Source of the DNA: Prevotella scopos JCM 17725
GTDB lineage: Bacteria; Bacteroidota; Bacteroidia; Bacteroidales; Bacteroidaceae
NCBI RefSeq assembly: GCF_018127785.1
Contig: NZ_CP072389.1
Location: 1,178,001-1,242,000 of the forward strand
Direction: 5' to 3'
Length of the DNA stretch: 64,000 bases
In this document: positions 1 through 64,000 of the stretch, one piece after another
Position numbering within the stretch: the first letter of the stretch is position 1
Layout of the letters: the number at the start of each line of letters is the position of its first letter
Notes under the pieces: model-generated
What the model was told of the DNA's origin: nothing
Databases searched by the model: none
What the model saw: only the letters and a program-made list of their open reading frames with translations
Made by a program: the position numbers and the translations under genes

Positions 1-568
1 GCTTGTCGCTTCCCAATAAGCATAAGATAAGCCCGTCTTTTACACTTTCAAGCGTTTGGTCTTTCATGTATTTGCAGTCAAACATGTCACGTGGGTGCTG
101 GCGGCTGAGGGCAGCTGTAATCTTCCCCCCATAAAGTTGAGAATAAGGAACTATACGTGCCTTACAGCTGGCTTGAAACTCTTCCTTCGCTTTCGGACAG
201 AGTTCCATAATTTCAACCTCTCCAAGTATGCCCCGTTTTGTACCATTTACCTCTATTTTCACCGTAGCGCCATCATGTGTGCACAGCAATTTCCATACTT
301 CGGATTTATGTTCCACATGTATTCCGGGAATGGCACGTTCTATACTTGTTTTCAGTTTTCCGAGATGTTGATTTATCTTTTCCAAACTCGCCGTGCGTGG
401 CTCTATCGGAATATAGGTAAGGTCAATATCAACCGAGTAACGCGGCATATTCTGGTGGAACAGGTTAATAGCCGTACCTCCATGAACAGCAAAGTCCGTT
501 ATCTTGTAAACCAAAGGCAGAATGCGTAGTAACAATGCCACCTGTTTTTTATATTGTTGATCATTCAT
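1..568 (-). CDS. AbiEii-type nucleotidyltransferase toxin (3'-truncated by window edge)
   Basis: This gene runs off the left edge of the window; about 189 N-terminal residues are visible. The start is ATG at 568-566, overlapping the end of the upstream gene (stop at 563-561), which is typical of AbiE pairs. Near residue 24 the protein has HGGTAINLF followed about 10 residues later by R-S-DID, the nucleotidyltransferase signature of the AbiEii/AbiGii family (Gly-rich turn plus metal-binding acidic pair). AbiEii-type proteins are the toxin half of type IV abortive-infection toxin-antitoxin systems and act in the cytoplasm. The neighbour just upstream is the matching AbiEi-like antitoxin. The family is clear; an active toxin is inferred, since the C-terminus is not visible. 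Confidence 0.85.
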   Translation of the reverse strand, partial: MNDQQYKKQVALLLRILPLVYKITDFAVHGGTAINLFHQNMPRYSVDIDLTYIPIEPRTASLEKINQHLGKLKTSIERAIPGIHVEHKSEVWKLLCTHDGATVKIEVNGTKRGILGEVEIMELCPKAKEEFQASCKARIVPYSQLYGGKITAALSRQHPRDMFDCKYMKDQTLESVKDGLILCLLGSDK

Positions 569-1325
569 AATCGTTTAATTCTTTTGGTATAATCATCTTA
601 TATTTGCTGATATATATACCAGATTTGACGAGTTGGAGTTTATGTGTCCCCAAATCTATTTTTGTAAGGTCTAAATCTTCATACCAATAATGCCCCGCTT
701 TCTCAGCCATATATAGAAACAGCCTCTTCATTTTGTAATGTTTTGTGGTTTCCAATAACGATTGGACGACATTCGGACGCAGAGTGGTCAACTGTTCCAT
801 TATATAAAATAGATCCATATAGTTATATTGGCGTGGAGTTAACAACAGACATTCCATAAAGGCCTGCTCAGGGGAGGATATAAGCAGCCTCCAGTCCAAG
901 TATGTTAAAGTTGTTATCTGTGCACTGGTAAACACCTCTGTCTTGAAAAACTTAAATTCACGGTCGAAAACGTCATGCTTCATCCATTGTGGCATTTTAT
1001 CACTTGCCGTTGATACCATTAACAGGGGTTTGCCCATAGGAACATAATGGTTGAAACCCCAAAGCTCCAAAGCAGAATGCGCTGCAACACGAAAACTCTT
1101 TCCTACTTGTTCGTTAAAGGACTGCAAAGCACCAAAAGCGGACAGCGTGTCGCCTGTGCGGTACATGACTCCCTTACATAGAGAGGATAACCAACCGGAA
1201 GAACGATATCTGCTCAACAACTGCCTGGAATAGCCATGCTCTACGAGCCATGTCGCAAACAGCAATCCGTTCTTTTGCCCGGATTGAAGCATTTGGTTTA
1301 TTTTTTTTCCTTTTAGTATACTCAT
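561..1325 (-). CDS. AbiEi-like antitoxin / transcriptional regulator
   Basis: 254 residues, directly upstream of and overlapping the AbiEii-like toxin gene. The N-terminal part has the short winged-helix pattern of AbiEi antitoxins: an alpha-helical start, then R-Y-R-SGWLSSLCKGVMYRTGD near residues 39-58, where a DNA-contacting helix is followed by the conserved 'L..G.Y' type turn. The remainder resembles the C-terminal antitoxin domain. In characterised AbiE pairs this protein represses the operon by binding inverted repeats upstream and neutralises the toxin. A Bacteroidota -7 box (TACCTTTG on the minus strand, 1355-1362) lies 30 bp upstream of the ATG. The call rests on the pairing as much as on the sequence. 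Confidence 0.75.
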   Translation of the reverse strand: MSILKGKKINQMLQSGQKNGLLFATWLVEHGYSRQLLSRYRSSGWLSSLCKGVMYRTGDTLSAFGALQSFNEQVGKSFRVAAHSALELWGFNHYVPMGKPLLMVSTASDKMPQWMKHDVFDREFKFFKTEVFTSAQITTLTYLDWRLLISSPEQAFMECLLLTPRQYNYMDLFYIMEQLTTLRPNVVQSLLETTKHYKMKRLFLYMAEKAGHYWYEDLDLTKIDLGTHKLQLVKSGIYISKYKMIIPKELNDYE

Positions 1326-1354
1326 AGTTTACTTGCTGTAATTAAAACCAACCG

Positions 1355-1362
1355 CAAAGGTA
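1355..1362 (-). promoter_or_regulatory. -7 promoter box of the AbiE pair
   Basis: Minus-strand TACCTTTG matches the Bacteroidota -7 consensus TAnnTTTG, 30 bp from the antitoxin ATG. I see no good -33 TTTG at the normal distance. Related TAGTTTACTTG-like and TAATTACAG-like words flank the box (1325-1440) and could be operator half-sites for autoregulation. Confidence 0.55.
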
Positions 1363-1513
1363 CAAAAGACTTTACTAATTACAGTCGATTGGTTGAATTA
1401 TTTTCCCGAAAGTAAACTAATAGTTGACTTGCAGGATAATATTTCAACCATAGTGAAAAAAAAGAATGAAATAAAAAATGAGCATTTCCAACATACTTGT
1501 ATAGAACTGACTT

Positions 1514-1822
1514 CTACCACCCTTCTCGCTTCCGTACCATTTCATCTATCTCTTCCCGAAGGAAAAGTAACCTGCCATTGGCTTTAAGGTAGGGAATTTT
1601 TCCTGCCCAAACCCAGTTGTATATAGTCTTTTGTTCCACCTTCAAAATTTTGGAGACATCTATGATATCCAAGTATTCGGGTTTCAATGGAGGGTGAATG
1701 GTCGTATCTACTTCCTGTTCCCGTAGGACAAGCAGACGGTCGAGCTTGTCTTCCATATTCTTCAATTTATCAAACAGGCGTTTCTGCCATGCATTTTCTG
1801 GCTGTTGATCTAAGTATGGCAT
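1514..1822 (-). CDS. Small helix-turn-helix (excisionase-type) DNA-binding protein
   Basis: 102 residues. Residues 50-100 form a MerR/excisionase-type 'helix_turn_helix_17' domain: [20 protein letters not shown], then [22 protein letters not shown], the classic pattern of a recognition helix followed by a wing ending in 'K..GR..F....I'. The first 40 residues look like a coiled-coil helix. Proteins of this kind accompany integrases and primases in Bacteroidota integrative elements and act as excision or transcription factors. It overlaps the 3' end of the primase/helicase gene upstream by 13 bp, so it is co-transcribed with it. Confidence 0.8.
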
Positions 1823-3876
1823 AATTCTCCTTTTTGATAATTCCCACTTGTATCTTGTATCAAAATATGCTGCTCTTTCATATAGGCAATATATTTCTTT
1901 GCAGTTCTGTCCTTGATTTCCATTTTGCGCATCAGAACCTCACAAAGTTCTTGGTAAGTGAGCTTGAAAGAATTTCGGAAGGTTTCTTTGACAACGGCAA
2001 TGAGTTCATCAGTCTTGCGCTTTTCCTTGTCCTCTTTAGACTTCTCGCCACGATAGACGTGCATGTCCTCAGCCTTATCCCAGCCGAAAAGCATCATCGG
2101 TACGTCCAACGGACTTCCGTCACGGACTTTCAATGCCTTTACGACCGAGTATTCAGGATTGTCGTCCTTTTCTATGGAGAGAATGCCCGCCGCCTTGCGT
2201 TGAAGTTCCGATCCTATATGCCCACGTAGCTTTATACCATTAGGCACAAAATGAAGCACACAGATGATGCAAGTATTGTATATTCCTGCTAATCGGTAGA
2301 GTTCATCAACAATGGCTATACTTTCCGTTTCATCGTTGGCGGAACGTATTAAGTCGGCTATACCATCTATTACCACAAGATGAATACCTCCATGTTTGTG
2401 GTAAAACAAATCCATACTCTCACGGATAAGTTTCAAGCGGTCCTTGCGTGAGAGCGAGGCTAGATATAGGGAATGGTAAAACTTCGGCACATTTTTCAGT
2501 GAAGCGCGTTGTAAGGTTTTACCCAAGTTTTTATGCAGTTGTGCCTCGGACTGTTCCGTATCGTAGTGTAATACCGCCAAGCCGTTAGGGTTGGGCGTAA
2601 TTTCCAATCCCAATGTCCTCTCGGCAGGTAACCGTTCTGTTCCTAATGTCCCAGTAAGAATGGCAGCCACATAATTACTTTTGCCAGTTCCTTCGCCCCC
2701 TGTAATACAAAGCAGATTATCCTGCGTACCCAGCGGCACACCATTTACTGCTACGATGGACTTTGAAGCATCAGGAGGATTCTCATAGTCTATTTCACAT
2801 GATTGTAGCATCATAATTGTATGGGTATATATACTTGACAGCTTGTCTGTTAACAAAGAAGTTAAATCCTTTGCCGTCTTTCCCAAAGCAAAAAAATCAG
2901 AAATGTCCTTTTCGGTTTTTGTTCCTTGCAAAGAAAGACTCAGACAAAATACATGGTATGGTTCCAACTGCTTGGCCTGCCTCTCTGCTTCTCTTAATCC
3001 GGTTTCATCCGTATCATAAAGCAGAATGATGTGTCGAAATCTTAGTTGCAGGCTTTCGATAATAGGCTCAGGGATGGAGGCTGTTTCACTATTGAAACAG
3101 ATTGCATTAAAATGGTGCGAAGATAATGACAATACATCTTTCTCTCCGCCAGTGATAAATAAAATATCCCCTTTACTTGGTAACTGTTCAAAACCAAAGA
3201 TATAATCCTTCGATTTATCCCCTCCATAAAGGAACCGTAACTTGCTGTTTGGGCGGTATATCTTGACAAAATCGCCCATTACATAACAAAAGATAGGTTC
3301 ATTCTTAGTAGAGGTTAGACTAAAAGGATTCCCTTGATTGGAAATTGTCTCATAACGGAACAGTGACTTCACATGATATTTTTGTAAAACCTTGTCAGTT
3401 ATTCCATAACGTTGCCAATAGGCGATTTCGTCTGCCCTGAAAGGTTGTTCGTATAGCTTGAATATCTTTTTCTTTTCGGAAAGTTCTTCTTTTGCATTGG
3501 TTGATGTTGAAGAAACAAGACGAATGTCCTTGAGAGATTTTGTTTTTCTATTCTCGTCAGTCTTAAAATCCATGGTAATATTGAGATTTAAATCCTGTAT
3601 GATAGTCAATAAGACTTTCTTGAAATCCGATCGAACATCGAGACCAAGCATCGTTGCTGCAAACCAAAAGCAATCACCCGAATATGCCTCGTTCCCAAAA
3701 TCCTTCATGCGGTAGCATTGCGATTTTGTATCAAGGTAGATGTTGCAGGATGCCCGTTTGTCCTTATAAAGTGGATTCCGGAAATTCCGTTTGGGAACGA
3801 AATCAATCGGCATATAGAAACAAAAAATTTCCAGTCCCCTGTTTGTGTGTTCCAATATCTCTTCCTTAATGTTCAT
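1810..3876 (-). CDS. Mobile-element primase/helicase (Toprim plus RecA-like ATPase)
   Basis: 688 residues. The N-terminal ~100 residues resemble the small CHC2-type zinc/primase entry domain, with Cys and His scattered around residues 44-70. A Toprim domain follows: TGGEKD near 242-247 and LLYDTDETG near 285-293 supply the conserved Glu and Asp-x-Asp. A RecA/DnaB-like ATPase lies at about 375-600, with Walker A GGEGTGKS (393-400) and Walker B LVVID (500-504). This architecture is typical of replication proteins of Bacteroidota integrative and mobilizable elements, which prime and unwind the excised circle. It overlaps both neighbours by a few bases, marking one operon. The role is inferred from domain order. 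Confidence 0.8.
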
Positions 3877-4271
3877 AGCTCCTCAAACGAAATTTGTGAG
3901 TCTCCCATATATCCTTTTAGGATACCGTCCTTGTAAGCATTGAGCCTTTGAAGAGCTTCCACTCTACGAAAACCTTTGAAGGAAGCACGTCCCGTCTTGA
4001 TTGCAATATATAATCCTTTGAAAGGATAGACCACATGATTGCAGGAAACATAACGATAAGGGATTACCTGACTGTCTCTCCATCGTGCCAGTGAAGCTCT
4101 GGATATACCGAGAAGGCGCAATACATCAGAAGAGTTCAGTTCAATCTTTTCTTCCAAAACAACATAATTCTGTTTCAGTTCAAGAATGAAGCCTGCAATT
4201 CGATCTATACTTTCTTTCAAGGAATGTATCTCTTCCAAAAGAGTGGCAGAAAGCATGTTATTCTCTGTCAT
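3873..4271 (-). CDS. HTH protein of the mobile element
   Basis: 132 residues. A helical N-terminus (residues 8-45, heptad-like) is followed by a helix-turn-helix at about 45-75: LNSSDVLRLLGISRASLARW, then RDSQVIPYRYV with a short wing. This is the arrangement seen in small DNA-binding proteins next to primases of Bacteroidota mobile elements. It overlaps the next gene downstream (ATGA-type junction) and the one upstream by 14 bp, so it belongs to the same transcription unit. It might be an excisionase or a copy-control regulator; the sequence does not distinguish these. Confidence 0.65.
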   Translation of the reverse strand: MTENNMLSATLLEEIHSLKESIDRIAGFILELKQNYVVLEEKIELNSSDVLRLLGISRASLARWRDSQVIPYRYVSCNHVVYPFKGLYIAIKTGRASFKGFRRVEALQRLNAYKDGILKGYMGDSQISFEEL

Positions 4272-4737
4272 TATGCATCAGTTTTTTAATAAGTTTCTCA
4301 ATAGCTTCCATCATATCTCGAAATTCAGACATATTATTTTGTTTTTTTACTATACGGTTGGCTAGAAATATGATATGCTGAATCATTCTTTTGTGATCTA
4401 CATGACAGAGCTTGTTCAATAAAAAGATGAGATCTTCTTTTTCAATTGTAAAGAAACTATGGTCTTTATCTTCAGTGGTATGCACCAAAGATTCTATCAT
4501 TCCTTTGGGAAGATGCAAAAGAAGCACATCCATATCGAATGCGGAGGCACATTTGGTATAGGTCTCAATTCTCAAATCCGTCTGCATCTTACAATGTTTC
4601 CTAAAATTGGAATACTCCATGCCGGCACCTTGGGCTCGCATCTTGCTGTTATCGCAAGAAGACAGCATGGTTTCAAGAGTGGGAAGCACGATAAACAAGC
4701 GTCCCTCTCCCTTTTGAGGTATCATCTTCTTATCCAT
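4258..4737 (-). CDS. Hypothetical protein, first gene of the mobile-element operon
   Basis: 159 residues, charged and mainly helical, with no signal peptide or membrane segment. I do not recognise a family. Its last codons overlap the HTH gene by 14 bp, so translational coupling is likely. It is the promoter-proximal member of a four-gene minus-strand operon (this gene, HTH, primase/helicase, excisionase-like HTH), a position often held in Bacteroidota integrative elements by a small protein of unknown function upstream of the primase. A pair of Cys residues and a His-rich stretch near residues 115-125 are visible but form no motif that I know. Confidence 0.6.
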   Translation of the reverse strand: MDKKMIPQKGEGRLFIVLPTLETMLSSCDNSKMRAQGAGMEYSNFRKHCKMQTDLRIETYTKCASAFDMDVLLLHLPKGMIESLVHTTEDKDHSFFTIEKEDLIFLLNKLCHVDHKRMIQHIIFLANRIVKKQNNMSEFRDMMEAIEKLIKKLMHNDRE

Positions 4738-4867
4738 TTTGTGTATTTAATTGATTTCCAAGTGCAAAGTTCTAAAGAAATAAACCTTTTTTTAGAATAT
4801 TAGATTGCCAATGTTGGTAATATGATACCATTTGCAATTTTAATTGCTTTTCTACGGCATAGACCAT

Positions 4868-4918
4868 CAGTGCACGGTGCAAGTCCCTTTTATATATAAG
4901 GACTTGCACCGTGCACTG
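4868..4918. repeat. Perfect 19-bp inverted repeat with AT-rich 13-bp loop
   Basis: Arms 4868-4886 (CAGTGCACGGTGCAAGTCC) and 4900-4918 are exact reverse complements; the loop is AT-only apart from its first base. It sits between the last mobile-element gene and the element boundary. No T-run follows, so it is not a standard terminator. Candidate roles are a replication or mobilization origin, a recombination-directionality site, or an operator. An ORF across it on the minus strand is a by-product of the palindrome. Confidence 0.85.
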
Positions 4919-4958
4919 AAATTGTAGCCAGAATTTTTCTAAAAGATTTTCACTCAAA

Positions 4959-4992
4959 TATTTGGCAGTAGTTCATTTTTTATGTACCTTTG
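4959..4992 (+). promoter_or_regulatory. Strong Bacteroidota promoter without a following gene
   Basis: TTTG near 4959-4962, then about 20 bp, then TACCTTTG at 4985-4992: a near-consensus promoter reading rightward. No open reading frame follows before the terminator at 5163-5190. The predicted start is about 4999. Confidence 0.65.
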
Positions 4993-4998
4993 TACCCG

Positions 4999-5190
4999 AA
5001 ATGACATAGCTGATGTCAGGAGAGCAAATTATTTAAGTACTCTCAAAATACTCTATTGAGGCTACAAATTGGCTACATAGAAGAAAGAGAGTGATAAAAA
5101 TAGTTGTGATACAGAGTGTTACAGAAACAAGTTCGAGTTTCGTACGCACCGCTGAAATCAGAAACCTTGGCGATGAGCCAAGGTTTTTTT
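4999..5190 (+). ncRNA. Possible ~190-nt untranslated transcript, or attachment-site remnant
   Basis: This interval lies between a strong promoter and a rho-independent terminator and has no coding potential. It contains a short hairpin (GACAT/ATGTC near 5004-5018). Near 5132-5154 is a stretch that looks like the T-loop and 3' end of a tRNA (GTTCGAGT, then TTCGTACGCACC). Two readings fit: a small RNA gene, or the duplicated 3' end of a tRNA used as attachment site by the adjacent mobile element, with the tRNA's terminator retained. I could not build a complete cloverleaf, so I do not call a tRNA. Confidence 0.35.
5163..5190 (+). terminator. Rho-independent terminator
   Basis: Arms AACCTTGGC (5163-5171) and GCCAAGGTT (5177-5185) with loop GATGA, followed by a T-run to 5190. 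Confidence 0.85.
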
Positions 5191-5208
5191 GTTTTAGGGT
5201 TATTGGCC

Positions 5209-5271
5209 TAGTTAGTCTAGTTATCCTAGGCATCCTAGTTAACCTAGGCATCCTAGTTATCCTAGCTACCC
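5209..5271. repeat. Seven tandem 9-bp repeats (TAGnnAnCC type)
   Basis: Units of exactly 9 bp: TAGTTAGTC, TAGTTATCC, TAGGCATCC, TAGTTAACC, TAGGCATCC, TAGTTATCC, TAGCTACCC. They sit between the terminator at 5190 and the hutD-like gene. A short microsatellite with period 9 is directly visible; no function is evident. Confidence 0.85.
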
Positions 5272-5338
5272 ATCCCCCCACCCCCTACAAAAAGGGTGAC
5301 AATCGAGTGGCAAAAAAACAATCAGAAAAAGAAATAAC

Positions 5339-5851
5339 ATGGAAATAATCAGAAAAGAAAGCTATCAGACAACCACTTGGAAAGGTGGTATCACACGACA
5401 GATTTTTATCTCCCCTGCTAACGGCGACCTCTCTACACGCCATTTCGACCTGCGCGTGTCATCAGCAATCATCGACAGTACGGAGAGCGCCTTCTCCGAC
5501 TTCACGGGCTTCACACGCTACATCCTACCTTTAGAAGGCGACATCACCTTATATAAAGACAGCGTGCAAATACCACTATCACACAACGCCTTATATCAGT
5601 TTGAGGGTGATGAAACCATTCATTCTGTGAATACACAAGGCGCCGTGGATTTCAATATCATCGTGCGACATGGAATAGCCGTCGAGCCGGGCATCTTCCA
5701 AGACACCCACTTCCCTACCCCTCGCCCAAGACTTGTCTTTGCCCTTGAAGACTGTATGATTGATGACCTATACCTCGCCAAACACGATACTGCCCTCATC
5801 ACAGAGCCATTTCACCTAAAGGGAAAAGCCATCGTAGTTGCTTACAGCTGA
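5339..5851 (+). CDS. HutD/Ves family protein
   Basis: 170 residues, cytoplasmic. The N-terminal TTTWKGGITRQIF (residues 11-23) matches the conserved W-x-GG-T start of the HutD/Ves (DUF886) family, a bicupin-like fold. Family members occur beside histidine-utilisation genes or as the cold-induced Ves protein; the biochemical role is not settled. Length fits the family (about 180). No hut genes are nearby, so a link to histidine breakdown is not supported here. The start ATG is preceded by an A-rich stretch as usual in Bacteroidota. Confidence 0.75.
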   Translation: MEIIRKESYQTTTWKGGITRQIFISPANGDLSTRHFDLRVSSAIIDSTESAFSDFTGFTRYILPLEGDITLYKDSVQIPLSHNALYQFEGDETIHSVNTQGAVDFNIIVRHGIAVEPGIFQDTHFPTPRPRLVFALEDCMIDDLYLAKHDTALITEPFHLKGKAIVVAYS

Positions 5852-5956
5852 CAGAATGCGGGTAATTCATAATTATGAATACTATGTAACACACAGGTTA
5901 ACATATATTTAAGAAAAAAACAACCCGCAATTTGGCATACATTATAGAAAAACAAC

Positions 5957-5964
5957 TACCTTTG
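5957..5964 (+). promoter_or_regulatory. -7 promoter box upstream of the C10 protease
   Basis: TACCTTTG matches TAnnTTTG, with TTTG about 22 bp upstream (5932-5935). It implies a 5' untranslated leader of about 195 nt before the chosen start at 6164. The leader (5971-6163) has no other obvious feature. Confidence 0.55.
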
Positions 5965-6163
5965 CAATCGAAACCTAATCTAGTGTTTATAAATCTCTTA
6001 TTCATATAAAAGCCTTGCGCTTACCTCTGAAAAGAGGTATTAACTTAAATCACTACTATAGGGATTACTGCCCGACATATTCCCCTACAACGCTTGGGAA
6101 GGAATGAAGGCGAGTACAATGTACTTCTTTGAATCTATATATCCTTTACATAATAATATCGCT

Positions 6164-9079
6164 ATGAAAAGATTATTACTATCAGTAATGTTGTTGTTAG
6201 CATTTTGCATGGTCGATGCACGACCTATACAGCAGTCAGAGGCGCTGCGACTAGCAACACAGTTTATGAAAAAATGGACTAAGAAACCTGTCATGCGCAT
6301 GGTTTCCATTACGTCATTACCTCATGGAGCAAGAGGGAGGAGTGGACAGGAGCCTTTCTACATCTACAACAATGAGAAAGGAAAGGGTTTCGTAATCGTG
6401 TCAGGTGATGACGCCGTGGGTACCATCCTGGCTTACTCTGACAAAGGTTCATTCTCTTTCAAGGATGCACCAGAGAACCTCCGCTTCTGGATGGAGGCTT
6501 ATGCGAAACGTGTTCGGGCTATCACCGCACATGATGCGCCTGAAGAGACAGAAACTGATACGCCACAACCTGTTGTCAAGCCACTCTTGGGAGAGATTAA
6601 CTGGGGACAGGACGAACCTTATAATAATGATGGACCAACATGGTCGGAAGATTCCGAGACACATCATTACTACGTCGGTTGTGTTGCTACGGCTACTGCT
6701 CAAATCATGCGTTACTACAAGTGGCCAGTACACGGAACGGGAAGTCACACCTATAACGCATCAATCTCTGACATAAACGGGAAAGAAACGAACAAAAAGT
6801 TAACCTTGTCAGCTGATTTCAGCAAGGATACCTACGAGTGGGACAAGATGCTACCGAACTATTCTACGATGACCTACACTGCTGAACAAGCTAAGGCAGT
6901 GGCACTCCTGAATGCCCATGTAGCTATCTCTGTCAATATGGATTATAGTCCAACGGGAAGTGGTGCCTACTCACCAATGGTTCCTTATGCCTTGCGAACC
7001 TTCTTCGGTTACGACAAATCGATTCGTTATGTCAAGCGCGAACATTGTCCGACAAGCGAATGGATAGCACTGATAAAGAACGAACTCAACGCTGGCAGAC
7101 CTGTTTACTATTCGGCTACATCAGAAGACGGACAGGGCGGTCATGCCTTTGTTTGTGATGGTTACGACAGCAGGGACTTTGTTCATATCAACTGGGGATG
7201 GCATGGCGAGAGCAATGGTTACTTCATGGTTAACCACATGAATCCCGCCAAACTCGGCATTGGGGCTGACAAGAGCGGCTTCAATATAGAACAGGAAATC
7301 ATCATCAACATCAAACCTGCGGAGGCAAGTACGAATGAAACGTATTACCCTATCAGCTCACCAACCCGACTGAGTTTGATGTTGTTTAATGATAACACGA
7401 CAATTAAAAAATCAATGTCACTGGCTTGCTACATCGAGAACTATGACGTTGACCCTGTGAAGACAGATGTAACGGCTGTCTTAATGAAGAATGACGAGAT
7501 TGTAAAGTATCTGAAAGAAGATAAGCTTTCGCTCACGGGTTATAACGATGGTAAGGCTGGCTTCAAGTATTACATAATGCGCGATATTCCTTTGGACGCA
7601 ACGGGTGTTGAGGATGGCGAGTATAAGGTATGCTTTGCTGTGCGCCCTGAAGGACACAGCCAATGGACAATCCTCCGTCACCCTATCGGCTACCCAGCTT
7701 ATGGCAGTGTGAAGGTTGAAAAGGGTATGATTGTCCGTAACCTGGAATATAAGCCACTGCCAAAGGTGAAACTACTGACCAAAATCAACTTTGATGGCGA
7801 CCTCTATGCAGATGGTGCTGCGCTTGTGAATGTAAGATTACAAAACCTCGGTAAGGATTTCAGCCTTAGCAAGTTAATCTTTAAGTTCACCTCCCTCGAC
7901 AATCCGCAGAAGGTATTCCTTAGCGACACCATCGCAGCCAATGTTTATAATGAATCAACAGAGGACTTACAGATGGTATTTGCCCTTCCTGAGAAACTTA
8001 CAGCAGGTAAGTATAAGGTGCAGCTTTATCATGAGAAGTTTGACAAAATTATGTTTGATGACAGTGAGGTGGGCACGACGAAGGTTGAAGTGCTGCCAGC
8101 CGTTACCGAACCATTGTTGCGTCAGGTATCAGAGATGGGATGGCTGAATGCCGAGACCAAGGGACAGGACCCTATCCTTCAGGGCAAGAAGATTGTGCTG
8201 GCTTGTGACGTCCGCAACTATGGTAAGGACGGAATGGCAAGTGTTGTGTCTTACTTCAAAAACACGACAACCGACAAGGAGTATGTCTTCATGCAGGAAA
8301 CGAAGGAACTAGAGAAGGGCGCAATGGAAACCATGAAGTTCTATAAGGATTTACCACTGGAGCCTGGCACCTATAAGGTGGGAACTAAATACCTGAGCCA
8401 GTCTGGTCTTGTAGATATCGCATCTTCCTACGAACCAGCAACAGTCGTCGTAGAGAAGAACCCCGACACGAAGTTAGAATGTACAGCCTTCGACTTCCCA
8501 ACAGAATTGGTTTTGGGCGAGACGGCGACAGGTTCTTATTCCGTTAAAGCCCTTAAGGACCTTAAGAATGCTCTTGTCAAAGTCGCCTTACGTACGTTTA
8601 CAGGTCGTGGTGGTGAGCTGATTACACTGACAAGGCTGACGGCAAAGGCAAATGATGTGGCGAATGGCAAACTGACTTATACACCGAAGGAGGGCAAAAT
8701 AGCTCCAGGTCTTTATCTGATGCAACTCACATGTAAGGAAGGCTTTGGTAAAGGCTCGGTCGATGAAGCTGCATCGGGTTATGATAATTACTATCGCATT
8801 GTGCGGGTTGTCAACTCAACTAATGGCATCAAGACAGTTGACAACAATGCGTTAGTAGCAGGTGTGAAGATTTGGACAGAGGCCAATAAACTTCGCTTAC
8901 AACCTGAATCAGAGTCTATTAACGTACGTGAAGTAAGCATCTACACTACTTCGGGTTTGTTGCTGAAGCGTACAGTAGGCGAGGTTAACGAGGTTGAGAT
9001 GCCAAAGGTAGCTGGTAACTATATCTTGAAGGTTGTGACAAACAAGGGTATTGTCGTAAAGAAATTCTTGGTCGATTAA
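6164..9079 (+). CDS. Secreted C10 (streptopain/interpain-like) cysteine protease with T9SS sorting domain
   Basis: 971 residues from the ATG at 6164, chosen over an ATG 60 bp upstream because it begins a clean signal peptide (MKRLLLSVMLLLAFC, cleavage near residue 20). A Spi-type propeptide follows, then the C10 catalytic domain: Cys173 in YVGCVATATAQIM, His327 in GGHAFVCDGYD, and the trailing HINWGWHG that completes the oxyanion/Trp region. Residues ~400-880 are Ig-like beta repeats. The last ~75 residues form a type A C-terminal sorting domain, so the enzyme should cross the outer membrane by type IX secretion. It is similar in size and design to interpain A of P. intermedia, which degrades haem proteins and complement. 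Substrate is inferred. Confidence 0.92.
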   Translation: MKRLLLSVMLLLAFCMVDARPIQQSEALRLATQFMKKWTKKPVMRMVSITSLPHGARGRSGQEPFYIYNNEKGKGFVIVSGDDAVGTILAYSDKGSFSFKDAPENLRFWMEAYAKRVRAITAHDAPEETETDTPQPVVKPLLGEINWGQDEPYNNDGPTWSEDSETHHYYVGCVATATAQIMRYYKWPVHGTGSHTYNASISDINGKETNKKLTLSADFSKDTYEWDKMLPNYSTMTYTAEQAKAVALLNAHVAISVNMDYSPTGSGAYSPMVPYALRTFFGYDKSIRYVKREHCPTSEWIALIKNELNAGRPVYYSATSEDGQGGHAFVCDGYDSRDFVHINWGWHGESNGYFMVNHMNPAKLGIGADKSGFNIEQEIIINIKPAEASTNETYYPISSPTRLSLMLFNDNTTIKKSMSLACYIENYDVDPVKTDVTAVLMKNDEIVKYLKEDKLSLTGYNDGKAGFKYYIMRDIPLDATGVEDGEYKVCFAVRPEGHSQWTILRHPIGYPAYGSVKVEKGMIVRNLEYKPLPKVKLLTKINFDGDLYADGAALVNVRLQNLGKDFSLSKLIFKFTSLDNPQKVFLSDTIAANVYNESTEDLQMVFALPEKLTAGKYKVQLYHEKFDKIMFDDSEVGTTKVEVLPAVTEPLLRQVSEMGWLNAETKGQDPILQGKKIVLACDVRNYGKDGMASVVSYFKNTTTDKEYVFMQETKELEKGAMETMKFYKDLPLEPGTYKVGTKYLSQSGLVDIASSYEPATVVVEKNPDTKLECTAFDFPTELVLGETATGSYSVKALKDLKNALVKVALRTFTGRGGELITLTRLTAKANDVANGKLTYTPKEGKIAPGLYLMQLTCKEGFGKGSVDEAASGYDNYYRIVRVVNSTNGIKTVDNNALVAGVKIWTEANKLRLQPESESINVREVSIYTTSGLLLKRTVGEVNEVEMPKVAGNYILKVVTNKGIVVKKFLVD

Positions 9080-9085
9080 ACCTTA

Positions 9086-9126
9086 AAAAGGCTCTGAGCA
9101 ATCTCTGTGACTGCTCGGAGCCTTTT
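9086..9126 (+). terminator. Terminator of the C10 protease gene
   Basis: AAAAGGCTCTGAGCA (9086-9100) pairs with TGCTCGGAGCCTTTT (9112-9126) with one G-T wobble; it starts 7 bp after the stop codon. Confidence 0.85.
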
Positions 9127-9170
9127 CTGTTACTCCTTCAATGCTTATGGGATACCTGTCCCAAGGCTTT

Positions 9171-9250
9171 CGGACAAAGTGTCCGAAACTTCCGGACAAG
9201 TTATCCGAAGTCCCCGGGCAAGTTGTCCGGAAGTTCCGGACAGATGTTCG
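9171..9250. repeat. Four phased palindromes, period exactly 22 bp
   Basis: Imperfect palindromes of the type CGGACAAGTTGTCCG begin at 9171, 9193, 9215 and 9237. Spacers are variants of GAAACTTC or GAAGTTC. The regular phase of about two helical turns would put each palindrome on the same DNA face, as for a multimeric regulator. It could equally be an intergenic repeat relic. Confidence 0.85.
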
Positions 9251-9333
9251 TATGCAATGCTTGTAATATGTCAACTACTTCTCGGGATAAACGAGGCTGG
9301 ATTGCTATTTACAATACAAAGTTATATAAACAG

Positions 9334-9376
9334 AAAAAGGGAAGACGTAAAATCATCTTTTACATCTTCCCTTTTT
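9334..9376. terminator. Bidirectional terminator-like hairpin
   Basis: AAAAAGGGAAGACGTAAAA pairs with TTTTACATCTTCCCTTTTT with one mismatch and a 5-nt loop; A- and T-runs on both sides fit termination in either direction. Confidence 0.7.
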
Positions 9377-9507
9377 CCTTATAATCTTTTCTCAGTCTCC
9401 CTACTTTCAGCTCTCCACTACGTATATATCCATAGAGAGATTGTCGTGTCTGTCCCCCTCCCTGCCTGGGAGGAGGTTGGGAAGAGCCAATTGGGTGACC
9501 TTCTATA

Positions 9508-9842
9508 TTACTGTCCTACATAGATTGGACGGATGCTGTGCATATTATTCTTGTTAATCAAAGCTTTCTCAGTAGTACCAGAGAAGCCCTGATAAACACC
9601 CCACTGCCTGTAAAGGTGCGGTTATAAGCCATAAACCTATCACCAGCAACCCACTTATTATCAGCATCAATATTAACTTCTGAACGAGTTTTTGCATCCC
9701 CAGTAGCAATACTCAGCGCACGCTTCGCTGTCTCATTAGGACTAACAGGCGCTTTCTCCTCGTTATTCAAATCGCTTGAACATGATGTCAAGCCTGCGGC
9801 AACAACAGCAAGAATAAGGCCGCAAATCTTCTTGAAATTCAT
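9508..9842 (-). pseudogene. Frameshifted fimbrillin-like lipoprotein fragment
   Basis: The intact 5' part (9558-9842) starts MNFKKICGLILAVVAAGLTSC, a lipoprotein signal with lipobox LTSC, and continues with TRSEVNIDADNKWVAGDRF. The 'TRS...W..GD....Y' pattern is the usual opening of fimbrillin/Mfa-family lipoproteins. After FTGSG the frame ends in unrelated residues, but the next frame continues sensibly (WGVYQGFSGTTEKALIN... ending IRPIYVGQ, stop at 9508). So one base has been lost or gained near 9595-9605. Even when repaired the product is only about 111 residues, far below a full fimbrillin, so an internal deletion is also likely. A sequencing error cannot be excluded. Confidence 0.65.
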
Positions 9843-9871
9843 TAGTTTCTCTTTTTTTTTAATGGTTTTAC

Positions 9872-10008
9872 TTACTCTTCATCATACTCGAATGGGTTCT
9901 CCTTAGCACCTCCAGCCGTAGAAGAACCAAGTGTAGTATGATCCGCTCTTTCAAAGTTTTGTTTTTAAGACGAAGGCTTCCAGCTAACATAGCTTGCTCA
10001 ACAGCCAT
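9872..10008 (-). pseudogene. Decayed small gene upstream of the fimbrillin-like fragment
   Basis: On the minus strand, ATG at 10008 opens MAVEQAMLAGSLRL. A shift of frame near an A-rich run (about 9965) gives NFERADHTTLGSS...ENPFEYDEE and a stop at 9872. The two halves read like one short protein broken by a frameshift. Family unknown. The tail motif and position beside a lipoprotein gene suggest a former partner of the neighbouring fragment, but this is weak. Confidence 0.35.
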
Positions 10009-10228
10009 GATAACACATGTACTGCATGGCTTTACATAACTTTTTTTATTTAAATTGGGTAATTTAATTTATTGTTTTTTTATATGATTTCTTGAGTTCT
10101 AGTGTATTATAACACGACTGAGCACATAAATAAAGTAAAATATCTTAATATTATCCTCTAAATAGTAACTTCACTTATGTTAATACGTGGCAAATTTACA
10201 ATAATGTTATTAAACGGAGAAAATTATA

Positions 10229-10268
10229 GGCTCTATAACGAATCGTGTGGGTAATTCGTTATAGAGCC
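10229..10268. repeat. 40-bp palindrome GGCTCTATAACGAAT..., copy 1
   Basis: Arms 10229-10243 and 10254-10268 are perfect 15-bp inverted repeats around CGTGTGGGTA. A near-identical copy lies at 17479-17518. The same end sequence closes the 135-bp repeats at 17621, 32925 and 60634. The surrounding interval 10009-10406 is AT-rich and shows no gene. Confidence 0.9.
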
Positions 10269-10406
10269 GAAATAAAACACCTTCTCTTGTTTCTCATAGA
10301 CGAACAAACAAGGCTCTGTACACGACAAGATGGATAAGAAGTGAGAATGAAATATAAGGCGTTTTGAATGGCTCAAAATTCTTTTGTGTGGACAATGAAT
10401 AGAACT

Positions 10407-11492
10407 TTAGTTATTCTTCTTGTAACTCACTACCGCCCAAGTACCCATAAAGAGCCCTATTCCCGAGAGGGCAAGCAGCTGATGAGCAATACTGCTGAAG
10501 TCACCTCCACGAATAAATACGGTACGCATCGCCTCAATGAAGTAGCTCACAGGGTTGATGTAAGTGGAAAGATAAGCAAAAGGTGGCATCGAACGTGTCG
10601 GAGTATATAGTCCTGAGAGTAGCAGGAGAATGACTACGAAGAACCACATTACAAAGATGGCCTGCTGCATTGTATCGGAGTAATTGGAAATAATCAGTCC
10701 GAAAGATGAAAAGAACAGCGCAAGCAACATTGATAATAGGTAGATGAGGGCAATATTGCCCACAGGTGTGATGCCATACAGCAGCCATCCCAACAGCAGG
10801 CAGACCGTTACGATGAAAAAGGCAATCATCCAGTAAGGAATCAGCTTAGAAAGTATGAATGTCCATTTGCTTACGGGTGTCACGTTTATTTGTTCTATTG
10901 TTCCCTTTTCTTTTTCGCCAACGATGTTAAGTGTTGGTAGGAATCCTGTCATCAACATCATTATCATTGCAAACAACGCAGGAATCATAAAGAGTTTGAA
11001 GTTGAGATGCTCGTTATAGAGAAACAGCGTATCTACCTTTGACTTCACAGCAGCTGAAGAAGGAAAAGCATTAGCAGTAACAATCTGAGAAAGATATCCT
11101 GAACCCAACGTTCCCTTTGTTCCATTGACTGCATTAGCCGCAATCAGCACCTGCGGTAGATGTCCTGAACTTAAATCGCGGCTATAGTTCTGAGGTATGA
11201 CAACCACGATATCTGCTTCTGAATGTTCTATATTCCTGAGTGCCTGTGCGTAGGTTGGCTGCTGACCATGGAAGATAAAGTACTTATTCGCTTCTATCTC
11301 GTGCACCAACTGCTGTGACTGTGTAGAATGGTCGTTATCGACAACATCCACCACAATATTCTTCACCTCCATATTCATTACCCACGGCATGACACACATG
11401 ATCATTATGGGATAGACAATGATAAGTCTTGGCAGAAAGGAATTACGTCGGATCTGTGTAAATTCTTTCTTTAAAAGATATTTCAGTACCAT
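10407..11492 (-). CDS. ABC-2 type efflux permease (YbhR/YbhS-like), second
   Basis: 361 residues. One N-terminal membrane helix (about 20-40) is followed by a large extracytoplasmic loop (about 45-170) and five C-terminal helices, the layout of ABC-2 drug-export permeases of the YbhR/YbhS type. GEKEKGTIEQINVTP (near 195-210) is the conserved cytoplasmic coupling motif. It is the last gene of the minus-strand operon TolC-like, HlyD-like, double ATPase, permease, permease, separated from the first permease by 6 bp. The two permeases presumably form the heterodimeric channel. Substrates might be drugs, dyes or bile-like compounds; the sequence does not say. Confidence 0.9.
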   Translation of the reverse strand: MVLKYLLKKEFTQIRRNSFLPRLIIVYPIMIMCVMPWVMNMEVKNIVVDVVDNDHSTQSQQLVHEIEANKYFIFHGQQPTYAQALRNIEHSEADIVVVIPQNYSRDLSSGHLPQVLIAANAVNGTKGTLGSGYLSQIVTANAFPSSAAVKSKVDTLFLYNEHLNFKLFMIPALFAMIMMLMTGFLPTLNIVGEKEKGTIEQINVTPVSKWTFILSKLIPYWMIAFFIVTVCLLLGWLLYGITPVGNIALIYLLSMLLALFFSSFGLIISNYSDTMQQAIFVMWFFVVILLLLSGLYTPTRSMPPFAYLSTYINPVSYFIEAMRTVFIRGGDFSSIAHQLLALSGIGLFMGTWAVVSYKKNN

Positions 11493-11498
11493 AGTGTT

Positions 11499-12557
11499 CT
11501 ATTCTAATCGTTTGTTAAACTTAGCCAATGCGAGCGACATCAGGCCTATGAGCATACTTATAAGAACTGTTAGCTCAAAGTAAACTTCCTCAATTCCAAC
11601 ACCCATAATCATTAGTTTGCGCATAGCACTTGTGTAGTATCGTGTAGGAATGATGACTGAGACATCTTGTAATATCTGTGGCATTGACTCGATGGGAAAT
11701 ATCATTCCAGAGAGCATTATAATAGGCATTAACAATACCATCGCTGACAAAAGAAGGGCGACAAGCTGCGTCTTAGCTACTGTTGAGATAAGTAGTCCTA
11801 ATGAAAGGGCAAGGAGGATATAGATAGTAGAAATCACGAATATCCAAAACAATGAACCCTTTACTGGTACGCCTAAGACAAACGTAGCCATGAGGAGTAT
11901 CACGATCAGGATGACGAAGGCAAGCACAAGATAGGGTACTGCCTTGGCAATAATCATCATTAAAGGCTTTGTAGGCGATACAAGCAGCACCTCCATCGTT
12001 CCCTTTTCTTTTTCTCGAACAATGGATATTGATGTCATCATCGCACAAATCAGCATCAACAACGTACCCATAATAGCTGGAACAAAGTTGTAAGCCGACT
12101 TCATCTGAGGGTTATAAAGTAGTTTTGAGTTCACAACACTGCTTTCCGCATTGGCTATGACGGCTTTGGCATAGGCAGTCCACTGCTGTGCCATATTAGG
12201 GTCTGTGCCATCGACAATGAGCTGATAGTTAGACTTTCTGCTTGCGAAATCCTGTGCAAAGACCACAGCCATGTCGGCCTTTTGGTCACGGATAGCTTTC
12301 TCAGCTTCGGCAGGCGTTGCCACAACCTTTGTCAGTGTGAAGTATTCAGATGCTGCCAAGCGGTCTGCTACTTGCTGGGTGGCATTGTCGGCATTGCTCA
12401 TCACGATGACAACACGCACGTTTCGCACATCATTGGTGACGGCAAAACCAAAGAGAAGCATCATTACGATGGGCATACCGAAGAGCATCAACATCGTGCG
12501 TTTGTCGCGAAGAATATGCTTGGTTTCCTTGATAACAAATGAAAAAAATGGCTTCAT
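11499..12557 (-). CDS. ABC-2 type efflux permease (YbhR/YbhS-like), first
   Basis: 352 residues, paralogous to the next gene with the same topology: helix at about 23-43, periplasmic domain to about 165, then five membrane helices. REKEKGTMEVLLVSP (near 181-195) is the coupling-helix motif that faces the ATPase. The gene lies 33 bp downstream of the double-ATPase gene and 6 bp upstream of its partner, so all are co-transcribed. In E. coli the equivalent set is ybhGFSR, a drug and cation exporter; here the same components plus a TolC homologue are packed into one operon. Confidence 0.9.
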   Translation of the reverse strand: MKPFFSFVIKETKHILRDKRTMLMLFGMPIVMMLLFGFAVTNDVRNVRVVIVMSNADNATQQVADRLAASEYFTLTKVVATPAEAEKAIRDQKADMAVVFAQDFASRKSNYQLIVDGTDPNMAQQWTAYAKAVIANAESSVVNSKLLYNPQMKSAYNFVPAIMGTLLMLICAMMTSISIVREKEKGTMEVLLVSPTKPLMMIIAKAVPYLVLAFVILIVILLMATFVLGVPVKGSLFWIFVISTIYILLALSLGLLISTVAKTQLVALLLSAMVLLMPIIMLSGMIFPIESMPQILQDVSVIIPTRYYTSAMRKLMIMGVGIEEVYFELTVLISMLIGLMSLALAKFNKRLE

Positions 12558-12590
12558 CTATAATTGTTTATTTCTAATGAATTGGTCACC

Positions 12591-14069
12591 TTAATCCGAA
12601 CTGCGTGTTGCTTGGCGTGCCAGATAGGTAAAAACGTGGTCCATATCGGGTTGGTTGAACTCTCGTTTCAGTTCGTCGGGTGTTCCCAGAGCCTTTATCT
12701 TTCCGTCAACCATAATGGAAATACGGTCGCAATACTCAGCCTCATCCATATAGTGTGTGGTCACAAAGACCGTTATTCCCCGCTCTGCAGCATCATAGAT
12801 AAGTTTCCAGAACTGGCGACGTGTGGATGGATCGACACCTCCCGTAGGCTCGTCAAGGAACACAACGCCAGGCTCATGAAAGATACTTACAGAGAAAGCA
12901 AGCTTCTGTTTCCAGCCTAAAGGCAGACTTGCAACCAACGTGTTGCGATGCTCTGAGAAGTTCAGACGCTCTAACAACTCGTCTATCTTGCGGCGTATTT
13001 CGCCATCCTTCATACCATAGATACCTGCAAAAAGGGTGATATTCTCGGCAACGGTGAGGTCGTCATAGAGTGAGAACTTCTGACTCATATAGCCGATGTG
13101 CCGTTTGATCTGCTCATACTCCGTACGGATGTCAAATCCAACAACCCTTCCTGTGCCGCTTGTGGGCTGGTTTAAGCCTGTAAGCATGTGCATGGCTGTG
13201 GTCTTTCCGGCTCCGTTAGCACCGAGAAATCCGAAGATTTCACCCTTCTTCACCGAAAAGGAGATGTCATCTACAGCATGGAAAGCACCAAAGGCTTTGA
13301 CAAGGTGTTCTACTTCGATGACCTTTTCAGCTTCATTGTTAGTGAGGTTATTTGTCTTGCTGTCCGCAGTTCGTTCGATACTCGGTGGATTAAAGATGTC
13401 TTTAAACGCTGTAAGAATATCGTCAGCTGTGCCTATTCCTTGCACTACTCCTTCTGAAAGGAAAGCTACGCGTTCGCAACTCCTCACCTCATCAAGGTAA
13501 GGCGTGGAGGCAACTATGGTTATATCACGCTCCTTCAGCTGGCTGAGAATCTCCCAAAACTCCTTGCGGCTGACAGGGTCAACACCTGTTGTTGGCTCGT
13601 CAAGGAAGAGAACACTTGGCTGATGAACCAATGCACAGCAGAGAGCCAACTTCTGTTTCATACCGCCAGAGAGTGCCCCTGCCTTACGATCCTTAAATCG
13701 CTCAATCTGCGAATAGATAGGCTTGATGGCATCATAGTTCTCTTCTACCGTTGTGTTGAAGAGTGTAGCAAAGAAGTGAAGGTTCTCTTCTATCGTCAAA
13801 TCCTGATAGAGAGAGAATCGTCCAGGCATATAACCGACTCGTTTGCGCACCTCTTCCATTTGGCTCACCACGTCAAACCCATCTACCGTTGCCGTACCCT
13901 TCTCAGGTAAAAGCAGCGAACAGAGAATGCGAAACATTGACGTCTTGCCAGCTCCGTCAGGTCCGATGAGCCCGAAGACCTCACCTTTATTTACTGAGAA
14001 GCTAACCTCTTTCAGTGCCTGAACCTTTCCGTAGTGCTTTGATATGTTGTTTACTTCTATTGCTGTCAT
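12591..14069 (-). CDS. ABC transporter ATPase with two fused nucleotide-binding domains (YbhF-like)
   Basis: 492 residues made of two NBDs. NBD1 (1-225) has Walker A GPDGAGKT, signature LSGGMKQKLALC and Walker B VLFLDEPTTGVD. NBD2 (246-480) has Walker A GANGAGKT, the degenerate signature 'LPLGWKQKLAFS' and Walker B VVFLDEPTGGVD. In NBD2 the signature begins LPLG rather than LSGG, so the two sites are probably asymmetric. This fused layout is that of YbhF. It powers the two ABC-2 permeases encoded just downstream and follows the adaptor gene by 15 bp. Confidence 0.93.
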   Translation of the reverse strand: MTAIEVNNISKHYGKVQALKEVSFSVNKGEVFGLIGPDGAGKTSMFRILCSLLLPEKGTATVDGFDVVSQMEEVRKRVGYMPGRFSLYQDLTIEENLHFFATLFNTTVEENYDAIKPIYSQIERFKDRKAGALSGGMKQKLALCCALVHQPSVLFLDEPTTGVDPVSRKEFWEILSQLKERDITIVASTPYLDEVRSCERVAFLSEGVVQGIGTADDILTAFKDIFNPPSIERTADSKTNNLTNNEAEKVIEVEHLVKAFGAFHAVDDISFSVKKGEIFGFLGANGAGKTTAMHMLTGLNQPTSGTGRVVGFDIRTEYEQIKRHIGYMSQKFSLYDDLTVAENITLFAGIYGMKDGEIRRKIDELLERLNFSEHRNTLVASLPLGWKQKLAFSVSIFHEPGVVFLDEPTGGVDPSTRRQFWKLIYDAAERGITVFVTTHYMDEAEYCDRISIMVDGKIKALGTPDELKREFNQPDMDHVFTYLARQATRSSD

Positions 14070-14084
14070 CGTTTACTTACCACT

Positions 14085-15107
14085 TTAAAACTTCACTTCT
14101 CCATACATTCCAATCTTTGCATAGCCATCGTTTTGGAACTGTATCTTGATAGCATAGACCAAATCGGCACGCTCGTCTTCTGTGACAATACTCTTTGGAG
14201 TAAATTCTGAACGGCTTGATATCCATGTAACGACACCGTCATATTGCTTTTTCTCACCGCCACCATAGTCTGCTATCACCTTTACCTTTTGTCCTAACTT
14301 AACATTTTTAAGCTGTTCAGAGGTGATATATGCTCGTATATACATCCGCTTGGTGTCTGCAATCTTGAACAAAGGTTTGCCAGCGGAGACAAACTCTCCT
14401 TGCTCAACATACTTCTCTAAGACTGTTCCTGTGAGCGGACTTTTTATAAACGTGCGTGCAATCTGGTCGTCAATCTGTGCCTGTTGATTACGAACACCAG
14501 CTTGCTGTGCGTTTACTCCACTCTGCTGAGAACTGATACCATCCATCTGAGCAGCTATACCCTTGTTCTGTTCGGCTAAAGATGCGTTTTGACTGGCAAT
14601 CTGTTCCTGTGTCGCCACAAGTTGTTTCTGCAATACTTGTATCTGATAATCAATGTCATCAACTTGTTTACGTGGTACAGCACCGTCTTTCAAAAGTTCA
14701 GAAAAGCGCTCACGCTCACGCTGCTGATTAGCAATCTGTTGGCGGATAGACGCCACTTGCTTCTCAAGATCTAACTGTCTGCTTGCCGTAGCTTGTCGGT
14801 TGGCAGCCAATTGTCGCTTGTTTGCTTCGAGCTGACTATGTGTTGCCGTCAGTTGTTCGTTACTTGTAGCCAATTGTTCACGTTTCAATGTGAGTTGGCG
14901 TGAGTCAATCTGACCAACAGCCAGTCCGTTATTAAGCAACTGTCCTTCAGTAACATTGAAACTTATTAACTGACCTGTAGACTCAGCAGATACTGTGACT
15001 TCGGTAGCTTCAAATGTTCCTGTAGCATCATAATCCTTCTTGTCATTTCCGCAAGATGCCATCATAACGGCAAGACTGGCAAATATCAATATCTTCTTCA
15101 TATCCAT
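14085..15107 (-). CDS. HlyD-family periplasmic adaptor lipoprotein
   Basis: 340 residues. Begins with a lipoprotein signal (MKKILIFASLAVMMASC; lipobox MASC), so it is probably anchored to the inner membrane by lipid. Two half-lipoyl motifs (about 40-65 and 225-250, the second 'SPLTGTVLEKYVEQGEFVSAG') flank a very long Gln-rich coiled coil (about 70-220). A beta-barrel domain follows. It should link the ABC pump to the TolC-like channel encoded upstream. The hairpin is rich in QQ and AN repeats, which could vary by slippage. An ATG two codons downstream of the chosen start is equally possible. Confidence 0.92.
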   Translation of the reverse strand: MDMKKILIFASLAVMMASCGNDKKDYDATGTFEATEVTVSAESTGQLISFNVTEGQLLNNGLAVGQIDSRQLTLKREQLATSNEQLTATHSQLEANKRQLAANRQATASRQLDLEKQVASIRQQIANQQRERERFSELLKDGAVPRKQVDDIDYQIQVLQKQLVATQEQIASQNASLAEQNKGIAAQMDGISSQQSGVNAQQAGVRNQQAQIDDQIARTFIKSPLTGTVLEKYVEQGEFVSAGKPLFKIADTKRMYIRAYITSEQLKNVKLGQKVKVIADYGGGEKKQYDGVVTWISSRSEFTPKSIVTEDERADLVYAIKIQFQNDGYAKIGMYGEVKF

Positions 15108-15122
15108 TGGTGGGTTGTTTTT

Positions 15123-16394
15123 TTATTCGTTGTTTGTATATTTCAAATGATACATCTCCTTGAGCATATCAATCTCGTGAATGGTTTGTTGAGTCTTGGC
15201 TGCATTCTCATTGCTTATCTCTCGCAGCAGACTATTGATATCTATGATTCCATGCGCAAGCTTTGACTCTGCAGCCTTACGTACATTCGTACGCAATACG
15301 ATGATTTCATCGTCGCTTTTTATCATCGTTTGATAGCGACTGATGTTTTCAGACTGCTGTATCTCTTCCATCTTATTATTGAAAAGGAATACTTCACGCG
15401 CATTCTCTATCATTTCTCGTTGTGCGCTTAGCCTTGCTTTGTCGTTCTTGTGCGTATAGAGTGCACTCACGTTCCATGACAGTTTGATGCCGACAATACC
15501 ATTCAGACTCCACTTTCGGTTCATCATATCCTCAAACATATTCAGTCCCGGATAGCCATAATAGCCTTGTGCAAAAAGTCCTAACTTGGGGCGTAGCTGC
15601 GTGTCTAATGCCTTCTCTTTAGCCTCGGTAAGCTTTAGCTGACTATCATATAGGCGCATCTCTGGGCGATTGCTTGCTGAAGAAGTCACTTGGATAGGCT
15701 CTGGCTTATGTATGTTGTTAACCTCAATGCCGCAGAAGACACTTAACATACGCTGTAGCATCTGCTTTTGCTGTTTCAGACTTTCGTTCTGCTGCTCTAC
15801 GCTTAGTCGCTCAGCTCGAACATTGTCGAGGTCGCTTGTAGCTGCAGTACCGCCTTTTACCATAGCTGAGAGTTTGTTCTCACTTGATAGCAGTAGCGTT
15901 TTAACATCCTCGTTTAGCTGGATTTGCTCGTTCAACAACAAAAGTGAGAAATACATTTCATTGACACGCTGACGCACCTGATACAAGTTTGCCTCCGTTT
16001 GTGCCTCTTGTACTTTCCCCTCCTGTTGTGCGATGTTACGCTGATTACTAATGCTACCACCGTCATAGACGGTCTGCTGAAGGTCGACACCTATCTTATA
16101 CTGATCCTTACTTAGCCCTTTCATGTTGAGTCCCATCTGTTGATACATCGTTTGCATACGCTCTGGCCAAGCCGTAACAGCACTCTGATAGGTTGCTTGC
16201 GCTGATGCTGTGAGCTGTGGCAACCATGCCTTTTGGATGTTCTTTACCGTCAGCTGAGTGGTCTTGGCAATCAACCCATACTGCTTGATAAGGGGATAAT
16301 TCTTTTCAGCAGCCTGCTGACATTCTCCCAATGTCTGTGCCTGACTAATGGTAGTCATCATTATCAGAGCAAGGGTTATCATTATCTTCTTCAT
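15123..16394 (-). CDS. TolC-family outer-membrane efflux channel
   Basis: 423 residues from the ATG at 16394, chosen because it starts a normal signal peptide (MKKIMITLALIMMTTISQA); an upstream in-frame ATG would add 29 polar residues. Two long repeats with alternating helical and beta character are typical of outer-membrane efflux proteins; TASAQATYQSAVTAWP and KLGLFAQGYYGYPG mark the two beta-strand entries. It is the first gene of the efflux operon and is divergent from an AraC regulator, with a -7 box (TAATTTTG) at 16457-16464. The operon therefore encodes a complete tripartite exporter. Confidence 0.92.
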   Translation of the reverse strand: MKKIMITLALIMMTTISQAQTLGECQQAAEKNYPLIKQYGLIAKTTQLTVKNIQKAWLPQLTASAQATYQSAVTAWPERMQTMYQQMGLNMKGLSKDQYKIGVDLQQTVYDGGSISNQRNIAQQEGKVQEAQTEANLYQVRQRVNEMYFSLLLLNEQIQLNEDVKTLLLSSENKLSAMVKGGTAATSDLDNVRAERLSVEQQNESLKQQKQMLQRMLSVFCGIEVNNIHKPEPIQVTSSASNRPEMRLYDSQLKLTEAKEKALDTQLRPKLGLFAQGYYGYPGLNMFEDMMNRKWSLNGIVGIKLSWNVSALYTHKNDKARLSAQREMIENAREVFLFNNKMEEIQQSENISRYQTMIKSDDEIIVLRTNVRKAAESKLAHGIIDINSLLREISNENAAKTQQTIHEIDMLKEMYHLKYTNNE

Positions 16395-16456
16395 ATTCAC
16401 ACCTTTATATATATGCTTGTTTACTGTATTTCTGTCCTCTTTTTGTTTGGATAATG

Positions 16457-16464
16457 CAAAATTA
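16457..16464 (-). promoter_or_regulatory. -7 box for the efflux operon
   Basis: Minus-strand TAATTTTG fits TAnnTTTG, 62 bp upstream of the TolC-like ATG; no -33 box at ideal distance. The shared 204-bp intergenic space with the AraC gene is where the regulator would bind. Confidence 0.45.
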
Positions 16465-16562
16465 TTATATCTTTCTTGCACTCTGATTATCCAAAAATTA
16501 GATTAAATTGCCATTTTGTACGATTAATATTAAAATCATTCTTTATCTCAATAGAATAATGT

Positions 16563-16570
16563 TATATTTG
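16563..16570 (+). promoter_or_regulatory. -7 box for the AraC regulator
   Basis: TATATTTG matches TAnnTTTG and lies 28 bp before the ATG at 16599. Confidence 0.55.
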
Positions 16571-16598
16571 CAATAAAATCATACAAAAAGGAAACTTT

Positions 16599-17465
16599 AT
16601 GAATACAACGAAGGTAGTAAACCATCTTTCAATCGAGAATTTGAATATGGATGAGGTTCTTAGTCAGCAAGACAAGTTTTTTGCCAATGACGATGCAGTT
16701 CTTATTCTCAATGGAAGTGTACAGAGGATTCCTGTTTTCAATTTGAAGGAAATATATCAAATGGTAGAACCTCGTTTTGTTCTTGTGTTGGAAGGTAGTG
16801 CAGAGATTTGCATCAATCTGCAGGATTATCACGTAGAGAAAGGAAATGTTATATTGATTCCTGCTGACACCATTGTTGAAGTCAATGAGATTTCTGATGA
16901 TGCTCGTGTAATGGCTATTGTGTTCAGAGATAGTTTAGAATTGTCCGATGAGGTGATTTATAAAGCTTCTCCAACAGAATTTGATAGATTGTTGAGAATG
17001 TATTATCTTTTATGGGATATCATACAACTTACTCCCTATCGCAGGAAGACTGTACACAACCTTTTCAATACGATTGTTTCTGATGTTCAGGAAATGATGG
17101 ATAGGGAGTCAGAAAATATTCAGAATGAAAGCTCTACGCGTGCGCAGGAGCTTTTCCTCCAATTCAAACGGCTGATAAAACAACATTGTATGCAGGAACG
17201 CTCAATCCCTTTTTATGCCTCCCAACTTCGTATAACGCCGCATCATCTCTCTGCTCTTATAAAGAAAGCAAGCGGGCAGAGTGTGATGTATTGGATTAAC
17301 CGAGCTACCATACAGGAAGCAAAGCTGTTGTTGAAAACCAACGGGATGATGGCTTACGAAATAGCAAACCGAATGAACTTTCCCAGTGCTTCTGCTTTTT
17401 CCAAATTCTTTAAACGCGAAACGGGCTTGACTCCTCGTGCTTATCAGGAGACGACATATAAATAG
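16599..17465 (+). CDS. AraC-family transcriptional regulator of the efflux operon
   Basis: 288 residues. The N-terminal half (about 30-125) looks like a cupin-type sensor domain with YHVEKGNVILIPADTIVEV. The C-terminal ~95 residues are an AraC/XylS double helix-turn-helix: IPFYASQLRITPHHLSALIK for the first HTH, AYEIANRMNFPSASAFSKFF for the second, and the closing TGLTPRAYQE. It is divergent from the TolC-first efflux operon, the usual arrangement for a dedicated regulator, so it probably activates that operon in response to a substrate bound by the cupin. The ligand is unknown. Confidence 0.9.
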   Translation: MNTTKVVNHLSIENLNMDEVLSQQDKFFANDDAVLILNGSVQRIPVFNLKEIYQMVEPRFVLVLEGSAEICINLQDYHVEKGNVILIPADTIVEVNEISDDARVMAIVFRDSLELSDEVIYKASPTEFDRLLRMYYLLWDIIQLTPYRRKTVHNLFNTIVSDVQEMMDRESENIQNESSTRAQELFLQFKRLIKQHCMQERSIPFYASQLRITPHHLSALIKKASGQSVMYWINRATIQEAKLLLKTNGMMAYEIANRMNFPSASAFSKFFKRETGLTPRAYQETTYK

Positions 17466-17478
17466 TGAAGACTTTTTT

Positions 17479-17518
17479 GGCTCTATAACGAATCGTGTGG
17501 GTAATTCGTCATAGAGCC
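17479..17518. repeat. 40-bp palindrome GGCTCTATAACGAAT..., copy 2
   Basis: Same sequence as 10229-10268 apart from one arm mismatch (ATTCGTCATAGAGCC). It begins 13 bp after the AraC stop and is preceded by a T-run, so it may double as a terminator. Confidence 0.9.
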
Positions 17519-17620
17519 TAAATATTGTCAAAAAGTATAGCCTCCAACAAAACACAACTCCAAATTAACCTTAGTCTTAATATGCTTAACGCACATTTAA
17601 TCCCTACTCTTCAATATACA

Positions 17621-17758
17621 GCAATGGTGTTAACCCTTCGCACATGTGGTGCATACCATCCGCACCAAACGTGCTAAGCACCCGCACCACATGTGCTAAG
17701 CACCCGCACCAAACCGGTGGAATATCAACACACAACCCACACGATTCGTTATAGAGTC
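17621..17758. repeat. 135-bp interspersed repeat, copy 1
   Basis: Contains repeated CGCACCA...GTGCTAAGCACC words and ends ACACGATTCGTTATAGAGTC, the half-palindrome shared with 10229 and 17479. Near-identical copies occur at 32925-33062 and 60634-60768, all in the same orientation. Internal words such as CACATGTG and GTGCTAAGCAC are themselves palindromic. Confidence 0.9.
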
Positions 17759-17760
17759 AA

Positions 17761-18005
17761 TAAAAAACAAAGTAACAGAAGAACAAGTTGACGAGTGAAC
17801 AAGTGGACAAGTGGACAAGGTGCTTGTAGTAAAAAACAAAGTAACAGATGAACAAGTTGACGAGTGAACAAGTGGACAAGGTGCTTGTAGTAAAAAACAA
17901 AGTAACAGATGAACAAAGTTCTGTTGTTACTATGCCTTTCTACTATTCTATCTACAAGCAACTCGTTTACTCGTCAACTTGTTCACTCGTCAACTCGTCA
18001 ACTCG
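17761..18005. repeat. Tandem and inverted 'ACAAGTTGACGAGTGA' repeats
   Basis: Three direct units starting TAAAAAACAAAGTAACAGA at 17761, 17830 and 17891 (periods 69 and 61 bp; the first unit has an extra GTGGACAA). Inverted copies of the same words (CAACTTGTTCACTCGTCAACTCG) occupy about 17958-18005. The arms can fold into a long stem between the convergent araC and luxS genes. A related block is at 28621-28735. The rest of the 17466-18009 gap holds repeats only. Confidence 0.8.
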
Positions 18006-18009
18006 CAGA

Positions 18010-18492
18010 CTACTTTTCCGGGTAAACGAGGTTGGCGTCAGTGATGTTGTTCAGCACCTCGGTGAGGAACTTACGTGACTCCCACTTTGCCATAGGCAGG
18101 TCGTGGAGCAGGTAGTTACCGCAGTCGCGTGGTGCAGCACCAGGGATTTCACCCTCAAAGTCGGCAACGAATTGGAAGGTGCGACGCATGAGTTCGACAA
18201 TGTCTTTCGACTCCAGGTCGCCACGAAGGATAAGGTAGTTACCTGTCAAACAACCCATTGGTCCCCAATAGATAACTCGGTCTTTCCACTCGTCATCATT
18301 GCGTAGATAAGTGGCAGCCAAGTGTTCGATGGCGTGGATAGCACCGACGTGCAACACCGGCTCACGATTGGGTTCTTTCATACGGATGTCAAAAGTGGTA
18401 ACAGTCTCGCCACCCACCTCGTCCTTACGACTCACATAAATGCCACGCAGCAAACGTTCGTGGTCAATGGTAAAGGAAGGAATCTTATTCAT
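18010..18492 (-). CDS. luxS: S-ribosylhomocysteine lyase (AI-2 synthase)
   Basis: 160 residues, full family length. Zinc ligands His53 and His57 are in HAIEH and Cys124 in PRDCGNYLL; the catalytic Cys81 lies in GPMGCLTGNYL. It cleaves S-ribosylhomocysteine to homocysteine and DPD, the precursor of autoinducer-2. The gene directly upstream on the same strand encodes the MTA/SAH nucleosidase that makes its substrate, 39 bp away, so the two steps of S-adenosylhomocysteine recycling are coupled. Confidence 0.97.
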   Translation of the reverse strand: MNKIPSFTIDHERLLRGIYVSRKDEVGGETVTTFDIRMKEPNREPVLHVGAIHAIEHLAATYLRNDDEWKDRVIYWGPMGCLTGNYLILRGDLESKDIVELMRRTFQFVADFEGEIPGAAPRDCGNYLLHDLPMAKWESRKFLTEVLNNITDANLVYPEK

Positions 18493-18531
18493 AATTCTTA
18501 CTTAATTCAAAATTCTTATTTAATTCATAAT

Positions 18532-19245
18532 TCAACATTCAGAATTATGAATTGCCTCTATAAAGTGTCTTGTCACCTCAAAACTGCCATTGGCAATGCG
18601 CTCCCAGAAATCGTAATACTGGCTGGCCTTATGATCCTTCAGCGGAACATCACTGATGACACGGAAGGAGACAAAAGGCATGTGATAGATATGGCAGACC
18701 TGTGCGATGGAACAACTCTCCATATCAACAGCTGTTGCCTCTGGGAAGTGGTCCATGATCTCTTGCATCTTCTCACGTGAGTTGACAAACCATTCGCCAC
18801 TGACGGTCAGTCCCGCCTTGACGTGCAGATCCTTACAATCAGATAAGTTATTCAATGACAGTGCTTTCTCAATCAACTCAGCTGGCGCTTTGAAGCGGGC
18901 AGGCATACCGATAATCTGACCGTAAGCCACCTCGTCGCCACAGTAGGCATCATGGTAAGCACACTCCGTTGCCACCACCACATCAGTAACCTCCAATGAC
19001 GTGTCAGCCCCACCAGCGCAACCACTTGAGATAACAAGGTCAGGATGGTAATGATTTATCATCTCCACCGCACCGATGGCAGAGTTAACCTTACCAATAC
19101 CGCACTGCTGCAGGATGATTTCTTTCTCTCCCAACCGTCCCGTAACGAAGTCTTTATGGTTGATATGCTCCGTCTCCGTGTTGGAAAGAATTGCTTTAAG
19201 TTGCTCGAACTCCTTGTCCATAGCAACGATGATTCCTATTTTCAT
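18532..19245 (-). CDS. mtnN: 5'-methylthioadenosine/S-adenosylhomocysteine nucleosidase
   Basis: 237 residues from ATG at 19245 (MKIGIIVAMDKEFEQL), the usual start; an upstream in-frame ATG would add 22 unlikely residues and would lie upstream of the promoter box. Glu12 and the Asp in FRVISDVPLKDH are the catalytic pair; VDMESCSIAQV is the ribose-binding stretch. It hydrolyses MTA and SAH to adenine plus thioribose sugars and feeds LuxS, whose gene follows. A -7 box TACCTTTG (19250-19257) ends only 4 bp before the ATG, so the mRNA may be leaderless. Confidence 0.95.
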   Translation of the reverse strand: MKIGIIVAMDKEFEQLKAILSNTETEHINHKDFVTGRLGEKEIILQQCGIGKVNSAIGAVEMINHYHPDLVISSGCAGGADTSLEVTDVVVATECAYHDAYCGDEVAYGQIIGMPARFKAPAELIEKALSLNNLSDCKDLHVKAGLTVSGEWFVNSREKMQEIMDHFPEATAVDMESCSIAQVCHIYHMPFVSFRVISDVPLKDHKASQYYDFWERIANGSFEVTRHFIEAIHNSEC

Positions 19246-19249
19246 ACTG

Positions 19250-19257
19250 CAAAGGTA
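19250..19257 (-). promoter_or_regulatory. -7 box abutting the nucleosidase start codon
   Basis: Minus-strand TACCTTTG is followed by CAGT and then ATG. Bacteroidota transcripts start about 5-8 nt after this box, so the predicted start coincides with the ATG. Confidence 0.6.
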
Positions 19258-19279
19258 CGAAAAAGTTACAAGTTGGATA

Positions 19280-19308
19280 TTGTAAGTGCTTTGTTTTTTG
19301 TAACTTTG
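19280..19308 (+). promoter_or_regulatory. Promoter of the YfhO-like gene
   Basis: TTG at 19280-19282, 18 bp, TAACTTTG at 19301-19308; 42 bp before the ATG at 19351. Confidence 0.6.
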
Positions 19309-19350
19309 CAAAGATTACTATAAGTCAGACAAAAGCAAAAATAAATAAGC

Positions 19351-21849
19351 ATGAAAACTTGGAAAAGATTTCTACCCGATGTTGTGGTAGTTGTGTTGTT
19401 TGCGGTCATCTCGTTCGCTTACTTCTTTGTACCCGTCACACAGGGTAAGATTCTCTTTCGCCACGATGCCTCTGCAGGTGTTGGTTCGGCACAGGAGATG
19501 ACAGAGTTTCAGAATCGCACAGGTGAGACAACACGTTGGACGAACGCCCTCTTCGGGGGTATGCCTACCTATCAGATGTCGCCATCGTATCAGTCAACTG
19601 ACGGATTGTCGCAGGTGATGAATGCCTATCACCTATGGTTACCAGACAATGTATGGTTTCTTTTTGCCTATCTCCTAGGCTTCTATATCCTGTTGAGAGC
19701 CTTTAACTTCCGCCAGTCGTTGGCAGCCTTGGGTAGTATCATGTGGGCTTTCTCGTCCTATTTCCTCATTATCATTGCTGCCGGTCACCTGTGGAAGGTG
19801 ATGGCACTGGCTTATCTTCCACCGATGATTGCCGGTGTTGTCCTGGCTTATCGAGGACGTTATCTGTCGGGATTCATCGTGACGGCACTCTTCACCGCCT
19901 TTGAGGTGAAAGCCAACCACGTGCAGATGACTTATTATTACCTGTTCATCATCCTCTTCATGGTCATTGCCTATCTCGTGCAAGCCATTCGTGAGAAGCA
20001 GCTTGCCCACTTCCTCAAGGCTACGGGCATATTGGCTATTGCGGCATTGATTGGTGTATTAATCAATCTCTCAAGCCTTTACCACACATGGCAGTATCAA
20101 AAGGAGAGTATGCGTGGCAAGAGCGAGCTGAAAAAGGCAGATGGTGCCAACCAGACAAGTTCAGGTCTTGATCGCGACTACATCACGCAGTGGAGTTATG
20201 GTATTGATGAGACGATGACCCTACTTGTACCTGATGCAAAGGGTGGAGCGAGTGTTCCATTAAGCCAAAGCAGTACGGCTATGTCGAAGGTTGACCCACA
20301 GATACAGTCAATGATTCCTCAGCTTTATGATGCTTTCCCACAGTATTTCGGTACACAGCCGGGTACGAGCGGACCAGTTTACGTGGGTGCCTTCGTGCTC
20401 TTCCTCTTCATCTTGGGTCTTTTCCTTGTGAAGGGTGCAACGAAATGGGCTTTGTTGGCAGCTACAATTCTGTCTGTTCTCCTCGCTTGGGGACATAACT
20501 TCATGGGCTTCACCAACTTCTTCCTCGATTACATCCCAATGTATGCGAAGTTCCGAACGGTGGCAAGTATCCTTGTTATCGCTGAGTTCACCATCCCGCT
20601 TTTGGCAGCACTGACCTTAAAGCGGATTATTGACGAGCCTGACTTACTCAATAAGAAGATGAAGTATGCTTATATCAGCCTCGCTCTGACAGCGGGTGTG
20701 GCAGTCTTAGTGGCTGTATTCCCAGACATGATGGGTCCATTCGTCAGCGATCAGGAACGCCAGATGATAAATGGTATTCAGGGAATGGACGGCAATACGG
20801 CTGGTACCATCCTCTCAAATGTGGCTGCGATGCGTGCTGCAATGGTTAGCGCTGACGCTTGGCGTTCGGTTATCATCATCCTCATTGGCTTTGCCCTGCT
20901 CTTCGCTTATAAGATGAAGAAGTTGCGTGCCGACTATATGATAGCTGGATTGTTGGTGCTTTGCCTCATTGACATGTGGCAGGTAGATAAGCGTTACCTC
21001 AATGACGAGATGTTCGTACCAAAGAGTGAGCGCGATATGCCACAGCAACCAACGGCAGCCGACTTAGAGATTAACAAGGACAAGAGCCTCGACTACCGTG
21101 TACTGAACTTCGCTTCCAACACGTTTAATGAGAATGAGACCTCTTACTTCCATAAGAGCATCGGTGGTTATCACCCAGCTAAGCTCCGTCGTTATCAAGA
21201 GATGATTGATGCTTACATCGCACCTGAGATGCAGAAGACGATGCAGGCGATTGCTGCTGCGGGTGGTAATATGCAGGCGGTGGATGGCGTGAAGACCTTC
21301 CCTGTACTGAATATGCTGAACACGAAGTACTTTATTCTTCCGCTGCAGGGTGGTGCAACGGCACCAATACAGAACCCATACGCACAGGGCAACGGCTGGT
21401 TTGTCGATAAGCTCAACTATGTCAACGATGCCAATGCCGAATATGCCGAGGTGGGTAAGATTGACGTGCGCCATGAGGCTGTTGCCGATAAGAAGTTTGA
21501 AGCAGCTCTCGGTCAGGCAAAGGTGAACGACTCAACAGCAACCGTGAAGCTCGACAAGTATGAGCCTAACAACCTACAATATACCGTCAACTCAAAGAAT
21601 GGTGGTGTGGTAGTCTTCTCTGAAATCTACTATCCTGGTTGGACAGCCACTATCGATGGTCAGCCTGCAGAGCTCGGACGTGTGAACTACATCCTCCGTG
21701 CTGTGAGCGTGAAGCCGGGTAAGCACACCGTAGTCCTCGACTTCCACCCAACAAGTATCTCAACGACTGAGACCATTGCTTACATCGCCTGCATTATCTT
21801 ACTCTTAGCAATTGCGGGAGCAGGGTATGTGGAGTGGAAGAAGAAATAG
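19351..21849 (+). CDS. YfhO-family large membrane protein
   Basis: 832 residues with about a dozen membrane helices in the first 530 residues and one at the C-terminus. After the first helix comes FRHDASAGVGSAQEM, and the large extracytoplasmic domain at about 560-790 contains RVLNFASNTFNENETSYFHK and a C-terminal beta domain (FSEIYYPGWTATIDG). This is the YfhO architecture, related to GT-C glycosyltransferases; in Firmicutes YfhO acts in glycosylating lipoteichoic acid. In Bacteroidota its substrate is not established, so cell-envelope glycosylation is an inference. Standalone gene with its own promoter and terminator. Confidence 0.85.
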   Translation: MKTWKRFLPDVVVVVLFAVISFAYFFVPVTQGKILFRHDASAGVGSAQEMTEFQNRTGETTRWTNALFGGMPTYQMSPSYQSTDGLSQVMNAYHLWLPDNVWFLFAYLLGFYILLRAFNFRQSLAALGSIMWAFSSYFLIIIAAGHLWKVMALAYLPPMIAGVVLAYRGRYLSGFIVTALFTAFEVKANHVQMTYYYLFIILFMVIAYLVQAIREKQLAHFLKATGILAIAALIGVLINLSSLYHTWQYQKESMRGKSELKKADGANQTSSGLDRDYITQWSYGIDETMTLLVPDAKGGASVPLSQSSTAMSKVDPQIQSMIPQLYDAFPQYFGTQPGTSGPVYVGAFVLFLFILGLFLVKGATKWALLAATILSVLLAWGHNFMGFTNFFLDYIPMYAKFRTVASILVIAEFTIPLLAALTLKRIIDEPDLLNKKMKYAYISLALTAGVAVLVAVFPDMMGPFVSDQERQMINGIQGMDGNTAGTILSNVAAMRAAMVSADAWRSVIIILIGFALLFAYKMKKLRADYMIAGLLVLCLIDMWQVDKRYLNDEMFVPKSERDMPQQPTAADLEINKDKSLDYRVLNFASNTFNENETSYFHKSIGGYHPAKLRRYQEMIDAYIAPEMQKTMQAIAAAGGNMQAVDGVKTFPVLNMLNTKYFILPLQGGATAPIQNPYAQGNGWFVDKLNYVNDANAEYAEVGKIDVRHEAVADKKFEAALGQAKVNDSTATVKLDKYEPNNLQYTVNSKNGGVVVFSEIYYPGWTATIDGQPAELGRVNYILRAVSVKPGKHTVVLDFHPTSISTTETIAYIACIILLLAIAGAGYVEWKKK

Positions 21850-22000
21850 AAGCCCCACCCCATCCCTCCCCGAAAGGGGAGGGCGTTGAATGCGGGATAC
21901 CCCCAATCATCCCTGAACTTGCGGTCACTGCCTAAAGTGAAGTGTGGGGATAAGGGGAAGTCATCACAAAAGATGAAGGTTGAAGAAGAAAGAAGAATAA

Positions 22001-22046
22001 AACAGAATACCCTCGCAAGTATGTTAGCTAACGAGGGTATTCCGTT
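22001..22046 (+). terminator. Terminator downstream of the YfhO-like gene
   Basis: GAATACCCTCG (22005-22015) pairs perfectly with CGAGGGTATTC (22032-22042), 16-nt loop, then GTTTAAA. The rest of the 21850-22153 gap carries a G/C-rich inverted repeat (CCCTCCCCGAAAGGGGAGGG near 21863-21885) of the type seen at 23500-23770 and 25250. Confidence 0.75.
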
Positions 22047-22153
22047 TAAATCGAAGAGTGTTTAGAACATAGGCTTTATATGCTTTTATTATATAGGGCT
22101 TATAGCGTTCTTCACCTTTTATATATATTGTAAAACAAGATAACAAGAAAATT

Positions 22154-23479
22154 ATGAGACAACGAGTTGAAAAGAAGCTGAATCAACATTTGATGCTTCC
22201 AATAAAATTATTCATGGGCAGAGAGAAGTCGGGCGGAATCGTTCTGCTTCTCAGTGTAGCCTTGGCAATGGTATTGGCAAACACCAACTTAGCAACAGAT
22301 TACTTTCATTTCTTTGAGCAGGAGGTAGGCTTTATCGTCAACGGAGAGCCTTATCTGAATTATAGTCTGCACCACTGGATTAACGATGGACTGATGGCGA
22401 TGTTCTTCTTTGTGGTAGGCTTAGAATTGAAAAGGGAATTCATCGGTGGCGAACTGGCTGACATCAGAAACACAATTCTGCCCGTGAGTGCAGCAATAGG
22501 TGGAATGCTTGTACCTGCCTTGATATTTTTAAGTCTGAACATAGGTACCCCACAAACGATGGGATGGGGCATACCGATGGCAACAGACATCGCCTTTGCC
22601 TTAGGAGTGATCTATCTCTTAGGAGATAAAGTACCTGCCTCGGCAAAGCTTTTCTTGACAACACTTGCCATAGTAGATGACCTTGGGGCTGTTCTTGTGA
22701 TTGCTTTCTTCTATACTTCCGAACTGTCTATCGTGAGTCTCCTCTTTGGTTTCGCCTTCCTTGCCGTGATGTTTGTAGGTAACAGATTGGGTATTAAGAG
22801 TCTGTTCTTTTATGCCGCACTCGGTATCGGTGGCGTATGGGTGACGTTCTTACTGTCTGGAATCCACGCAACCATCGCAGCCGTACTCGCTGCCTTTATG
22901 ATTCCAGCCGATGCAAGGATTAACGAGTTTGTCTATCTCAAGCGTATGAAGAAACTGACAAGACGTTTCGAGAAAGAGGAACCTAACGAGGTGAGAACCT
23001 TGGAGGAGGGACAGGTGGATGTGTTGACACATATTCAGCATGACACAACGATTGCTATTCCACTGCTGCAACAGCTTGAACACAAACTTGCTCCTATCGT
23101 TACCTTCGTGATTATGCCTATCTTTGCGATTGCCAACGCAGGTATCAGCTTCACGAATTTAAGTCTTTCAGACATCTTCTCTACCCACGTAACACTCGGA
23201 GTGACATTGGGTCTGCTCTTAGGAAAACCGATTGGAATTATTGGAGCAACTTTCTTAATGGTGAAAATGCGTTGGGCAACCCTTCCAAGTGCCATCAACC
23301 GTCGCACACTGCTGGGTCTAGGTATGCTTGCCTCCATCGGCTTCACCATGTCGATGTTCATCTCTACTCTCGCCTTCACCGATGAGCTATTAATGACACA
23401 AGCGAAGTTGGGCATCTTCCTCGCCTCCATCTTAGGTGGAATAGGTGGATATGTACTGCTGAATAAGAAAAGTAAGTAA
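22154..23479 (+). CDS. nhaA: Na+/H+ antiporter NhaA
   Basis: 441 residues, about 12 membrane helices. The ion-binding aspartates are in LAIVDDLGAVLVIAFFYT (the DD pair equivalent to Asp163/Asp164 of E. coli) and ATDIAFALGVI. The start of the protein has ALAMVLANTNLATDYFHF, the family's N-terminal motif. A cytoplasmic loop at about 265-300 is longer than in E. coli NhaA (charged, KKLTRRFEKEEPNEVRT), a feature common in Bacteroidota homologues. It exchanges external H+ for internal Na+ for pH and sodium homeostasis. Confidence 0.95.
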   Translation: MRQRVEKKLNQHLMLPIKLFMGREKSGGIVLLLSVALAMVLANTNLATDYFHFFEQEVGFIVNGEPYLNYSLHHWINDGLMAMFFFVVGLELKREFIGGELADIRNTILPVSAAIGGMLVPALIFLSLNIGTPQTMGWGIPMATDIAFALGVIYLLGDKVPASAKLFLTTLAIVDDLGAVLVIAFFYTSELSIVSLLFGFAFLAVMFVGNRLGIKSLFFYAALGIGGVWVTFLLSGIHATIAAVLAAFMIPADARINEFVYLKRMKKLTRRFEKEEPNEVRTLEEGQVDVLTHIQHDTTIAIPLLQQLEHKLAPIVTFVIMPIFAIANAGISFTNLSLSDIFSTHVTLGVTLGLLLGKPIGIIGATFLMVKMRWATLPSAINRRTLLGLGMLASIGFTMSMFISTLAFTDELLMTQAKLGIFLASILGGIGGYVLLNKKSK

Positions 23480-23617
23480 AAATAAGGAAACAAGCAAACA
23501 ACTGGCCCCTCCCCCGTCCCCTCCCCCGTAGGGAGGGGAGTAGAATGTAACGAAAGCAACCAGCCCCACCCCCAACCCCTCCCCCATAGGGAGGGGAGTA
23601 GAATGCGTGAGAGATAG

Positions 23618-23767
23618 AAGCCTCACCCCCCAACCCCTCTCCGAAGGGAGAGGGGCGTGATTAGCGAGATACCCCTATTGTTTAGGAAAATCTTTTAGTC
23701 ATTCTTTAGCAAATTGTTACCAGCACTCCCCCTCTCTGTAGGAGAGGGGGTTGGGGGGGTGAGGCTG
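23618..23767 (+). mobile_element. 150-bp MITE-like element, copy 1
   Basis: Bounded by terminal inverted repeats (AAGCCTCACCCCC-CAACCCCTCTCC and its complement). The core contains CCTATTGTTTAGGAAAATCT and AGTCATTCTTTAGC. A nearly identical copy in inverted orientation is at 25101-25250. Further isolated ends (CCCCTCCCCCnTAGGGAGGGG) occur at about 23500-23600. Confidence 0.8.
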
Positions 23768-23824
23768 GTAGGGAGTTGGGGCTTCTCTTTTGTCATAATT
23801 TTTCTCATCCCCTTTTTCAAAAGA

Positions 23825-23945
23825 TGCTCTTTTAGCTTCGAATTAACGCCCTTTTGGCTTGCAAAAGATGCCCTTTAAGGCTCTTACTAACGCCCTTTAA
23901 GAGTCCAACTAAGCACCTTTTCTTGCACAACTTTATAACCAACTG
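23825..23945. repeat. 'AACGCCCTTTAAG' repeat cluster, copy 1
   Basis: Alternating words such as ACGCCCTTTTGGCTTG, GATGCCCTTTAAGGCTCTTACTAACGCCC and ACTAAGCACCTTTT. The same array is at about 52262-52355, downstream of the esterase. The remaining gap 23946-24193 is AT-rich with no gene. Confidence 0.75.
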
Positions 23946-24193
23946 ATTTTCTGTTAGTTGCAAACTTGCTTTTTGAGCATATTTCACCGCTTTATTTAAG
24001 CTGTTTTACCCGAATTTATGTAATGATTTTTCAACTCTCACCTGTTAACTTTCAATGCACTAAATTAGAAAGAAAATGCTTTATAATTCATAATGCACAA
24101 TTATAATTACCGATGTTGAAAAATCAACTGGAACTTACTAACCCTTAAAATTCAAATCATAAAGGTCAAAATTCAAACTTCAAAGTTCAAAGA

Positions 24194-25084
24194 TCAATGT
24201 TTTTCTATCGGACAGACAGTAGAGGTCAGTTTCATCTTTTCGACATCAAATGTAGTGAGGTAAGAAGTATCTGCGAAGGCTGTTGAGAGAACGGAGAACC
24301 TCTTTATCCTATATAGGTCGTGACCGTAAAGCATATAGTTAGCAATATCTGTTGTTGTGAAATAAGGTGTCATCGGAGTATGTGAGTGCATTACCTCTTT
24401 TATCTCCTCACCATTCATTGTTATCGGTTGCTCAAGAAAGCTACGGTGATATCTGCGCCAACTGAGCACATTCATCTCCTTATCTAAATCGAAAGAGTAG
24501 TCATCACCAATAGGAATCACCCCATGCTTTGTTGTTCCATGCAGGAGATAGAGTCTATAACCGCCTTTCTCCAAAGGAATTAAGTCCCAATTCAGTCCTG
24601 ATGTGTTAGCTAAGAGAATACTATCTCCCTTCTCCTTTATAACCTTACGAGGTGCAAGCCGCTTTGCTTTGAGCAGTTCAATTTCATTTGGTTTGAGTTT
24701 ACGTGGGGTGGCAGAACTGACATAGAAACTCGTGTCGTTACTTAAGTGGAACGTCAGTTCAAAGACCGTCTGTTCTTTATCAAGATTAGCAAAGATATAA
24801 CGCCAAGTTAAGTTTCCGTCTTCAATAGCGGTAGCAGAATTAATCTCCGCCCTATTGACATTATATTTCATAAGAGAATCAGTAGCTTGCCACGCCAGTT
24901 TCTCAAAAGTATATAACAACATTCCTTCTGCAAGGATAGAGTCATTGATAGCTTGGAAACGCTCTGGAGAAGGTGCGATCAACTTCTTTGGTGCAGTCTG
25001 TGCCTTACCATGAAGAGAAAAACATAAAAGTAGAAGTGCGAACAAGATAACCTTTATCTTGGACTCGCAAAATAATGTTTTCAT
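24194..25084 (-). CDS. Secreted or periplasmic protein of unknown function
   Basis: 296 residues with a signal peptide (hydrophobic stretch at about 10-28, cleavage near KAQT). I do not recognise the family; the sequence alternates short beta-like strands with helices, with no Cys in the mature part that would suggest an enzyme or lipoprotein. It is unusual in context: the gene is bracketed by the two inverted copies of the 150-bp MITE-like element (23618-23767 and 25101-25250), with only 16 bp between its start codon and the right-hand copy. Transcription must therefore begin within or beyond that copy, unless it uses the 16-bp gap. Confidence 0.75.
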   Translation of the reverse strand: MKTLFCESKIKVILFALLLLCFSLHGKAQTAPKKLIAPSPERFQAINDSILAEGMLLYTFEKLAWQATDSLMKYNVNRAEINSATAIEDGNLTWRYIFANLDKEQTVFELTFHLSNDTSFYVSSATPRKLKPNEIELLKAKRLAPRKVIKEKGDSILLANTSGLNWDLIPLEKGGYRLYLLHGTTKHGVIPIGDDYSFDLDKEMNVLSWRRYHRSFLEQPITMNGEEIKEVMHSHTPMTPYFTTTDIANYMLYGHDLYRIKRFSVLSTAFADTSYLTTFDVEKMKLTSTVCPIEKH

Positions 25085-25100
25085 AATAATATTTGTTTAG

Positions 25101-25250
25101 AAGCCTCACCCCCCCAACCCCCTCTCCGAAAGGAGAGGGGGAGTGCAGGTAACAATTTGCTAAAGAATGACTAAAAGATTTTCCTAAACAATAGGGATAT
25201 CACGCTAATCACTCCCCTCTCCCTTCGGAGAGGGGTTGGGGGTGAGGCTT
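25101..25250 (-). mobile_element. 150-bp MITE-like element, copy 2 (inverted)
   Basis: Reverse complement of 23618-23767 with only scattered differences. Followed at 25251-25285 by another short G/C-rich inverted repeat (CCCCCTTCGGGGAGGG) that may terminate the ABC-F gene downstream of its stop. Confidence 0.8.
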
Positions 25251-25288
25251 TTCCCCCTCCCCCTTCGGGGAGGGAAGGGGTGGGGCTT

Positions 25289-26986
25289 TTACTCCTCCAT
25301 CAACTTTCTATATCTACCCTTCTTAATCTCCTCATTGCCAAGACGGCGTGCCTTATTGATTTCGTAATCAGAGAAGCCACCTTCGAAATAGACCACTTCA
25401 CCATTACCCTCAAAGGCGAGGATGTGGGTACAGATACGGTCGAGGAACCAACGATCATGACTGATGACTACCGCACAACCTGCGAATGCCTCAAGACCTT
25501 CCTCCAAGGCACGGAGTGTGTTTACGTCGATATCGTTGGTAGGCTCATCGAGGAGGAGGACGTTGCCTTCCTGCTTCAATGCCATAGCCAACTGAAGACG
25601 GTTACGCTCACCACCAGAGAGTACTGAACAAAGCTTGCTCTGGTCGGTTCCTGAGAAGTTGAAACGTGAGAGATAAGCACGTGAGTTGATGTCACGTCCA
25701 CCCATACGAATTGTCTCGTTGCCTTGCGAAACTACGTCATATACCGTCTTGTTAGGATCGATATCCTTATGCTGCTGGTCAACGTAAGCGAGCTTAACGG
25801 TCTCACCCACCTCAAACGTACCGCCATCTGCCTGCTCCAAGCCCATGATAAGGCGGAAGAGCGTTGTCTTACCCGCACCGTTAGGACCAATGACACCGAC
25901 GATGCCGTTAGGAGGCAACATGAAGTTGAGATCGTTGAAGAGTACCTTCTCGCCAAAAGCCTTCTTTACGTGCTGCGCTTCGATAACCTTATTACCCAAA
26001 CGTGGACCGTTAGGAATAAAGATTTCGAGCTTCTCCTCACGTTGTTTCTGCTCCTCGTTGAGCATCTGTTCGTAAGAGTTCAGACGCGCCTTACCCTTTG
26101 CCTGACGCGCCTTTGGCGCCATGCGCACCCATTCCAACTCACGTTCCAAGGTCTTGCGACGCTTAGAAGCCGACTTCTCTTCCTGCTCCATGCGCTTTGT
26201 CTTCTGATCGAGCCATGAAGAGTAGTTACCCTTCCATGGAATACCCTCGCCACGGTCGAGCTCGAGAATCCACTCGCTCACATCGTCGAGGAAGTAACGG
26301 TCGTGGGTAACAGCGATGACCGTACCCTCATACTGCTGCAAATGCTGCTCCAACCAGTCGATACTCTCAGCATCAAGGTGGTTGGTAGGCTCATCGAGCA
26401 ACAATACGTCTGGCTTCTGAAGGAGCAGACGGCAGAGTGCAACACGGCGGCGCTCACCTCCAGAGAGGTTCGTCACCGGCAAATCGCCCTTAGGACAACG
26501 CAGTGCATCCATTGCACGCTCCAAGCGTGAATCAATATTCCAAGCATCTGTTGCATCGATAATATCCTGCAACTCCGCCTGACGCTGCATCAACTTATCC
26601 ATCTTGTCAGCATCAGAGTAATACTCCTCCAAGCCGAACTTTACGTTGATATCGTCATATTCCTTCAGTGCATCATAGATATGCTGCACACCCTCCATAA
26701 CATTCTCCTTCACGGTCTTAGCCTCATCGAGCGGTGGATCCTGTGGCAGATAGCCCACAGAGTAGCCCGGACTCCATACCACTTCGCCCTGTGTTGGTTC
26801 CACAAGACCAGCGATAATCTTCAACAGCGTAGATTTACCTGCGCCGTTGAGACCAATAATACCTATCTTTGCACCATAGAAGAACGAGAGGTAAATGTTC
26901 TTCAGAATCTGTTTCTGGTTCTGTGGGATAATCTTCGATACACCCACCATTGAGAAGATAATCTTCTTGTCGTCTACTGTTGCCAT
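25289..26986 (-). CDS. ettA: ABC-F translation factor, EttA-like
   Basis: 565 residues from ATG at 26986 (MATVDDKKIIFSMVGVSK). A longer in-frame start exists but lies upstream of the promoter and encodes low-complexity residues. Two NBDs: Walker A GLNGAGKST (about residue 41) and GPNGAGKTT (about 345); signatures LSGGERRRVAL and LSGGERNRLQLA; Walker B VLLLDEPTNHLD and VLLLDEPTNDID. There are no membrane helices; a charged linker (KRMEQEEKSASKRRKTLERE) separates the domains. Length and the arm/linker fit EttA, the energy-dependent translational throttle that binds the ribosomal E site. Confidence 0.93.
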   Translation of the reverse strand: MATVDDKKIIFSMVGVSKIIPQNQKQILKNIYLSFFYGAKIGIIGLNGAGKSTLLKIIAGLVEPTQGEVVWSPGYSVGYLPQDPPLDEAKTVKENVMEGVQHIYDALKEYDDINVKFGLEEYYSDADKMDKLMQRQAELQDIIDATDAWNIDSRLERAMDALRCPKGDLPVTNLSGGERRRVALCRLLLQKPDVLLLDEPTNHLDAESIDWLEQHLQQYEGTVIAVTHDRYFLDDVSEWILELDRGEGIPWKGNYSSWLDQKTKRMEQEEKSASKRRKTLERELEWVRMAPKARQAKGKARLNSYEQMLNEEQKQREEKLEIFIPNGPRLGNKVIEAQHVKKAFGEKVLFNDLNFMLPPNGIVGVIGPNGAGKTTLFRLIMGLEQADGGTFEVGETVKLAYVDQQHKDIDPNKTVYDVVSQGNETIRMGGRDINSRAYLSRFNFSGTDQSKLCSVLSGGERNRLQLAMALKQEGNVLLLDEPTNDIDVNTLRALEEGLEAFAGCAVVISHDRWFLDRICTHILAFEGNGEVVYFEGGFSDYEINKARRLGNEEIKKGRYRKLMEE

Positions 26987-27010
26987 TAATTCTTTCGTTT
27001 GTTTTGTAGG

Positions 27011-27042
27011 CAAAGATAACGAAAATAATTCATATTGGCAAA
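27011..27042 (-). promoter_or_regulatory. Consensus promoter of the ABC-F gene
   Basis: Minus strand: TTTG (27042-27039), 20 bp, TATCTTTG (27018-27011), then 24 bp to the ATG. Confidence 0.8.
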
Positions 27043-27190
27043 TCAAGACAGAAGGACAGAATGATGGGGGAAGACATAATGACAAAAGAGACAGAAGACA
27101 GAATGCGTTTATTGAAAAGACATAATGACAAAAGGACAGAAGGTAAAATGACAAAAGAAACAAGAGATGCGATGGCAAAAGACTGAAAAG
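27043..27190. repeat. Degenerate purine-rich GACAnAATGACAAAAG repeat
   Basis: Repeated variants of AGACAGAATGA, GACATAATGACAAAAG and GACAGAAGG with a strong purine bias on the plus strand. No convincing reading frame. Similar words (AGACAGAATGACACAAAGACA) are near 63200. Confidence 0.55.
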
Positions 27191-27261
27191 TAAGGGAGTA
27201 TCTCATATCTTTTTCTTTATCAAATTCCTTGCAAAGATACTCTCGAAACGAATTATTTATG

Positions 27262-27269
27262 TATCTTTG
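27262..27269 (+). promoter_or_regulatory. -7 box of the tandem membrane-protein genes
   Basis: TATCTTTG, preceded by GAATTATTTATG. The same block recurs upstream of the third copy (about 28236-28256) with the box changed to TATCTTCG. Confidence 0.5.
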
Positions 27270-27427
27270 CCGACGGTATTCGATGCTTGAATGGTGGTGT
27301 AACTTATTGATGAACAATCATAATAACACTGGTTATCCTTTGATTTGCCGACTTTTATCAAATAACTATTCATGCGTTTTTTATCTCCTTCATTGGGATA
27401 GAATTACATTTGAAAACAAAAGTAATT

Positions 27428-27703
27428 ATGACAAAAAAAACTTCACCATATATATGGCTCGGCTTAGCTTCTCTTTGGCTTTTAATATGCCCCATTTTCC
27501 TTATACTTGTTATACTTGGATTTGGTTCGTCAGGAGCAATCAATACCTTTTACGTACTGACAATAGGGGTAAATCTTTTTTGCTCTTATAAATTTGGTGA
27601 AGAGAAAGGGATAGCAAAAGGCATATTGTTTTTCATTTTTGCTATTTCATGTGACATATTTTTTTGTATCTTAATATTCTTAATTTTATATTCATTAAGC
27701 TGA
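27428..27703 (+). CDS. Small membrane protein, tandem copy 1
   Basis: 91 residues from the ATG at 27428 (MTKKTSPYIWLGLASLW). An upstream ATG at 27410 is possible, but paralogy with copies 2 and 3 favours this start. Three hydrophobic segments, with a conserved Y-KFGEEKG between segments two and three. No known family that I recognise. The 60-70 bp leader before the ATG (CTCCTTCATTGGGATAGAATTACATTT) is repeated before copy 2 and in a variant before copy 3, so the duplication unit includes promoter and leader. Confidence 0.7.
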   Translation: MTKKTSPYIWLGLASLWLLICPIFLILVILGFGSSGAINTFYVLTIGVNLFCSYKFGEEKGIAKGILFFIFAISCDIFFCILIFLILYSLS

Positions 27704-27904
27704 CATAACTAACGCTTCGGAGTTGTTTTCTACTTTTCTTATCCCTATTGTTCAATGATATACGAGCTGACGAAATGGTAAAGAGAAGTAATACCTTCTT
27801 TCGCATATCCAACTCTTAAGAATAACGTTAGATTCACCGACTTTATTAAATAACTATTATCTCCTTCATTGGGATAGAATTACATTTAAAAAACAAAAGT
27901 GATT

Positions 27905-28177
27905 ATGAAAGAAACTCCTTCACCTTACAGATGGCTCGGCTATATGTTTGTTTGGATGGTGGCATGTCTATTTATTCTTAACGAAGAAATAAGATCCGAT
28001 ATATTTATCATCATCCTTTTATTATTAGCAATAGTGATCAATTCTTATTGTGCGTATAAGTTTGCTTTGGAGAAAGGGACATTCTTAGCCATACTGGCAT
28101 TTGTTGTGGCTATGATACTTGACTTTTTCCCGTATTTTCTCTATTTCATAGTAATGGGGGTCATCTTGGAGTATTAA
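27905..28177 (+). CDS. Small membrane protein, tandem copy 2
   Basis: 90 residues from the ATG at 27905 (MKETPSPYRWLGYMFVWM); a GTG two codons earlier is not needed. About 35-40% identical to copy 1 by eye, with the same Y-KFALEKG element between hydrophobic segments. Predicted three-helix inner-membrane protein. The ATG is preceded by the same leader as copy 1. Function unknown; three copies in a row suggest selection for dosage or diversification, as seen for immunity-like proteins, but nothing in the sequence proves this. Confidence 0.7.
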   Translation: MKETPSPYRWLGYMFVWMVACLFILNEEIRSDIFIIILLLLAIVINSYCAYKFALEKGTFLAILAFVVAMILDFFPYFLYFIVMGVILEY

Positions 28178-28410
28178 GGATAACTCTGTATGCTTTTTCT
28201 TTACCAATTCCCTTGCAGAAACGCTGATACTACGAATTATTTATGTATCTTCGCTGGCAGTAATCGCTGCTTGAGTGGCGTGTAACTTATTGATGAATAG
28301 TCGTAATGAGGCAAGGAATTCTTAGGCTTACTAACTATATTAAAGGATTATTTATAAGTTTTTTATTCCTTTGATAGGGATAGAAATTACATTTAAGAGT
28401 ATAAGTAATT

Positions 28411-28545
28411 ATGGAAGAAACTCCTTCACCTTACAGATGGCTTGGCTATATGAGTATTTGGATGCTGGTCTGGCTGGCTCTTGCTGAAAAGAGTATATCA
28501 TCTAAATCATACTTTTTTGCCATTGATAAAAGCTGGCACTATTAA
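28411..28545 (+). pseudogene. Truncated tandem copy 3 of the small membrane protein
   Basis: 44 residues: MEETPSPYRWLGYMSIWM matches copy 2 almost exactly, then the frame departs after 25 residues and stops. Only the first hydrophobic segment survives. The leader (GATAGGGATAGAAATTACATTT) is present, so it was once a full copy whose 3' part is gone. The gap downstream (28546-28827) contains the repeat block at 28621-28735 and a G/C-rich inverted repeat near 28765-28795. Confidence 0.65.
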
Positions 28546-28620
28546 TGCCGTACTTACGACAGATGAAATTAATTGACAAATGTTAAAATGATGTGAAGTA
28601 AATCTGCTATAAGACACAAG

Positions 28621-28735
28621 TTTTTAGTAGACAAGTTTGTAGTAGACAAGTTAACGAGTTATATGCTTTGTGACATATAACTCGCCTACTTGTCAACTCA
28701 TCTACTTGTCAACTCATCTACTTGTAAACTCGCCT
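28621..28735. repeat. 'GTAGACAAGTT' direct/inverted repeat block
   Basis: AGTAGACAAGTTTGTAGTAGACAAGTTAACGAGTTATATG faces three inverted units TACTTGTCAACTCATC at 28685-28730. Related in wording and layout to 17761-18005. It can form a long stem-loop and may terminate transcription between convergent units. Confidence 0.75.
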
Positions 28736-28827
28736 ACTTCTTACGGGGTATCTCGCATTTCACGCCCCTCCCTTTGGGGGAGGGGACGGGGGTGGGGTCA
28801 GTTGGGCTGGTTGTTCTGCTTTCTCTT

Positions 28828-31800
28828 TTACAACTCCCCTTGATTTAACTTCTTATCCACCAACAAGCCCTTGGCTGTTGTGTTCTTAACGGTGAATGGT
28901 TTAAGTGCTTTCATACGGATGACGAGGAGGTCGGCATCGCCATTGAGCGTGTGGTGGTCGCCAACGTTCACGAAGGTTGGATAGAGCACCTGTGAGCCAT
29001 CGTTGTGACGGCGGTCGTAAGTGAGGTTGCGCATCACCATTGATGGGTCGGTCTCAACCTTAACAAATTGCAACTCCTTCGGACTGTATGGGAAGACGAG
29101 GTTGAAGGCATTGACCGCCCGTAGGTCTTTACCCTTCACCTTGATGATGACCTCATCGCCTGCTGCGTAAGACTTACGATTAAATTCGTAATAAACCTTA
29201 CCGCCGACAGTTTCTGGTTCATCGTTATTGCAACCACCCTCAAGTTGTACGGCAACATTCGAGATGTCGTAAGCATCAATGAGACCATTGCCGTTGAGGT
29301 CGCCACCTGAGATATAACCATCGAAGTCGGCATCGCCCTTCTTAAGTCCGGTATAGTTCATATAAGAGGTGAAGTCGTTCTCGTCAACCTTACCATCGAG
29401 ATTGATATCGCCTGGAAGGATAGACTTTGTGCCGGGCACCTTAAAGACATAGAACTCACGACCAGAGCCAAAGTTGCCAACAGCCTCCTTCACACTCACC
29501 TTGACATAGCGTGCCACAGGCTGAGCGGTCAACGTCACCTCCTTCGTTCTACCATCACGGACCCACTGCTGTGGACCAATCTCTGTCCAGTTTTTACCAT
29601 CCTTACTGACAGCGATGTCACACTTCGTTATCGTTCCGTTACCACCATTCGCACGTGGCACATACTGCAGCTTGTCGAGCGTGTTAGTACTATGGAGATC
29701 GATCGTAAAGTCGAATGGTACGGCCTTCGTATAATAATAAGTGTGCCAGATGTCGCCTGTCGTACTGAAATCTACAAGTCGTTTAATTTCAAAACCTTCC
29801 ATATCACGAGCAGTTGAGGTAGCGGTAAGTCCTTTAATGGCATACTCCAACGGATTGACAGCTGTCTTCACATGCAGCGGCGTCCAAGCTCCTACGCCAT
29901 CGCTATTCACCGCACGCACCTTAAAGTCGTAGTCGGTTGCTGGCTGCAAGTCCTCAAAGAGGAGCGAGTTGTGGCGGATTGTCGTAAAGGTCTGTCCGTT
30001 AAACTCAATCTCATAGTAGTCGGCATTCTGTACCGGCTTCCACTTTGGTGTACCACAATATGGCTGAACATCAGCAGCAAGCAACTCAGGAGCAGTCAGA
30101 CTACCCTTCTTGCTCAAGGTTTCATTCGGTTTATTCAATCGTACAAAGCCATCCACGCGAAGTTCTATTGCCTCCTTCGTGATATCACATGATGCTAAAC
30201 GCACGATGATTTGGGCATTCTTTGAAACCAACAAACGTTCCATCTCGCTGCCTGCCGTTGAGAAGCGGTTGATATTCGATACCTGAACATACTGCCATGT
30301 GTTATCGCCTTGTTCAGTCTCTGTGAGTCGGATCTTCTTTCCACCAATAACAGCTGTGAGCTTCTTTGGCTTCGCATTGGTGTTCAGATAGAAGGTTGTA
30401 CTCTGGTTTTTCACCATTCCCTCGAAAGAACCTTCGGTCTTATTGATTGTCACCATCAGCACCTGCTTATCGTTAAGATCAGAAGTGATGCGGGTCGTAG
30501 CCTTCTCACCAGAGAGATATTTCTGTGTTGTACCATCGTCGTCATAGAGGGTAAACTCCGTCTTTCCGTCAGGATAAAGTTCAAACACACGACGGCTCTT
30601 GTCAACCTCTGAAGGGTTGTTATTCGGATTGACCATCGGAATGATGGCACCAGCCTTCACCAATACAGGCAACTTCCAGATAGGTGCGAAGTAATCATTG
30701 AGAATACAACCGCCCTCGTAGGTAGCACCTGTGAAGTAATCGTACCATGTCCCCTTTGGCAGATAGATACCATTGCGCACGTCGTTACCCTCCTTGTCGG
30801 CTGCCGTGTTCTGATAGATAGGTGCGACGAGGAACGAAGGACCATACATGTACTGATAGCGGGTTGCGCTACCGAGGGTATAGTCGTTCGTATCATCGAG
30901 GAACATTGCACGCATCAATGGCTTACCAGTCACCGCCTCGTATGAACAAGAGTAGGTGTATGGCAGAAGCATTGACTTCAACTTTAGGTAAGAGCGGTTG
31001 ATACTTGTAGCTGGTTCGCCCAAGGCCTGCGGATACTTAGGGTTGCTACCCCATCCATCCATATTCAACTGCATGGGTGTAAAGGTCTTCCACTGGAAGT
31101 CGCGGACGTTCACTGGTACGTTCTTACCACCGAAGATACCATCCATATCACTGGTAATATTTCCCATTCCCGAGAGTCCTGAACCAATGTAGGTTGGGAT
31201 ATGGAAACGGATATATTCCCACTCGCCACCTGTCTGGTCGCCCGACCATACACCACCATAACGCTGCGTACCAGCCCAGCCATCGAGGGTGATGATGAAC
31301 GGACGTGCATCGCTACCATAGTAAGGCATGATGCTAGCCACATCAGCAATACCATTGAGTCCGAAAGAATAACCTGCTCCAACCCACGCCACGTCAGTCT
31401 TCAACACACGCACACCTGCATCACGCACCTCCTTGACGATGTCGCGTTGCAAGAGTGCTGGGATACTATCAACTGGATGGAGGTTTGATTGTGTCCACAG
31501 ACCTATCTCTACACCATTCTTACGTGCATAATCGCCAAGGCTCTTGAGGTTGGCAATATTCCCATCGAGGGTTGTCGTCTGACCATAGCCTGCTCCGTAA
31601 CCATCGTTCGGGAGAATCCAACCCAATGGCATATCGTTGTGCTTATATCGATCGATAACGGCACGAGCAGAGAACTGATAATTATCTTTTTCGCCATTCA
31701 GGCTTTCTTTTGTACCGCCATTGTCTTTCTGACTTTCTACATATCGCTTGCCATCCTCAAAGAGGATTCCCTTGCCTTCTTCCTTCGTTTCCTTCCAATA

Positions 31801-32622
31801 GTCACGATTGTAGGCATTGAGATGACCCTCATAGAAAGCAAACTTTGGTAACAAGACAGGGTTACCAGTCAGCTGATAATAATCCTGAAGCAAAGAAATG
31901 GGAGTACTATCAACCATCATGAAGAGGTCGAGATAAGGCATATCATGACTGATTGTCACGGTGTTCTTGTCCGTACTACCAAAGTCGTAAGCACCAGGAG
32001 CAAAGGTATATGGCATCGCAGCATAACCACCTGTTGACCAATAGAAAGGAGCTGGAGATGCAACACCGCCATCGGTCCAGCTATTGGTATTGACAATCTC
32101 AATGCGCTTGCCACGATGAGAGAAGCGACCGTTCTGTACACCGCCACCATAATAATACTCTCCCACTGCATTAGCGAGGGTTATGGTGGTGCGATTCTTT
32201 TGGAAGTCAATCTCTTTCACTTCTTTAATAACCTCCTTACCATTGCGGAGGTCGGTGACAGTCATCAGACCCGTACTGCGATCAAAGCGCACACGCACCT
32301 CTGCCGTTGACACAGCCACGTCAGCATCCGTTTCGTTGACACTCAAGCGTCCTGCGTCCTTGCGTGGGTTATCAAGTAGGATTCGTGCTGGTGGGTTGCT
32401 CGCAGGGTCACGAACGATGCCACCCTTTGGGTCGCGGAAAAGGCGGAAGACATGCTGACCATAGAAATCTACCGTCATCACACCGCCATCATTGTAGGTA
32501 ATCTCTACTGTTGTTGGATTGATTTGTCGAATACCACTCACAGCCTTTCCATCAGCAAATGCGGTTTCTCCCACAGCTAATAACAAGGCAGCAAGTAAAA
32601 TCTTTGCTTTATTCTTTCTCAT
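28828..32622 (-). CDS. GH31 alpha-glycosidase with FN3, F5/8C, dockerin-like and cohesin-like domains
   Basis: 1264 residues from ATG at 32622, which begins the signal peptide (MRKNKAKILLAALLLAVGETAFA). GH31 catalytic core at about 150-660: nucleophile Asp410 in VLKTDVAW and putative acid/base Asp462 in WSGDQTGGEW. Then a GH31 beta domain, an FN3 domain (840-920), an F5/8-type discoidin domain (945-1060), an EF-hand dockerin-like stretch (GDINLDGKVDENDF and GDLNGNGLIDAYDI, 1070-1130) and a C-terminal cohesin-like beta-sandwich (1145-1264). GH31 enzymes remove alpha-glucosyl, xylosyl or galactosyl units. The missing classic WIDMNE motif makes the substrate uncertain. Monocistronic, with a promoter box at 32741-32748. 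Confidence 0.85.
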   Translation of the reverse strand: MRKNKAKILLAALLLAVGETAFADGKAVSGIRQINPTTVEITYNDGGVMTVDFYGQHVFRLFRDPKGGIVRDPASNPPARILLDNPRKDAGRLSVNETDADVAVSTAEVRVRFDRSTGLMTVTDLRNGKEVIKEVKEIDFQKNRTTITLANAVGEYYYGGGVQNGRFSHRGKRIEIVNTNSWTDGGVASPAPFYWSTGGYAAMPYTFAPGAYDFGSTDKNTVTISHDMPYLDLFMMVDSTPISLLQDYYQLTGNPVLLPKFAFYEGHLNAYNRDYWKETKEEGKGILFEDGKRYVESQKDNGGTKESLNGEKDNYQFSARAVIDRYKHNDMPLGWILPNDGYGAGYGQTTTLDGNIANLKSLGDYARKNGVEIGLWTQSNLHPVDSIPALLQRDIVKEVRDAGVRVLKTDVAWVGAGYSFGLNGIADVASIMPYYGSDARPFIITLDGWAGTQRYGGVWSGDQTGGEWEYIRFHIPTYIGSGLSGMGNITSDMDGIFGGKNVPVNVRDFQWKTFTPMQLNMDGWGSNPKYPQALGEPATSINRSYLKLKSMLLPYTYSCSYEAVTGKPLMRAMFLDDTNDYTLGSATRYQYMYGPSFLVAPIYQNTAADKEGNDVRNGIYLPKGTWYDYFTGATYEGGCILNDYFAPIWKLPVLVKAGAIIPMVNPNNNPSEVDKSRRVFELYPDGKTEFTLYDDDGTTQKYLSGEKATTRITSDLNDKQVLMVTINKTEGSFEGMVKNQSTTFYLNTNAKPKKLTAVIGGKKIRLTETEQGDNTWQYVQVSNINRFSTAGSEMERLLVSKNAQIIVRLASCDITKEAIELRVDGFVRLNKPNETLSKKGSLTAPELLAADVQPYCGTPKWKPVQNADYYEIEFNGQTFTTIRHNSLLFEDLQPATDYDFKVRAVNSDGVGAWTPLHVKTAVNPLEYAIKGLTATSTARDMEGFEIKRLVDFSTTGDIWHTYYYTKAVPFDFTIDLHSTNTLDKLQYVPRANGGNGTITKCDIAVSKDGKNWTEIGPQQWVRDGRTKEVTLTAQPVARYVKVSVKEAVGNFGSGREFYVFKVPGTKSILPGDINLDGKVDENDFTSYMNYTGLKKGDADFDGYISGGDLNGNGLIDAYDISNVAVQLEGGCNNDEPETVGGKVYYEFNRKSYAAGDEVIIKVKGKDLRAVNAFNLVFPYSPKELQFVKVETDPSMVMRNLTYDRRHNDGSQVLYPTFVNVGDHHTLNGDADLLVIRMKALKPFTVKNTTAKGLLVDKKLNQGEL

Positions 32623-32669
32623 TTTATAGATCTCCTTAACAGGTTCCAAACAGGTCTCTGTCTGCCGTT

Positions 32670-32700
32670 CCCAAGCTTAGGCTCCTTGGGATTCGAACGT
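32670..32700 (-). other. 5'-leader hairpin of the GH31 gene
   Basis: TCCCAAG...CTTGGGA forms a short stem in the roughly 110-nt untranslated leader between the -7 box and the start. It could affect mRNA stability; nothing more can be said. Confidence 0.35.
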
Positions 32701-32740
32701 CTTTTGGTTTTTAGCTTATTATTCTTTTATAACTTGGTGG

Positions 32741-32748
32741 CAAAGATA
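32741..32748 (-). promoter_or_regulatory. -7 box of the GH31 gene
   Basis: Minus-strand TATCTTTG, with TTG about 19 bp upstream near 32768. Confidence 0.6.
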
Positions 32749-32924
32749 CACTATATTTTACAAACGGCAATGCTTTAAGCAAATATTTTTTAATATCAAA
32801 CTTGCAACATGAGACTTGGGAGTTTAGGGTTTAAGCATTTACGTTTTTCCTTCTTTACTTTTCCGTGGTGATAATCATCATTCTGAATTATATGTTTTGT
32901 CACACGGGGACACAGAGGTTTAGG

Positions 32925-33062
32925 GCAATGGTGTTAACCCTTCGCACATGTGGTGCATACCATCCGCACCAAACGTGCTAAGCATCCGCACCACATGTGC
33001 TAAGCACCCGCACCAAACCGGTGGAATATCAACACACAACCCATACGATTCGTTGTAGAGCC
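32925..33062. repeat. 135-bp interspersed repeat, copy 2
   Basis: Nearly identical to 17621-17758, ending ATACGATTCGTTGTAGAGCC. It abuts the IS right-end relic at 33063. The remaining part of the 32623-33176 gap (32770-32924) is AT-rich without a gene. Confidence 0.9.
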
Positions 33063-33156
33063 TTTTTTAAGCAAGTGTTAACGGCTTCACCTTCATGGGC
33101 ACTCACAAAGCAATTTGGCTAAAACAACCATAAAATAAAGGGGTGGGAAACTTTAG
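33063..33156. mobile_element. Solo right end of a miniature IS element
   Basis: Matches the right end of the element at 40681-41243 (AAGCAAGTGTTAACGGC... to GGGGTGGGAAACTTTAG) with only a few differences. No left end or coding part is present. Confidence 0.75.
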
Positions 33157-33176
33157 TTAGGGTCTGCTAACTAAGT

Positions 33177-35789
33177 TTAGAAATGGAAAAACACAGATGC
33201 CCAAATGTTTCTTGGGCGTAGTTCATATTCCTGACGTATCTGCATCAGATCGGTATAACTAGTGTAGGCATAGGTTTTTTGATTGAATAAGTTACGCACG
33301 TTAAGGCTCAGTTCCACACCATGTGCAAAGGTATAGGAGGTGGAGAAATCGGCAAGCAAGAGTTGTTTATGCGTGTTGTCGGACAACTGATTGCTGTAAT
33401 GCTCGCCTGATAGTTTCAGCAGCCAAGCCTTTGTGATGTTTAGATTGCAAGAAAAACGCTGTGAAAGATGGTTGGACGAGGAATGTATATCAATATCTTT
33501 AAGCGTCATAGATTCGTTGCTGTATGTTATCTCATAGTTCATGCCAAGCCATTTAAGAGGATGAAGATTGACTTTGGTTGTAACACTCCATAAGTTTGAT
33601 TGATAATGAGAGAGATTGTTGTTCTGGACTAATGCACCATTGAAACTCATATAATCCGTAGAAGCACTTATCATTCCTCGAAGAAGGTTGAGTCCCTTGC
33701 TCACTCTTGCACCTGTCATCCAAGTATTTGAGTGGGTTTTCCGAGCAAAAAACGAGTTCAGAATATAGGCATCTATAAATCGACGAGAGGCGGTCAGTGT
33801 GCTTTCGTTCCACGAACGAGTGATATAAGCATTGGCAAAAAGCGTATTCAAGGGGCGTTTGTAATCAAAAGACAAAGACAGAGATTTACCGTGCTCGCTG
33901 TCATAATTCACAAAACCTGTGTTCAGATTTCGAAAATCACTAAGTATCAGCCCATTGTAAAAGTTCTGTTCTCTAATCTCATTTTGAGATATACTTCCCG
34001 AAAGCGACATCTTGAACTTGGAAGAGAATTGGTATTGCAGATAAACACTGGGCGAAACGATTACCTTATGGTAGTTGTTGGAAGCCTGAACAAGTTTGTC
34101 TTTAAAGAAATAGGGAGTATAATTTACGGGCAATGCCAATCTAACTTGCCATCCGCCACTTTTAAATTCGGCTTCAGGAGAAACGTAGGCACAAAGGTAG
34201 GTCATACCGACATGATTGTGTACCAAACCTAATGAGTCGGGGATGCCATCTGCTATACTTCTCATACTTCGGCTCAGAATAACCAGCCCTAAATTCATTG
34301 ATACCATAAAGGGTTTTAGATAATAGCCCAACGAGGTGCTACTATTGCTAAAGAAAGCCTGAGAGCGCACATTCTGTTGTTGCGTTCCATTAGGTCGCTG
34401 CACCAATAATGTGTGTGGATTAGACATATAAGCATTGTAGGAATTGAATGTGAACGCTTGTTTACCTGTACGTCTGAGCAGTTCAAACTTGTCGTGAACC
34501 TTATACGATGGCTGTCGAGCTGTCTGACGATTGGGATAAGTTCCTTCCATATCTATGTTGGTGTCGTTCCATTGTAAATCGGTTGAGAGGGTGTTGGTAA
34601 AATACAATCTGCTCGTATTCGTGTTCAGTGCAATGCTTGCTGAGAGTTTGTTCTGTCGGGTTTTTGCCTTTTGGTTTTCGTTGGTCAAAATTGTGCTGTC
34701 ATTGAGGAAATAAGAGGTTTGCGAGCATGAAGCCGATACTAATCGGTCGTGCGAGTAAAGTAACTGTGTGGATAGGTCGGTGTTTTTTCCAACGCCCCAA
34801 AGATTGTTCATCGAAATGGTGTGGGTCTGGTTCTTGCGTACTCTATTCTCACTGATATCCATCAATCGGTCGGGGATTACATTTATATGGTTCTTCAAAG
34901 TATAGTTGCGACTCAGAAAACTACTGCCTATATCATCTATCAACACCATGTTGTCCCTTGTAACATCTGTTCCGATGTTATTGCTCTTCAATGTATTGAG
35001 TAGTTGTGTTTTCTTGGCAAAGCGCATCAGTGTTGCCTCGCTCTCCCACACATTAGGACTGAAACCGCCACCCGTCTTGATTGTTCCAACAAGCCTGCTC
35101 TTTGCTGCCTCTTTCAGTCGGATATTGATGGCTGGACTCTCTGAAAACGACATATCTTCAAGGGCTTTGATGGGCTGATGGTTTTGTAGCACTTCCACTG
35201 ATGCAACGTCTGCCTGATGAATATTGGTAGTAGCCAAATTGTAGCGACCACCCAACATATCGCGTCCCTCGATATAGAATTTATTTAGAGGCTTGCCATT
35301 GTGTTTTATCTCTCCACTTTCCGACACCTCTATACCTGGCATTTTCTTCAATACGTCTGCCAACGACTTGTCGTTTATATCGGCAAAACTTGCCACGTTG
35401 TAGGCGAGTGTGTCGCCACGTTGGTGAATGCTTGGAGCTTTCACTATGACTTCTCTCAGTTCGGTAGACTTTTCTGTCATCATCATGTCGTATTGTGTCT
35501 GCCCTTCCGAAAGTGAGAGTGTTTCTGTGGCGTAGCCCATCAAGGAGAATTGCAGTTCGTTGCCTGCAAGTGGTGTAGTAGTCTGCAACTTGTAACTGCC
35601 ATCAGCCTGAGTTCGTGTGAACTTCAGGATACGTTTACTACCTTCTTGTTTCAGATTGACCATCACACCTGACAGAGGCTGTCCTGTCCGTTGTAGGCGT
35701 ACAACTCCGGTCAGCGTTATTTGTGCATGGAGTTGCAATGCCAATATACACAATAAGGTCAATGTAATGTATCGCTGATGTGTTCTCAT
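33177..35789 (-). CDS. TonB-receptor-like outer-membrane protein (GLPGLI-linked), 1
   Basis: 870 residues. Signal peptide (to about residue 22), a carboxypeptidase-like regulatory domain (about 25-105), a plug-like domain with LADVLKKMPGIEV and FYIEGRDMLGGRYNLAT, then a long beta-barrel ending in aromatic WASVFFHF, the usual outer-membrane insertion signal. It is a close paralogue of the protein at 44138-46690. It is the last of three minus-strand genes, preceded by two GLPGLI genes (34 bp gap), the standard pairing in Bacteroidota. No clear TonB box is visible, so TonB dependence is inferred. Substrate unknown; peptide or metal are candidates. Confidence 0.85.
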   Translation of the reverse strand: MRTHQRYITLTLLCILALQLHAQITLTGVVRLQRTGQPLSGVMVNLKQEGSKRILKFTRTQADGSYKLQTTTPLAGNELQFSLMGYATETLSLSEGQTQYDMMMTEKSTELREVIVKAPSIHQRGDTLAYNVASFADINDKSLADVLKKMPGIEVSESGEIKHNGKPLNKFYIEGRDMLGGRYNLATTNIHQADVASVEVLQNHQPIKALEDMSFSESPAINIRLKEAAKSRLVGTIKTGGGFSPNVWESEATLMRFAKKTQLLNTLKSNNIGTDVTRDNMVLIDDIGSSFLSRNYTLKNHINVIPDRLMDISENRVRKNQTHTISMNNLWGVGKNTDLSTQLLYSHDRLVSASCSQTSYFLNDSTILTNENQKAKTRQNKLSASIALNTNTSRLYFTNTLSTDLQWNDTNIDMEGTYPNRQTARQPSYKVHDKFELLRRTGKQAFTFNSYNAYMSNPHTLLVQRPNGTQQQNVRSQAFFSNSSTSLGYYLKPFMVSMNLGLVILSRSMRSIADGIPDSLGLVHNHVGMTYLCAYVSPEAEFKSGGWQVRLALPVNYTPYFFKDKLVQASNNYHKVIVSPSVYLQYQFSSKFKMSLSGSISQNEIREQNFYNGLILSDFRNLNTGFVNYDSEHGKSLSLSFDYKRPLNTLFANAYITRSWNESTLTASRRFIDAYILNSFFARKTHSNTWMTGARVSKGLNLLRGMISASTDYMSFNGALVQNNNLSHYQSNLWSVTTKVNLHPLKWLGMNYEITYSNESMTLKDIDIHSSSNHLSQRFSCNLNITKAWLLKLSGEHYSNQLSDNTHKQLLLADFSTSYTFAHGVELSLNVRNLFNQKTYAYTSYTDLMQIRQEYELRPRNIWASVFFHF

Positions 35790-35822
35790 AATTCTATGTT
35801 GTGTTTTATATTCTTAACGGCT

Positions 35823-36638
35823 CTATTCTGTTTCCAAGGGCTGAAAACCTAATTGCTTCCGCGAAGAATTTGGATCAATATCAATTCCTGTTTCCATTTT
35901 GATTATTCCGCTCATATTTTCGAGATACTGTCTTTGCATCTTGAGAAAATCTTTCCGTTTTACTTTTTCAAATTTATTGGTACCAACATAAGTCTTACTC
36001 ATGACAATTGGCATATCACTAACCTTTCGTATTCCCACAATCGTGAAATGATGATAAGCATTGGTATCGTATGCCTCCATAATTAGTCCTGGCAAGCCAT
36101 GTAATTTCCATGGACCATCGCTGACAGGCACGTCAGGAGCAAACCATGCTGTCCAGTGGTGTCCTCTATAATCGCATGTTGCCATCTGAACTGTGTAATT
36201 CAAAATTGTTTTTGTGGAGTCTACCATCGTCCAGTTGATATTATTCAGAGAATCAACATAAATATAATCCTGTAGCGATAGTCCATCTGTAACGGTCATT
36301 TTGCCTTCGGGATAATTCTTGTAGACGTATGCCTTCATACGTCTATGAGGTGGGTCTATATTACTTGCAAATGCTTTATTTAATTGCTTTCTATAGATTT
36401 CATACCAATTAGGCTTAGACATTAAACTATCTATCTGAAGGCTATAGAAGCTACAGCACTTTGAAACTTTCGAGCCAATCAACAATACTAATCTGTCGTC
36501 TTTTGTTGTCCCTTTTACTGTATCATTCTGATAGCTATATTTGTATTGGCATTCGAATTCCGTTCTGTTTTGCAGTTCTTGCGCAAAAGTAGAATTTCCA
36601 ACGTACAATAATAGTATTAATATTAGGATTTTTTTCAT
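35823..36638 (-). CDS. GLPGLI-family secreted protein, 1
   Basis: 271 residues from ATG at 36638, the start of a signal peptide (MKKILILILLLYVGNSTFAQ); an upstream ATG adds 13 unlikely residues. GPWKLHGLPGLIMEAYD near residue 190 contains the defining GLPGLI motif, preceded by FRGHHWTAWFAPDVPVSDGP-like text typical of the family. GLPGLI proteins occur with TonB-like receptors in Bacteroidota peptide-export loci; no enzymatic activity is established. The preceding gene is a paralogue about 115 bp upstream and the receptor gene follows by 34 bp. Confidence 0.85.
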   Translation of the reverse strand: MKKILILILLLYVGNSTFAQELQNRTEFECQYKYSYQNDTVKGTTKDDRLVLLIGSKVSKCCSFYSLQIDSLMSKPNWYEIYRKQLNKAFASNIDPPHRRMKAYVYKNYPEGKMTVTDGLSLQDYIYVDSLNNINWTMVDSTKTILNYTVQMATCDYRGHHWTAWFAPDVPVSDGPWKLHGLPGLIMEAYDTNAYHHFTIVGIRKVSDMPIVMSKTYVGTNKFEKVKRKDFLKMQRQYLENMSGIIKMETGIDIDPNSSRKQLGFQPLETE

Positions 36639-36752
36639 CGCATAAACTATTTTCAAAATATTAGAGGCTGGACACATAATTCTGTGCTGATATTTTGCAG
36701 CACATACATACAGATAACAACGTTAATATCACTCTCATAGGCTTGTTTTTAT

Positions 36753-37610
36753 TTACCAATAGTCTCTTTCTATAAAATCATAATTGAGTTGCTTGGAAGT
36801 ATTGCCACTATCAAAGTCTATTCCTGTCATTGCAGTATTGATACTATTCTCGTTTCTACGAAAGTTCATCAACATTTTATTCATCTTCTTGCGTTCAACT
36901 TTTTCGAGGTTTCTAAACAACTGCTTGTCCATAGTGAAAGTTATAGACTCGGTGGTTTTCTGAAGTCCATTGATTGTAAAAACGTATTGTCTTCCGCGGT
37001 CGTACACCTCCATTATCAATCCTGGCAGTCCACCAAACTTCCATGGTCCGTTGCTAACAGGAACTTCAGATGCAAACCATGCAGTCCAATGTCTACCTCT
37101 GAATTCACATTCTGCTTTTTGGCATTCGTAGCCGAGTATCGTTTTCGTACTATCTTTCATCTCCCATAATTGATTATAGCCTGTTTCTTCATACTGATAA
37201 AAGTTATCCACGATTCTATCAATAAGTGTCAAAGTTTCGTTTTGTGGATACCCCTTATAAAGATAATATTTTATAGTGCCATGAACATGAGCCGTAATAA
37301 GATTATCATTTCCGGTTGCTTGATAAATTTTGATTGCTTCTGATAGTTCTCCACGAGATTTCCGATTACCATCAGGAGTCATGAGCAAAGAGTCATTTGA
37401 ATAGGTCTTGGGGCTATAAAATTTAGAAACTCTTTCACCTATCAGTAGTATGGGATAATCGTCTAGTACATTTCGACTCACAGTATCTTGCAACTCTGTA
37501 TAATGATATGAACATTTTATATACGCCTGATCTATCACTTTCTGCGCATAACTAAAAGTTGCAAAACACAGAAAAATACAAAGTTCTATTTTTTTTATTT
37601 TGCTATTCAT
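36753..37610 (-). CDS. GLPGLI-family secreted protein, 2
   Basis: 285 residues, signal peptide with cleavage near SYAQ (about residue 22). GPWKFGGLPGLIMEVYD marks the family. About 40% identical by eye to the next gene, so a tandem duplication is likely. First gene of the three-gene unit GLPGLI, GLPGLI, receptor. The 3' region ends ISxNYDFIERDYW, rich in aromatic residues. The 110 bp upstream region contains AT-rich sequence and a divergent IS relic; no clear promoter box. Confidence 0.85.
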   Translation of the reverse strand: MNSKIKKIELCIFLCFATFSYAQKVIDQAYIKCSYHYTELQDTVSRNVLDDYPILLIGERVSKFYSPKTYSNDSLLMTPDGNRKSRGELSEAIKIYQATGNDNLITAHVHGTIKYYLYKGYPQNETLTLIDRIVDNFYQYEETGYNQLWEMKDSTKTILGYECQKAECEFRGRHWTAWFASEVPVSNGPWKFGGLPGLIMEVYDRGRQYVFTINGLQKTTESITFTMDKQLFRNLEKVERKKMNKMLMNFRRNENSINTAMTGIDFDSGNTSKQLNYDFIERDYW

Positions 37611-37746
37611 ACTATATTACAATACTCTGTTAATAATTACGTAATCGTTTGAAAATGAGCAAGTTAATCAACAAAACATAACTAAATAAAGTTGGCTAAG
37701 TACTTGATTTTCAGTACCTTTATAGTTGATTCAAGACTTTAAAAGT

Positions 37747-37935
37747 ATGATATTTTCAGAGCCACTTAGCCAATATGAGGAGATCCTCAAGGATGCAATC
37801 CGTACATCAATGAAAGAATCTGGTGCAAAGTTAGCAAAAACTCCTCATATCGGACGGTTTTGGTCGGGATGTGCAGGGGCTGTGAAGCACGGACTTGAAA
37901 TCATGGGCATCGGCTTACTGGATGTTGCCATTTTA
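37747..37935 (+). pseudogene. N-terminal fragment of a transposase-like gene
   Basis: ATG at 37747 opens MIFSEPLSQYEEILKDAIRT, then KLAKTPHIGRFWSGCAGAVKHGLEIMGIGLLDVA. The 'HIGRFWSGCAGAVKHGLEI' wording resembles the start of IS4-type transposases of Bacteroidota. After about 62 codons it runs into the 3' end of the receptor gene on the other strand, so it is a 5' remnant of an insertion sequence. The frame continues to 38076 only as antisense text. Confidence 0.45.
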
Positions 37936-40254
37936 TCGAATATCTTTTATCTCTTTGTATTCTTGATTACCTGTAATTTTCTTAATTGTAGAATGCTTAC
38001 CTTTCTCGAAAGTCCATTTTACGGAGAGTCCTATATATGGAAATGCGGTGGTATTATCATAGGTAGTCTTAAATAAATCAGTCTGTCTGGAGTATCTGCG
38101 CCCTTTTCCTGCAAGTCCAAACGACAACCCTAATTCTAATTTATCTTTGAAAAGTTCTTTATAGATATTTCCCGTAACATTATAGACGGTATAATAAACA
38201 CGGTCTAAGTTCCTAAATGTTGGTTCTAACATTATGTTCAACATACCGCCCCATCCTGATGGGAGGTTGAAACTATTATAAAGGGTATAATATTGTCGGA
38301 GTCTATTTTTGTCATATTTTATACCATCTAAAGTTATATCCTCTACATGCAATTCTAATTTACCCGTGGCTTTCATCATCCAACATTTCAAAGGGTGTAG
38401 ATTTAGCTCCACGCTCATCCCATACGCATTTATCCCATCAAGATTAACAGGGCGAGTGTAAAGGTAATTTTTATTCTCCGAACTATTTTCGGTTTGCCAA
38501 TAGATATTATTATTAGAGTGCATATAGACACCTGTTACTCCAAGTAAATTCTTAAAGAAAGAGAAAGAAGCCATCAACATATCATTCGTTGGAGCTTTCA
38601 AAGATGGGTTTCCCACTGAATAATTCGAGGCATTCGACCATCTAATCGTTGATGATATTGCTGAATATGGAATGTTCTCCAATATATGCTTAAAAGCAAG
38701 ACGAAAGATACTGCTTCCGTTTTTATTTAATGGAGCCATTAAACTAATCGAGGGACTTAATCCTCTTTGTATGTTCTTGGAAATTGCAGAGGATTCGTTA
38801 TCGCTATATGAAATATGATTTATTTGCCAATTTATACCAAAAGCATATTTTAATTTCTTGAATGCTCCTGCCAACTGGATATAGACGTAAGGGGTAAAGC
38901 CCTTGACCTCCGTTCTACTGTTGCTTATGAAAAATTCGTTAGCAAGGTTGTTTACTATTATTGGTGTAAAATGCTGATTCACATACTGAACAGCGCCCCC
39001 ATAAGTCAGTAGATTTCTACCTATGGGTTGAGTGAAATCTAATGAAGTTTTCCAAAGATTATTATTTTGCTTGTCAGCTGCTCCCACGCTTTCTGAGCTA
39101 TTCCCCAGATAATTTGTAGCTGTATTTGCGTGCCTGTTATAGTAATCAATCGTCAAATCTACCAAAATTTTACTCTTACCGAGAGGAGTTAAATACTTTG
39201 TTGTTACTTCTTGTTCAACTACTCGTTTGTAAGTTCTTATATTTATGTTATTATCGTCATCATAAGTATTTAAGTGTGAATGGTTGTGGTTGGCTGAGAT
39301 ATAGTAACTAAAACTCAAAGACGATTGTTTGTTAAGTTGTTGAGTAAGGCTCAGTCGATTAGAGAAACTATAGCCTCTATTATAGTCTCTTTCACAACTC
39401 TGCTTCTCAATGCCCGACAATTTATTATAAAGAAATTGTTTACCAGTCTCTTTATACTGATACCAAGGCAGAGATAAATTATCATAAATATGCAGATCCT
39501 TGTATCTATAGTATATCGTTCCTCCTAAACTTTCTTCTTCTATACCGTTCCCCTTGTGTGCGGTTCCCTCCGCAGACAAACTACCGTAATAGTTCCTATC
39601 GGCTATTTTCCTTAATGAGATATTGATAACTCCTCCACCAGTAGAGGCATTGGTGTTACTTCCTGCAAGGTAATCAACCTTCACAGAGCCTATCATATTG
39701 GCTGGAAACTTATTAAGTTCTTCTTGCGAGGTTATTTTAAATCCATTTACATATATTTCGCTAACAGGAAGTCCATTAATGTTGATAACTCCGTTTTTTT
39801 TAGTTATTCCTGGGAGGAATATCAAAGCATCAGCTGTTTTCTTTCCTTTCAAGATAGGAGAGTCAGTTAAGTTTACAGAGTACCCTATCGTGTTTTGTAC
39901 AAACCTTGAAGCCGATATAGTAATGCCATCCAAATTAACCGCTTTTGGAGATAGCATAATCTTCATGGGGGTATTATCTACCTGCTTGGTTTGGAAAGCA
40001 TCTTCATACGACATGTGAGATACTCTCACAATCACGATTTTGTTTTCGTCAGGAACCTTAACCTTGAATTGTCCATCTGCCAGCGTTATACAACCGCCTA
40101 CCAGCGTAGAATCAGTAGAAGCTAAGATGGCTACCGATGCAGACTCTACAGGCTTTCCTTGATTATCTAAAACATATCCCTCTACTTCCTGTGCATACAT
40201 AACACCATTGAAGGATAGCATTATTACTAAAAACAAAAATACAACTTTTCTCAT
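37933..40254 (-). CDS. TonB-receptor-like outer-membrane protein, 2
   Basis: 773 residues with a signal peptide (to MYAQ, about 22), a carboxypeptidase-regulatory-like domain (23-110), a short plug-like segment (KGKKTADALIFLPGITKKNG; STGGGVINISLRKIA) and a beta-barrel. It differs from the other two receptors in its plug and is closer to 'outer membrane beta-barrel' proteins that lack a TonB box. The C-terminus (HSTIKKITGNQEYKEIKDIR) is not aromatic, and the stop lies where an IS relic joins, so the last residues may have been replaced. It follows the radical SAM stub by 28 bp. Confidence 0.75.
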   Translation of the reverse strand: MRKVVFLFLVIMLSFNGVMYAQEVEGYVLDNQGKPVESASVAILASTDSTLVGGCITLADGQFKVKVPDENKIVIVRVSHMSYEDAFQTKQVDNTPMKIMLSPKAVNLDGITISASRFVQNTIGYSVNLTDSPILKGKKTADALIFLPGITKKNGVININGLPVSEIYVNGFKITSQEELNKFPANMIGSVKVDYLAGSNTNASTGGGVINISLRKIADRNYYGSLSAEGTAHKGNGIEEESLGGTIYYRYKDLHIYDNLSLPWYQYKETGKQFLYNKLSGIEKQSCERDYNRGYSFSNRLSLTQQLNKQSSLSFSYYISANHNHSHLNTYDDDNNINIRTYKRVVEQEVTTKYLTPLGKSKILVDLTIDYYNRHANTATNYLGNSSESVGAADKQNNNLWKTSLDFTQPIGRNLLTYGGAVQYVNQHFTPIIVNNLANEFFISNSRTEVKGFTPYVYIQLAGAFKKLKYAFGINWQINHISYSDNESSAISKNIQRGLSPSISLMAPLNKNGSSIFRLAFKHILENIPYSAISSTIRWSNASNYSVGNPSLKAPTNDMLMASFSFFKNLLGVTGVYMHSNNNIYWQTENSSENKNYLYTRPVNLDGINAYGMSVELNLHPLKCWMMKATGKLELHVEDITLDGIKYDKNRLRQYYTLYNSFNLPSGWGGMLNIMLEPTFRNLDRVYYTVYNVTGNIYKELFKDKLELGLSFGLAGKGRRYSRQTDLFKTTYDNTTAFPYIGLSVKWTFEKGKHSTIKKITGNQEYKEIKDIR

Positions 40255-40282
40255 CGATATCAGGTATTTGCAATTTTGAAAT

Positions 40283-40558
40283 TCATAATGTATCCTTAGA
40301 CATTAAACTACCCTTTAAATGGCTTTCATAACAATACCAGCATCTTAGATTACAATCCAAGGTTGGGTTTATGGTTATTCTTACATAATCGTCTGACTGC
40401 AATTTGGAATTAATCTCATCTACCCAACTTTTCATTTCATCATGCGCAGATAACACTATAAAACCACACTTAATAAGTAGCTCGTAAAGGCTTGGATGAA
40501 TTTCCTTTAAAGCTTCTATATTATGACATCTTTCTATGATTATAGGTTTAAGACGCAT
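40283..40558 (-). pseudogene. N-terminal stub of a radical SAM peptide maturase
   Basis: 91 codons. The stub ends ...ITINPTLDCNLRCWYCYESHLKG, with Cys69, Cys73 and Cys76 making the CxxxCxxC 4Fe-4S cluster motif of radical SAM enzymes. It then stops at a position where a full enzyme would have about 300-400 more residues. Homologous maturases of the GG-Bacteroidales peptide systems begin with the same 'INPTLxCNxxCWYCYE' text. The downstream part (AdoMet core, SPASM) is deleted and the receptor gene begins 28 bp later. As it stands it cannot be active. Confidence 0.7.
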
Positions 40559-40680
40559 ATCTAATGTTAGTAATTTATTTTATCTACTTTTATAGATTTT
40601 CGACTTCTTCTCCTTTTTATTACAGTTTGGTCTGCTTTATAATCTTGTCAATTTGATTATTTCTGTTGCAAATATATTTG

Positions 40681-41243
40681 CTAAAGTTTCACACCCTCAA
40701 GAAGTTAGCTTGAAACAACTGTTTTTCAATAATTGTTGGTAACTTTGTAGTGTTATACAGTATTGATTATCTTTAAATTTAAGAGTAACTTTAATATGGA
40801 TGCGAATCTAGACAATTTAAACGAAACTTCCAAGCTTTTGAGTGTTAAAAAAATTATAAGCAGCGATATTTCTCATTTTTCTCATACTTTGGTCTTAGCC
40901 ATCTACTCAGACTATGAGACCATGGGGAATTGTTTGCCCACATGGAAGAAGATGTAACGGCACTTACGCTATGGTATCGTGTACTGAAGTGCATAGAGAA
41001 CTTGCCTACTGCGCTTTGTGGCGTTCTTGGCTTCTCTGTTAGTGAGATAGGGCAGTTAATAGTCACCGACTCAGAAATGCGGAACAACTTTGAGATTATG
41101 GTCAAAGCATTGGAAGACAGATAACAAGAAAAGTTCACAACCGTAAACTTTTTTTTAAGCAAGTGTTAACGGCTCACCTTCATGGGCACTCACAAAGCAA
41201 TTTGGCTAAAACAGCCATAAAATAGAGGGGTGGGAAACTTTAG
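40681..41243 (+). mobile_element. Miniature IS derivative A (563 bp, both ends present)
   Basis: Left end CTAAAGTTTCACACCCTC and right end GAGGGGTGGGAAACTTTAG are inverted repeats. Inside, ATG at 40797 begins MDANLDNLNETSKLLSV, the start of a transposase-like gene also seen intact at 51993. It jumps to the 3' part of the gene (LTLWYRVLKCIENLPTALCG... to MVKALEDR, ending at 41124). So the middle of a transposase gene is deleted. The copy at 49866 has the same junction, which means the short form has itself spread. Confidence 0.75.
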
Positions 41244-41438
41244 TTCATAATCACTTGCTTTATACGTTCAGTAGCAAATATATGCAATATAAATTAAACA
41301 TGCAAGAAAATGAGAAAAAAATCTAAGGCTCTATAACAAATCATGTTGCACCGATATTCTTAATAGAAAAGACGGATAACTGATGATTTATATTGTTTTC
41401 CTTTTTCTTTCACCGCATTATTACGATTAAAAAGGAAA

Positions 41439-41918
41439 TTATATGCTATTTGTTATTTGCTTGACAATTCTTTGAAGTACGCTTTCATTGCTAACAAGTA
41501 TAGTTGCCGTGCCTGCCATTCCGCTGACGAGTTTATACTTGCAATCTGTTACCTTGACCTGTGCCGTGAACACACTGCCAGCTGCTGTTTGTCGGGGTGT
41601 ATGCGATGTGGCTATTATCTTACCATTGGCTGTTCCGTATGTCTCTGCATCGTAACCATCAAATTCGATGTTTGCTGTCATTCCGCTTGCCATCGTATTC
41701 ACATACTTATAAGGAATGGCTATTGTGCCTTGATAGGCATTTGTCATCTGCACCTTTGCACTGATGGTTTCGGGATAAGGTATAAAGTATGCACCAATCA
41801 GCAGTCCCAATATCACAATGGTGATAATCGTGATACCATAACGGACAATCCTTGACGGTATCTCGCCAATGATATGTCTTACTTTCTCGCTGCGAAGTTC
41901 TATCTTGTTGTCTGCCAT
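41439..41918 (-). CDS. Very short HlyD-like membrane-fusion protein
   Basis: 159 residues. N-terminal membrane helix (about 26-46: ITIITIVILGLLIGAYFIPYP), then a beta-domain ending SGMAGTATILVSNESVLQRI, which matches the membrane-proximal part of HlyD-type adaptors. The lipoyl domains and coiled-coil hairpin found in full adaptors (about 400 residues) are absent. Either the gene has an internal deletion or it is a minimal form that works without a TolC. It is the last gene of the exporter unit and starts 17 bp after the ABC gene's stop, so it is co-transcribed with the C39 exporter. Confidence 0.7.
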   Translation of the reverse strand: MADNKIELRSEKVRHIIGEIPSRIVRYGITIITIVILGLLIGAYFIPYPETISAKVQMTNAYQGTIAIPYKYVNTMASGMTANIEFDGYDAETYGTANGKIIATSHTPRQTAAGSVFTAQVKVTDCKYKLVSGMAGTATILVSNESVLQRIVKQITNSI

Positions 41919-41935
41919 AATCTTCCTTTCTGCTG

Positions 41936-44125
41936 TTAGTTGCCTAATTCTAACTGATTCTTTACAAGGTTATAGTATGCACCCCGCTTTGCTGTGAGTG
42001 CTTCGTGGTTGCCAATTTCTACCACCTTGCCTTTATCCAATACCACTATCTGGTCAGCATTTTTCACCGTACTTAATCGGTGCGCCACGATAACCACCGT
42101 CTTGCCTTTGTAGAACTCATCCAGATGCTCTACAATCATGCGCTCATTGTTGGCGTCGAGCGAGTTGGTGGCTTCGTCAAGGAAGATATAGTCAGGGTTC
42201 TTATATACGGCTCTTGCTATTAGGATGCGCTGTTTCTGTCCTTGGCTTAAGCCAACGCCATCGCGTCCTATCTTGGTATTGTATTTTAAAGGTAGCCCCA
42301 TTACATAGTCGTGAATACAAGCAATCTCGGCTGCCCTTTGCAATCTATCTTTGTCAATCTCGCTATCATCTACGGCAATGTTGCGAGCTATCGACTCAGA
42401 GAAGATTACACCATCCTGCATTACCACACCACACTGTCTGCGCCACCATTTTTTATTGAGCGTATTTACATCTGTTCCACCAATATTGATTTGTCCACCC
42501 AATACGGGATAATAGCCCAACATCAGTTTAATGAGTGTTGTTTTACCGCTGCCCGATGCGCCCACAATGGCTGTTACCTTACCTTTGGGGATAGTGAGAC
42601 TAACATCATCTATGATTGTTTTCAGTGCGTGAGGGTCGTATTTGAAGTTTACGTTTTCAAGGTCTATGCCCTTATCCTCTTCTTTCATTGCTGTTTCCAA
42701 TCCTTGCTTTCCGTTCTCATCGTCCATACGATGGATTTCATTGATACGTTCAAGACTTATCTTTACATCTTGTACGGAGTAGAAGAAACTCATCAACTGT
42801 TCAACAGGAGAATTGAGCTGACCAATAATGTACTGCACGGCAAGCATCATACCCAGCGTGAGTTGTCCGTGAATGACGGCTGTTGCTGCCACCACCGTGA
42901 TGACGATGTTCTTTAGCTCGTTGATGAAGATGCTACCTGCCTCCTGTGTCTGCTGGAGTTTCAGCGATTTCATCTGCACACCGAAGAGGTCTGCCTGTAC
43001 GTCCTCCCATTCCCAGCGACGACGCTGCTCGCAATCTTGGAGCTTTATTTCCTGCATGGAGGTGATAAACTCGTAAGTCTTGTTATTGTTGATGGCTTGC
43101 TGCTCGAAGAGTTCGTAATCAAGTACTTTTCTGCGCCTGAGGAAGAGTGCAAGCCAACCGCCATAAAGCAGACTGCCGAGCATAAAGATGGCAAAGACGA
43201 GCCAGTTATAGGAAAGCAGCACGATACTGAACACTACAAAGGTGAAGAGCGAAAACACGATGCTGAGCGTTTGCTGTGTCAGGAACGTATTTACACGGCT
43301 ATGGTCGCCCATACGCTGCATAAGGTCGCCCATCAGTTTGGTGTCGAAGAACGACATCGGCAGCTTTAAGAGCTTAATGAAGAAGTCGCTTACTAAAGAA
43401 ATGTTGATACGCAAAGAGATATGTAGTAAGAGCCAACGGCGGATAAAGTCGATGGCAGTACGGCTCACGGTGAGCATCAACTGTCCCAAGAGTATCAGCC
43501 AGATAAAGCCGATATTCTGGTTTTTGATACCCACATCCACGATGGATTGAGTGAGGAAAGGCAGAATGAGTTGCAGCAGGCTACCCACGAGTAGCCCCAA
43601 GACAATCTGTCCGAAATATTTTCGGTATTGTTTGATATAGCCAAATAGGAACTTAAATGAGCGTTCCTCTGTTGGCTGTTCATCTGTCTGCTTTTCATAA
43701 AAAGCTGGTGTGGGTTCCAAGAACATGGCGATGCCTTTCTCTTCACCGCCCGACTGAGTACTAATCCAGTGCTTCTTAAATTCTTCAAGGTTATATTTTA
43801 CAAGTCCTTTGCCTGGGTCAGCAATGTAGAAAGTCTTGCCTTTCTTAACCTTATACAGAACCACAAAATGGTTTTGATTCCAGTGGAGGATGCAAGGAAG
43901 TGATGACGATAATTCTTTAGTATTAGCAAATCCACATAAACATTCAAAGCCTAAACTCTCTGTTCCTTGTTTAAGTGCAGCCAACGAAATACCCTCTCTA
44001 CCTTCTTGGCAAAGTTCTTGGAGATAGTTTAACTTCAAATATGCTCCATAGTATTTACAAATCATTTGTAAACAGGTAATGCCGCAGAGCATAGAATCTT
44101 TTTGTCGATAATCTGAAAACTGCAT
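41936..44125 (-). CDS. C39-peptidase ABC exporter for double-glycine peptides
   Basis: 729 residues in three parts. Residues 1-135 are a C39 cysteine peptidase: Cys14 in LCGITCLQMI, His86 in NQNHFVVLYK, Asp103 in IADPGKG. Residues 165-445 are the membrane domain (six helices). From about 475 is the NBD with Walker A GASGSGKT, signature LSQGQKQRILIAR and Walker B YIFLDEATNSLD. Such exporters cut a leader after Gly-Gly while exporting the core peptide. The 52-residue peptide encoded at 47532-47690 has exactly that leader. All three catalytic residues are present. It lies between a receptor gene (12 bp upstream) and a short HlyD gene downstream. Confidence 0.93.
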   Translation of the reverse strand: MQFSDYRQKDSMLCGITCLQMICKYYGAYLKLNYLQELCQEGREGISLAALKQGTESLGFECLCGFANTKELSSSLPCILHWNQNHFVVLYKVKKGKTFYIADPGKGLVKYNLEEFKKHWISTQSGGEEKGIAMFLEPTPAFYEKQTDEQPTEERSFKFLFGYIKQYRKYFGQIVLGLLVGSLLQLILPFLTQSIVDVGIKNQNIGFIWLILLGQLMLTVSRTAIDFIRRWLLLHISLRINISLVSDFFIKLLKLPMSFFDTKLMGDLMQRMGDHSRVNTFLTQQTLSIVFSLFTFVVFSIVLLSYNWLVFAIFMLGSLLYGGWLALFLRRRKVLDYELFEQQAINNNKTYEFITSMQEIKLQDCEQRRRWEWEDVQADLFGVQMKSLKLQQTQEAGSIFINELKNIVITVVAATAVIHGQLTLGMMLAVQYIIGQLNSPVEQLMSFFYSVQDVKISLERINEIHRMDDENGKQGLETAMKEEDKGIDLENVNFKYDPHALKTIIDDVSLTIPKGKVTAIVGASGSGKTTLIKLMLGYYPVLGGQINIGGTDVNTLNKKWWRRQCGVVMQDGVIFSESIARNIAVDDSEIDKDRLQRAAEIACIHDYVMGLPLKYNTKIGRDGVGLSQGQKQRILIARAVYKNPDYIFLDEATNSLDANNERMIVEHLDEFYKGKTVVIVAHRLSTVKNADQIVVLDKGKVVEIGNHEALTAKRGAYYNLVKNQLELGN

Positions 44126-44137
44126 TAACTATTCATA

Positions 44138-46690
44138 TCAAGGTTTATAATAGAAACTAATCATTAGTTCTCTTCCTCTAATGTCTTGATTACTAAAACT
44201 ACTTGAAAACGTATTATTAAATCCATAGCCATAGTTTTTTTTATTGAAAACATTATTCAAAGCAAGACTGAAATCGAAGTATTTAACTTTAAATTTCAAA
44301 CTGAAATCCTGAAAGAAAATATCCTTAAATTTTTTCTGTGCGACTTCGTTATGATAGTATTCTGTCAAAGATTCTAAATTCAAAGTTTTACAAAGAGGTA
44401 TTACAACCTTTCCTTCATGCTTCCAACTATTTAAATTAGAGGTTCTTCCGAGCATAGGCATCTTCATCTGATTAAAACTATAAGTAAGCTTATAAGTAAA
44501 ATCAACCTTTTTTATCAACCCAATATCAATACTAGAAGTAAGTCTAAAATTTTTCCTATCATATGGCATTTGCTTTCCATTCTGTATTATATGACTATTC
44601 ATTACATCATACAAAGTTCTTACATTTAATATTCCTTTTATAAAAGGAATGCTCTGTGAACCTGTGAACAAAATACTCCAGCTATTGTATTTTGTATTGC
44701 CAGGAGTTAAGGATTCTACAATATAGTTGCCTATATAGTCTTGTGTTGATATATAAGGCGATTTACCAAATGCTCTAGTTAGTCGTAAGCGTAATGATGT
44801 GCCTCCCAAAGCATCATTATAAGTAAAGCCTAAACCCATATTTTTTTCTTTACTTAAGTGGTAATCAGCAAAGCCCTTGTTCATATATTGATAGTCTTGC
44901 AATACCACTGTTGGATAAAACTGAGCAGCATTAATTTGTATTGTATTAATGGAGGCATCCGCAAAACATTTCCATCTTGCTGTAACTTTCCATCTAAGAT
45001 GAAAATTAGGAGAAAATAGAAATTTATAATGTACATTGTCTAAACTATACTTATAATGATTGTAAGATATGTCACTGGACAATGTAAATTCAAAGTCCTT
45101 TATTATATATTCGATATCTGGATTAATATAGATTTTTGCAAATGTAAAACTACTTTTACCTATAAGTAATCCTAAGCTATCAGGAACACCTACTAAATTT
45201 GATGAAAAGGAATGGATACCTGCATTTACTCCTGCTTTTCCTGATACAACAAATTTGCCTAATTTAAAACTTCCACTTATATCTGTATTAGTTTCATAAT
45301 AATGCTGATTGATAGACTGTGCTGATGAGTCGACGTACATCTGTTGTGGACGAAGTTCTAATATATTCTTCGATTCAAAAGTAACAAGGCGTTTACCATA
45401 CTTCTTCATAATACTGAAGTTATCTTTCAGCGTATAAATAGGCAAGTTACCCAACATTGTATGTGGATTAGTTCCTTGCTCATTCAAACATTGCTTGTTC
45501 CATGAGAAGTTACCAGAAAATTCGTTTTTAAGATAATGATTGCTGGCATTATTCTCGTATTTAATTTTTGCAAAGAGGTTGTTGCTGTTTTCTACAAACT
45601 GTTTGCTGGTTTCCACTGCCTTTACTCCGCTATTCATATAATAATACGATTGTCTCAGTGAAGTAGCTTCTTCACGATTATTGGTATAAGTAACTTGTGC
45701 ACTTATCTGAGAATTTTCATTTATACGTTGTAATGCATTTAAACTTATAGCATGAGAACGATTAAAAAGCGAACGTCCTCTGAGTAATAAAGGTGATGGA
45801 GATGGGAGAGAGAGCAGGGCTGTTAGAGGACTATGTAACTCGTCAAAACTCAAAAGATCATCAGCCTCTCTTCGTATATTGTCGCCAATGTTATTGGTTT
45901 TGTAGGTAAGAATTGTTTGGAAATTTGGCTTAAGACGCATAGCAAATGTTTCAAATTTCCACAATCCTCCATGAGTCTTTAGACCAAGACTTCCACTAAA
46001 AGTAGTCATCCAATGTGCTTTTGCACCTTTTTTCATTTTAACATTAATGGCATTGTCGTCAGAATAAGTAAAGTCATCTAGTACGCGGATAGGTTGATGA
46101 TGCTTCATTACTTCAACGGTAGCCACATCATCTTTCGGTAATGATTTAGTTGCCAAACCATATTTACCATCCATCATATTCATACCTTCAATATAAAAAT
46201 TGCTTATAGTCTTACCTTCATACTGTATTTCTCCATTCTCTTTATTCACCTCAAAACCTGGAACACGTGCAAGAACATCTGATAGAGTTCGATCATTAGG
46301 CTTTGCATAAGTATTTAAGAGGTATTTTATAGTATCCCCACTTAATTGAACAGGTTTTGCTTTTACAGTTATCTCTGACAGCATTTTAGTATCTTCTTCT
46401 AATGTGATATACTGTTTTGGCATACTTTTCACAATCTTTAATTCTTGGCTTTTATAACTCATTGCTGAAATACGCAAAATAGTACCTTCCTTTGCTGTAA
46501 TAGTAAAATTTCCTTTATCATCAGTCTGGCAGAAATTTAATGTTTTCTTTGTGAAAACATCTATAGTTTTAATAATGGCTGCAGGTACTGGATGCCCCCC
46601 AATATCTGTAACATTTCCTTGTACTATCTCTTGTGCTCTTACAGATTGTACATATAGTAGAACCAAAATCAAGATAATATATTTTTTCAT
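44138..46690 (-). CDS. TonB-receptor-like outer-membrane protein, 3
   Basis: 850 residues. Signal peptide (MKKYIILILVLLYVQSVRAQ), carboxypeptidase-regulatory-like domain, plug-like segment with LSDVLARVPGFEV and FYIEGMNMMDGKYGLATKS, and a beta-barrel ending in aromatic SFYYKP. It is paralogous to the receptor at 33177-35789. It lies between a GLPGLI gene (10 bp upstream) and the C39 exporter (12 bp downstream), so transport through the outer membrane may be linked with peptide export. It may take up rather than release a ligand; this is not resolved by the sequence. Confidence 0.85.
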   Translation of the reverse strand: MKKYIILILVLLYVQSVRAQEIVQGNVTDIGGHPVPAAIIKTIDVFTKKTLNFCQTDDKGNFTITAKEGTILRISAMSYKSQELKIVKSMPKQYITLEEDTKMLSEITVKAKPVQLSGDTIKYLLNTYAKPNDRTLSDVLARVPGFEVNKENGEIQYEGKTISNFYIEGMNMMDGKYGLATKSLPKDDVATVEVMKHHQPIRVLDDFTYSDDNAINVKMKKGAKAHWMTTFSGSLGLKTHGGLWKFETFAMRLKPNFQTILTYKTNNIGDNIRREADDLLSFDELHSPLTALLSLPSPSPLLLRGRSLFNRSHAISLNALQRINENSQISAQVTYTNNREEATSLRQSYYYMNSGVKAVETSKQFVENSNNLFAKIKYENNASNHYLKNEFSGNFSWNKQCLNEQGTNPHTMLGNLPIYTLKDNFSIMKKYGKRLVTFESKNILELRPQQMYVDSSAQSINQHYYETNTDISGSFKLGKFVVSGKAGVNAGIHSFSSNLVGVPDSLGLLIGKSSFTFAKIYINPDIEYIIKDFEFTLSSDISYNHYKYSLDNVHYKFLFSPNFHLRWKVTARWKCFADASINTIQINAAQFYPTVVLQDYQYMNKGFADYHLSKEKNMGLGFTYNDALGGTSLRLRLTRAFGKSPYISTQDYIGNYIVESLTPGNTKYNSWSILFTGSQSIPFIKGILNVRTLYDVMNSHIIQNGKQMPYDRKNFRLTSSIDIGLIKKVDFTYKLTYSFNQMKMPMLGRTSNLNSWKHEGKVVIPLCKTLNLESLTEYYHNEVAQKKFKDIFFQDFSLKFKVKYFDFSLALNNVFNKKNYGYGFNNTFSSSFSNQDIRGRELMISFYYKP

Positions 46691-46700
46691 ATGCTGCTCT

Positions 46701-47459
46701 TTATTCTAATTCCATTTCAGGAATAATAATAACATTCTTTGGACAGCCTTTGGGATTAGCAGCCATTTTTAGAAAGGTGCAACGTTCTATATCTTCAAAT
46801 TTATTTTCCCAGAAATTATAAAATTTAATTGGCGATAATTGCTCTCTTTTTATATTAGTTGCAATTATATCCACAAAATTATCACAATGTACCGCTAAAA
46901 TCAGTCCAGGTAAGCCTCCCAATTTCCATGGACCGAGTGATAAAGGAATTTCTTCACTAAACCAAACTTTCCATTCTCGTCCACGAAAATGTGTTGTAGC
47001 CATCGTACAATTGAATCCAATTATATTCTGTGTACTGTCTTCATAAATAACCCATTTTTGCGTGGGAATATCCTCTACTATTCTATAATAAGAGAACCAA
47101 ACTTGTGTATAAGTTATTAGTTTCCCTTCTTCAAGATTTCTATAAATATAGTCTCCATGACCTGGGAATTCTATTTTATGTTCAGTTGTCTTATTATTGC
47201 TTTTGGCTGCTTTGATTTTTTCATTAATCACAGCTAGAGCAGTTTCTGGATTAGTTGCCAAAGAATCAAATTGTAACTTATGATAACTAAAATATTCACT
47301 TAGGTTTTTTCCTACTCTAAGTGCAAAATCATCATAACCATTACAATACTTTGTATGGTAACTGATTTCAATTATGCTTGGTTCTATTATATGGGTATTT
47401 TGTCCATAGCAGCTAAGTAGAGACATTATAAATGTAATAAAGAAAGAGTATAATTTCAT
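46701..47459 (-). CDS. GLPGLI-family secreted protein, 3
   Basis: 252 residues with signal peptide (MKLYSFFITFIMSLLSCYGQ). The family motif is in GPWKLGGLPGLILAVHC, preceded by FRGREWKVWFSEEIPLSLGP. Slightly shorter than the other two GLPGLI proteins. It directly follows the peptide gene after a hairpin (47475-47505), and the receptor gene follows by 10 bp. The peptide-GLPGLI-receptor-exporter order is the core of this locus. Confidence 0.88.
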   Translation of the reverse strand: MKLYSFFITFIMSLLSCYGQNTHIIEPSIIEISYHTKYCNGYDDFALRVGKNLSEYFSYHKLQFDSLATNPETALAVINEKIKAAKSNNKTTEHKIEFPGHGDYIYRNLEEGKLITYTQVWFSYYRIVEDIPTQKWVIYEDSTQNIIGFNCTMATTHFRGREWKVWFSEEIPLSLGPWKLGGLPGLILAVHCDNFVDIIATNIKREQLSPIKFYNFWENKFEDIERCTFLKMAANPKGCPKNVIIIPEMELE

Positions 47460-47474
47460 AATAATTATTTTTAA

Positions 47475-47505
47475 ATTTGCATAGGGGAAACTCCCCTATG
47501 CAAAT
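47475..47505 (-). terminator. Perfect hairpin after the peptide gene (attenuator/terminator)
   Basis: Arms ATTTGCATAGGGG (47475-47487) and CCCCTATGCAAAT (47493-47505) with a 5-nt loop; on the minus strand it is followed by TTTAAAAATAATTATT. It begins 27 nt after the peptide stop. A strong hairpin here, with the GLPGLI operon following, would keep the peptide mRNA abundant and let only part of the transcripts continue. Confidence 0.8.
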
Positions 47506-47531
47506 ATTAATATTAATTACGATTATACATA

Positions 47532-47690
47532 TTAGCAGTATTTATCGTAAAGATGACACCATTCTTCCCATTCGTCAAAAGAAGCATTCTTTTTAGAAAG
47601 TGCTACAGCATGAGCTTGAACAGCCTTACACTCAGAAGCTTGATAGCCTCCCAAAATACTCATCATTTGTGATAGTTCTAACTTTTTCAT
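47532..47690 (-). CDS. Double-glycine leader peptide precursor (bacteriocin-like/natural-product precursor)
   Basis: 52 codons. The leader is MKKLELSQMMSILGG (residues 1-15): the L-x-L-S-x-M/L-x-x-I-L-GG pattern of C39-processed leaders. The predicted core (16-52) begins YQASEC, is acidic in its second half, and has three Cys (21, 45, 52) plus two Trp and three Tyr. It is in the same orientation as, and 240 bp upstream of, the GLPGLI/receptor/C39-exporter genes, and downstream of the C39-like VKOR-thioredoxin genes. This precursor is the natural substrate for the C39 exporter; a disulfide-bonded product is plausible. Class (bacteriocin, signal or other) is unknown. Confidence 0.82.
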   Translation of the reverse strand: MKKLELSQMMSILGGYQASECKAVQAHAVALSKKNASFDEWEEWCHLYDKYC

Positions 47691-47766
47691 ATTCAAAAGT
47701 TTAATGTTAGTAATAATCCTAAACCATGCATACCATATGTCGACTCTAAGGTACCATGATATTTAA

Positions 47767-47789
47767 AGAGGAATTAGGCTATTTCCTCT
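47767..47789 (-). terminator. Hairpin after the VKOR-thioredoxin gene
   Basis: AGAGGAA (47767-47773) pairs with TTCCTCT (47783-47789) and is followed on the minus strand by TTTAAATAT. It lies 59 bp after the VKOR-thioredoxin stop and 76 bp before the peptide gene. Confidence 0.5.
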
Positions 47790-47848
47790 ATATACTCCAT
47801 GTGAGCAAAAGGGTAGCTATGCCTTCGACAACATGCAGTTATATTTTT

Positions 47849-48928
47849 TCATCGAAGTTGAATAATCTCATCTTGCATACATAGTAAATCTTTTATAGTA
47901 TATTCTTTTGGAAAAATATAATCGTTTACCCAGATATGAGGATAATGACTAATATTTTTACTTTGAAGCATTTCAAGCTGATGCCTATAAGCGGCTATTA
48001 AATATGCGTCTTTAATATTATTTCTCATAATATTCCATCCCCTTAATGCTTTCATACACTGTTTCTTGTCTTGGTGATATAGTCTTAACAGATTTAGTTG
48101 ACGAGCATTGATTTTAGCAAATACATCTTCAGGCATAGCAGGGTGATATACCCCATCTATTACAACTCTCCAAAGGAAGCGTTTAGGGAATTGTGTTAAT
48201 AAATTTATAACATCGTTCACAACTTTCCGACAATGAGTACAACGTAGACTAATGAAGGTTGTGATAACTATGTCGGCATTTTTATTACCAAACTCCATCA
48301 TATCGCTAATAGGATTTCCCAAGTGTTTTTTAGAGAAACACTCAGACATGATTCTTTTATTTCGTTTTAATCTTAATAATTCAATCTCCTTTTCATCTAA
48401 GATACTATCAGCATATGCAAATTTATAAATTATTATGCTCAAAAGAACTGCTAATGAAAATGCACATATTAAGTTCGAAAATGTAACTAGTCTTATTGTT
48501 GCTAATGATGGCTTTAGCAGGAAAATCTTTATCATTACTATTATTGTTATACTCAAGCAATACACACAATACTTGCGTATCATGAACAATTGGTAACATG
48601 TTAGTATAAGCATAATAATAACAGCAACAAAGTTAACTGTCCATAAGATAAAATTTGTGTATTGAGTTAGCATTAAATAGCTTATGCAGAAAATGAAAAA
48701 AAATAATCCTAAAACGGGCAAATCGAATGGAATCCAGCGCCTAAATGGATTTCGGTCAGAAACATATTTACAATCAAACTTAGTTCCCCTCATACAAAAA
48801 GGAATTGTATCATAGTTGTACATCTGCTTCTTAAGTAAAGTACCTGCAAGTGCCAACCCTATAATGTTCAGAAAAAAAAGAGCCTGAATCATTTTATCTT
48901 GAAGAATAGAGACACTACTAACTACCAA
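47849..48928 (-). CDS. VKOR-type membrane oxidoreductase with thioredoxin domain (3' part of a split gene)
   Basis: 359 residues. Membrane region (about 10-170) with the vitamin K epoxide reductase active site C121VYC124 and the upstream FDCKYV Cys pair region; a soluble thioredoxin-like domain (about 215-355) with CTHC (230-233). VKOR-Trx fusions oxidise cysteines in secreted proteins, using quinone as acceptor. The first codons as called (MVVSSVSILQ...) are in the middle of a hydrophobic helix whose earlier part is in the other frame, so this is the 3' part of one gene with the C39-like ORF upstream. The core peptide's three Cys are its likely target. Confidence 0.75.
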   Translation of the reverse strand: MVVSSVSILQDKMIQALFFLNIIGLALAGTLLKKQMYNYDTIPFCMRGTKFDCKYVSDRNPFRRWIPFDLPVLGLFFFIFCISYLMLTQYTNFILWTVNFVAVIIMLILTCYQLFMIRKYCVYCLSITIIVMIKIFLLKPSLATIRLVTFSNLICAFSLAVLLSIIIYKFAYADSILDEKEIELLRLKRNKRIMSECFSKKHLGNPISDMMEFGNKNADIVITTFISLRCTHCRKVVNDVINLLTQFPKRFLWRVVIDGVYHPAMPEDVFAKINARQLNLLRLYHQDKKQCMKALRGWNIMRNNIKDAYLIAAYRHQLEMLQSKNISHYPHIWVNDYIFPKEYTIKDLLCMQDEIIQLR

Positions 48929-49350
48929 TAAGAATAAAGTCGCAAAAAAATGCTCAGAGTATGATTATTAGATGGGTGATAATCCTGATGTACCCTGTTT
49001 ATTTTTAGAGTAACACCATTCCAAATAGATAGAAACTCTGATTTAGAAATAGTTTTGTCACTGCCATCATATAGGTATACATCATCTTTGCAGCATCCTT
49101 TTAATACATAAAAATGACCATTCTCATCTGTGGTATGAACAATAACATTTTTGAGACTTGACAAATGATCTATGTCAACAATATAGGATTCATTTTCAAC
49201 ACCGAAAAAATTTAGCGTCTTCGAGATCGATACCAAATTAGGATAGCATGGATCAGACAGGAGTTCTTTTATCAAAAGACTTCTATCAATTTTAACGTTC
49301 GAAACCTTCAACAGAAAAGAAAGTTCTTTAATCAAATACATTCTATCCAT
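48922..49350 (-). CDS. C39-like domain protein (5' part of the same split gene)
   Basis: 142 residues: a C39-peptidase-like fold (ENESYIVDIDHLSSLKNVIV; ENGHFYVLKG; YDGSDKTISKSEF). The His and Asp equivalents are there, but the N-terminal catalytic Cys position lacks Cys, so it probably binds rather than cuts leaders. In Bacteroidota such domains are fused to VKOR-thioredoxin. Here the frame shifts in the run of seven A (48944-48950, plus strand) and ends IFLRLYSYW. One more base would read IFFATLFLLVVSS and continue into the VKOR part. Start ATG at 49350; -7 boxes TATCTTTG at 49364-49371 and 49457-49464. Confidence 0.65.
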   Translation of the reverse strand: MDRMYLIKELSFLLKVSNVKIDRSLLIKELLSDPCYPNLVSISKTLNFFGVENESYIVDIDHLSSLKNVIVHTTDENGHFYVLKGCCKDDVYLYDGSDKTISKSEFLSIWNGVTLKINRVHQDYHPSNNHTLSIFLRLYSYW

Positions 49351-49363
49351 ATGACTGAACTTA

Positions 49364-49371
49364 CAAAGATA
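49364..49371 (-). promoter_or_regulatory. -7 box of the peptide-locus operon
   Basis: Minus-strand TATCTTTG 13 bp before the ATG at 49350. A second TATCTTTG is at 49457-49464. Neither has a perfect -33 box, so which is used is open. Confidence 0.45.
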
Positions 49372-49559
49372 AATATTAAGATGTTCTCAGGCCTTAGTGT
49401 CAGGTAGTAATACTTATGGTGTTGACCATTGTTTGGCTTTTCAACTCGTTCGGGTACAAAGATAGTATTTATTTACTAAGGTTATGTCAAGAAAAAGGAA
49501 AAAATAGTGGTTAATTACAAAAAACTTACAGCCTCCGCCTTTCATATTCTTGGAGATAT

Positions 49560-49795
49560 AGGCATCGGATTTTTTGCTCTGTAACGTTTCGTGCAGGTAG
49601 ATTTAGAAACTTGCATAGTATAATTTCCGTTACATTCATAGACAGACCTTAGATTTTCGAACTCATGAGTTTTATTAGCAAAAAGAGAGTATGAAAGATA
49701 TTCTAAAACTGAAAACTTTATTGTAGTAATATGTTATATTACGAACTAATCAAAACCTATTACCCATATGAAACGTTATAGAACCATAACTTCGA
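49560..49795. repeat. IS-like sequence with CTCTATAACGTTTC ends
   Basis: GCTCTGTAACGTTTCGTG near 49577 and, inverted, CATATGAAACGTTATAGAACC near 49768-49788 resemble the ends of the GGCTCTATAACGAATCGTG palindromes. The ~210 bp between them has no gene. The rest of the 49351-50676 gap holds promoter boxes and the element at 49866. Confidence 0.4.
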
Positions 49796-49865
49796 TTCTT
49801 CCTTTAACGCTATACGAAAAACATCTACGCATTTAACAGAAAAGTCATAAAAAGTCATTAAACAT

Positions 49866-50304
49866 CTAAAGTTTCCCACCCTCAAGAAGTTGGCTTAAAA
49901 TAACAGTTTCTCAATAATTATTGGTAACTTTTTAGTGCTTTATTACATTGATTATCAATAAATTAAAGAGTAACTATTATGGATGCGAATCTAGATAATT
50001 TAAGCGAAACTTCCAAGCTTTTGAGTGTTAAAAAAATATAAGCAGCGATATTTTCTCACTTTTCTCATACTTTGGTCTTGGTCATCTACTCAGACTATGA
50101 GACCATGGGGAATTGTTTGCCTACATGGAAGAAGATGTCACGGCACTTACGCTATGGCATCGTGTACTGAAGTGCATAGAGAGCTTGCCTACTGCGCTTT
50201 GTGGCGTTCTTGGCTTCTCTGTTAGTGAGATAGGGCAATTAATAGTCACCGGCTCAGAAATGCGCAACAACTTTGAGATTATGACCAAAGCACTGGAAAA
50301 CAGA
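49866..50304 (+). mobile_element. Miniature IS derivative B (right end missing)
   Basis: Left end CTAAAGTTTCCCACCCTC, start codon and the same internal junction as derivative A at 40681-41243 (the A-run at the junction is one base shorter). Similarity stops near 50304 after ...MTKALENR; the right inverted repeat is absent and the frame continues to 50493 in unrelated text. Confidence 0.7.
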
Positions 50305-50676
50305 AGTGAATGTTTCATATTATATGGGATGCGTAGTTGTTCTTTAATAGCACATGACTTTGTTTTTTTGTTTATGTATTTGAATTTATATGATTTTTAT
50401 TTACCTTTGCCTGTGCGTAGAGAAGTCTCAAAAGACATAAGCAGATTGAGCTATAAAACAGCTTTGGATTTACTGATTATAAGTAGTAAATAATAAAAGA
50501 TATTTGAAATGGTGGGGAGAAGTCTTCATATATCTGACACCTTTATAACTCATTGGTAATAATGTTTTTAAGGTTTATCAACGTATATAGACATCATCAA
50601 ATATGTGTCTCACTTCAAAAATAGTGCCCACAACCATTGAGAATTAAGTTAATGTCATAAATAAAAATACGAAATC

Positions 50677-51881
50677 ATGAAAAGGTTCATTCTTTTTTTG
50701 CTTGCCTTACAAGCATATCATTAGTAGCTGCTCAGGAGGTTCTTAACTGGAAAGACAACGAGATTGTATCTCCTATAGTAAATGCTGATAACACTTTAAC
50801 TATCAGTCTTTTTGCACCAGATGCAAAGAAGGTTGAGCTTACAGGTAATTTCCTATATGCAGGGAAAGATACTTCTGATAAGTATGCGGATGGTGACTGG
50901 AGCCCACAGCTGATGAATAAAGATGAAACTGGACGATGGACACTGACAACTGCACCCTTAAAACCAGAGTTCTACAGTTATAATCTCATTGTTGATGGTG
51001 TAAAGATAACTGATCCAAAGAACATATATACGGTGCGCGATATTGGTAATACATATAGTGTTGCGCTTGTTGGCGGCGGTGTAGATGGCTTGTATGCGGT
51101 AAAGAATGTACCTCATGGAACGGTAAGAAAGGTATGGTATGATAGTCCAACAGCAGGGATTAAACGTCGTATGACAGTCTATACGCCAGCAGGTTACGAG
51201 ACAAGCAATCGACGCTATCCTGTTCTTTATTTGCTTCATGGTATGGGAGGTGATGAGAATGCATGGGAAGAATTGGGTCGTGCCACGCAAATTTTAGATA
51301 ACCTCATTGCCGAGGGAAAAGCAGAACCAATGGTAGTGGTGATGCCAAATGGTAATATTTCGCAGGAAGCAGCACCAGGTGAGGGTTCTAGCGGATTAGT
51401 TACTGCTGCATTGCGATACCCTAAAACAATGGATGGAAACTTTGAAAAGGCCTTCCCAGATATCATTCAGTTTGTTGAAAAGGCTTATCGTGTGAAGAAA
51501 GATAAGGCAAACAGAGCTGTTGCAGGACTCTCTATGGGCGGTTTCCATTCAATTTACATTGCATTAAATAATCCTGACGCCTTTGATTATATTGGCTTAT
51601 TTTCTGCGGCATTCAGTCAGATGTCAAAGGATGGTGATCGTCTTTCTCCTATTTATCAGAATATTGACGAGAAGTTTAAGACGCTATGTAAGAAATCTCC
51701 TAAGCTTATATGGATAGGTATTGGTAAGGATGATTTCCTCTCACAGGATGATGAAAAGCTTCGTGCAGCATTGGATAAAGAATCTTATAAATACGTTTAT
51801 CTTAAGACAAAAGGTGGTCATACCTGGCGTAACTGGAGAGAATATCTGACTATCTTTGCACAAAAGATTTTTAAACACTAA
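50677..51881 (+). pseudogene. CE1-like esterase with frameshift in the signal peptide
   Basis: ATG at 50677 reads MKRFILF then leaves the correct frame at a T7 run (50695-50701); with one more T it reads MKRFILFFACLTSISLVAAQ, a normal signal peptide, and continues into the 322-residue frame (50913-51881) with no further breaks. The protein has an N-terminal beta domain (CBM48-like; LFAPDAKKVELTGNF) and an alpha/beta-hydrolase domain with GLSMGGFHSIY (nucleophile Ser) and a late His in GGHTWRNW. This resembles Prevotella carbohydrate esterase family 1 enzymes (acetyl- or feruloyl-xylan esterases). Its stop codon lies in the IS end at 51878. Confidence 0.72.
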
Positions 51882-52060
51882 AGTTTCCCACTCTCAAATA
51901 GAGAGTTAAACATAACAGTTTCTCTGAGAAGAGTTGTACCTTTATGGTATCCAATCATTTAGGTATCACCTTTTTAAAGGGAACTGTTATGGATGCATAA
52001 ATTAAGCAATTTATCTGAGTTAGCCCACTTGTTGAGTGTTACAAGCACCATCACCTTGAA
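51878..52060 (+). mobile_element. IS left end with 5' part of the transposase gene (derivative C)
   Basis: Begins CTAAAGTTTCCCACTCTC, sharing its first bases with the esterase stop codon. After a 110-bp leader, ATG at 51993 reads MHKLSNLSELAHLLSVTSTI, the same gene start as in derivatives A and B and closer to a typical transposase N-terminus. The frame stops making sense after about 35 codons. The rest of the gap to 52562 contains the repeat array at 52262 and no gene. Confidence 0.65.
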
Positions 52061-52261
52061 TATTCTATCCTTTTTCACGTTTTGGAATCGGTCACCTTCT
52101 CTGTCACATGTCATTGGAAAAGTCTCAGGGCGTATCGGCAGTCCAGTTAATAAATCGAGCACCCAAATATGTACATTAAAAATCTGGGCATTCTGTACAT
52201 TCTGCCTTAAAAACAAAGTCTGAATGTAAAATAAATTCACAAACGCATTTTTAGGAGATGC

Positions 52262-52355
52262 TCTTTGAGATACTTAAAGACGCCCAATTGGCTTGTTGAA
52301 GACGCCCTTCAAGGGTCTTACTAACGCCCTTTAAGCCCCTTACTAAGCACCTTTT
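52262..52355. repeat. 'AACGCCCTTTAAG' repeat cluster, copy 2
   Basis: GACGCCCAATTGGCTTG, GACGCCCTTCAAGGGTCTTACTAACGCCCTTTAAG and ACTAAGCACCTTTT repeat the order seen at 23825-23945. Confidence 0.75.
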
Positions 52356-52562
52356 AGAAACAGCTTTGTAATCTATTGAAAACAAGAGGGTTACAAAGGT
52401 GGCTTTTTGAGGGATTTTCAGGACCTATGAAGGGATTTTTGAATGAAATATGTAAAGATATTTCAGAAACAAAGAGAGGAAAATTATCAGTTGGGTGAGT
52501 GGATAATTCAGAATTAAAAAAAGCCTGTCACCAATCATTGCGACAGACTTCAAACTAATACC

Positions 52563-53969
52563 CTATGCTTTTAACTTAAACGAGTTTTCGATACTTGCGA
52601 TTTCAGCAGAGAATCCTTTATCAACCTTCAAGCGATCTTCTATCTTTGAACAGCTGTGGATGACGGTGCTGTGGTCGCGATTACCCACCAACTTTCCGAT
52701 ACGACTTGCAGGCATCTTCGTATATTTCTGCGCCATATACATACTCACCTGGCGTGCCATCACAATGTCTTTCTTACGCGAACGAGAGTTGACTGCCATC
52801 ATCGTGACATTATAATGTGAGCATACCTTATCCATGATATCATCGATGGTCAGCGGTTCGTCGTCAATCTTCACGGCACGTTTGATAACCCGTTCAGCCA
52901 GACGCATATCGATGTTGCTGTTATAGACAACGCTGTAAGCCAAGAGGGAGTTGATAACACCCTGCAGGTCGCGCACGCTACCATTAGCAGTCTCAGCGAT
53001 AAAGCGTACAACATCCTCAGGGATATTGAGTCCGTCACGCTTAATCTTGCTGTGGAGAATATCCACACAAAGTTGAACGTTAGGCTTCTCAAGCTCAGCT
53101 ATCAATCCGCAAGAGAAACGCGTCAGCAGGCGATCGTTCATGCCCTTGAGATCGACTGGTGGTCGGTCACTGGCTAAGATGATACGTTTTCCATTACGGA
53201 AAAGGTGGTTGAAGATATGGAAGAAGGTGTCCTGTGTCTTTGTAGCAGTGACCCATTCCTGAATATCATCGACAATGAGGATATCAATTGTCTGATAGAA
53301 ATTGATAAAATCATTGGTAGTATTCTGTCGTACAGAATCAGTATATTGTACTTGGAACAGACGTGCAGAAACATACAACACACGCTTTTGTGGATAAAGC
53401 TGTTTTGCTTTTAATCCGATAGCGTTGACCAGGTGGGTCTTACCACAGCCCGATGGTCCATAGATGAACATTGGGTTAAACTGTGTTGTGTTAGGGTGTT
53501 CTGCGATAGAAAGACCGATCGAGCGTGGAAGTTTGTTGCTGTCGCCTTCAACATAGTTGCTGAATGACTTATGAGGGTCGAGCTGTGAATCGAGGTCCTG
53601 CGGAACTGTATCCAGCACTGTAGGGCTTTGATTGGCACGCGCTGTCGGACGCTGTGAAGAGATATCCTCAACGGTATCCTGCTCAAAGTCCTGCGAGAGG
53701 TGATTCTCCTGGTCAACCATGACACGATACGTCAGCTGCACGCCCTGTCCGAAGACACGCGTGAGCACCTTACGTAGCAAATCTACGTAATGTCCCTCCA
53801 AATACTCATATACGAATTGACTTGGAACCTGAACTAACAATGTCTTGGATGCCGGTTTATAAGATTGTAATACAATCGGGCGAAACCAAGTGTCAAATTG
53901 CTGCTCGGTCACATTCTCCTTAATGAGCTGGAGACAACTATCCCAAAGATTTTTAGGATTGACGTTCAT
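52563..53969 (-). CDS. dnaA: Chromosomal replication initiator DnaA
   Basis: 468 residues from ATG at 53969 (MNVNPKNLWDSCLQLIKENV), the family's usual start; an upstream ATG adds 15 residues of doubtful use. Domain I occupies 1-90 and a variable linker 90-130. The AAA+ domain has Walker A GPSGCGKT (171-178) and Walker B IVDD (234-235). Domain IV has the DnaA signature NRDHSTVIHSCSKIED near the C-terminus. A perfect DnaA-box-like TGTGGATAA lies inside the gene (53399-53407). Binds oriC and opens the duplex. -7 box TAACTTTG at 54043-54050. Confidence 0.97.
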   Translation of the reverse strand: MNVNPKNLWDSCLQLIKENVTEQQFDTWFRPIVLQSYKPASKTLLVQVPSQFVYEYLEGHYVDLLRKVLTRVFGQGVQLTYRVMVDQENHLSQDFEQDTVEDISSQRPTARANQSPTVLDTVPQDLDSQLDPHKSFSNYVEGDSNKLPRSIGLSIAEHPNTTQFNPMFIYGPSGCGKTHLVNAIGLKAKQLYPQKRVLYVSARLFQVQYTDSVRQNTTNDFINFYQTIDILIVDDIQEWVTATKTQDTFFHIFNHLFRNGKRIILASDRPPVDLKGMNDRLLTRFSCGLIAELEKPNVQLCVDILHSKIKRDGLNIPEDVVRFIAETANGSVRDLQGVINSLLAYSVVYNSNIDMRLAERVIKRAVKIDDEPLTIDDIMDKVCSHYNVTMMAVNSRSRKKDIVMARQVSMYMAQKYTKMPASRIGKLVGNRDHSTVIHSCSKIEDRLKVDKGFSAEIASIENSFKLKA

Positions 53970-54042
53970 AATCGGTTGTCTATAATTTCTATGCCTTTCT
54001 TGAGATAGCGGCAAGCCCTTATCTCTGTTTTTTTTGATAGTG

Positions 54043-54050
54043 CAAAGTTA
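54043..54050 (-). promoter_or_regulatory. -7 box of dnaA
   Basis: Minus-strand TAACTTTG gives a leader of about 65 nt. The rest of the 53970-54341 gap has no gene; it holds AT-rich sequence and the terminator at 54252-54298. No cluster of DnaA boxes is visible here, so I do not call an origin. Confidence 0.55.
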
Positions 54051-54251
54051 GCAATTTATTTGTAAACTTAGCTATCATCAGTTTTATATAATAGATGCGG
54101 AAAAGTATGTAAATCGCTATACCTGTGTACGTTGCATCATATCCACCTGGAATCAATACATTTTCCTGGTTGTGTATTTGTAAGTGTTTGAAAAACAACT
54201 TGTTCAACCGCCGTCACACCTTTAACAGCAAAAAGAGTGAAACAAAAACGA

Positions 54252-54298
54252 GGAAAGGGTAAAGAAGCTGATTCTCAAATGGCTTCATTACCCTTTCC
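54252..54298 (-). terminator. Terminator of the MlaD-like gene
   Basis: GGAAAGGGTAA (54252-54262) pairs with TTACCCTTTCC (54288-54298), with an inner GAAGC/GCTTC extension; about 44 bp after the MlaD-like stop. Confidence 0.75.
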
Positions 54299-54341
54299 CC
54301 GTGTGTGAAACATTGCCTAAACTATTTAGACTTTATTTAAA

Positions 54342-55322
54342 TTACTTGTCTTTTCTACCAAAGATAGAGAAGTGAACGTAACGCTTTGGATGAGCCTTAA
54401 GATTTGTCAAAAGACTATCAGCTGAACGCACTGTATTGTTAAGATTATTGTACAATGATGCATCATTTAGCAACAGGCCCATTGATCCTTCTCCGCTGTT
54501 CAACTTAGCTGTGAAAGCATTCAGGTTGTCGATGGTTGCGTTAACCCTAGCCATCGTTCCTTCAACATCCACTCCATCGACCTTATTATTAAGTGTAGCC
54601 ATCATCGTGTTTGCGCCACGGATAGCGCCACGTGCCTCTGTGATGCCTCTGTTGGCATTGTTCATCAATCCATTGGCATTGTCCATCACACGCCCCGTCT
54701 TCGTCACCAGCGAAGGCAAAGAGCCATTGACCTGTGCCAAGAGGGTGTTTAACTCACGTGTTGAAGTGGTGAGGTCGTTCGTAATCTTGTCGATGTTATG
54801 CATAGAACTCTTCAGGGCTGGATCGGCAAGCAGTGCGTTGACGCTACCAAGGATGCTATCCACCTTTGGCAACATCTTCTGGAACGAAGGGACCATACTC
54901 TTCAAGTCGCCTAAGGTTCCATCGTTGATGCGTCCGTCAATCCATCCATTCTCCTTCAGGATTTGGCTGTTCTTGGCAAACTTGAGTTCAACCTTCACAT
55001 TACCCATGATGTCACTGATAATCTCAGCGGTAGTACCCTCTGGGATTCTCAGGGTTCTGTCAACATTGATATCGACGGTGATTAGTTCGCCCAACTTGTC
55101 ATAGTCGTAGTTAATGTTCCGAACGATACCCACCTTGAAACCACGTGCGTAAACAGGTGTTGAATTTGACAAGCCCGTAATATCGTCGAACTTGATTTTA
55201 TAATGTGCATCGTTCGAGAAGAGTGATAAGCCCTTTAGGAACTGCATTCCTAAGAACAACACAACAACAGCAAGTATAGCAACAAGTGCAATCTTTACTT
55301 GAGGAGTGAAAAATTTCTTCAT
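54342..55322 (-). CDS. MlaD/MCE-domain protein
   Basis: 326 residues. One N-terminal membrane helix (about 10-30: ALVAILAVVVLFLGM) and an MCE domain (about 35-115) with the motif FDDITGLSNSTPVYARGFKVG, followed by a long helical, Asn/Thr-rich tail. It matches the substrate-binding MlaD subunit of lipid transport systems, which holds phospholipid in the periplasm. No MlaE or MlaF is encoded in the window. It follows the amidase by 11 bp, so they are co-transcribed; both act on the envelope. Confidence 0.9.
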   Translation of the reverse strand: MKKFFTPQVKIALVAILAVVVLFLGMQFLKGLSLFSNDAHYKIKFDDITGLSNSTPVYARGFKVGIVRNINYDYDKLGELITVDINVDRTLRIPEGTTAEIISDIMGNVKVELKFAKNSQILKENGWIDGRINDGTLGDLKSMVPSFQKMLPKVDSILGSVNALLADPALKSSMHNIDKITNDLTTSTRELNTLLAQVNGSLPSLVTKTGRVMDNANGLMNNANRGITEARGAIRGANTMMATLNNKVDGVDVEGTMARVNATIDNLNAFTAKLNSGEGSMGLLLNDASLYNNLNNTVRSADSLLTNLKAHPKRYVHFSIFGRKDK

Positions 55323-55333
55323 ATCCGTTTTAT

Positions 55334-56665
55334 TTACTTATTCTTTTTATTCTTAAGAAACTCTGCTATCGCCTGATTAACATCCATACGCATGCCCCCT
55401 TTGTATGCGATGATGAATGACTGTGGGAAGTCTTTCAACAGCTTATTGCGTAGGCTGGCTATCTCATTATAATTCGTACTGGAACCTACGGTGTACTTAT
55501 AGAAGTTGCCTTCTTGTGTACAATCAATATCGTTTCGACCACGGAACAACTCACTGCCCGACCGCAACTGGCGGTTAGAGGCAATAATCTGCACCTTAAA
55601 CACGGGTTGGTTCTTCTGTGTCTCAGACTCTGCGTCATTACATGGGAGCAACTCGCGGATGGCATCTGAGATACGTTTCTTCGCCTCTTGTATCTTCGTC
55701 ATAGGGCGAGGCTTTGGTGTTGGTGCTGAAGAACGTGGTTGCTCAACAGGAACAGTAGTACGTGTGCTTTGTCCACGATCCGAAGGACGCGGCTTCTCAA
55801 CAGGGATTACAGCGTTTGGCCTACCTGCTGGTACAGTTGGGATAACGCGATCAACGACGATACGCTTATTCTCAGCAGGGCGATAAGGAACAACGATGCG
55901 TGAGTCATACTTATTCTTGTATTGTACAAAAGCATTGTAAATACCCTTCGCCATCGCATCGATACCTGTAGGAGAGTTCAGAAATTCCTCCTCATCAGCT
56001 GCTGTGATAAAGCCCAACTCTATCAAACAACTCGGCATATAACTCTCACGAAGTACGAGGAAACCCGCTTGATGAACGCCCTTGTCAACACGTCCGGCAC
56101 TAGAACAAACAGAGTTTTGTATCATTCGCGCCAGCTCAACACTTCTCTCCATGTTCGCATTCTGCATGAATTCAAACATGATATAGCTCTCAGAAGAGTT
56201 TGGATCGAAGCCCTGATAAGTCTGCTGATAGCCTTTCTCCATTGAGATAACGCCATTCTCACGCATCGCAACGTCGAGATTATCTTTCGCACGGTGCATA
56301 CCTAAGGTATAAACCTGGAAGCCTTTCACGTAACGCCCCGAACCCACGGAGTTCGTATGCACAGAGATAAAGAGGTCAGCCTTGGCTTTATTGGCAATAT
56401 CGGCACGCTGATGCAAAGGGATAAACACATCGGTCTTACGGGTATAAATCACATTAACATCCGGCATATTCTGCTCAACATAGCGACCGAAAGCCAAAGC
56501 TATATTCAAGTTGATGTCCTTCTCCTTTGATATAGCACCTATAGCACCTGCGTCATGACCACCATGACCAGGATCAATAACCAGTGTGAATCGTCCGTTT
56601 GAAGCTAAGGAAACGCTAACAAACATGACCAAGAAAACAAAGAGAAGCGATATTTTCTTAAACAT
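55334..56665 (-). CDS. N-acetylmuramoyl-L-alanine amidase (AmiC-like) with C-terminal SPOR-like domain
   Basis: 443 residues from ATG at 56665, chosen for its signal peptide (MFKKISLLFVFLVMFVSVSLA). The Amidase_3 domain (about 25-240) shows IDPGHGGHDAGAIG with zinc-binding His, a conserved Glu following at about 45-50, and LFISVHTNS. A Pro/Arg-rich linker (260-345, PRPSDRGQSTR...) leads to a domain with VQIIASNRQLRSGSELF and ...IIAYKGG, like SPOR. It cuts the amide bond between stem peptide and muramic acid during cell separation. SPOR-like domain suggests septal recruitment. Confidence 0.9.
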   Translation of the reverse strand: MFKKISLLFVFLVMFVSVSLASNGRFTLVIDPGHGGHDAGAIGAISKEKDINLNIALAFGRYVEQNMPDVNVIYTRKTDVFIPLHQRADIANKAKADLFISVHTNSVGSGRYVKGFQVYTLGMHRAKDNLDVAMRENGVISMEKGYQQTYQGFDPNSSESYIMFEFMQNANMERSVELARMIQNSVCSSAGRVDKGVHQAGFLVLRESYMPSCLIELGFITAADEEEFLNSPTGIDAMAKGIYNAFVQYKNKYDSRIVVPYRPAENKRIVVDRVIPTVPAGRPNAVIPVEKPRPSDRGQSTRTTVPVEQPRSSAPTPKPRPMTKIQEAKKRISDAIRELLPCNDAESETQKNQPVFKVQIIASNRQLRSGSELFRGRNDIDCTQEGNFYKYTVGSSTNYNEIASLRNKLLKDFPQSFIIAYKGGMRMDVNQAIAEFLKNKKNK

Positions 56666-56716
56666 ACTTAACCATTTAAACGACAAAGATACGGTTTTTC
56701 GTTGAAAACCAAGTCG

Positions 56717-57091
56717 CTAATCCTTGGTTTTATCATTTATTAAGTGTAATTCCACGCCTGCTCCGTCACAATCAGCACCCATTGGCGGATTAAGTTTCAC
56801 GAGTTCTAAGTCGATACTACTTATCATTGGAAAAGCCGCTGACAATGCTTCGACAATGGAACCAGCGACTGACTCTAACAGCTGGGCGGGACGTCTCATC
56901 ACCTCACGAATGACCTCAAAAGCCTCAGCATAGTTCAGCGTGTCCGCCACATCATCGCTCTTCATTGCCTTTGCAAGAGGATAGCCTATCCGTAGGTTGA
57001 TGACATACTCGTTACCGACAACCCGCTCCTGCTCGCCTACTCCGATGCGAGCATGGAAGTGAAGCCCTTGCAGAAGAATATAACTTGTCAT
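56717..57091 (-). CDS. folB: Dihydroneopterin aldolase
   Basis: 124 residues from ATG at 57091 (MTSYILLQGLHFHARIGV); an ATG four codons earlier is possible. The conserved Tyr/Glu and Lys of FolB are in HARIGVGEQERVV (Glu near 20) and VKLNPPMG (Lys near 100). It converts dihydroneopterin to 6-hydroxymethyl-dihydropterin in folate synthesis. It lies between the RNR gene and the amidase on the same strand. Confidence 0.93.
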   Translation of the reverse strand: MTSYILLQGLHFHARIGVGEQERVVGNEYVINLRIGYPLAKAMKSDDVADTLNYAEAFEVIREVMRRPAQLLESVAGSIVEALSAAFPMISSIDLELVKLNPPMGADCDGAGVELHLINDKTKD

Positions 57092-57172
57092 TATTTTTAT
57101 CATTCGTTAGGGAATGTGAGGGCATGACGAGCCGCCTGCCCTCTGACTTATTACGTTTTTACTACTCACTAT

Positions 57173-59773
57173 TTAGCCGCAACGTGAGGCTCCACAGTTG
57201 GTACAAATCAGGCAACCTTCTTGATAAACAAGGGTCTCTTGACCGCAGACAGGGCACTTCAGACCTGACGCACTCGTACCATCCGTAACATATTTCTTCA
57301 AAGCGCGCTCAACACCATTCTTCCAGGTGTTGATGCTTTCACTCTTCAATTGCAGCGAACCAACGAGCTTGATGACGTGGTCGATTGGCATACGATAACG
57401 CAGCACACCTGAAATCAGCTTCGCATAGTTCCAATACTCTGGGTTGAACTTCTCTGACAAGCCTTCAACGGTCGTCTTGTAGCCACGCTTATTCTCAAAC
57501 TGGAAGTCGTAACGATGGCTACCATCCTCAGCTGTCTGCTTGATAATCTTACCCTTCGTGACGCTCTTTGGAAGGGCAATACCTTCCTCATCATCCTGCA
57601 AACCGGTAAAGATTTCGTAAGGATAACCCTCTAACAAACCAACGAAAGCCACCCATTTCTCTTTATTGTTTTGGAAACGAACAACGTCGCATTCCAATTC
57701 CTTTGGACGAACTTCAATCACCTGTGGTCGACTGCTGAGGTGTTCGTGGTGTTCCTCGGCTGAGTTGAGATCTTTCGCCTTCTCTTCATCAGCTGGTTTC
57801 TCTTCTTTCTTCTTATCTTTCTTAGAGACAGAAATCATCACACCCGAACGGCTACCATCACGATAGATTGTACATCCCTTACAGCCGCTGCGCCATGCCT
57901 CAACATAGAGCTTATTGACTAATTCCTCATCAACCTGGTTAGGCAAGTTCACTGTCACGGAGATAGAATGGTCAACCCACTTCTGAATCTCACCTTGCAT
58001 ACGCACCTTCATCAGCCAATCAACATCGTTGGCTGTCGCTTTATAATAAGGTGAACGCTTCACAAGTGCGTCAATCTCTTCTTGGCTGTACTTCTTCTGC
58101 GTGTCGATTCCGTTTACCTCCATCCATGTCAAGAACTTACGGTGGTAAACGATGTACTCTTCAAAAGAGTCGCCCACCTCATCGACAAAGTCAACATGCA
58201 CATCGGCATCGTTAGGATTAACCTTACGACGACGTTTATAGACTGGCATGAAGACTGGCTCGATACCCGAGGTCGTCTGTGTCATCAGCGAGGTGGTACC
58301 CGTTGGTGCGATGGTCAGACAGGCAATATTACGACGACCATACTTCTTCATATCCTCGTAAAGCTGTCCATCAGCCTCCTTCAGACGAAGGATGAACGGA
58401 TTTTTCTCCTCACGCTTCGCATCATATATCTCAAAGGCTCCACGCTCCTCAGCCATTGTCACCGATGAGCGGTAAGCACTCAGTGCCAAGGCACGATGAA
58501 TCTCAACAGAGAAGTCGGTTGCCTCTTGAGTACCATAGCGTAAACCCATAGCGGCAATCATATCGCCTTCAGCGGTGATACCCACACCCGTACGACGACC
58601 CTGACAGCTCTTCTTCTTTATCTTCTCCCAGAGATGATACTCTGCAAGCTTAACCTCATCATCCTGAGGGTCGGTCTTAATCTTCGACATGATGAGGTCG
58701 ATTTTCTCCATCTCAAGGTCGATGATATCGTCCATCAAACGCTGTGCAAGTTGTGCATGACGTTTGAAAAGATCCATATCAAAACGTGCATGGTCAGTGA
58801 ATGGGTCGATAACATAGGAATAGAGATTCAACGAAAGAAGTCGGCAACTGTCGTAAGGACAGAGCGGAATCTCACCACACGGGTTGGTTGAAACGGTCTT
58901 GAAACCGAGGTCGGCATAACAGTCAGGAATGCTCTCGCGGATAATCGTATCCCAGAATAACACGCCTGGCTCAGCACTCTTCCATGCATTGTGTACAATC
59001 TTTCCCCATAGTTCCTTCGCTGACACTTCCTTTGTAACACTTGGCTGGTCGCTCTCCGTAGGGAACTGCTGCACGTATTTCTCATCCTTAACGACAGCCT
59101 GCATGAACTCATCGGTTATCTTCACCGATACATTGGCACCTGTCACCTTTCCTTCCTCCATCTTGGCATCAATAAAAGCCTCAGAGTCAGGATGCTTAAT
59201 ACTTACGGAAAGCATCAAGGCACCACGACGACCGTCCTGCGCTACCTCACGTGTACTGTTGGAGTAACGCTCCATGAAAGGGACAAGTCCTGTTGAAGTC
59301 AGAGCAGAATTGTTCACGGGTGAGCCCTTTGGACGGATGTGGGTCAGGTCATGTCCCACACCACCACGACGCTTCATCAGCTGCACCTGCTCCTCGTCAA
59401 TGCGCATAATAGCACCATAGGAATCGGCATCACCATCCAGTCCAATAACAAAACAATTGGACAAGGAGGCTACCTGATAGTTGTTGCCAATACCAGTCAT
59501 TGGACTTCCAGCAGGAATAATATATCGGAAATGGTCCAAGAGGTCGAACACCTCCTGAGCTGTCAATGGGTTTTTATACTTTTTTTCAATGCGAGCAATC
59601 TCATTGGCAATGCGCCAATGCATCTGTTCAGGCGATTTCTCATAGATATTTCCGAAGCTATCCTTCATCGCATACTTATTGACCCATACACGGGCAGCAA
59701 GTTCATCGCCACCGAAATAAGCCAATGCAGCTTGGAAAGCTTCATCGTATGAGTAAGTTTGATTGGTGTCCAT
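57173..59773 (-). CDS. nrdJ: Adenosylcobalamin-dependent (class II) ribonucleotide reductase
   Basis: 866 residues from ATG at 59773 (MDTNQTYSYDEAFQAALAYF); upstream codons of the same frame are in the region of the divergent nitroreductase promoter. Hallmarks: first Cys in SLSNCFVIGLD, DGRRGALM, NPCGEIPL with the thiyl-radical Cys, and the TIAPTGTTSLM loop. The C-terminus is a Cys-rich tail CPVCGQETL...CLICTNCGASRCG that delivers electrons to the active site. It reduces ribonucleotides to deoxyribonucleotides without oxygen, needing B12. A charged KKDKKKEEK linker stands before the C-terminal region. Confidence 0.95.
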   Translation of the reverse strand: MDTNQTYSYDEAFQAALAYFGGDELAARVWVNKYAMKDSFGNIYEKSPEQMHWRIANEIARIEKKYKNPLTAQEVFDLLDHFRYIIPAGSPMTGIGNNYQVASLSNCFVIGLDGDADSYGAIMRIDEEQVQLMKRRGGVGHDLTHIRPKGSPVNNSALTSTGLVPFMERYSNSTREVAQDGRRGALMLSVSIKHPDSEAFIDAKMEEGKVTGANVSVKITDEFMQAVVKDEKYVQQFPTESDQPSVTKEVSAKELWGKIVHNAWKSAEPGVLFWDTIIRESIPDCYADLGFKTVSTNPCGEIPLCPYDSCRLLSLNLYSYVIDPFTDHARFDMDLFKRHAQLAQRLMDDIIDLEMEKIDLIMSKIKTDPQDDEVKLAEYHLWEKIKKKSCQGRRTGVGITAEGDMIAAMGLRYGTQEATDFSVEIHRALALSAYRSSVTMAEERGAFEIYDAKREEKNPFILRLKEADGQLYEDMKKYGRRNIACLTIAPTGTTSLMTQTTSGIEPVFMPVYKRRRKVNPNDADVHVDFVDEVGDSFEEYIVYHRKFLTWMEVNGIDTQKKYSQEEIDALVKRSPYYKATANDVDWLMKVRMQGEIQKWVDHSISVTVNLPNQVDEELVNKLYVEAWRSGCKGCTIYRDGSRSGVMISVSKKDKKKEEKPADEEKAKDLNSAEEHHEHLSSRPQVIEVRPKELECDVVRFQNNKEKWVAFVGLLEGYPYEIFTGLQDDEEGIALPKSVTKGKIIKQTAEDGSHRYDFQFENKRGYKTTVEGLSEKFNPEYWNYAKLISGVLRYRMPIDHVIKLVGSLQLKSESINTWKNGVERALKKYVTDGTSASGLKCPVCGQETLVYQEGCLICTNCGASRCG

Positions 59774-59842
59774 TCTTGTCGTTTTAGAAATTTTTTCGTC
59801 TGCGAAGTTACGAATTGTTTTCCAAAATAGAAAACATTTACT

Positions 59843-59850
59843 TAACTTTG
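59843..59850 (+). promoter_or_regulatory. -7 box of the nitroreductase gene
   Basis: TAACTTTG, 20 bp before the ATG at 59871. Confidence 0.55.
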
Positions 59851-59870
59851 TAGCACCAAAATTATCCAAA

Positions 59871-60602
59871 ATGGAAACTATCAATACAAGAAAGACGATA
59901 AGGAAATATACCAATAAGGATGTTTCTGAGCCACTGTTAAGGGCTTTACTGGAGAAAGCAGAACGTACCCCAACAATGGGGAACCTACAACTTTACTCTG
60001 TTGTCATCACACGCGATGCGGAGAAGAAGGCACAACTTGCCCCTGCGCACTTCAATCAGCCGATGGTGGAGGGAGCACCTGTAGTACTGACATTCTGTGC
60101 CGACTTCCGCCGTACAACACTGTGGGCGGAGAACCGCAAGGCTACACCGGGTTACGACAACTTCCTCTCGTTCCTGAATGCTGCCACGGATGCGCTGCTC
60201 TATTGTCAGACTTTCTGCAACCTCGCAGAAGAAGAGGGCTTGGGCACTTGCTTCTTAGGTACGACAATCTACAACCCTAAGGCAATCATTGACGTATTAC
60301 AACTCCCTCGCCTAGTGATGCCTGTCGCCACCATCACACTCGGCTGGCCAGACGAAAACCCTCCTCTCGTTGACCGTCTGCCTATCGACAGCATCATCCA
60401 CAACGAGACGTATAATGACTACACGCCCGACCGCATCAACGCCTTCTATACGCCAAAGGAGCAGCTGCCTGAAAATAAGCATTTCGTTGAAATCAATAAC
60501 AAAGAAACCCTCGCACAAGTCTTCACCGACCTGCGTTATACGAAGGCTGCGAATGAGACCATCTCGAAGGAGTTGCTAGAGGTGTTGAAGGGGCAGTGGT
60601 AA
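59871..60602 (+). CDS. Nitroreductase-family FMN oxidoreductase
   Basis: 243 residues from ATG at 59871 (METINTRKTIRKYTNKDVSE); an upstream in-frame ATG lies before the promoter. The N-terminal TRKTIRKYTNK and later GLGTCFLGT (FMN contact) are typical of nitroreductase/FMN reductase (NfsA-like) enzymes; length fits. It uses NAD(P)H to reduce nitro groups, quinones or flavins; the physiological substrate is unknown. It is divergent from the RNR gene, 97 bp away. Confidence 0.88.
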   Translation: METINTRKTIRKYTNKDVSEPLLRALLEKAERTPTMGNLQLYSVVITRDAEKKAQLAPAHFNQPMVEGAPVVLTFCADFRRTTLWAENRKATPGYDNFLSFLNAATDALLYCQTFCNLAEEEGLGTCFLGTTIYNPKAIIDVLQLPRLVMPVATITLGWPDENPPLVDRLPIDSIIHNETYNDYTPDRINAFYTPKEQLPENKHFVEINNKETLAQVFTDLRYTKAANETISKELLEVLKGQW

Positions 60603-60633
60603 CCCACCCCATCCCTCCCCATCGGGGAGAGTA

Positions 60634-60768
60634 AGGGTGTTAATCATGCGCACATGTGGTGCATACCATCCGCACCACATGTGCATACCATCCGCACCAT
60701 TAGTGCTAGGCACCCGCACCAAACACGTGGGATATCAACACACACTCCACACGATGCGTTATAGAACC
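60634..60768. repeat. 135-bp interspersed repeat, copy 3
   Basis: A more diverged copy of 17621-17758 and 32925-33062, ending ACACGATGCGTTATAGAACC. It lies between two convergent genes. Confidence 0.85.
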
Positions 60769-60787
60769 AAAGTAATTATTAGCTTAC

Positions 60788-62995
60788 TTACAAACAAGCA
60801 ACAGTGAGACCTGCCATCACGATGCTGACCATACTCATCAGTTTGATAAGGATGTTAAGCGATGGGCCAGACGTGTCTTTGAATGGGTCGCCAACGGTGT
60901 CACCAACAATCGTTGCCTTGTGAGCGTCAGAGCCTTTACCACCATGGTTGCCCTCTTCAACAAACTTCTTGGCGTTGTCCCACGCACCACCAGCATTCGA
61001 CATGAAGACAGCAAGGGTGAAGCCTGCTGCTAAACCACCTACCAACAAACCTAATACACCTGCTACACCAAGTAAAAGACCTACGATGACAGGGATGATG
61101 ATAGCCAACAAAGATGGGATAATCATCTCGTGCTGAGCACTCTGTGTACTGATTTCTACACAGCGACCATAGTCTGGTGTGCCTGTTCCTTCTAATATGC
61201 CTTTAATCTCACGGAACTGACGGCGCACCTCTGCCACCATCTTACCAGCTGCTCTACCCACAGCACCCATTGTGAGACCGCAGAAGAGGAAGGCTGCCAT
61301 AGCACCGATGAACGCACCAACGAGAACCTTAGGATTCATCAGGTTGACCTGGAAGAAGTTCATGAAGTCTGGTATCGTAGCCTTGGTAGCATCGATGGTC
61401 TCGCCTGCAACATTCGTCATCTGTGTACCGACACGCGCCATGGCAATCTTGATTTCTTCAATATATGAAGCCAAGAGCGCTAACGCTGTCAACGCTGCAG
61501 AACCGATGGCAAAGCCCTTACCGGTAGCCGCTGTGGTGTTACCCAAGGCATCAAGGGCATCTGTACGCTGACGCACTTCCGCTCCTAGTTCGCTCATCTC
61601 AGCGTTACCACCCGCATTGTCGGCAATTGGTCCGTAGGCATCTGTTGCCAAGGTGATACCCAAGGTTGAGAGCATACCCACGGCAGCGATACCAATACCA
61701 TAGAGTCCGTGCTGGATAGAAAGCGCAGACATAGACATGTCGAAGCCGTTAGCACAGAGATAACTCAGCATGATAGCGATGGAAATAGCGAGGACAGGAA
61801 TACAAGTAGAAATCATACCCGTACCTATACCTTTTATAATAACAGTAGCTGAACCCGTTTGACTTGCCTCTGAGATAGCCTTTGTTGGCGTGTAACTCTG
61901 GGAAGTATAGTACTCTGTAGCTTGACCGATGACAACACCAGCTGCCAAACCAGCAATCACAGAGAAGCTGACGCCGAGCCAGTTCTCAAGGCCTAAGAGA
62001 TAGAGAATCAGGAAGCTCGCTGCAGCAATGAGTACGGCAGCCGTGTTCGTACCAAGTCCTAAAGCGCGGAGGAGGTCCTTCATCGTTGCTCCTTCCTTCG
62101 TTCTTACTAAGAAGATACCGAACAAACTCAAGAAGACACCCACAGCAGCGATGAGCATTGGAGCAATGACAGCACGCAACTGCATGTCGCCTGCTGACGC
62201 TGCAAAGGCGGTAGCACCCAAGGCAGCAGTTGAGAGAATCGAACCGCAATAGCTCTCGTAGAGGTCGGCACCCATACCAGCCACGTCGCCCACGTTATCG
62301 CCTACGTTATCGGCAATCGTTGCAGGGTTGCGTGGGTCGTCCTCAGGGATATTGGCTTCCACCTTACCAACGAGGTCGGCACCAACGTCAGCCGCCTTCG
62401 TATAGATACCACCACCGACACGTGCAAACAAAGCCTGTGTAGATGCACCCATACCGAAGGTCAGCATCGTTGTCGTAATGGTGATGAGCATCTCGCTTGG
62501 CGTCATCTTATCAGCGTAGAACCAAGTGAGGACAATGAACCAAATAGCAATGTCTAACAAGCCCAGTCCTACAACGACTAAACCCATGACAGCACCCGAA
62601 CGGAAGGCAATCTTGAGTCCATCATTGAGTCCATTACGGGCTGCATTGGCTGTTCTAGCACTAGCATAGGTTGCGGTTTTCATACCGAAGAAACCTGCAA
62701 GGCCAGAGAAGAAACCACCTGTCAAGAAGGCGAAAGGCACCCATTCGTTCTGGGCATTGAAGCCGTAAGCCATGATGGCGAAGATGATAGCGAGGACTAC
62801 AAAGACAATCAATACGATTTTGTACTGCTGTTTCAGATACGCCATTGCGCCTCGTCTTACGTACTCAGCAATCTCAATCATACGTGGTGTGCCTTCCTCG
62901 GCTTTAATCATGGACCTAAAGAAGTACCATGCCATTCCCAATGCGCACACTGATGCAATAGGGATGAGCCAAAAAACTTGTGGAATGTGTTCCAT
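60788..62995 (-). CDS. hppA: Membrane-bound pyrophosphatase (K+-stimulated, ion-pumping)
   Basis: 735 residues, about 16 membrane helices. Pyrophosphate-binding Asp clusters are in [20 protein letters not shown] and [19 protein letters not shown], and near the C-terminus in [27 protein letters not shown] near residue 490 has Ala where K+-independent enzymes have Lys, so it should be K+-dependent; Na+ or H+ pumping cannot be fixed from this alone. It uses PPi hydrolysis to drive ions across the membrane. Promoter TTTG (63071-63068), 18 bp, TATATTTG (63049-63042). Confidence 0.93.
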
Positions 62996-63041
62996 AATTC
63001 AAAATATTTAGGTTATGTAATATATAGATTATAATTCGGCG

Positions 63042-63071
63042 CAAATATATAAAAAAATATTGATAAGCAAA
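63042..63071 (-). promoter_or_regulatory. Promoter of the membrane pyrophosphatase gene
   Basis: Minus-strand TTTG at 63071-63068, about 18 bp, TATATTTG at 63049-63042. The rest of the 62996-63434 gap holds the terminator at 63343-63372 and no gene. Confidence 0.65.
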
Positions 63072-63342
63072 ATGATTTAAGGAAAAATAAAGGAACTGGT
63101 AATTAGGCTAGCAAACAGTAAACTGCCCCCTCTATCAAAGGGAATGAAATGCAAGATACCCCTTGGGGAGTTGATGGGTTAACAAATTGCTTGTGTTTTA
63201 GACAGAATGACACAAAGACATGTTTTTTCAATGACATATTGTCTAATCGATTCATTGCTCGATTTAGCCATTAACCCCTAAGGTTAATCTGTACATTCAG
63301 CCTCATCATTCGTGTGATTCGTAGCCGATTGGCTATAAAAAA

Positions 63343-63372
63343 AGACAGAAAGCATATTCACGCTTTCTGTCT
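63343..63372 (-). terminator. Terminator of the last (hypothetical) gene
   Basis: AGACAGAAAGC (63343-63353) pairs with GCTTTCTGTCT (63362-63372); on the minus strand TTTTTTT follows. Confidence 0.8.
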
Positions 63373-63434
63373 TCCTGATGTTTTACATTCTCTTCTGCTT
63401 TAAGTCAACCAACAGAAGTTCCTCCCTCTTCCGC

Positions 63435-64000
63435 TTAGAACCAGAAGCCGGCATCGCTGTGCTTGCTTTCTCCATGGAAATTCCACCAGAAATCGAGGAC
63501 AGCTGTCTTGATATCGGTTATTCCAAAGGCATCCATCAGCGAACGGATTGACACGAGGTTGCTCTCAGAATAATCCTTTGCATCGTTGCTTAACTTATCG
63601 AAATCAGTGTCGAAAACCTTTGAATCGAGTTCACGCTCATCGCTGTCCATATAGATATTCATTGGTACGACGATGGTTGGCAACCACGCTTCATCCTTCA
63701 ACTGACGTTCGGTTGGTGCGCAGAAAGGACTAGCCTCACCATTTATAAACTTAGACTTATGCGCGCGCATCAGGCGAATTTCGAGGTTAAACTGCTTATG
63801 CGTACGCAAAAACTTAAAGTAGCCTTTTTGTCCGATAGGGTTCGACTGACCAGTGAATTTAGCACCGTCATACTTGTTAGTCTTATTCCATGGGTCCGTA
63901 TCACAATATACGTAATCAAAAATTCCTTTGAGTTCACGTCCGTAGCCTCCTTCTTTCCGCCATAAGAAGGGCGAATATTATCTACCATGAAGAAGTGCTG
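63435..64000 (-). pseudogene. Hypothetical gene, frameshifted and cut by the window end
   Basis: The C-terminal frame (stop at 63435) extends backwards past an internal ATG at 63809 through KFTGQSNPIGQKGYFKFLRT and GYGRELKGIFDYVYCDTDPW to about 63955. There it hits a stop; the reading continues in the neighbouring frame as HFFMVDNIRPSYGGK to the window end. So one base is gained or lost in the purine-rich stretch near 63948-63962. The visible part (about 188 residues) is rich in acidic and aromatic residues with no membrane segment. I do not recognise the family. A consensus error is possible. Confidence 0.55.

Follow-up and report, generated by a model that had tools for sequence, protein, structure and literature searches.

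A conserved double-glycine peptide gene beside GLPGLI and receptor-like genes in Prevotella scopos: a candidate exported, cysteine-bearing peptide

The window considered here is a stretch of 64,000 nt of Prevotella scopos JCM 17725 (GCF_018127785.1, NZ_CP072389.1, positions 1,178,001-1,242,000), in which an initial annotation had proposed a short gene for a 52-residue double-glycine (GG) peptide at 47532-47690. We find that this gene stands, as its frame is open, it has syntenic homologs and these have changed more at synonymous than at non-synonymous positions. Translation of the minus strand gives the leader MKKLELSQMMSILGG and then a 37-residue core, YQASECKAVQAHAVALSKKNASFDEWEEWCHLYDKYC, in which the three Cys that had been reported are found at core positions 6, 30 and 37. 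In a predicted structure of the precursor the core forms two helices, residues 18-33 and 38-51 (pLDDT 92-96 for residues 21-50), with Cys21 and Cys52 towards their outer ends. Judged by its sequence, it looks like a gene for an exported, cysteine-bearing peptide. When the window was scanned for a second GG leader, apart from the gene itself just one frame came up, and it lies within a GLPGLI gene. The features of the locus are collected in Table 1.

Table 1. Features in and around the peptide locus, in window coordinates.
Feature	Position	Strand	Basis or remark
GG-leader peptide gene	47532..47690	-	52 codons + stop; frame, homologs, dN/dS
Peptide gene, leader part	47646-47690	-	
Peptide gene, core part	47535-47645	-	
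GLPGLI protein, type I	46701..47459	-	NCBIfam TIGR01200 136 bits, cut-off 50
TonB-dependent-receptor-like protein, type I	44138..46690	-	CarbopepD_reg_2 above cut-off; Plug, TIGR04056 below
C39 peptidase ABC exporter	41936..44125	-	C14/H86/D103 present
Short HlyD-like adaptor, 159 aa	41439..41918	-	profile match, below HlyD cut-off
Two-hairpin element upstream of peptide gene	47756..47846	-	model R1, 63.9 bits
VKOR + thioredoxin part of broken gene, other frame	47849..48928	-	six Cys invariant in the four relatives present
C39-like domain, 5' part of broken gene	48922..49350	-	Pfam positions 47-129 of 133
Upstream region	49340..49865	-	528 bp shared at 96.6% identity with the stretch preceding the peptide-less array on contig C2
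Internally deleted DDE transposase copy, direct repeat flanking cassette	40681..41121	+	
Second transposase remnant, same orientation	49866..50304	+	
Second cassette, peptide gene not found	33177..37610	-	receptor-like type II 33177-35789; GLPGLI 35823-36677, 36753-37610

The initial annotation had placed a C39 exporter, a GLPGLI protein and a receptor on the same strand as the peptide gene, and all three are there, the last as a receptor-like protein. We use this guarded name because its Plug domain stays below the Pfam cut-off (19.7 vs 23.9 bits), while CarbopepD_reg_2 passes (39.1 bits vs 32.2). The GLPGLI protein has an N-terminal hydrophobic stretch that by eye looks like a signal peptide, and among the fold matches listed its predicted structure is most like the bowl-like domain of PNGF-II, with a weaker likeness to LolA/RseB. 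The adaptor covers just positions 316-414 of the 422 of the HlyD profile, and no outer-membrane-factor family was among the matches listed for the nine locus proteins that were scanned. A leader ending in Gly-Gly thus shares a locus with an exporter that carries the Cys/His/Asp residues, which supports the earlier suggestion, made from sequence, that the peptide is the substrate of this exporter. The further suggestion that it is disulfide-bonded is a plausible one.

The VKOR-thioredoxin disulfide enzyme named alongside these genes is a more complicated case. Both domains are present on the same strand (VKOR and Thioredoxin_4 above the Pfam cut-offs, six Cys conserved), but they are just the C-terminal part of a split gene whose C39-like N-terminal part lies in another frame. 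The break falls at seven consecutive T (48922-48960) and could be due to a mutation or a sequencing error, to phase variation or to frameshifting. We take the VKOR CxxC with two loop Cys, and the thioredoxin CxxC, to be the conserved Cys with disulfide-oxidase roles, and the N-terminal segment that the C39-like part is missing is the one that holds the catalytic Cys in the profile. Four relatives, G185, G042, G084 and G318, have a one-frame fusion of 498-508 aa directly before the peptide, which has the C39-like and VKOR domains and, at its C-terminus, a CxxC region; for that of G318, Pfam gave C39 and VKOR and no thioredoxin at E<=0.01. At E<=1e-20 the disulfide gene was detected in 7 of the 398 genus genomes searched. 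The five closest copies, counting the split one, are directly followed by a GG peptide and a GLPGLI gene, and no peptide was found in the flanks of three remoter ones (G163, G306 and the second of G084). Over the order it occurs in 10 of 393 genomes, our own included, and a Cys-bearing peptide of GG type was seen by eye nearby in 3 of the 13 order-level loci read. Conversely, no C39-like/VKOR neighbour was found beside five of the ten peptide genes described below (four in G075, one in G857), so that the link between the peptide and disulfide formation is common, not universal. Among the open-access papers surveyed we found neither the C39-like/VKOR fusion nor a link between GLPGLI and GG peptides, and both may be new.

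How widely is the peptide gene itself conserved? A search with the peptide as query gave matches in 4 of 200 genus genomes, and a model built from four peptides in 6 of 398 at E<1e-3 (own genome included in each case), rising at E<=0.1 to 13, the seven extra being weak. With a model of nine peptides, 201 family genomes yielded our own and a single new one, G857. Altogether seven genomes hold ten distinct peptide genes, the window's included, a count that omits a short-contig copy in G075 (G075:C2) repeating cassette a of that genome. The leader is common to all ten, a GLPGLI gene lies directly downstream on the same strand in all ten, and every core has at least two Cys, although three are found only in the window and in G185. 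The Cys positions vary as well, for the G857 peptide is without the N-terminal Cys and ends in CC, and the first Cys of the G084 peptide is elsewhere. Two of the homologous loci are from Segatella baroniae B14 and S. copri Indica, in agreement with the earlier assignment of the locus to the Prevotella group. Synonymous change exceeds non-synonymous change (pS > pN) in each of the 36 pairwise comparisons among nine peptides (G857 left out; synonymous sites saturated in many pairs); the window and G185 genes, for instance, have pS 0.75 and pN 0.34 over 51 codons, and omega is 0.14 to 0.31 between G318 and the three array copies of G075. Because the frame is kept with its synteny in other genomes and is under coding constraint, we reject a chance open reading frame.

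Membership of the TIGR04149 family (GG_sam_targ_CFB, the GG-Bacteroidales precursors), for which a search had been proposed, was not borne out, since the peptide scores 13.9 bits against a cut-off of 25, although it is the sole match to that model in its own genome at E<=10. The leader is similar, but the partner here is VKOR. The whole peptide had no NCBIfam or Pfam match at E<=0.1, and PF14406 (Bacteroid_pep) gave 11.7 bits, E 0.32, against a gathering cut-off of 25 bits (window row without Met). With an alignment that leaves out the window's first Met, matches to ComC, lantibiotic and class IIb bacteriocin families reached best E-values of 0.04 to 0.25 and were discarded; Pfam ComC was matched by 3 of 9 members, at best with E 0.042. 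The peptide profile had one chance match (E 0.6) among solved structures.

Between the broken disulfide gene and the peptide gene is an element of two hairpins with a conserved loop, found upstream of seven of the ten peptide genes (not in G185, G042 or G857). In the first hairpin 9 of 18 pairs change on both sides and 78.6% of cells pair (7 sequences, four from one genome); its covariation score is 0.378 vs 0.203 when shuffled (0/500 as high) and 0.12-0.22 when slid, figures to be read with the structure having been taken from one of the seven sequences, which favours it, and with related sequences being able to exceed shuffles. The second hairpin was not counted because it was not aligned, and folding energies computed from single sequences did not beat those of shuffled ones (for stretches that omit most of the first hairpin). 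In the 21 sequence sources searched, strong matches to model R1 (E<1e-10) occur only before these peptide genes; there are also 15 weak ones (E 0.04 to 3.8), several on the strand opposite true ones and one (E 0.17) before a GLPGLI gene of G042. R1 had no match in the G857 stretch or before the G185 and G042 peptides. Among 200 genus genomes the model had strong matches in three, all at these loci, and weak ones in two, with no GG peptide beside the latter. A known RNA element was discounted, since nothing in Rfam reached its gathering score over 40000-51000 and a lax threshold gave two chance-level matches over 47500-48000, as was a dispersed repeat, since the rest of the genome gave nothing better than short chance matches (best E 0.18). 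The element may serve as an RNA leader or a processing site, or else for recombination.

The near-identical region shared with contig C2 holds in both copies the string TTGACAT...TATCTTTG (49457-49490 in the window), which we take to be promoter-like by the Bacteroidota consensus. Outside the cassette are the two transposase remnants; DDE_Tnp_1 is above its cut-off in the 485-aa copy of L063, and the genome has 12 full or partial matches to the transposase. The second cassette of the window is a type II set (see below), and it shares 3390 bp at 96% DNA identity with G318, which keeps its peptide. A radical SAM remnant of 91 aa (40283-40558) is also present. We set aside the idea that such an enzyme modifies the 52-codon peptide: in G318 and G075 the radical SAM genes come with a GG peptide of their own directly upstream, and the window's gene is a remnant. 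That other peptide has 76 aa, is Cys-rich with CSC motifs (L038 4815-5045, L039 18314-18544) and looks like the radical SAM substrate; the L038 copy had no Pfam match. Another Cys-bearing GG peptide is in the radical SAM cassette of L103 (3525-3677).

GLPGLI and receptor genes also occur together without a peptide. At E<=1e-60 the receptor had a match in 20 of 200 genus genomes. There are 16 receptor loci at >=35% identity: five have the peptide, one (G120) is cut by a contig end, and ten have GLPGLI but no peptide found, with two of these ten (G091, G030) read with a 1.5 kb flank only and two (G019, G151) lying on short contigs (7-8 kb). One of the ten is the array on contig C2 of our own genome. 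In the eight peptide-less genomes other than G000 and G185 the four-peptide model had no match either. All of these loci were found through the receptor, and a GLPGLI gene without one would have escaped.

Comparison of the cassettes revealed two types, type I in the window, G185, G042, G084, G075a and G857, and type II in G318 and G075b-d, which differ together in core, GLPGLI and receptor. Over eight cassettes, core identity is correlated with GLPGLI identity (rho 0.74, 25/5000 permutations as high) and with receptor identity (rho 0.63, 75/5000), and leader identity with neither (-0.06 and -0.20). From rounded identities, the correlation is 0.23 for the exporter (six cassettes, 125/720) and -0.29 for VKOR (five cassettes, 98/120). 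G857, detected by a model in whose construction it played no part, has its peptide directly before a type I GLPGLI gene and a type I receptor, and its core is 15-42% identical to type I and 10-13% to type II. An apparent finer matching inside type I (rho 0.70, 4/120 on seven cassettes) faded once G857 was added: the six type I cassettes alone give a core-GLPGLI rho of 0.34 (149/720, not significant) and no core-receptor correlation (-0.01). Since type I alone gives no significant signal, we claim matching only at the level of the two types.

The clearest illustration of this division is in G075, where a stretch of 1413 bp that comprises the exporter end, the adaptor, the hairpin element and the leader is 98.3% identical between two cassettes lying on different contigs. 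The identity stops at base 46 of the peptide gene, which is the first base of the core. The leaders of this pair agree in 42 of 45 bases and in all 15 residues, whereas the cores agree in 29 of 114 positions and the GLPGLI proteins and receptors in 27-29% of residues. G075 also carries three type II peptide genes and five GLPGLI genes in a tandem array, in which the leaders are identical in 45 of 45 bases but the cores differ. At the level of the two types, therefore, the locus divides into a specificity block (core, GLPGLI and receptor) and a delivery block.

What would such a division be for? The explanation that we favour, tentatively and with somewhat less than even confidence, is that the gene encodes an exported, disulfide-closed peptide that is recognised by the neighbouring GLPGLI protein and receptor and is used between cells. 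The C39 exporter would cut after Gly-Gly and export the core, and the C39-like/VKOR/thioredoxin oxidase would join the Cys near the start of core helix 1 to that at the end of helix 2, stapling the two helices. The GLPGLI protein encoded next to it would bind the core in the periplasm and the receptor-like barrel would bind it at the outer membrane, the three acting as one specificity block, with leader, hairpin element, exporter and adaptor as a shared means of delivery. Its most likely use would be cell-cell recognition, with peptide types matched to receptors, and cells that keep only GLPGLI and receptor would be receivers. Points against this reading are the faded correlations inside type I, the five peptide genes for which no VKOR neighbour was found, the broken frame of that gene in the window, the deviating Cys of G857 and G084, and linked regulators that differ between cassettes. 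Double-glycine peptides of the ComC/Blp kind in Gram-positive bacteria likewise have a common leader and a variable core matched to receptor type, but their receptor is a histidine kinase, whereas here, in a Gram-negative, the candidates are the barrel and the GLPGLI protein. A more specific version, in which own type would be told from other by a stapled two-helix core, a LolA/RseB-like GLPGLI carrier and an outer-membrane receptor swapped as a block where the leader meets the core, behind a conserved hairpin element, we consider somewhat unlikely as stated in full. These gradings, and those below, are judgements, and the readings overlap.

The main rival, doubtful in our view but of substantial weight, is that the peptide is a bacteriocin that kills related Bacteroidales, that the paired GLPGLI protein gives periplasmic immunity and that the peptide-less GLPGLI/receptor copies are orphan immunity genes. 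A patchy distribution (6/398 genus genomes), the tandem peptide-GLPGLI array of G075, the flanking transposase remnants and the peptide-less copies, one of them in our own genome behind a near-identical upstream region, would all suit a bacteriocin. The retention of the receptor in peptide-less loci is no evidence against it, because those loci were found through the receptor. There is also a precedent, in that GG-leader, C39-exported disulfide peptides are already known in Bacteroidota as the bacteroidetocins, which are described with a 15-aa GG leader and a Cys-bearing core of about 40 aa, as here, and with a thiol oxidoreductase and a C39 ABC exporter (PMC6671954); their target is given as BamA (PMC8546649). 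However, the two described mature bacteroidetocins have four Cys, where the window peptide has three and the other nine two or three, two being general, and their cores are basic, with charges of +2 and +6 (PMC6671954), whereas those here are acidic, with a net charge <=0 in all nine cores examined. GLPGLI and receptor-like genes are likewise absent from the four genes listed for the bacteroidetocin locus, which has a 5-TM gene (PMC6671954), and for a producer to encode a receptor-like protein of matching type would be unusual for a toxin.

It is also feasible, though we think it unlikely, that GLPGLI and receptor are an exit route, the former ferrying the peptide over the periplasm in the manner of LolA and the barrel releasing it, so replacing TolC beyond the reach of the short HlyD. 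The truncated match of the adaptor, the lack of an outer-membrane-factor family among the matches listed, the resemblance of the GLPGLI model to LolA/RseB and an export role proposed for TonB-receptor-related proteins in graspetides (PMC8939145) are consistent with such a route, which nevertheless fits poorly with GLPGLI/receptor pairs that have no peptide. Or is the system simply dead in this strain, with its disulfide gene broken and a second cassette minus its peptide? The frame break at the T7 run, the radical SAM remnant, the transposase remnants on both sides and the second cassette point towards decay, but the frames of peptide, GLPGLI, receptor, exporter and adaptor are all open, G075 and G857 have the peptide without an adjoining VKOR gene, and the break may be a homopolymer sequencing error or a site of frameshifting. 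We therefore rate a decaying locus as quite improbable.

If the typing system proposed above is real, it would be the first function for the GLPGLI family, which Pfam lists as a signature domain of unknown function, and the peptide-GLPGLI-receptor block would offer a directly testable ligand for GLPGLI proteins. The bowl-like N-terminal (NBL) domain of PNGase F-II (PF22252), which the GLPGLI model resembles, is itself described as being of unknown function (PMC9522356), and there was no match to the glycosidase domain here. The family is one of very short secreted peptides, as predicted, in Prevotella relatives that include S. baroniae B14 and S. copri Indica, and the two natural peptide types and the natural core swap could be used as controls.

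Regulators linked to the cassettes are inconsistent, being a TPR protein in G185 and G318 and a histidine kinase with a response regulator in G042; before the G084 cassette no regulator was recognised. The TPR proteins (Pfam TPR; L006 6277-7878 and 16379-17980, L038 12827-14563) are each followed by a small DUF3244-like protein and precede the disulfide gene and, in G185, a radical SAM gene. By eye they have a lipoprotein signal, a membrane segment and a C-terminal part that is like a DNA-binding domain, and they are possible regulators.
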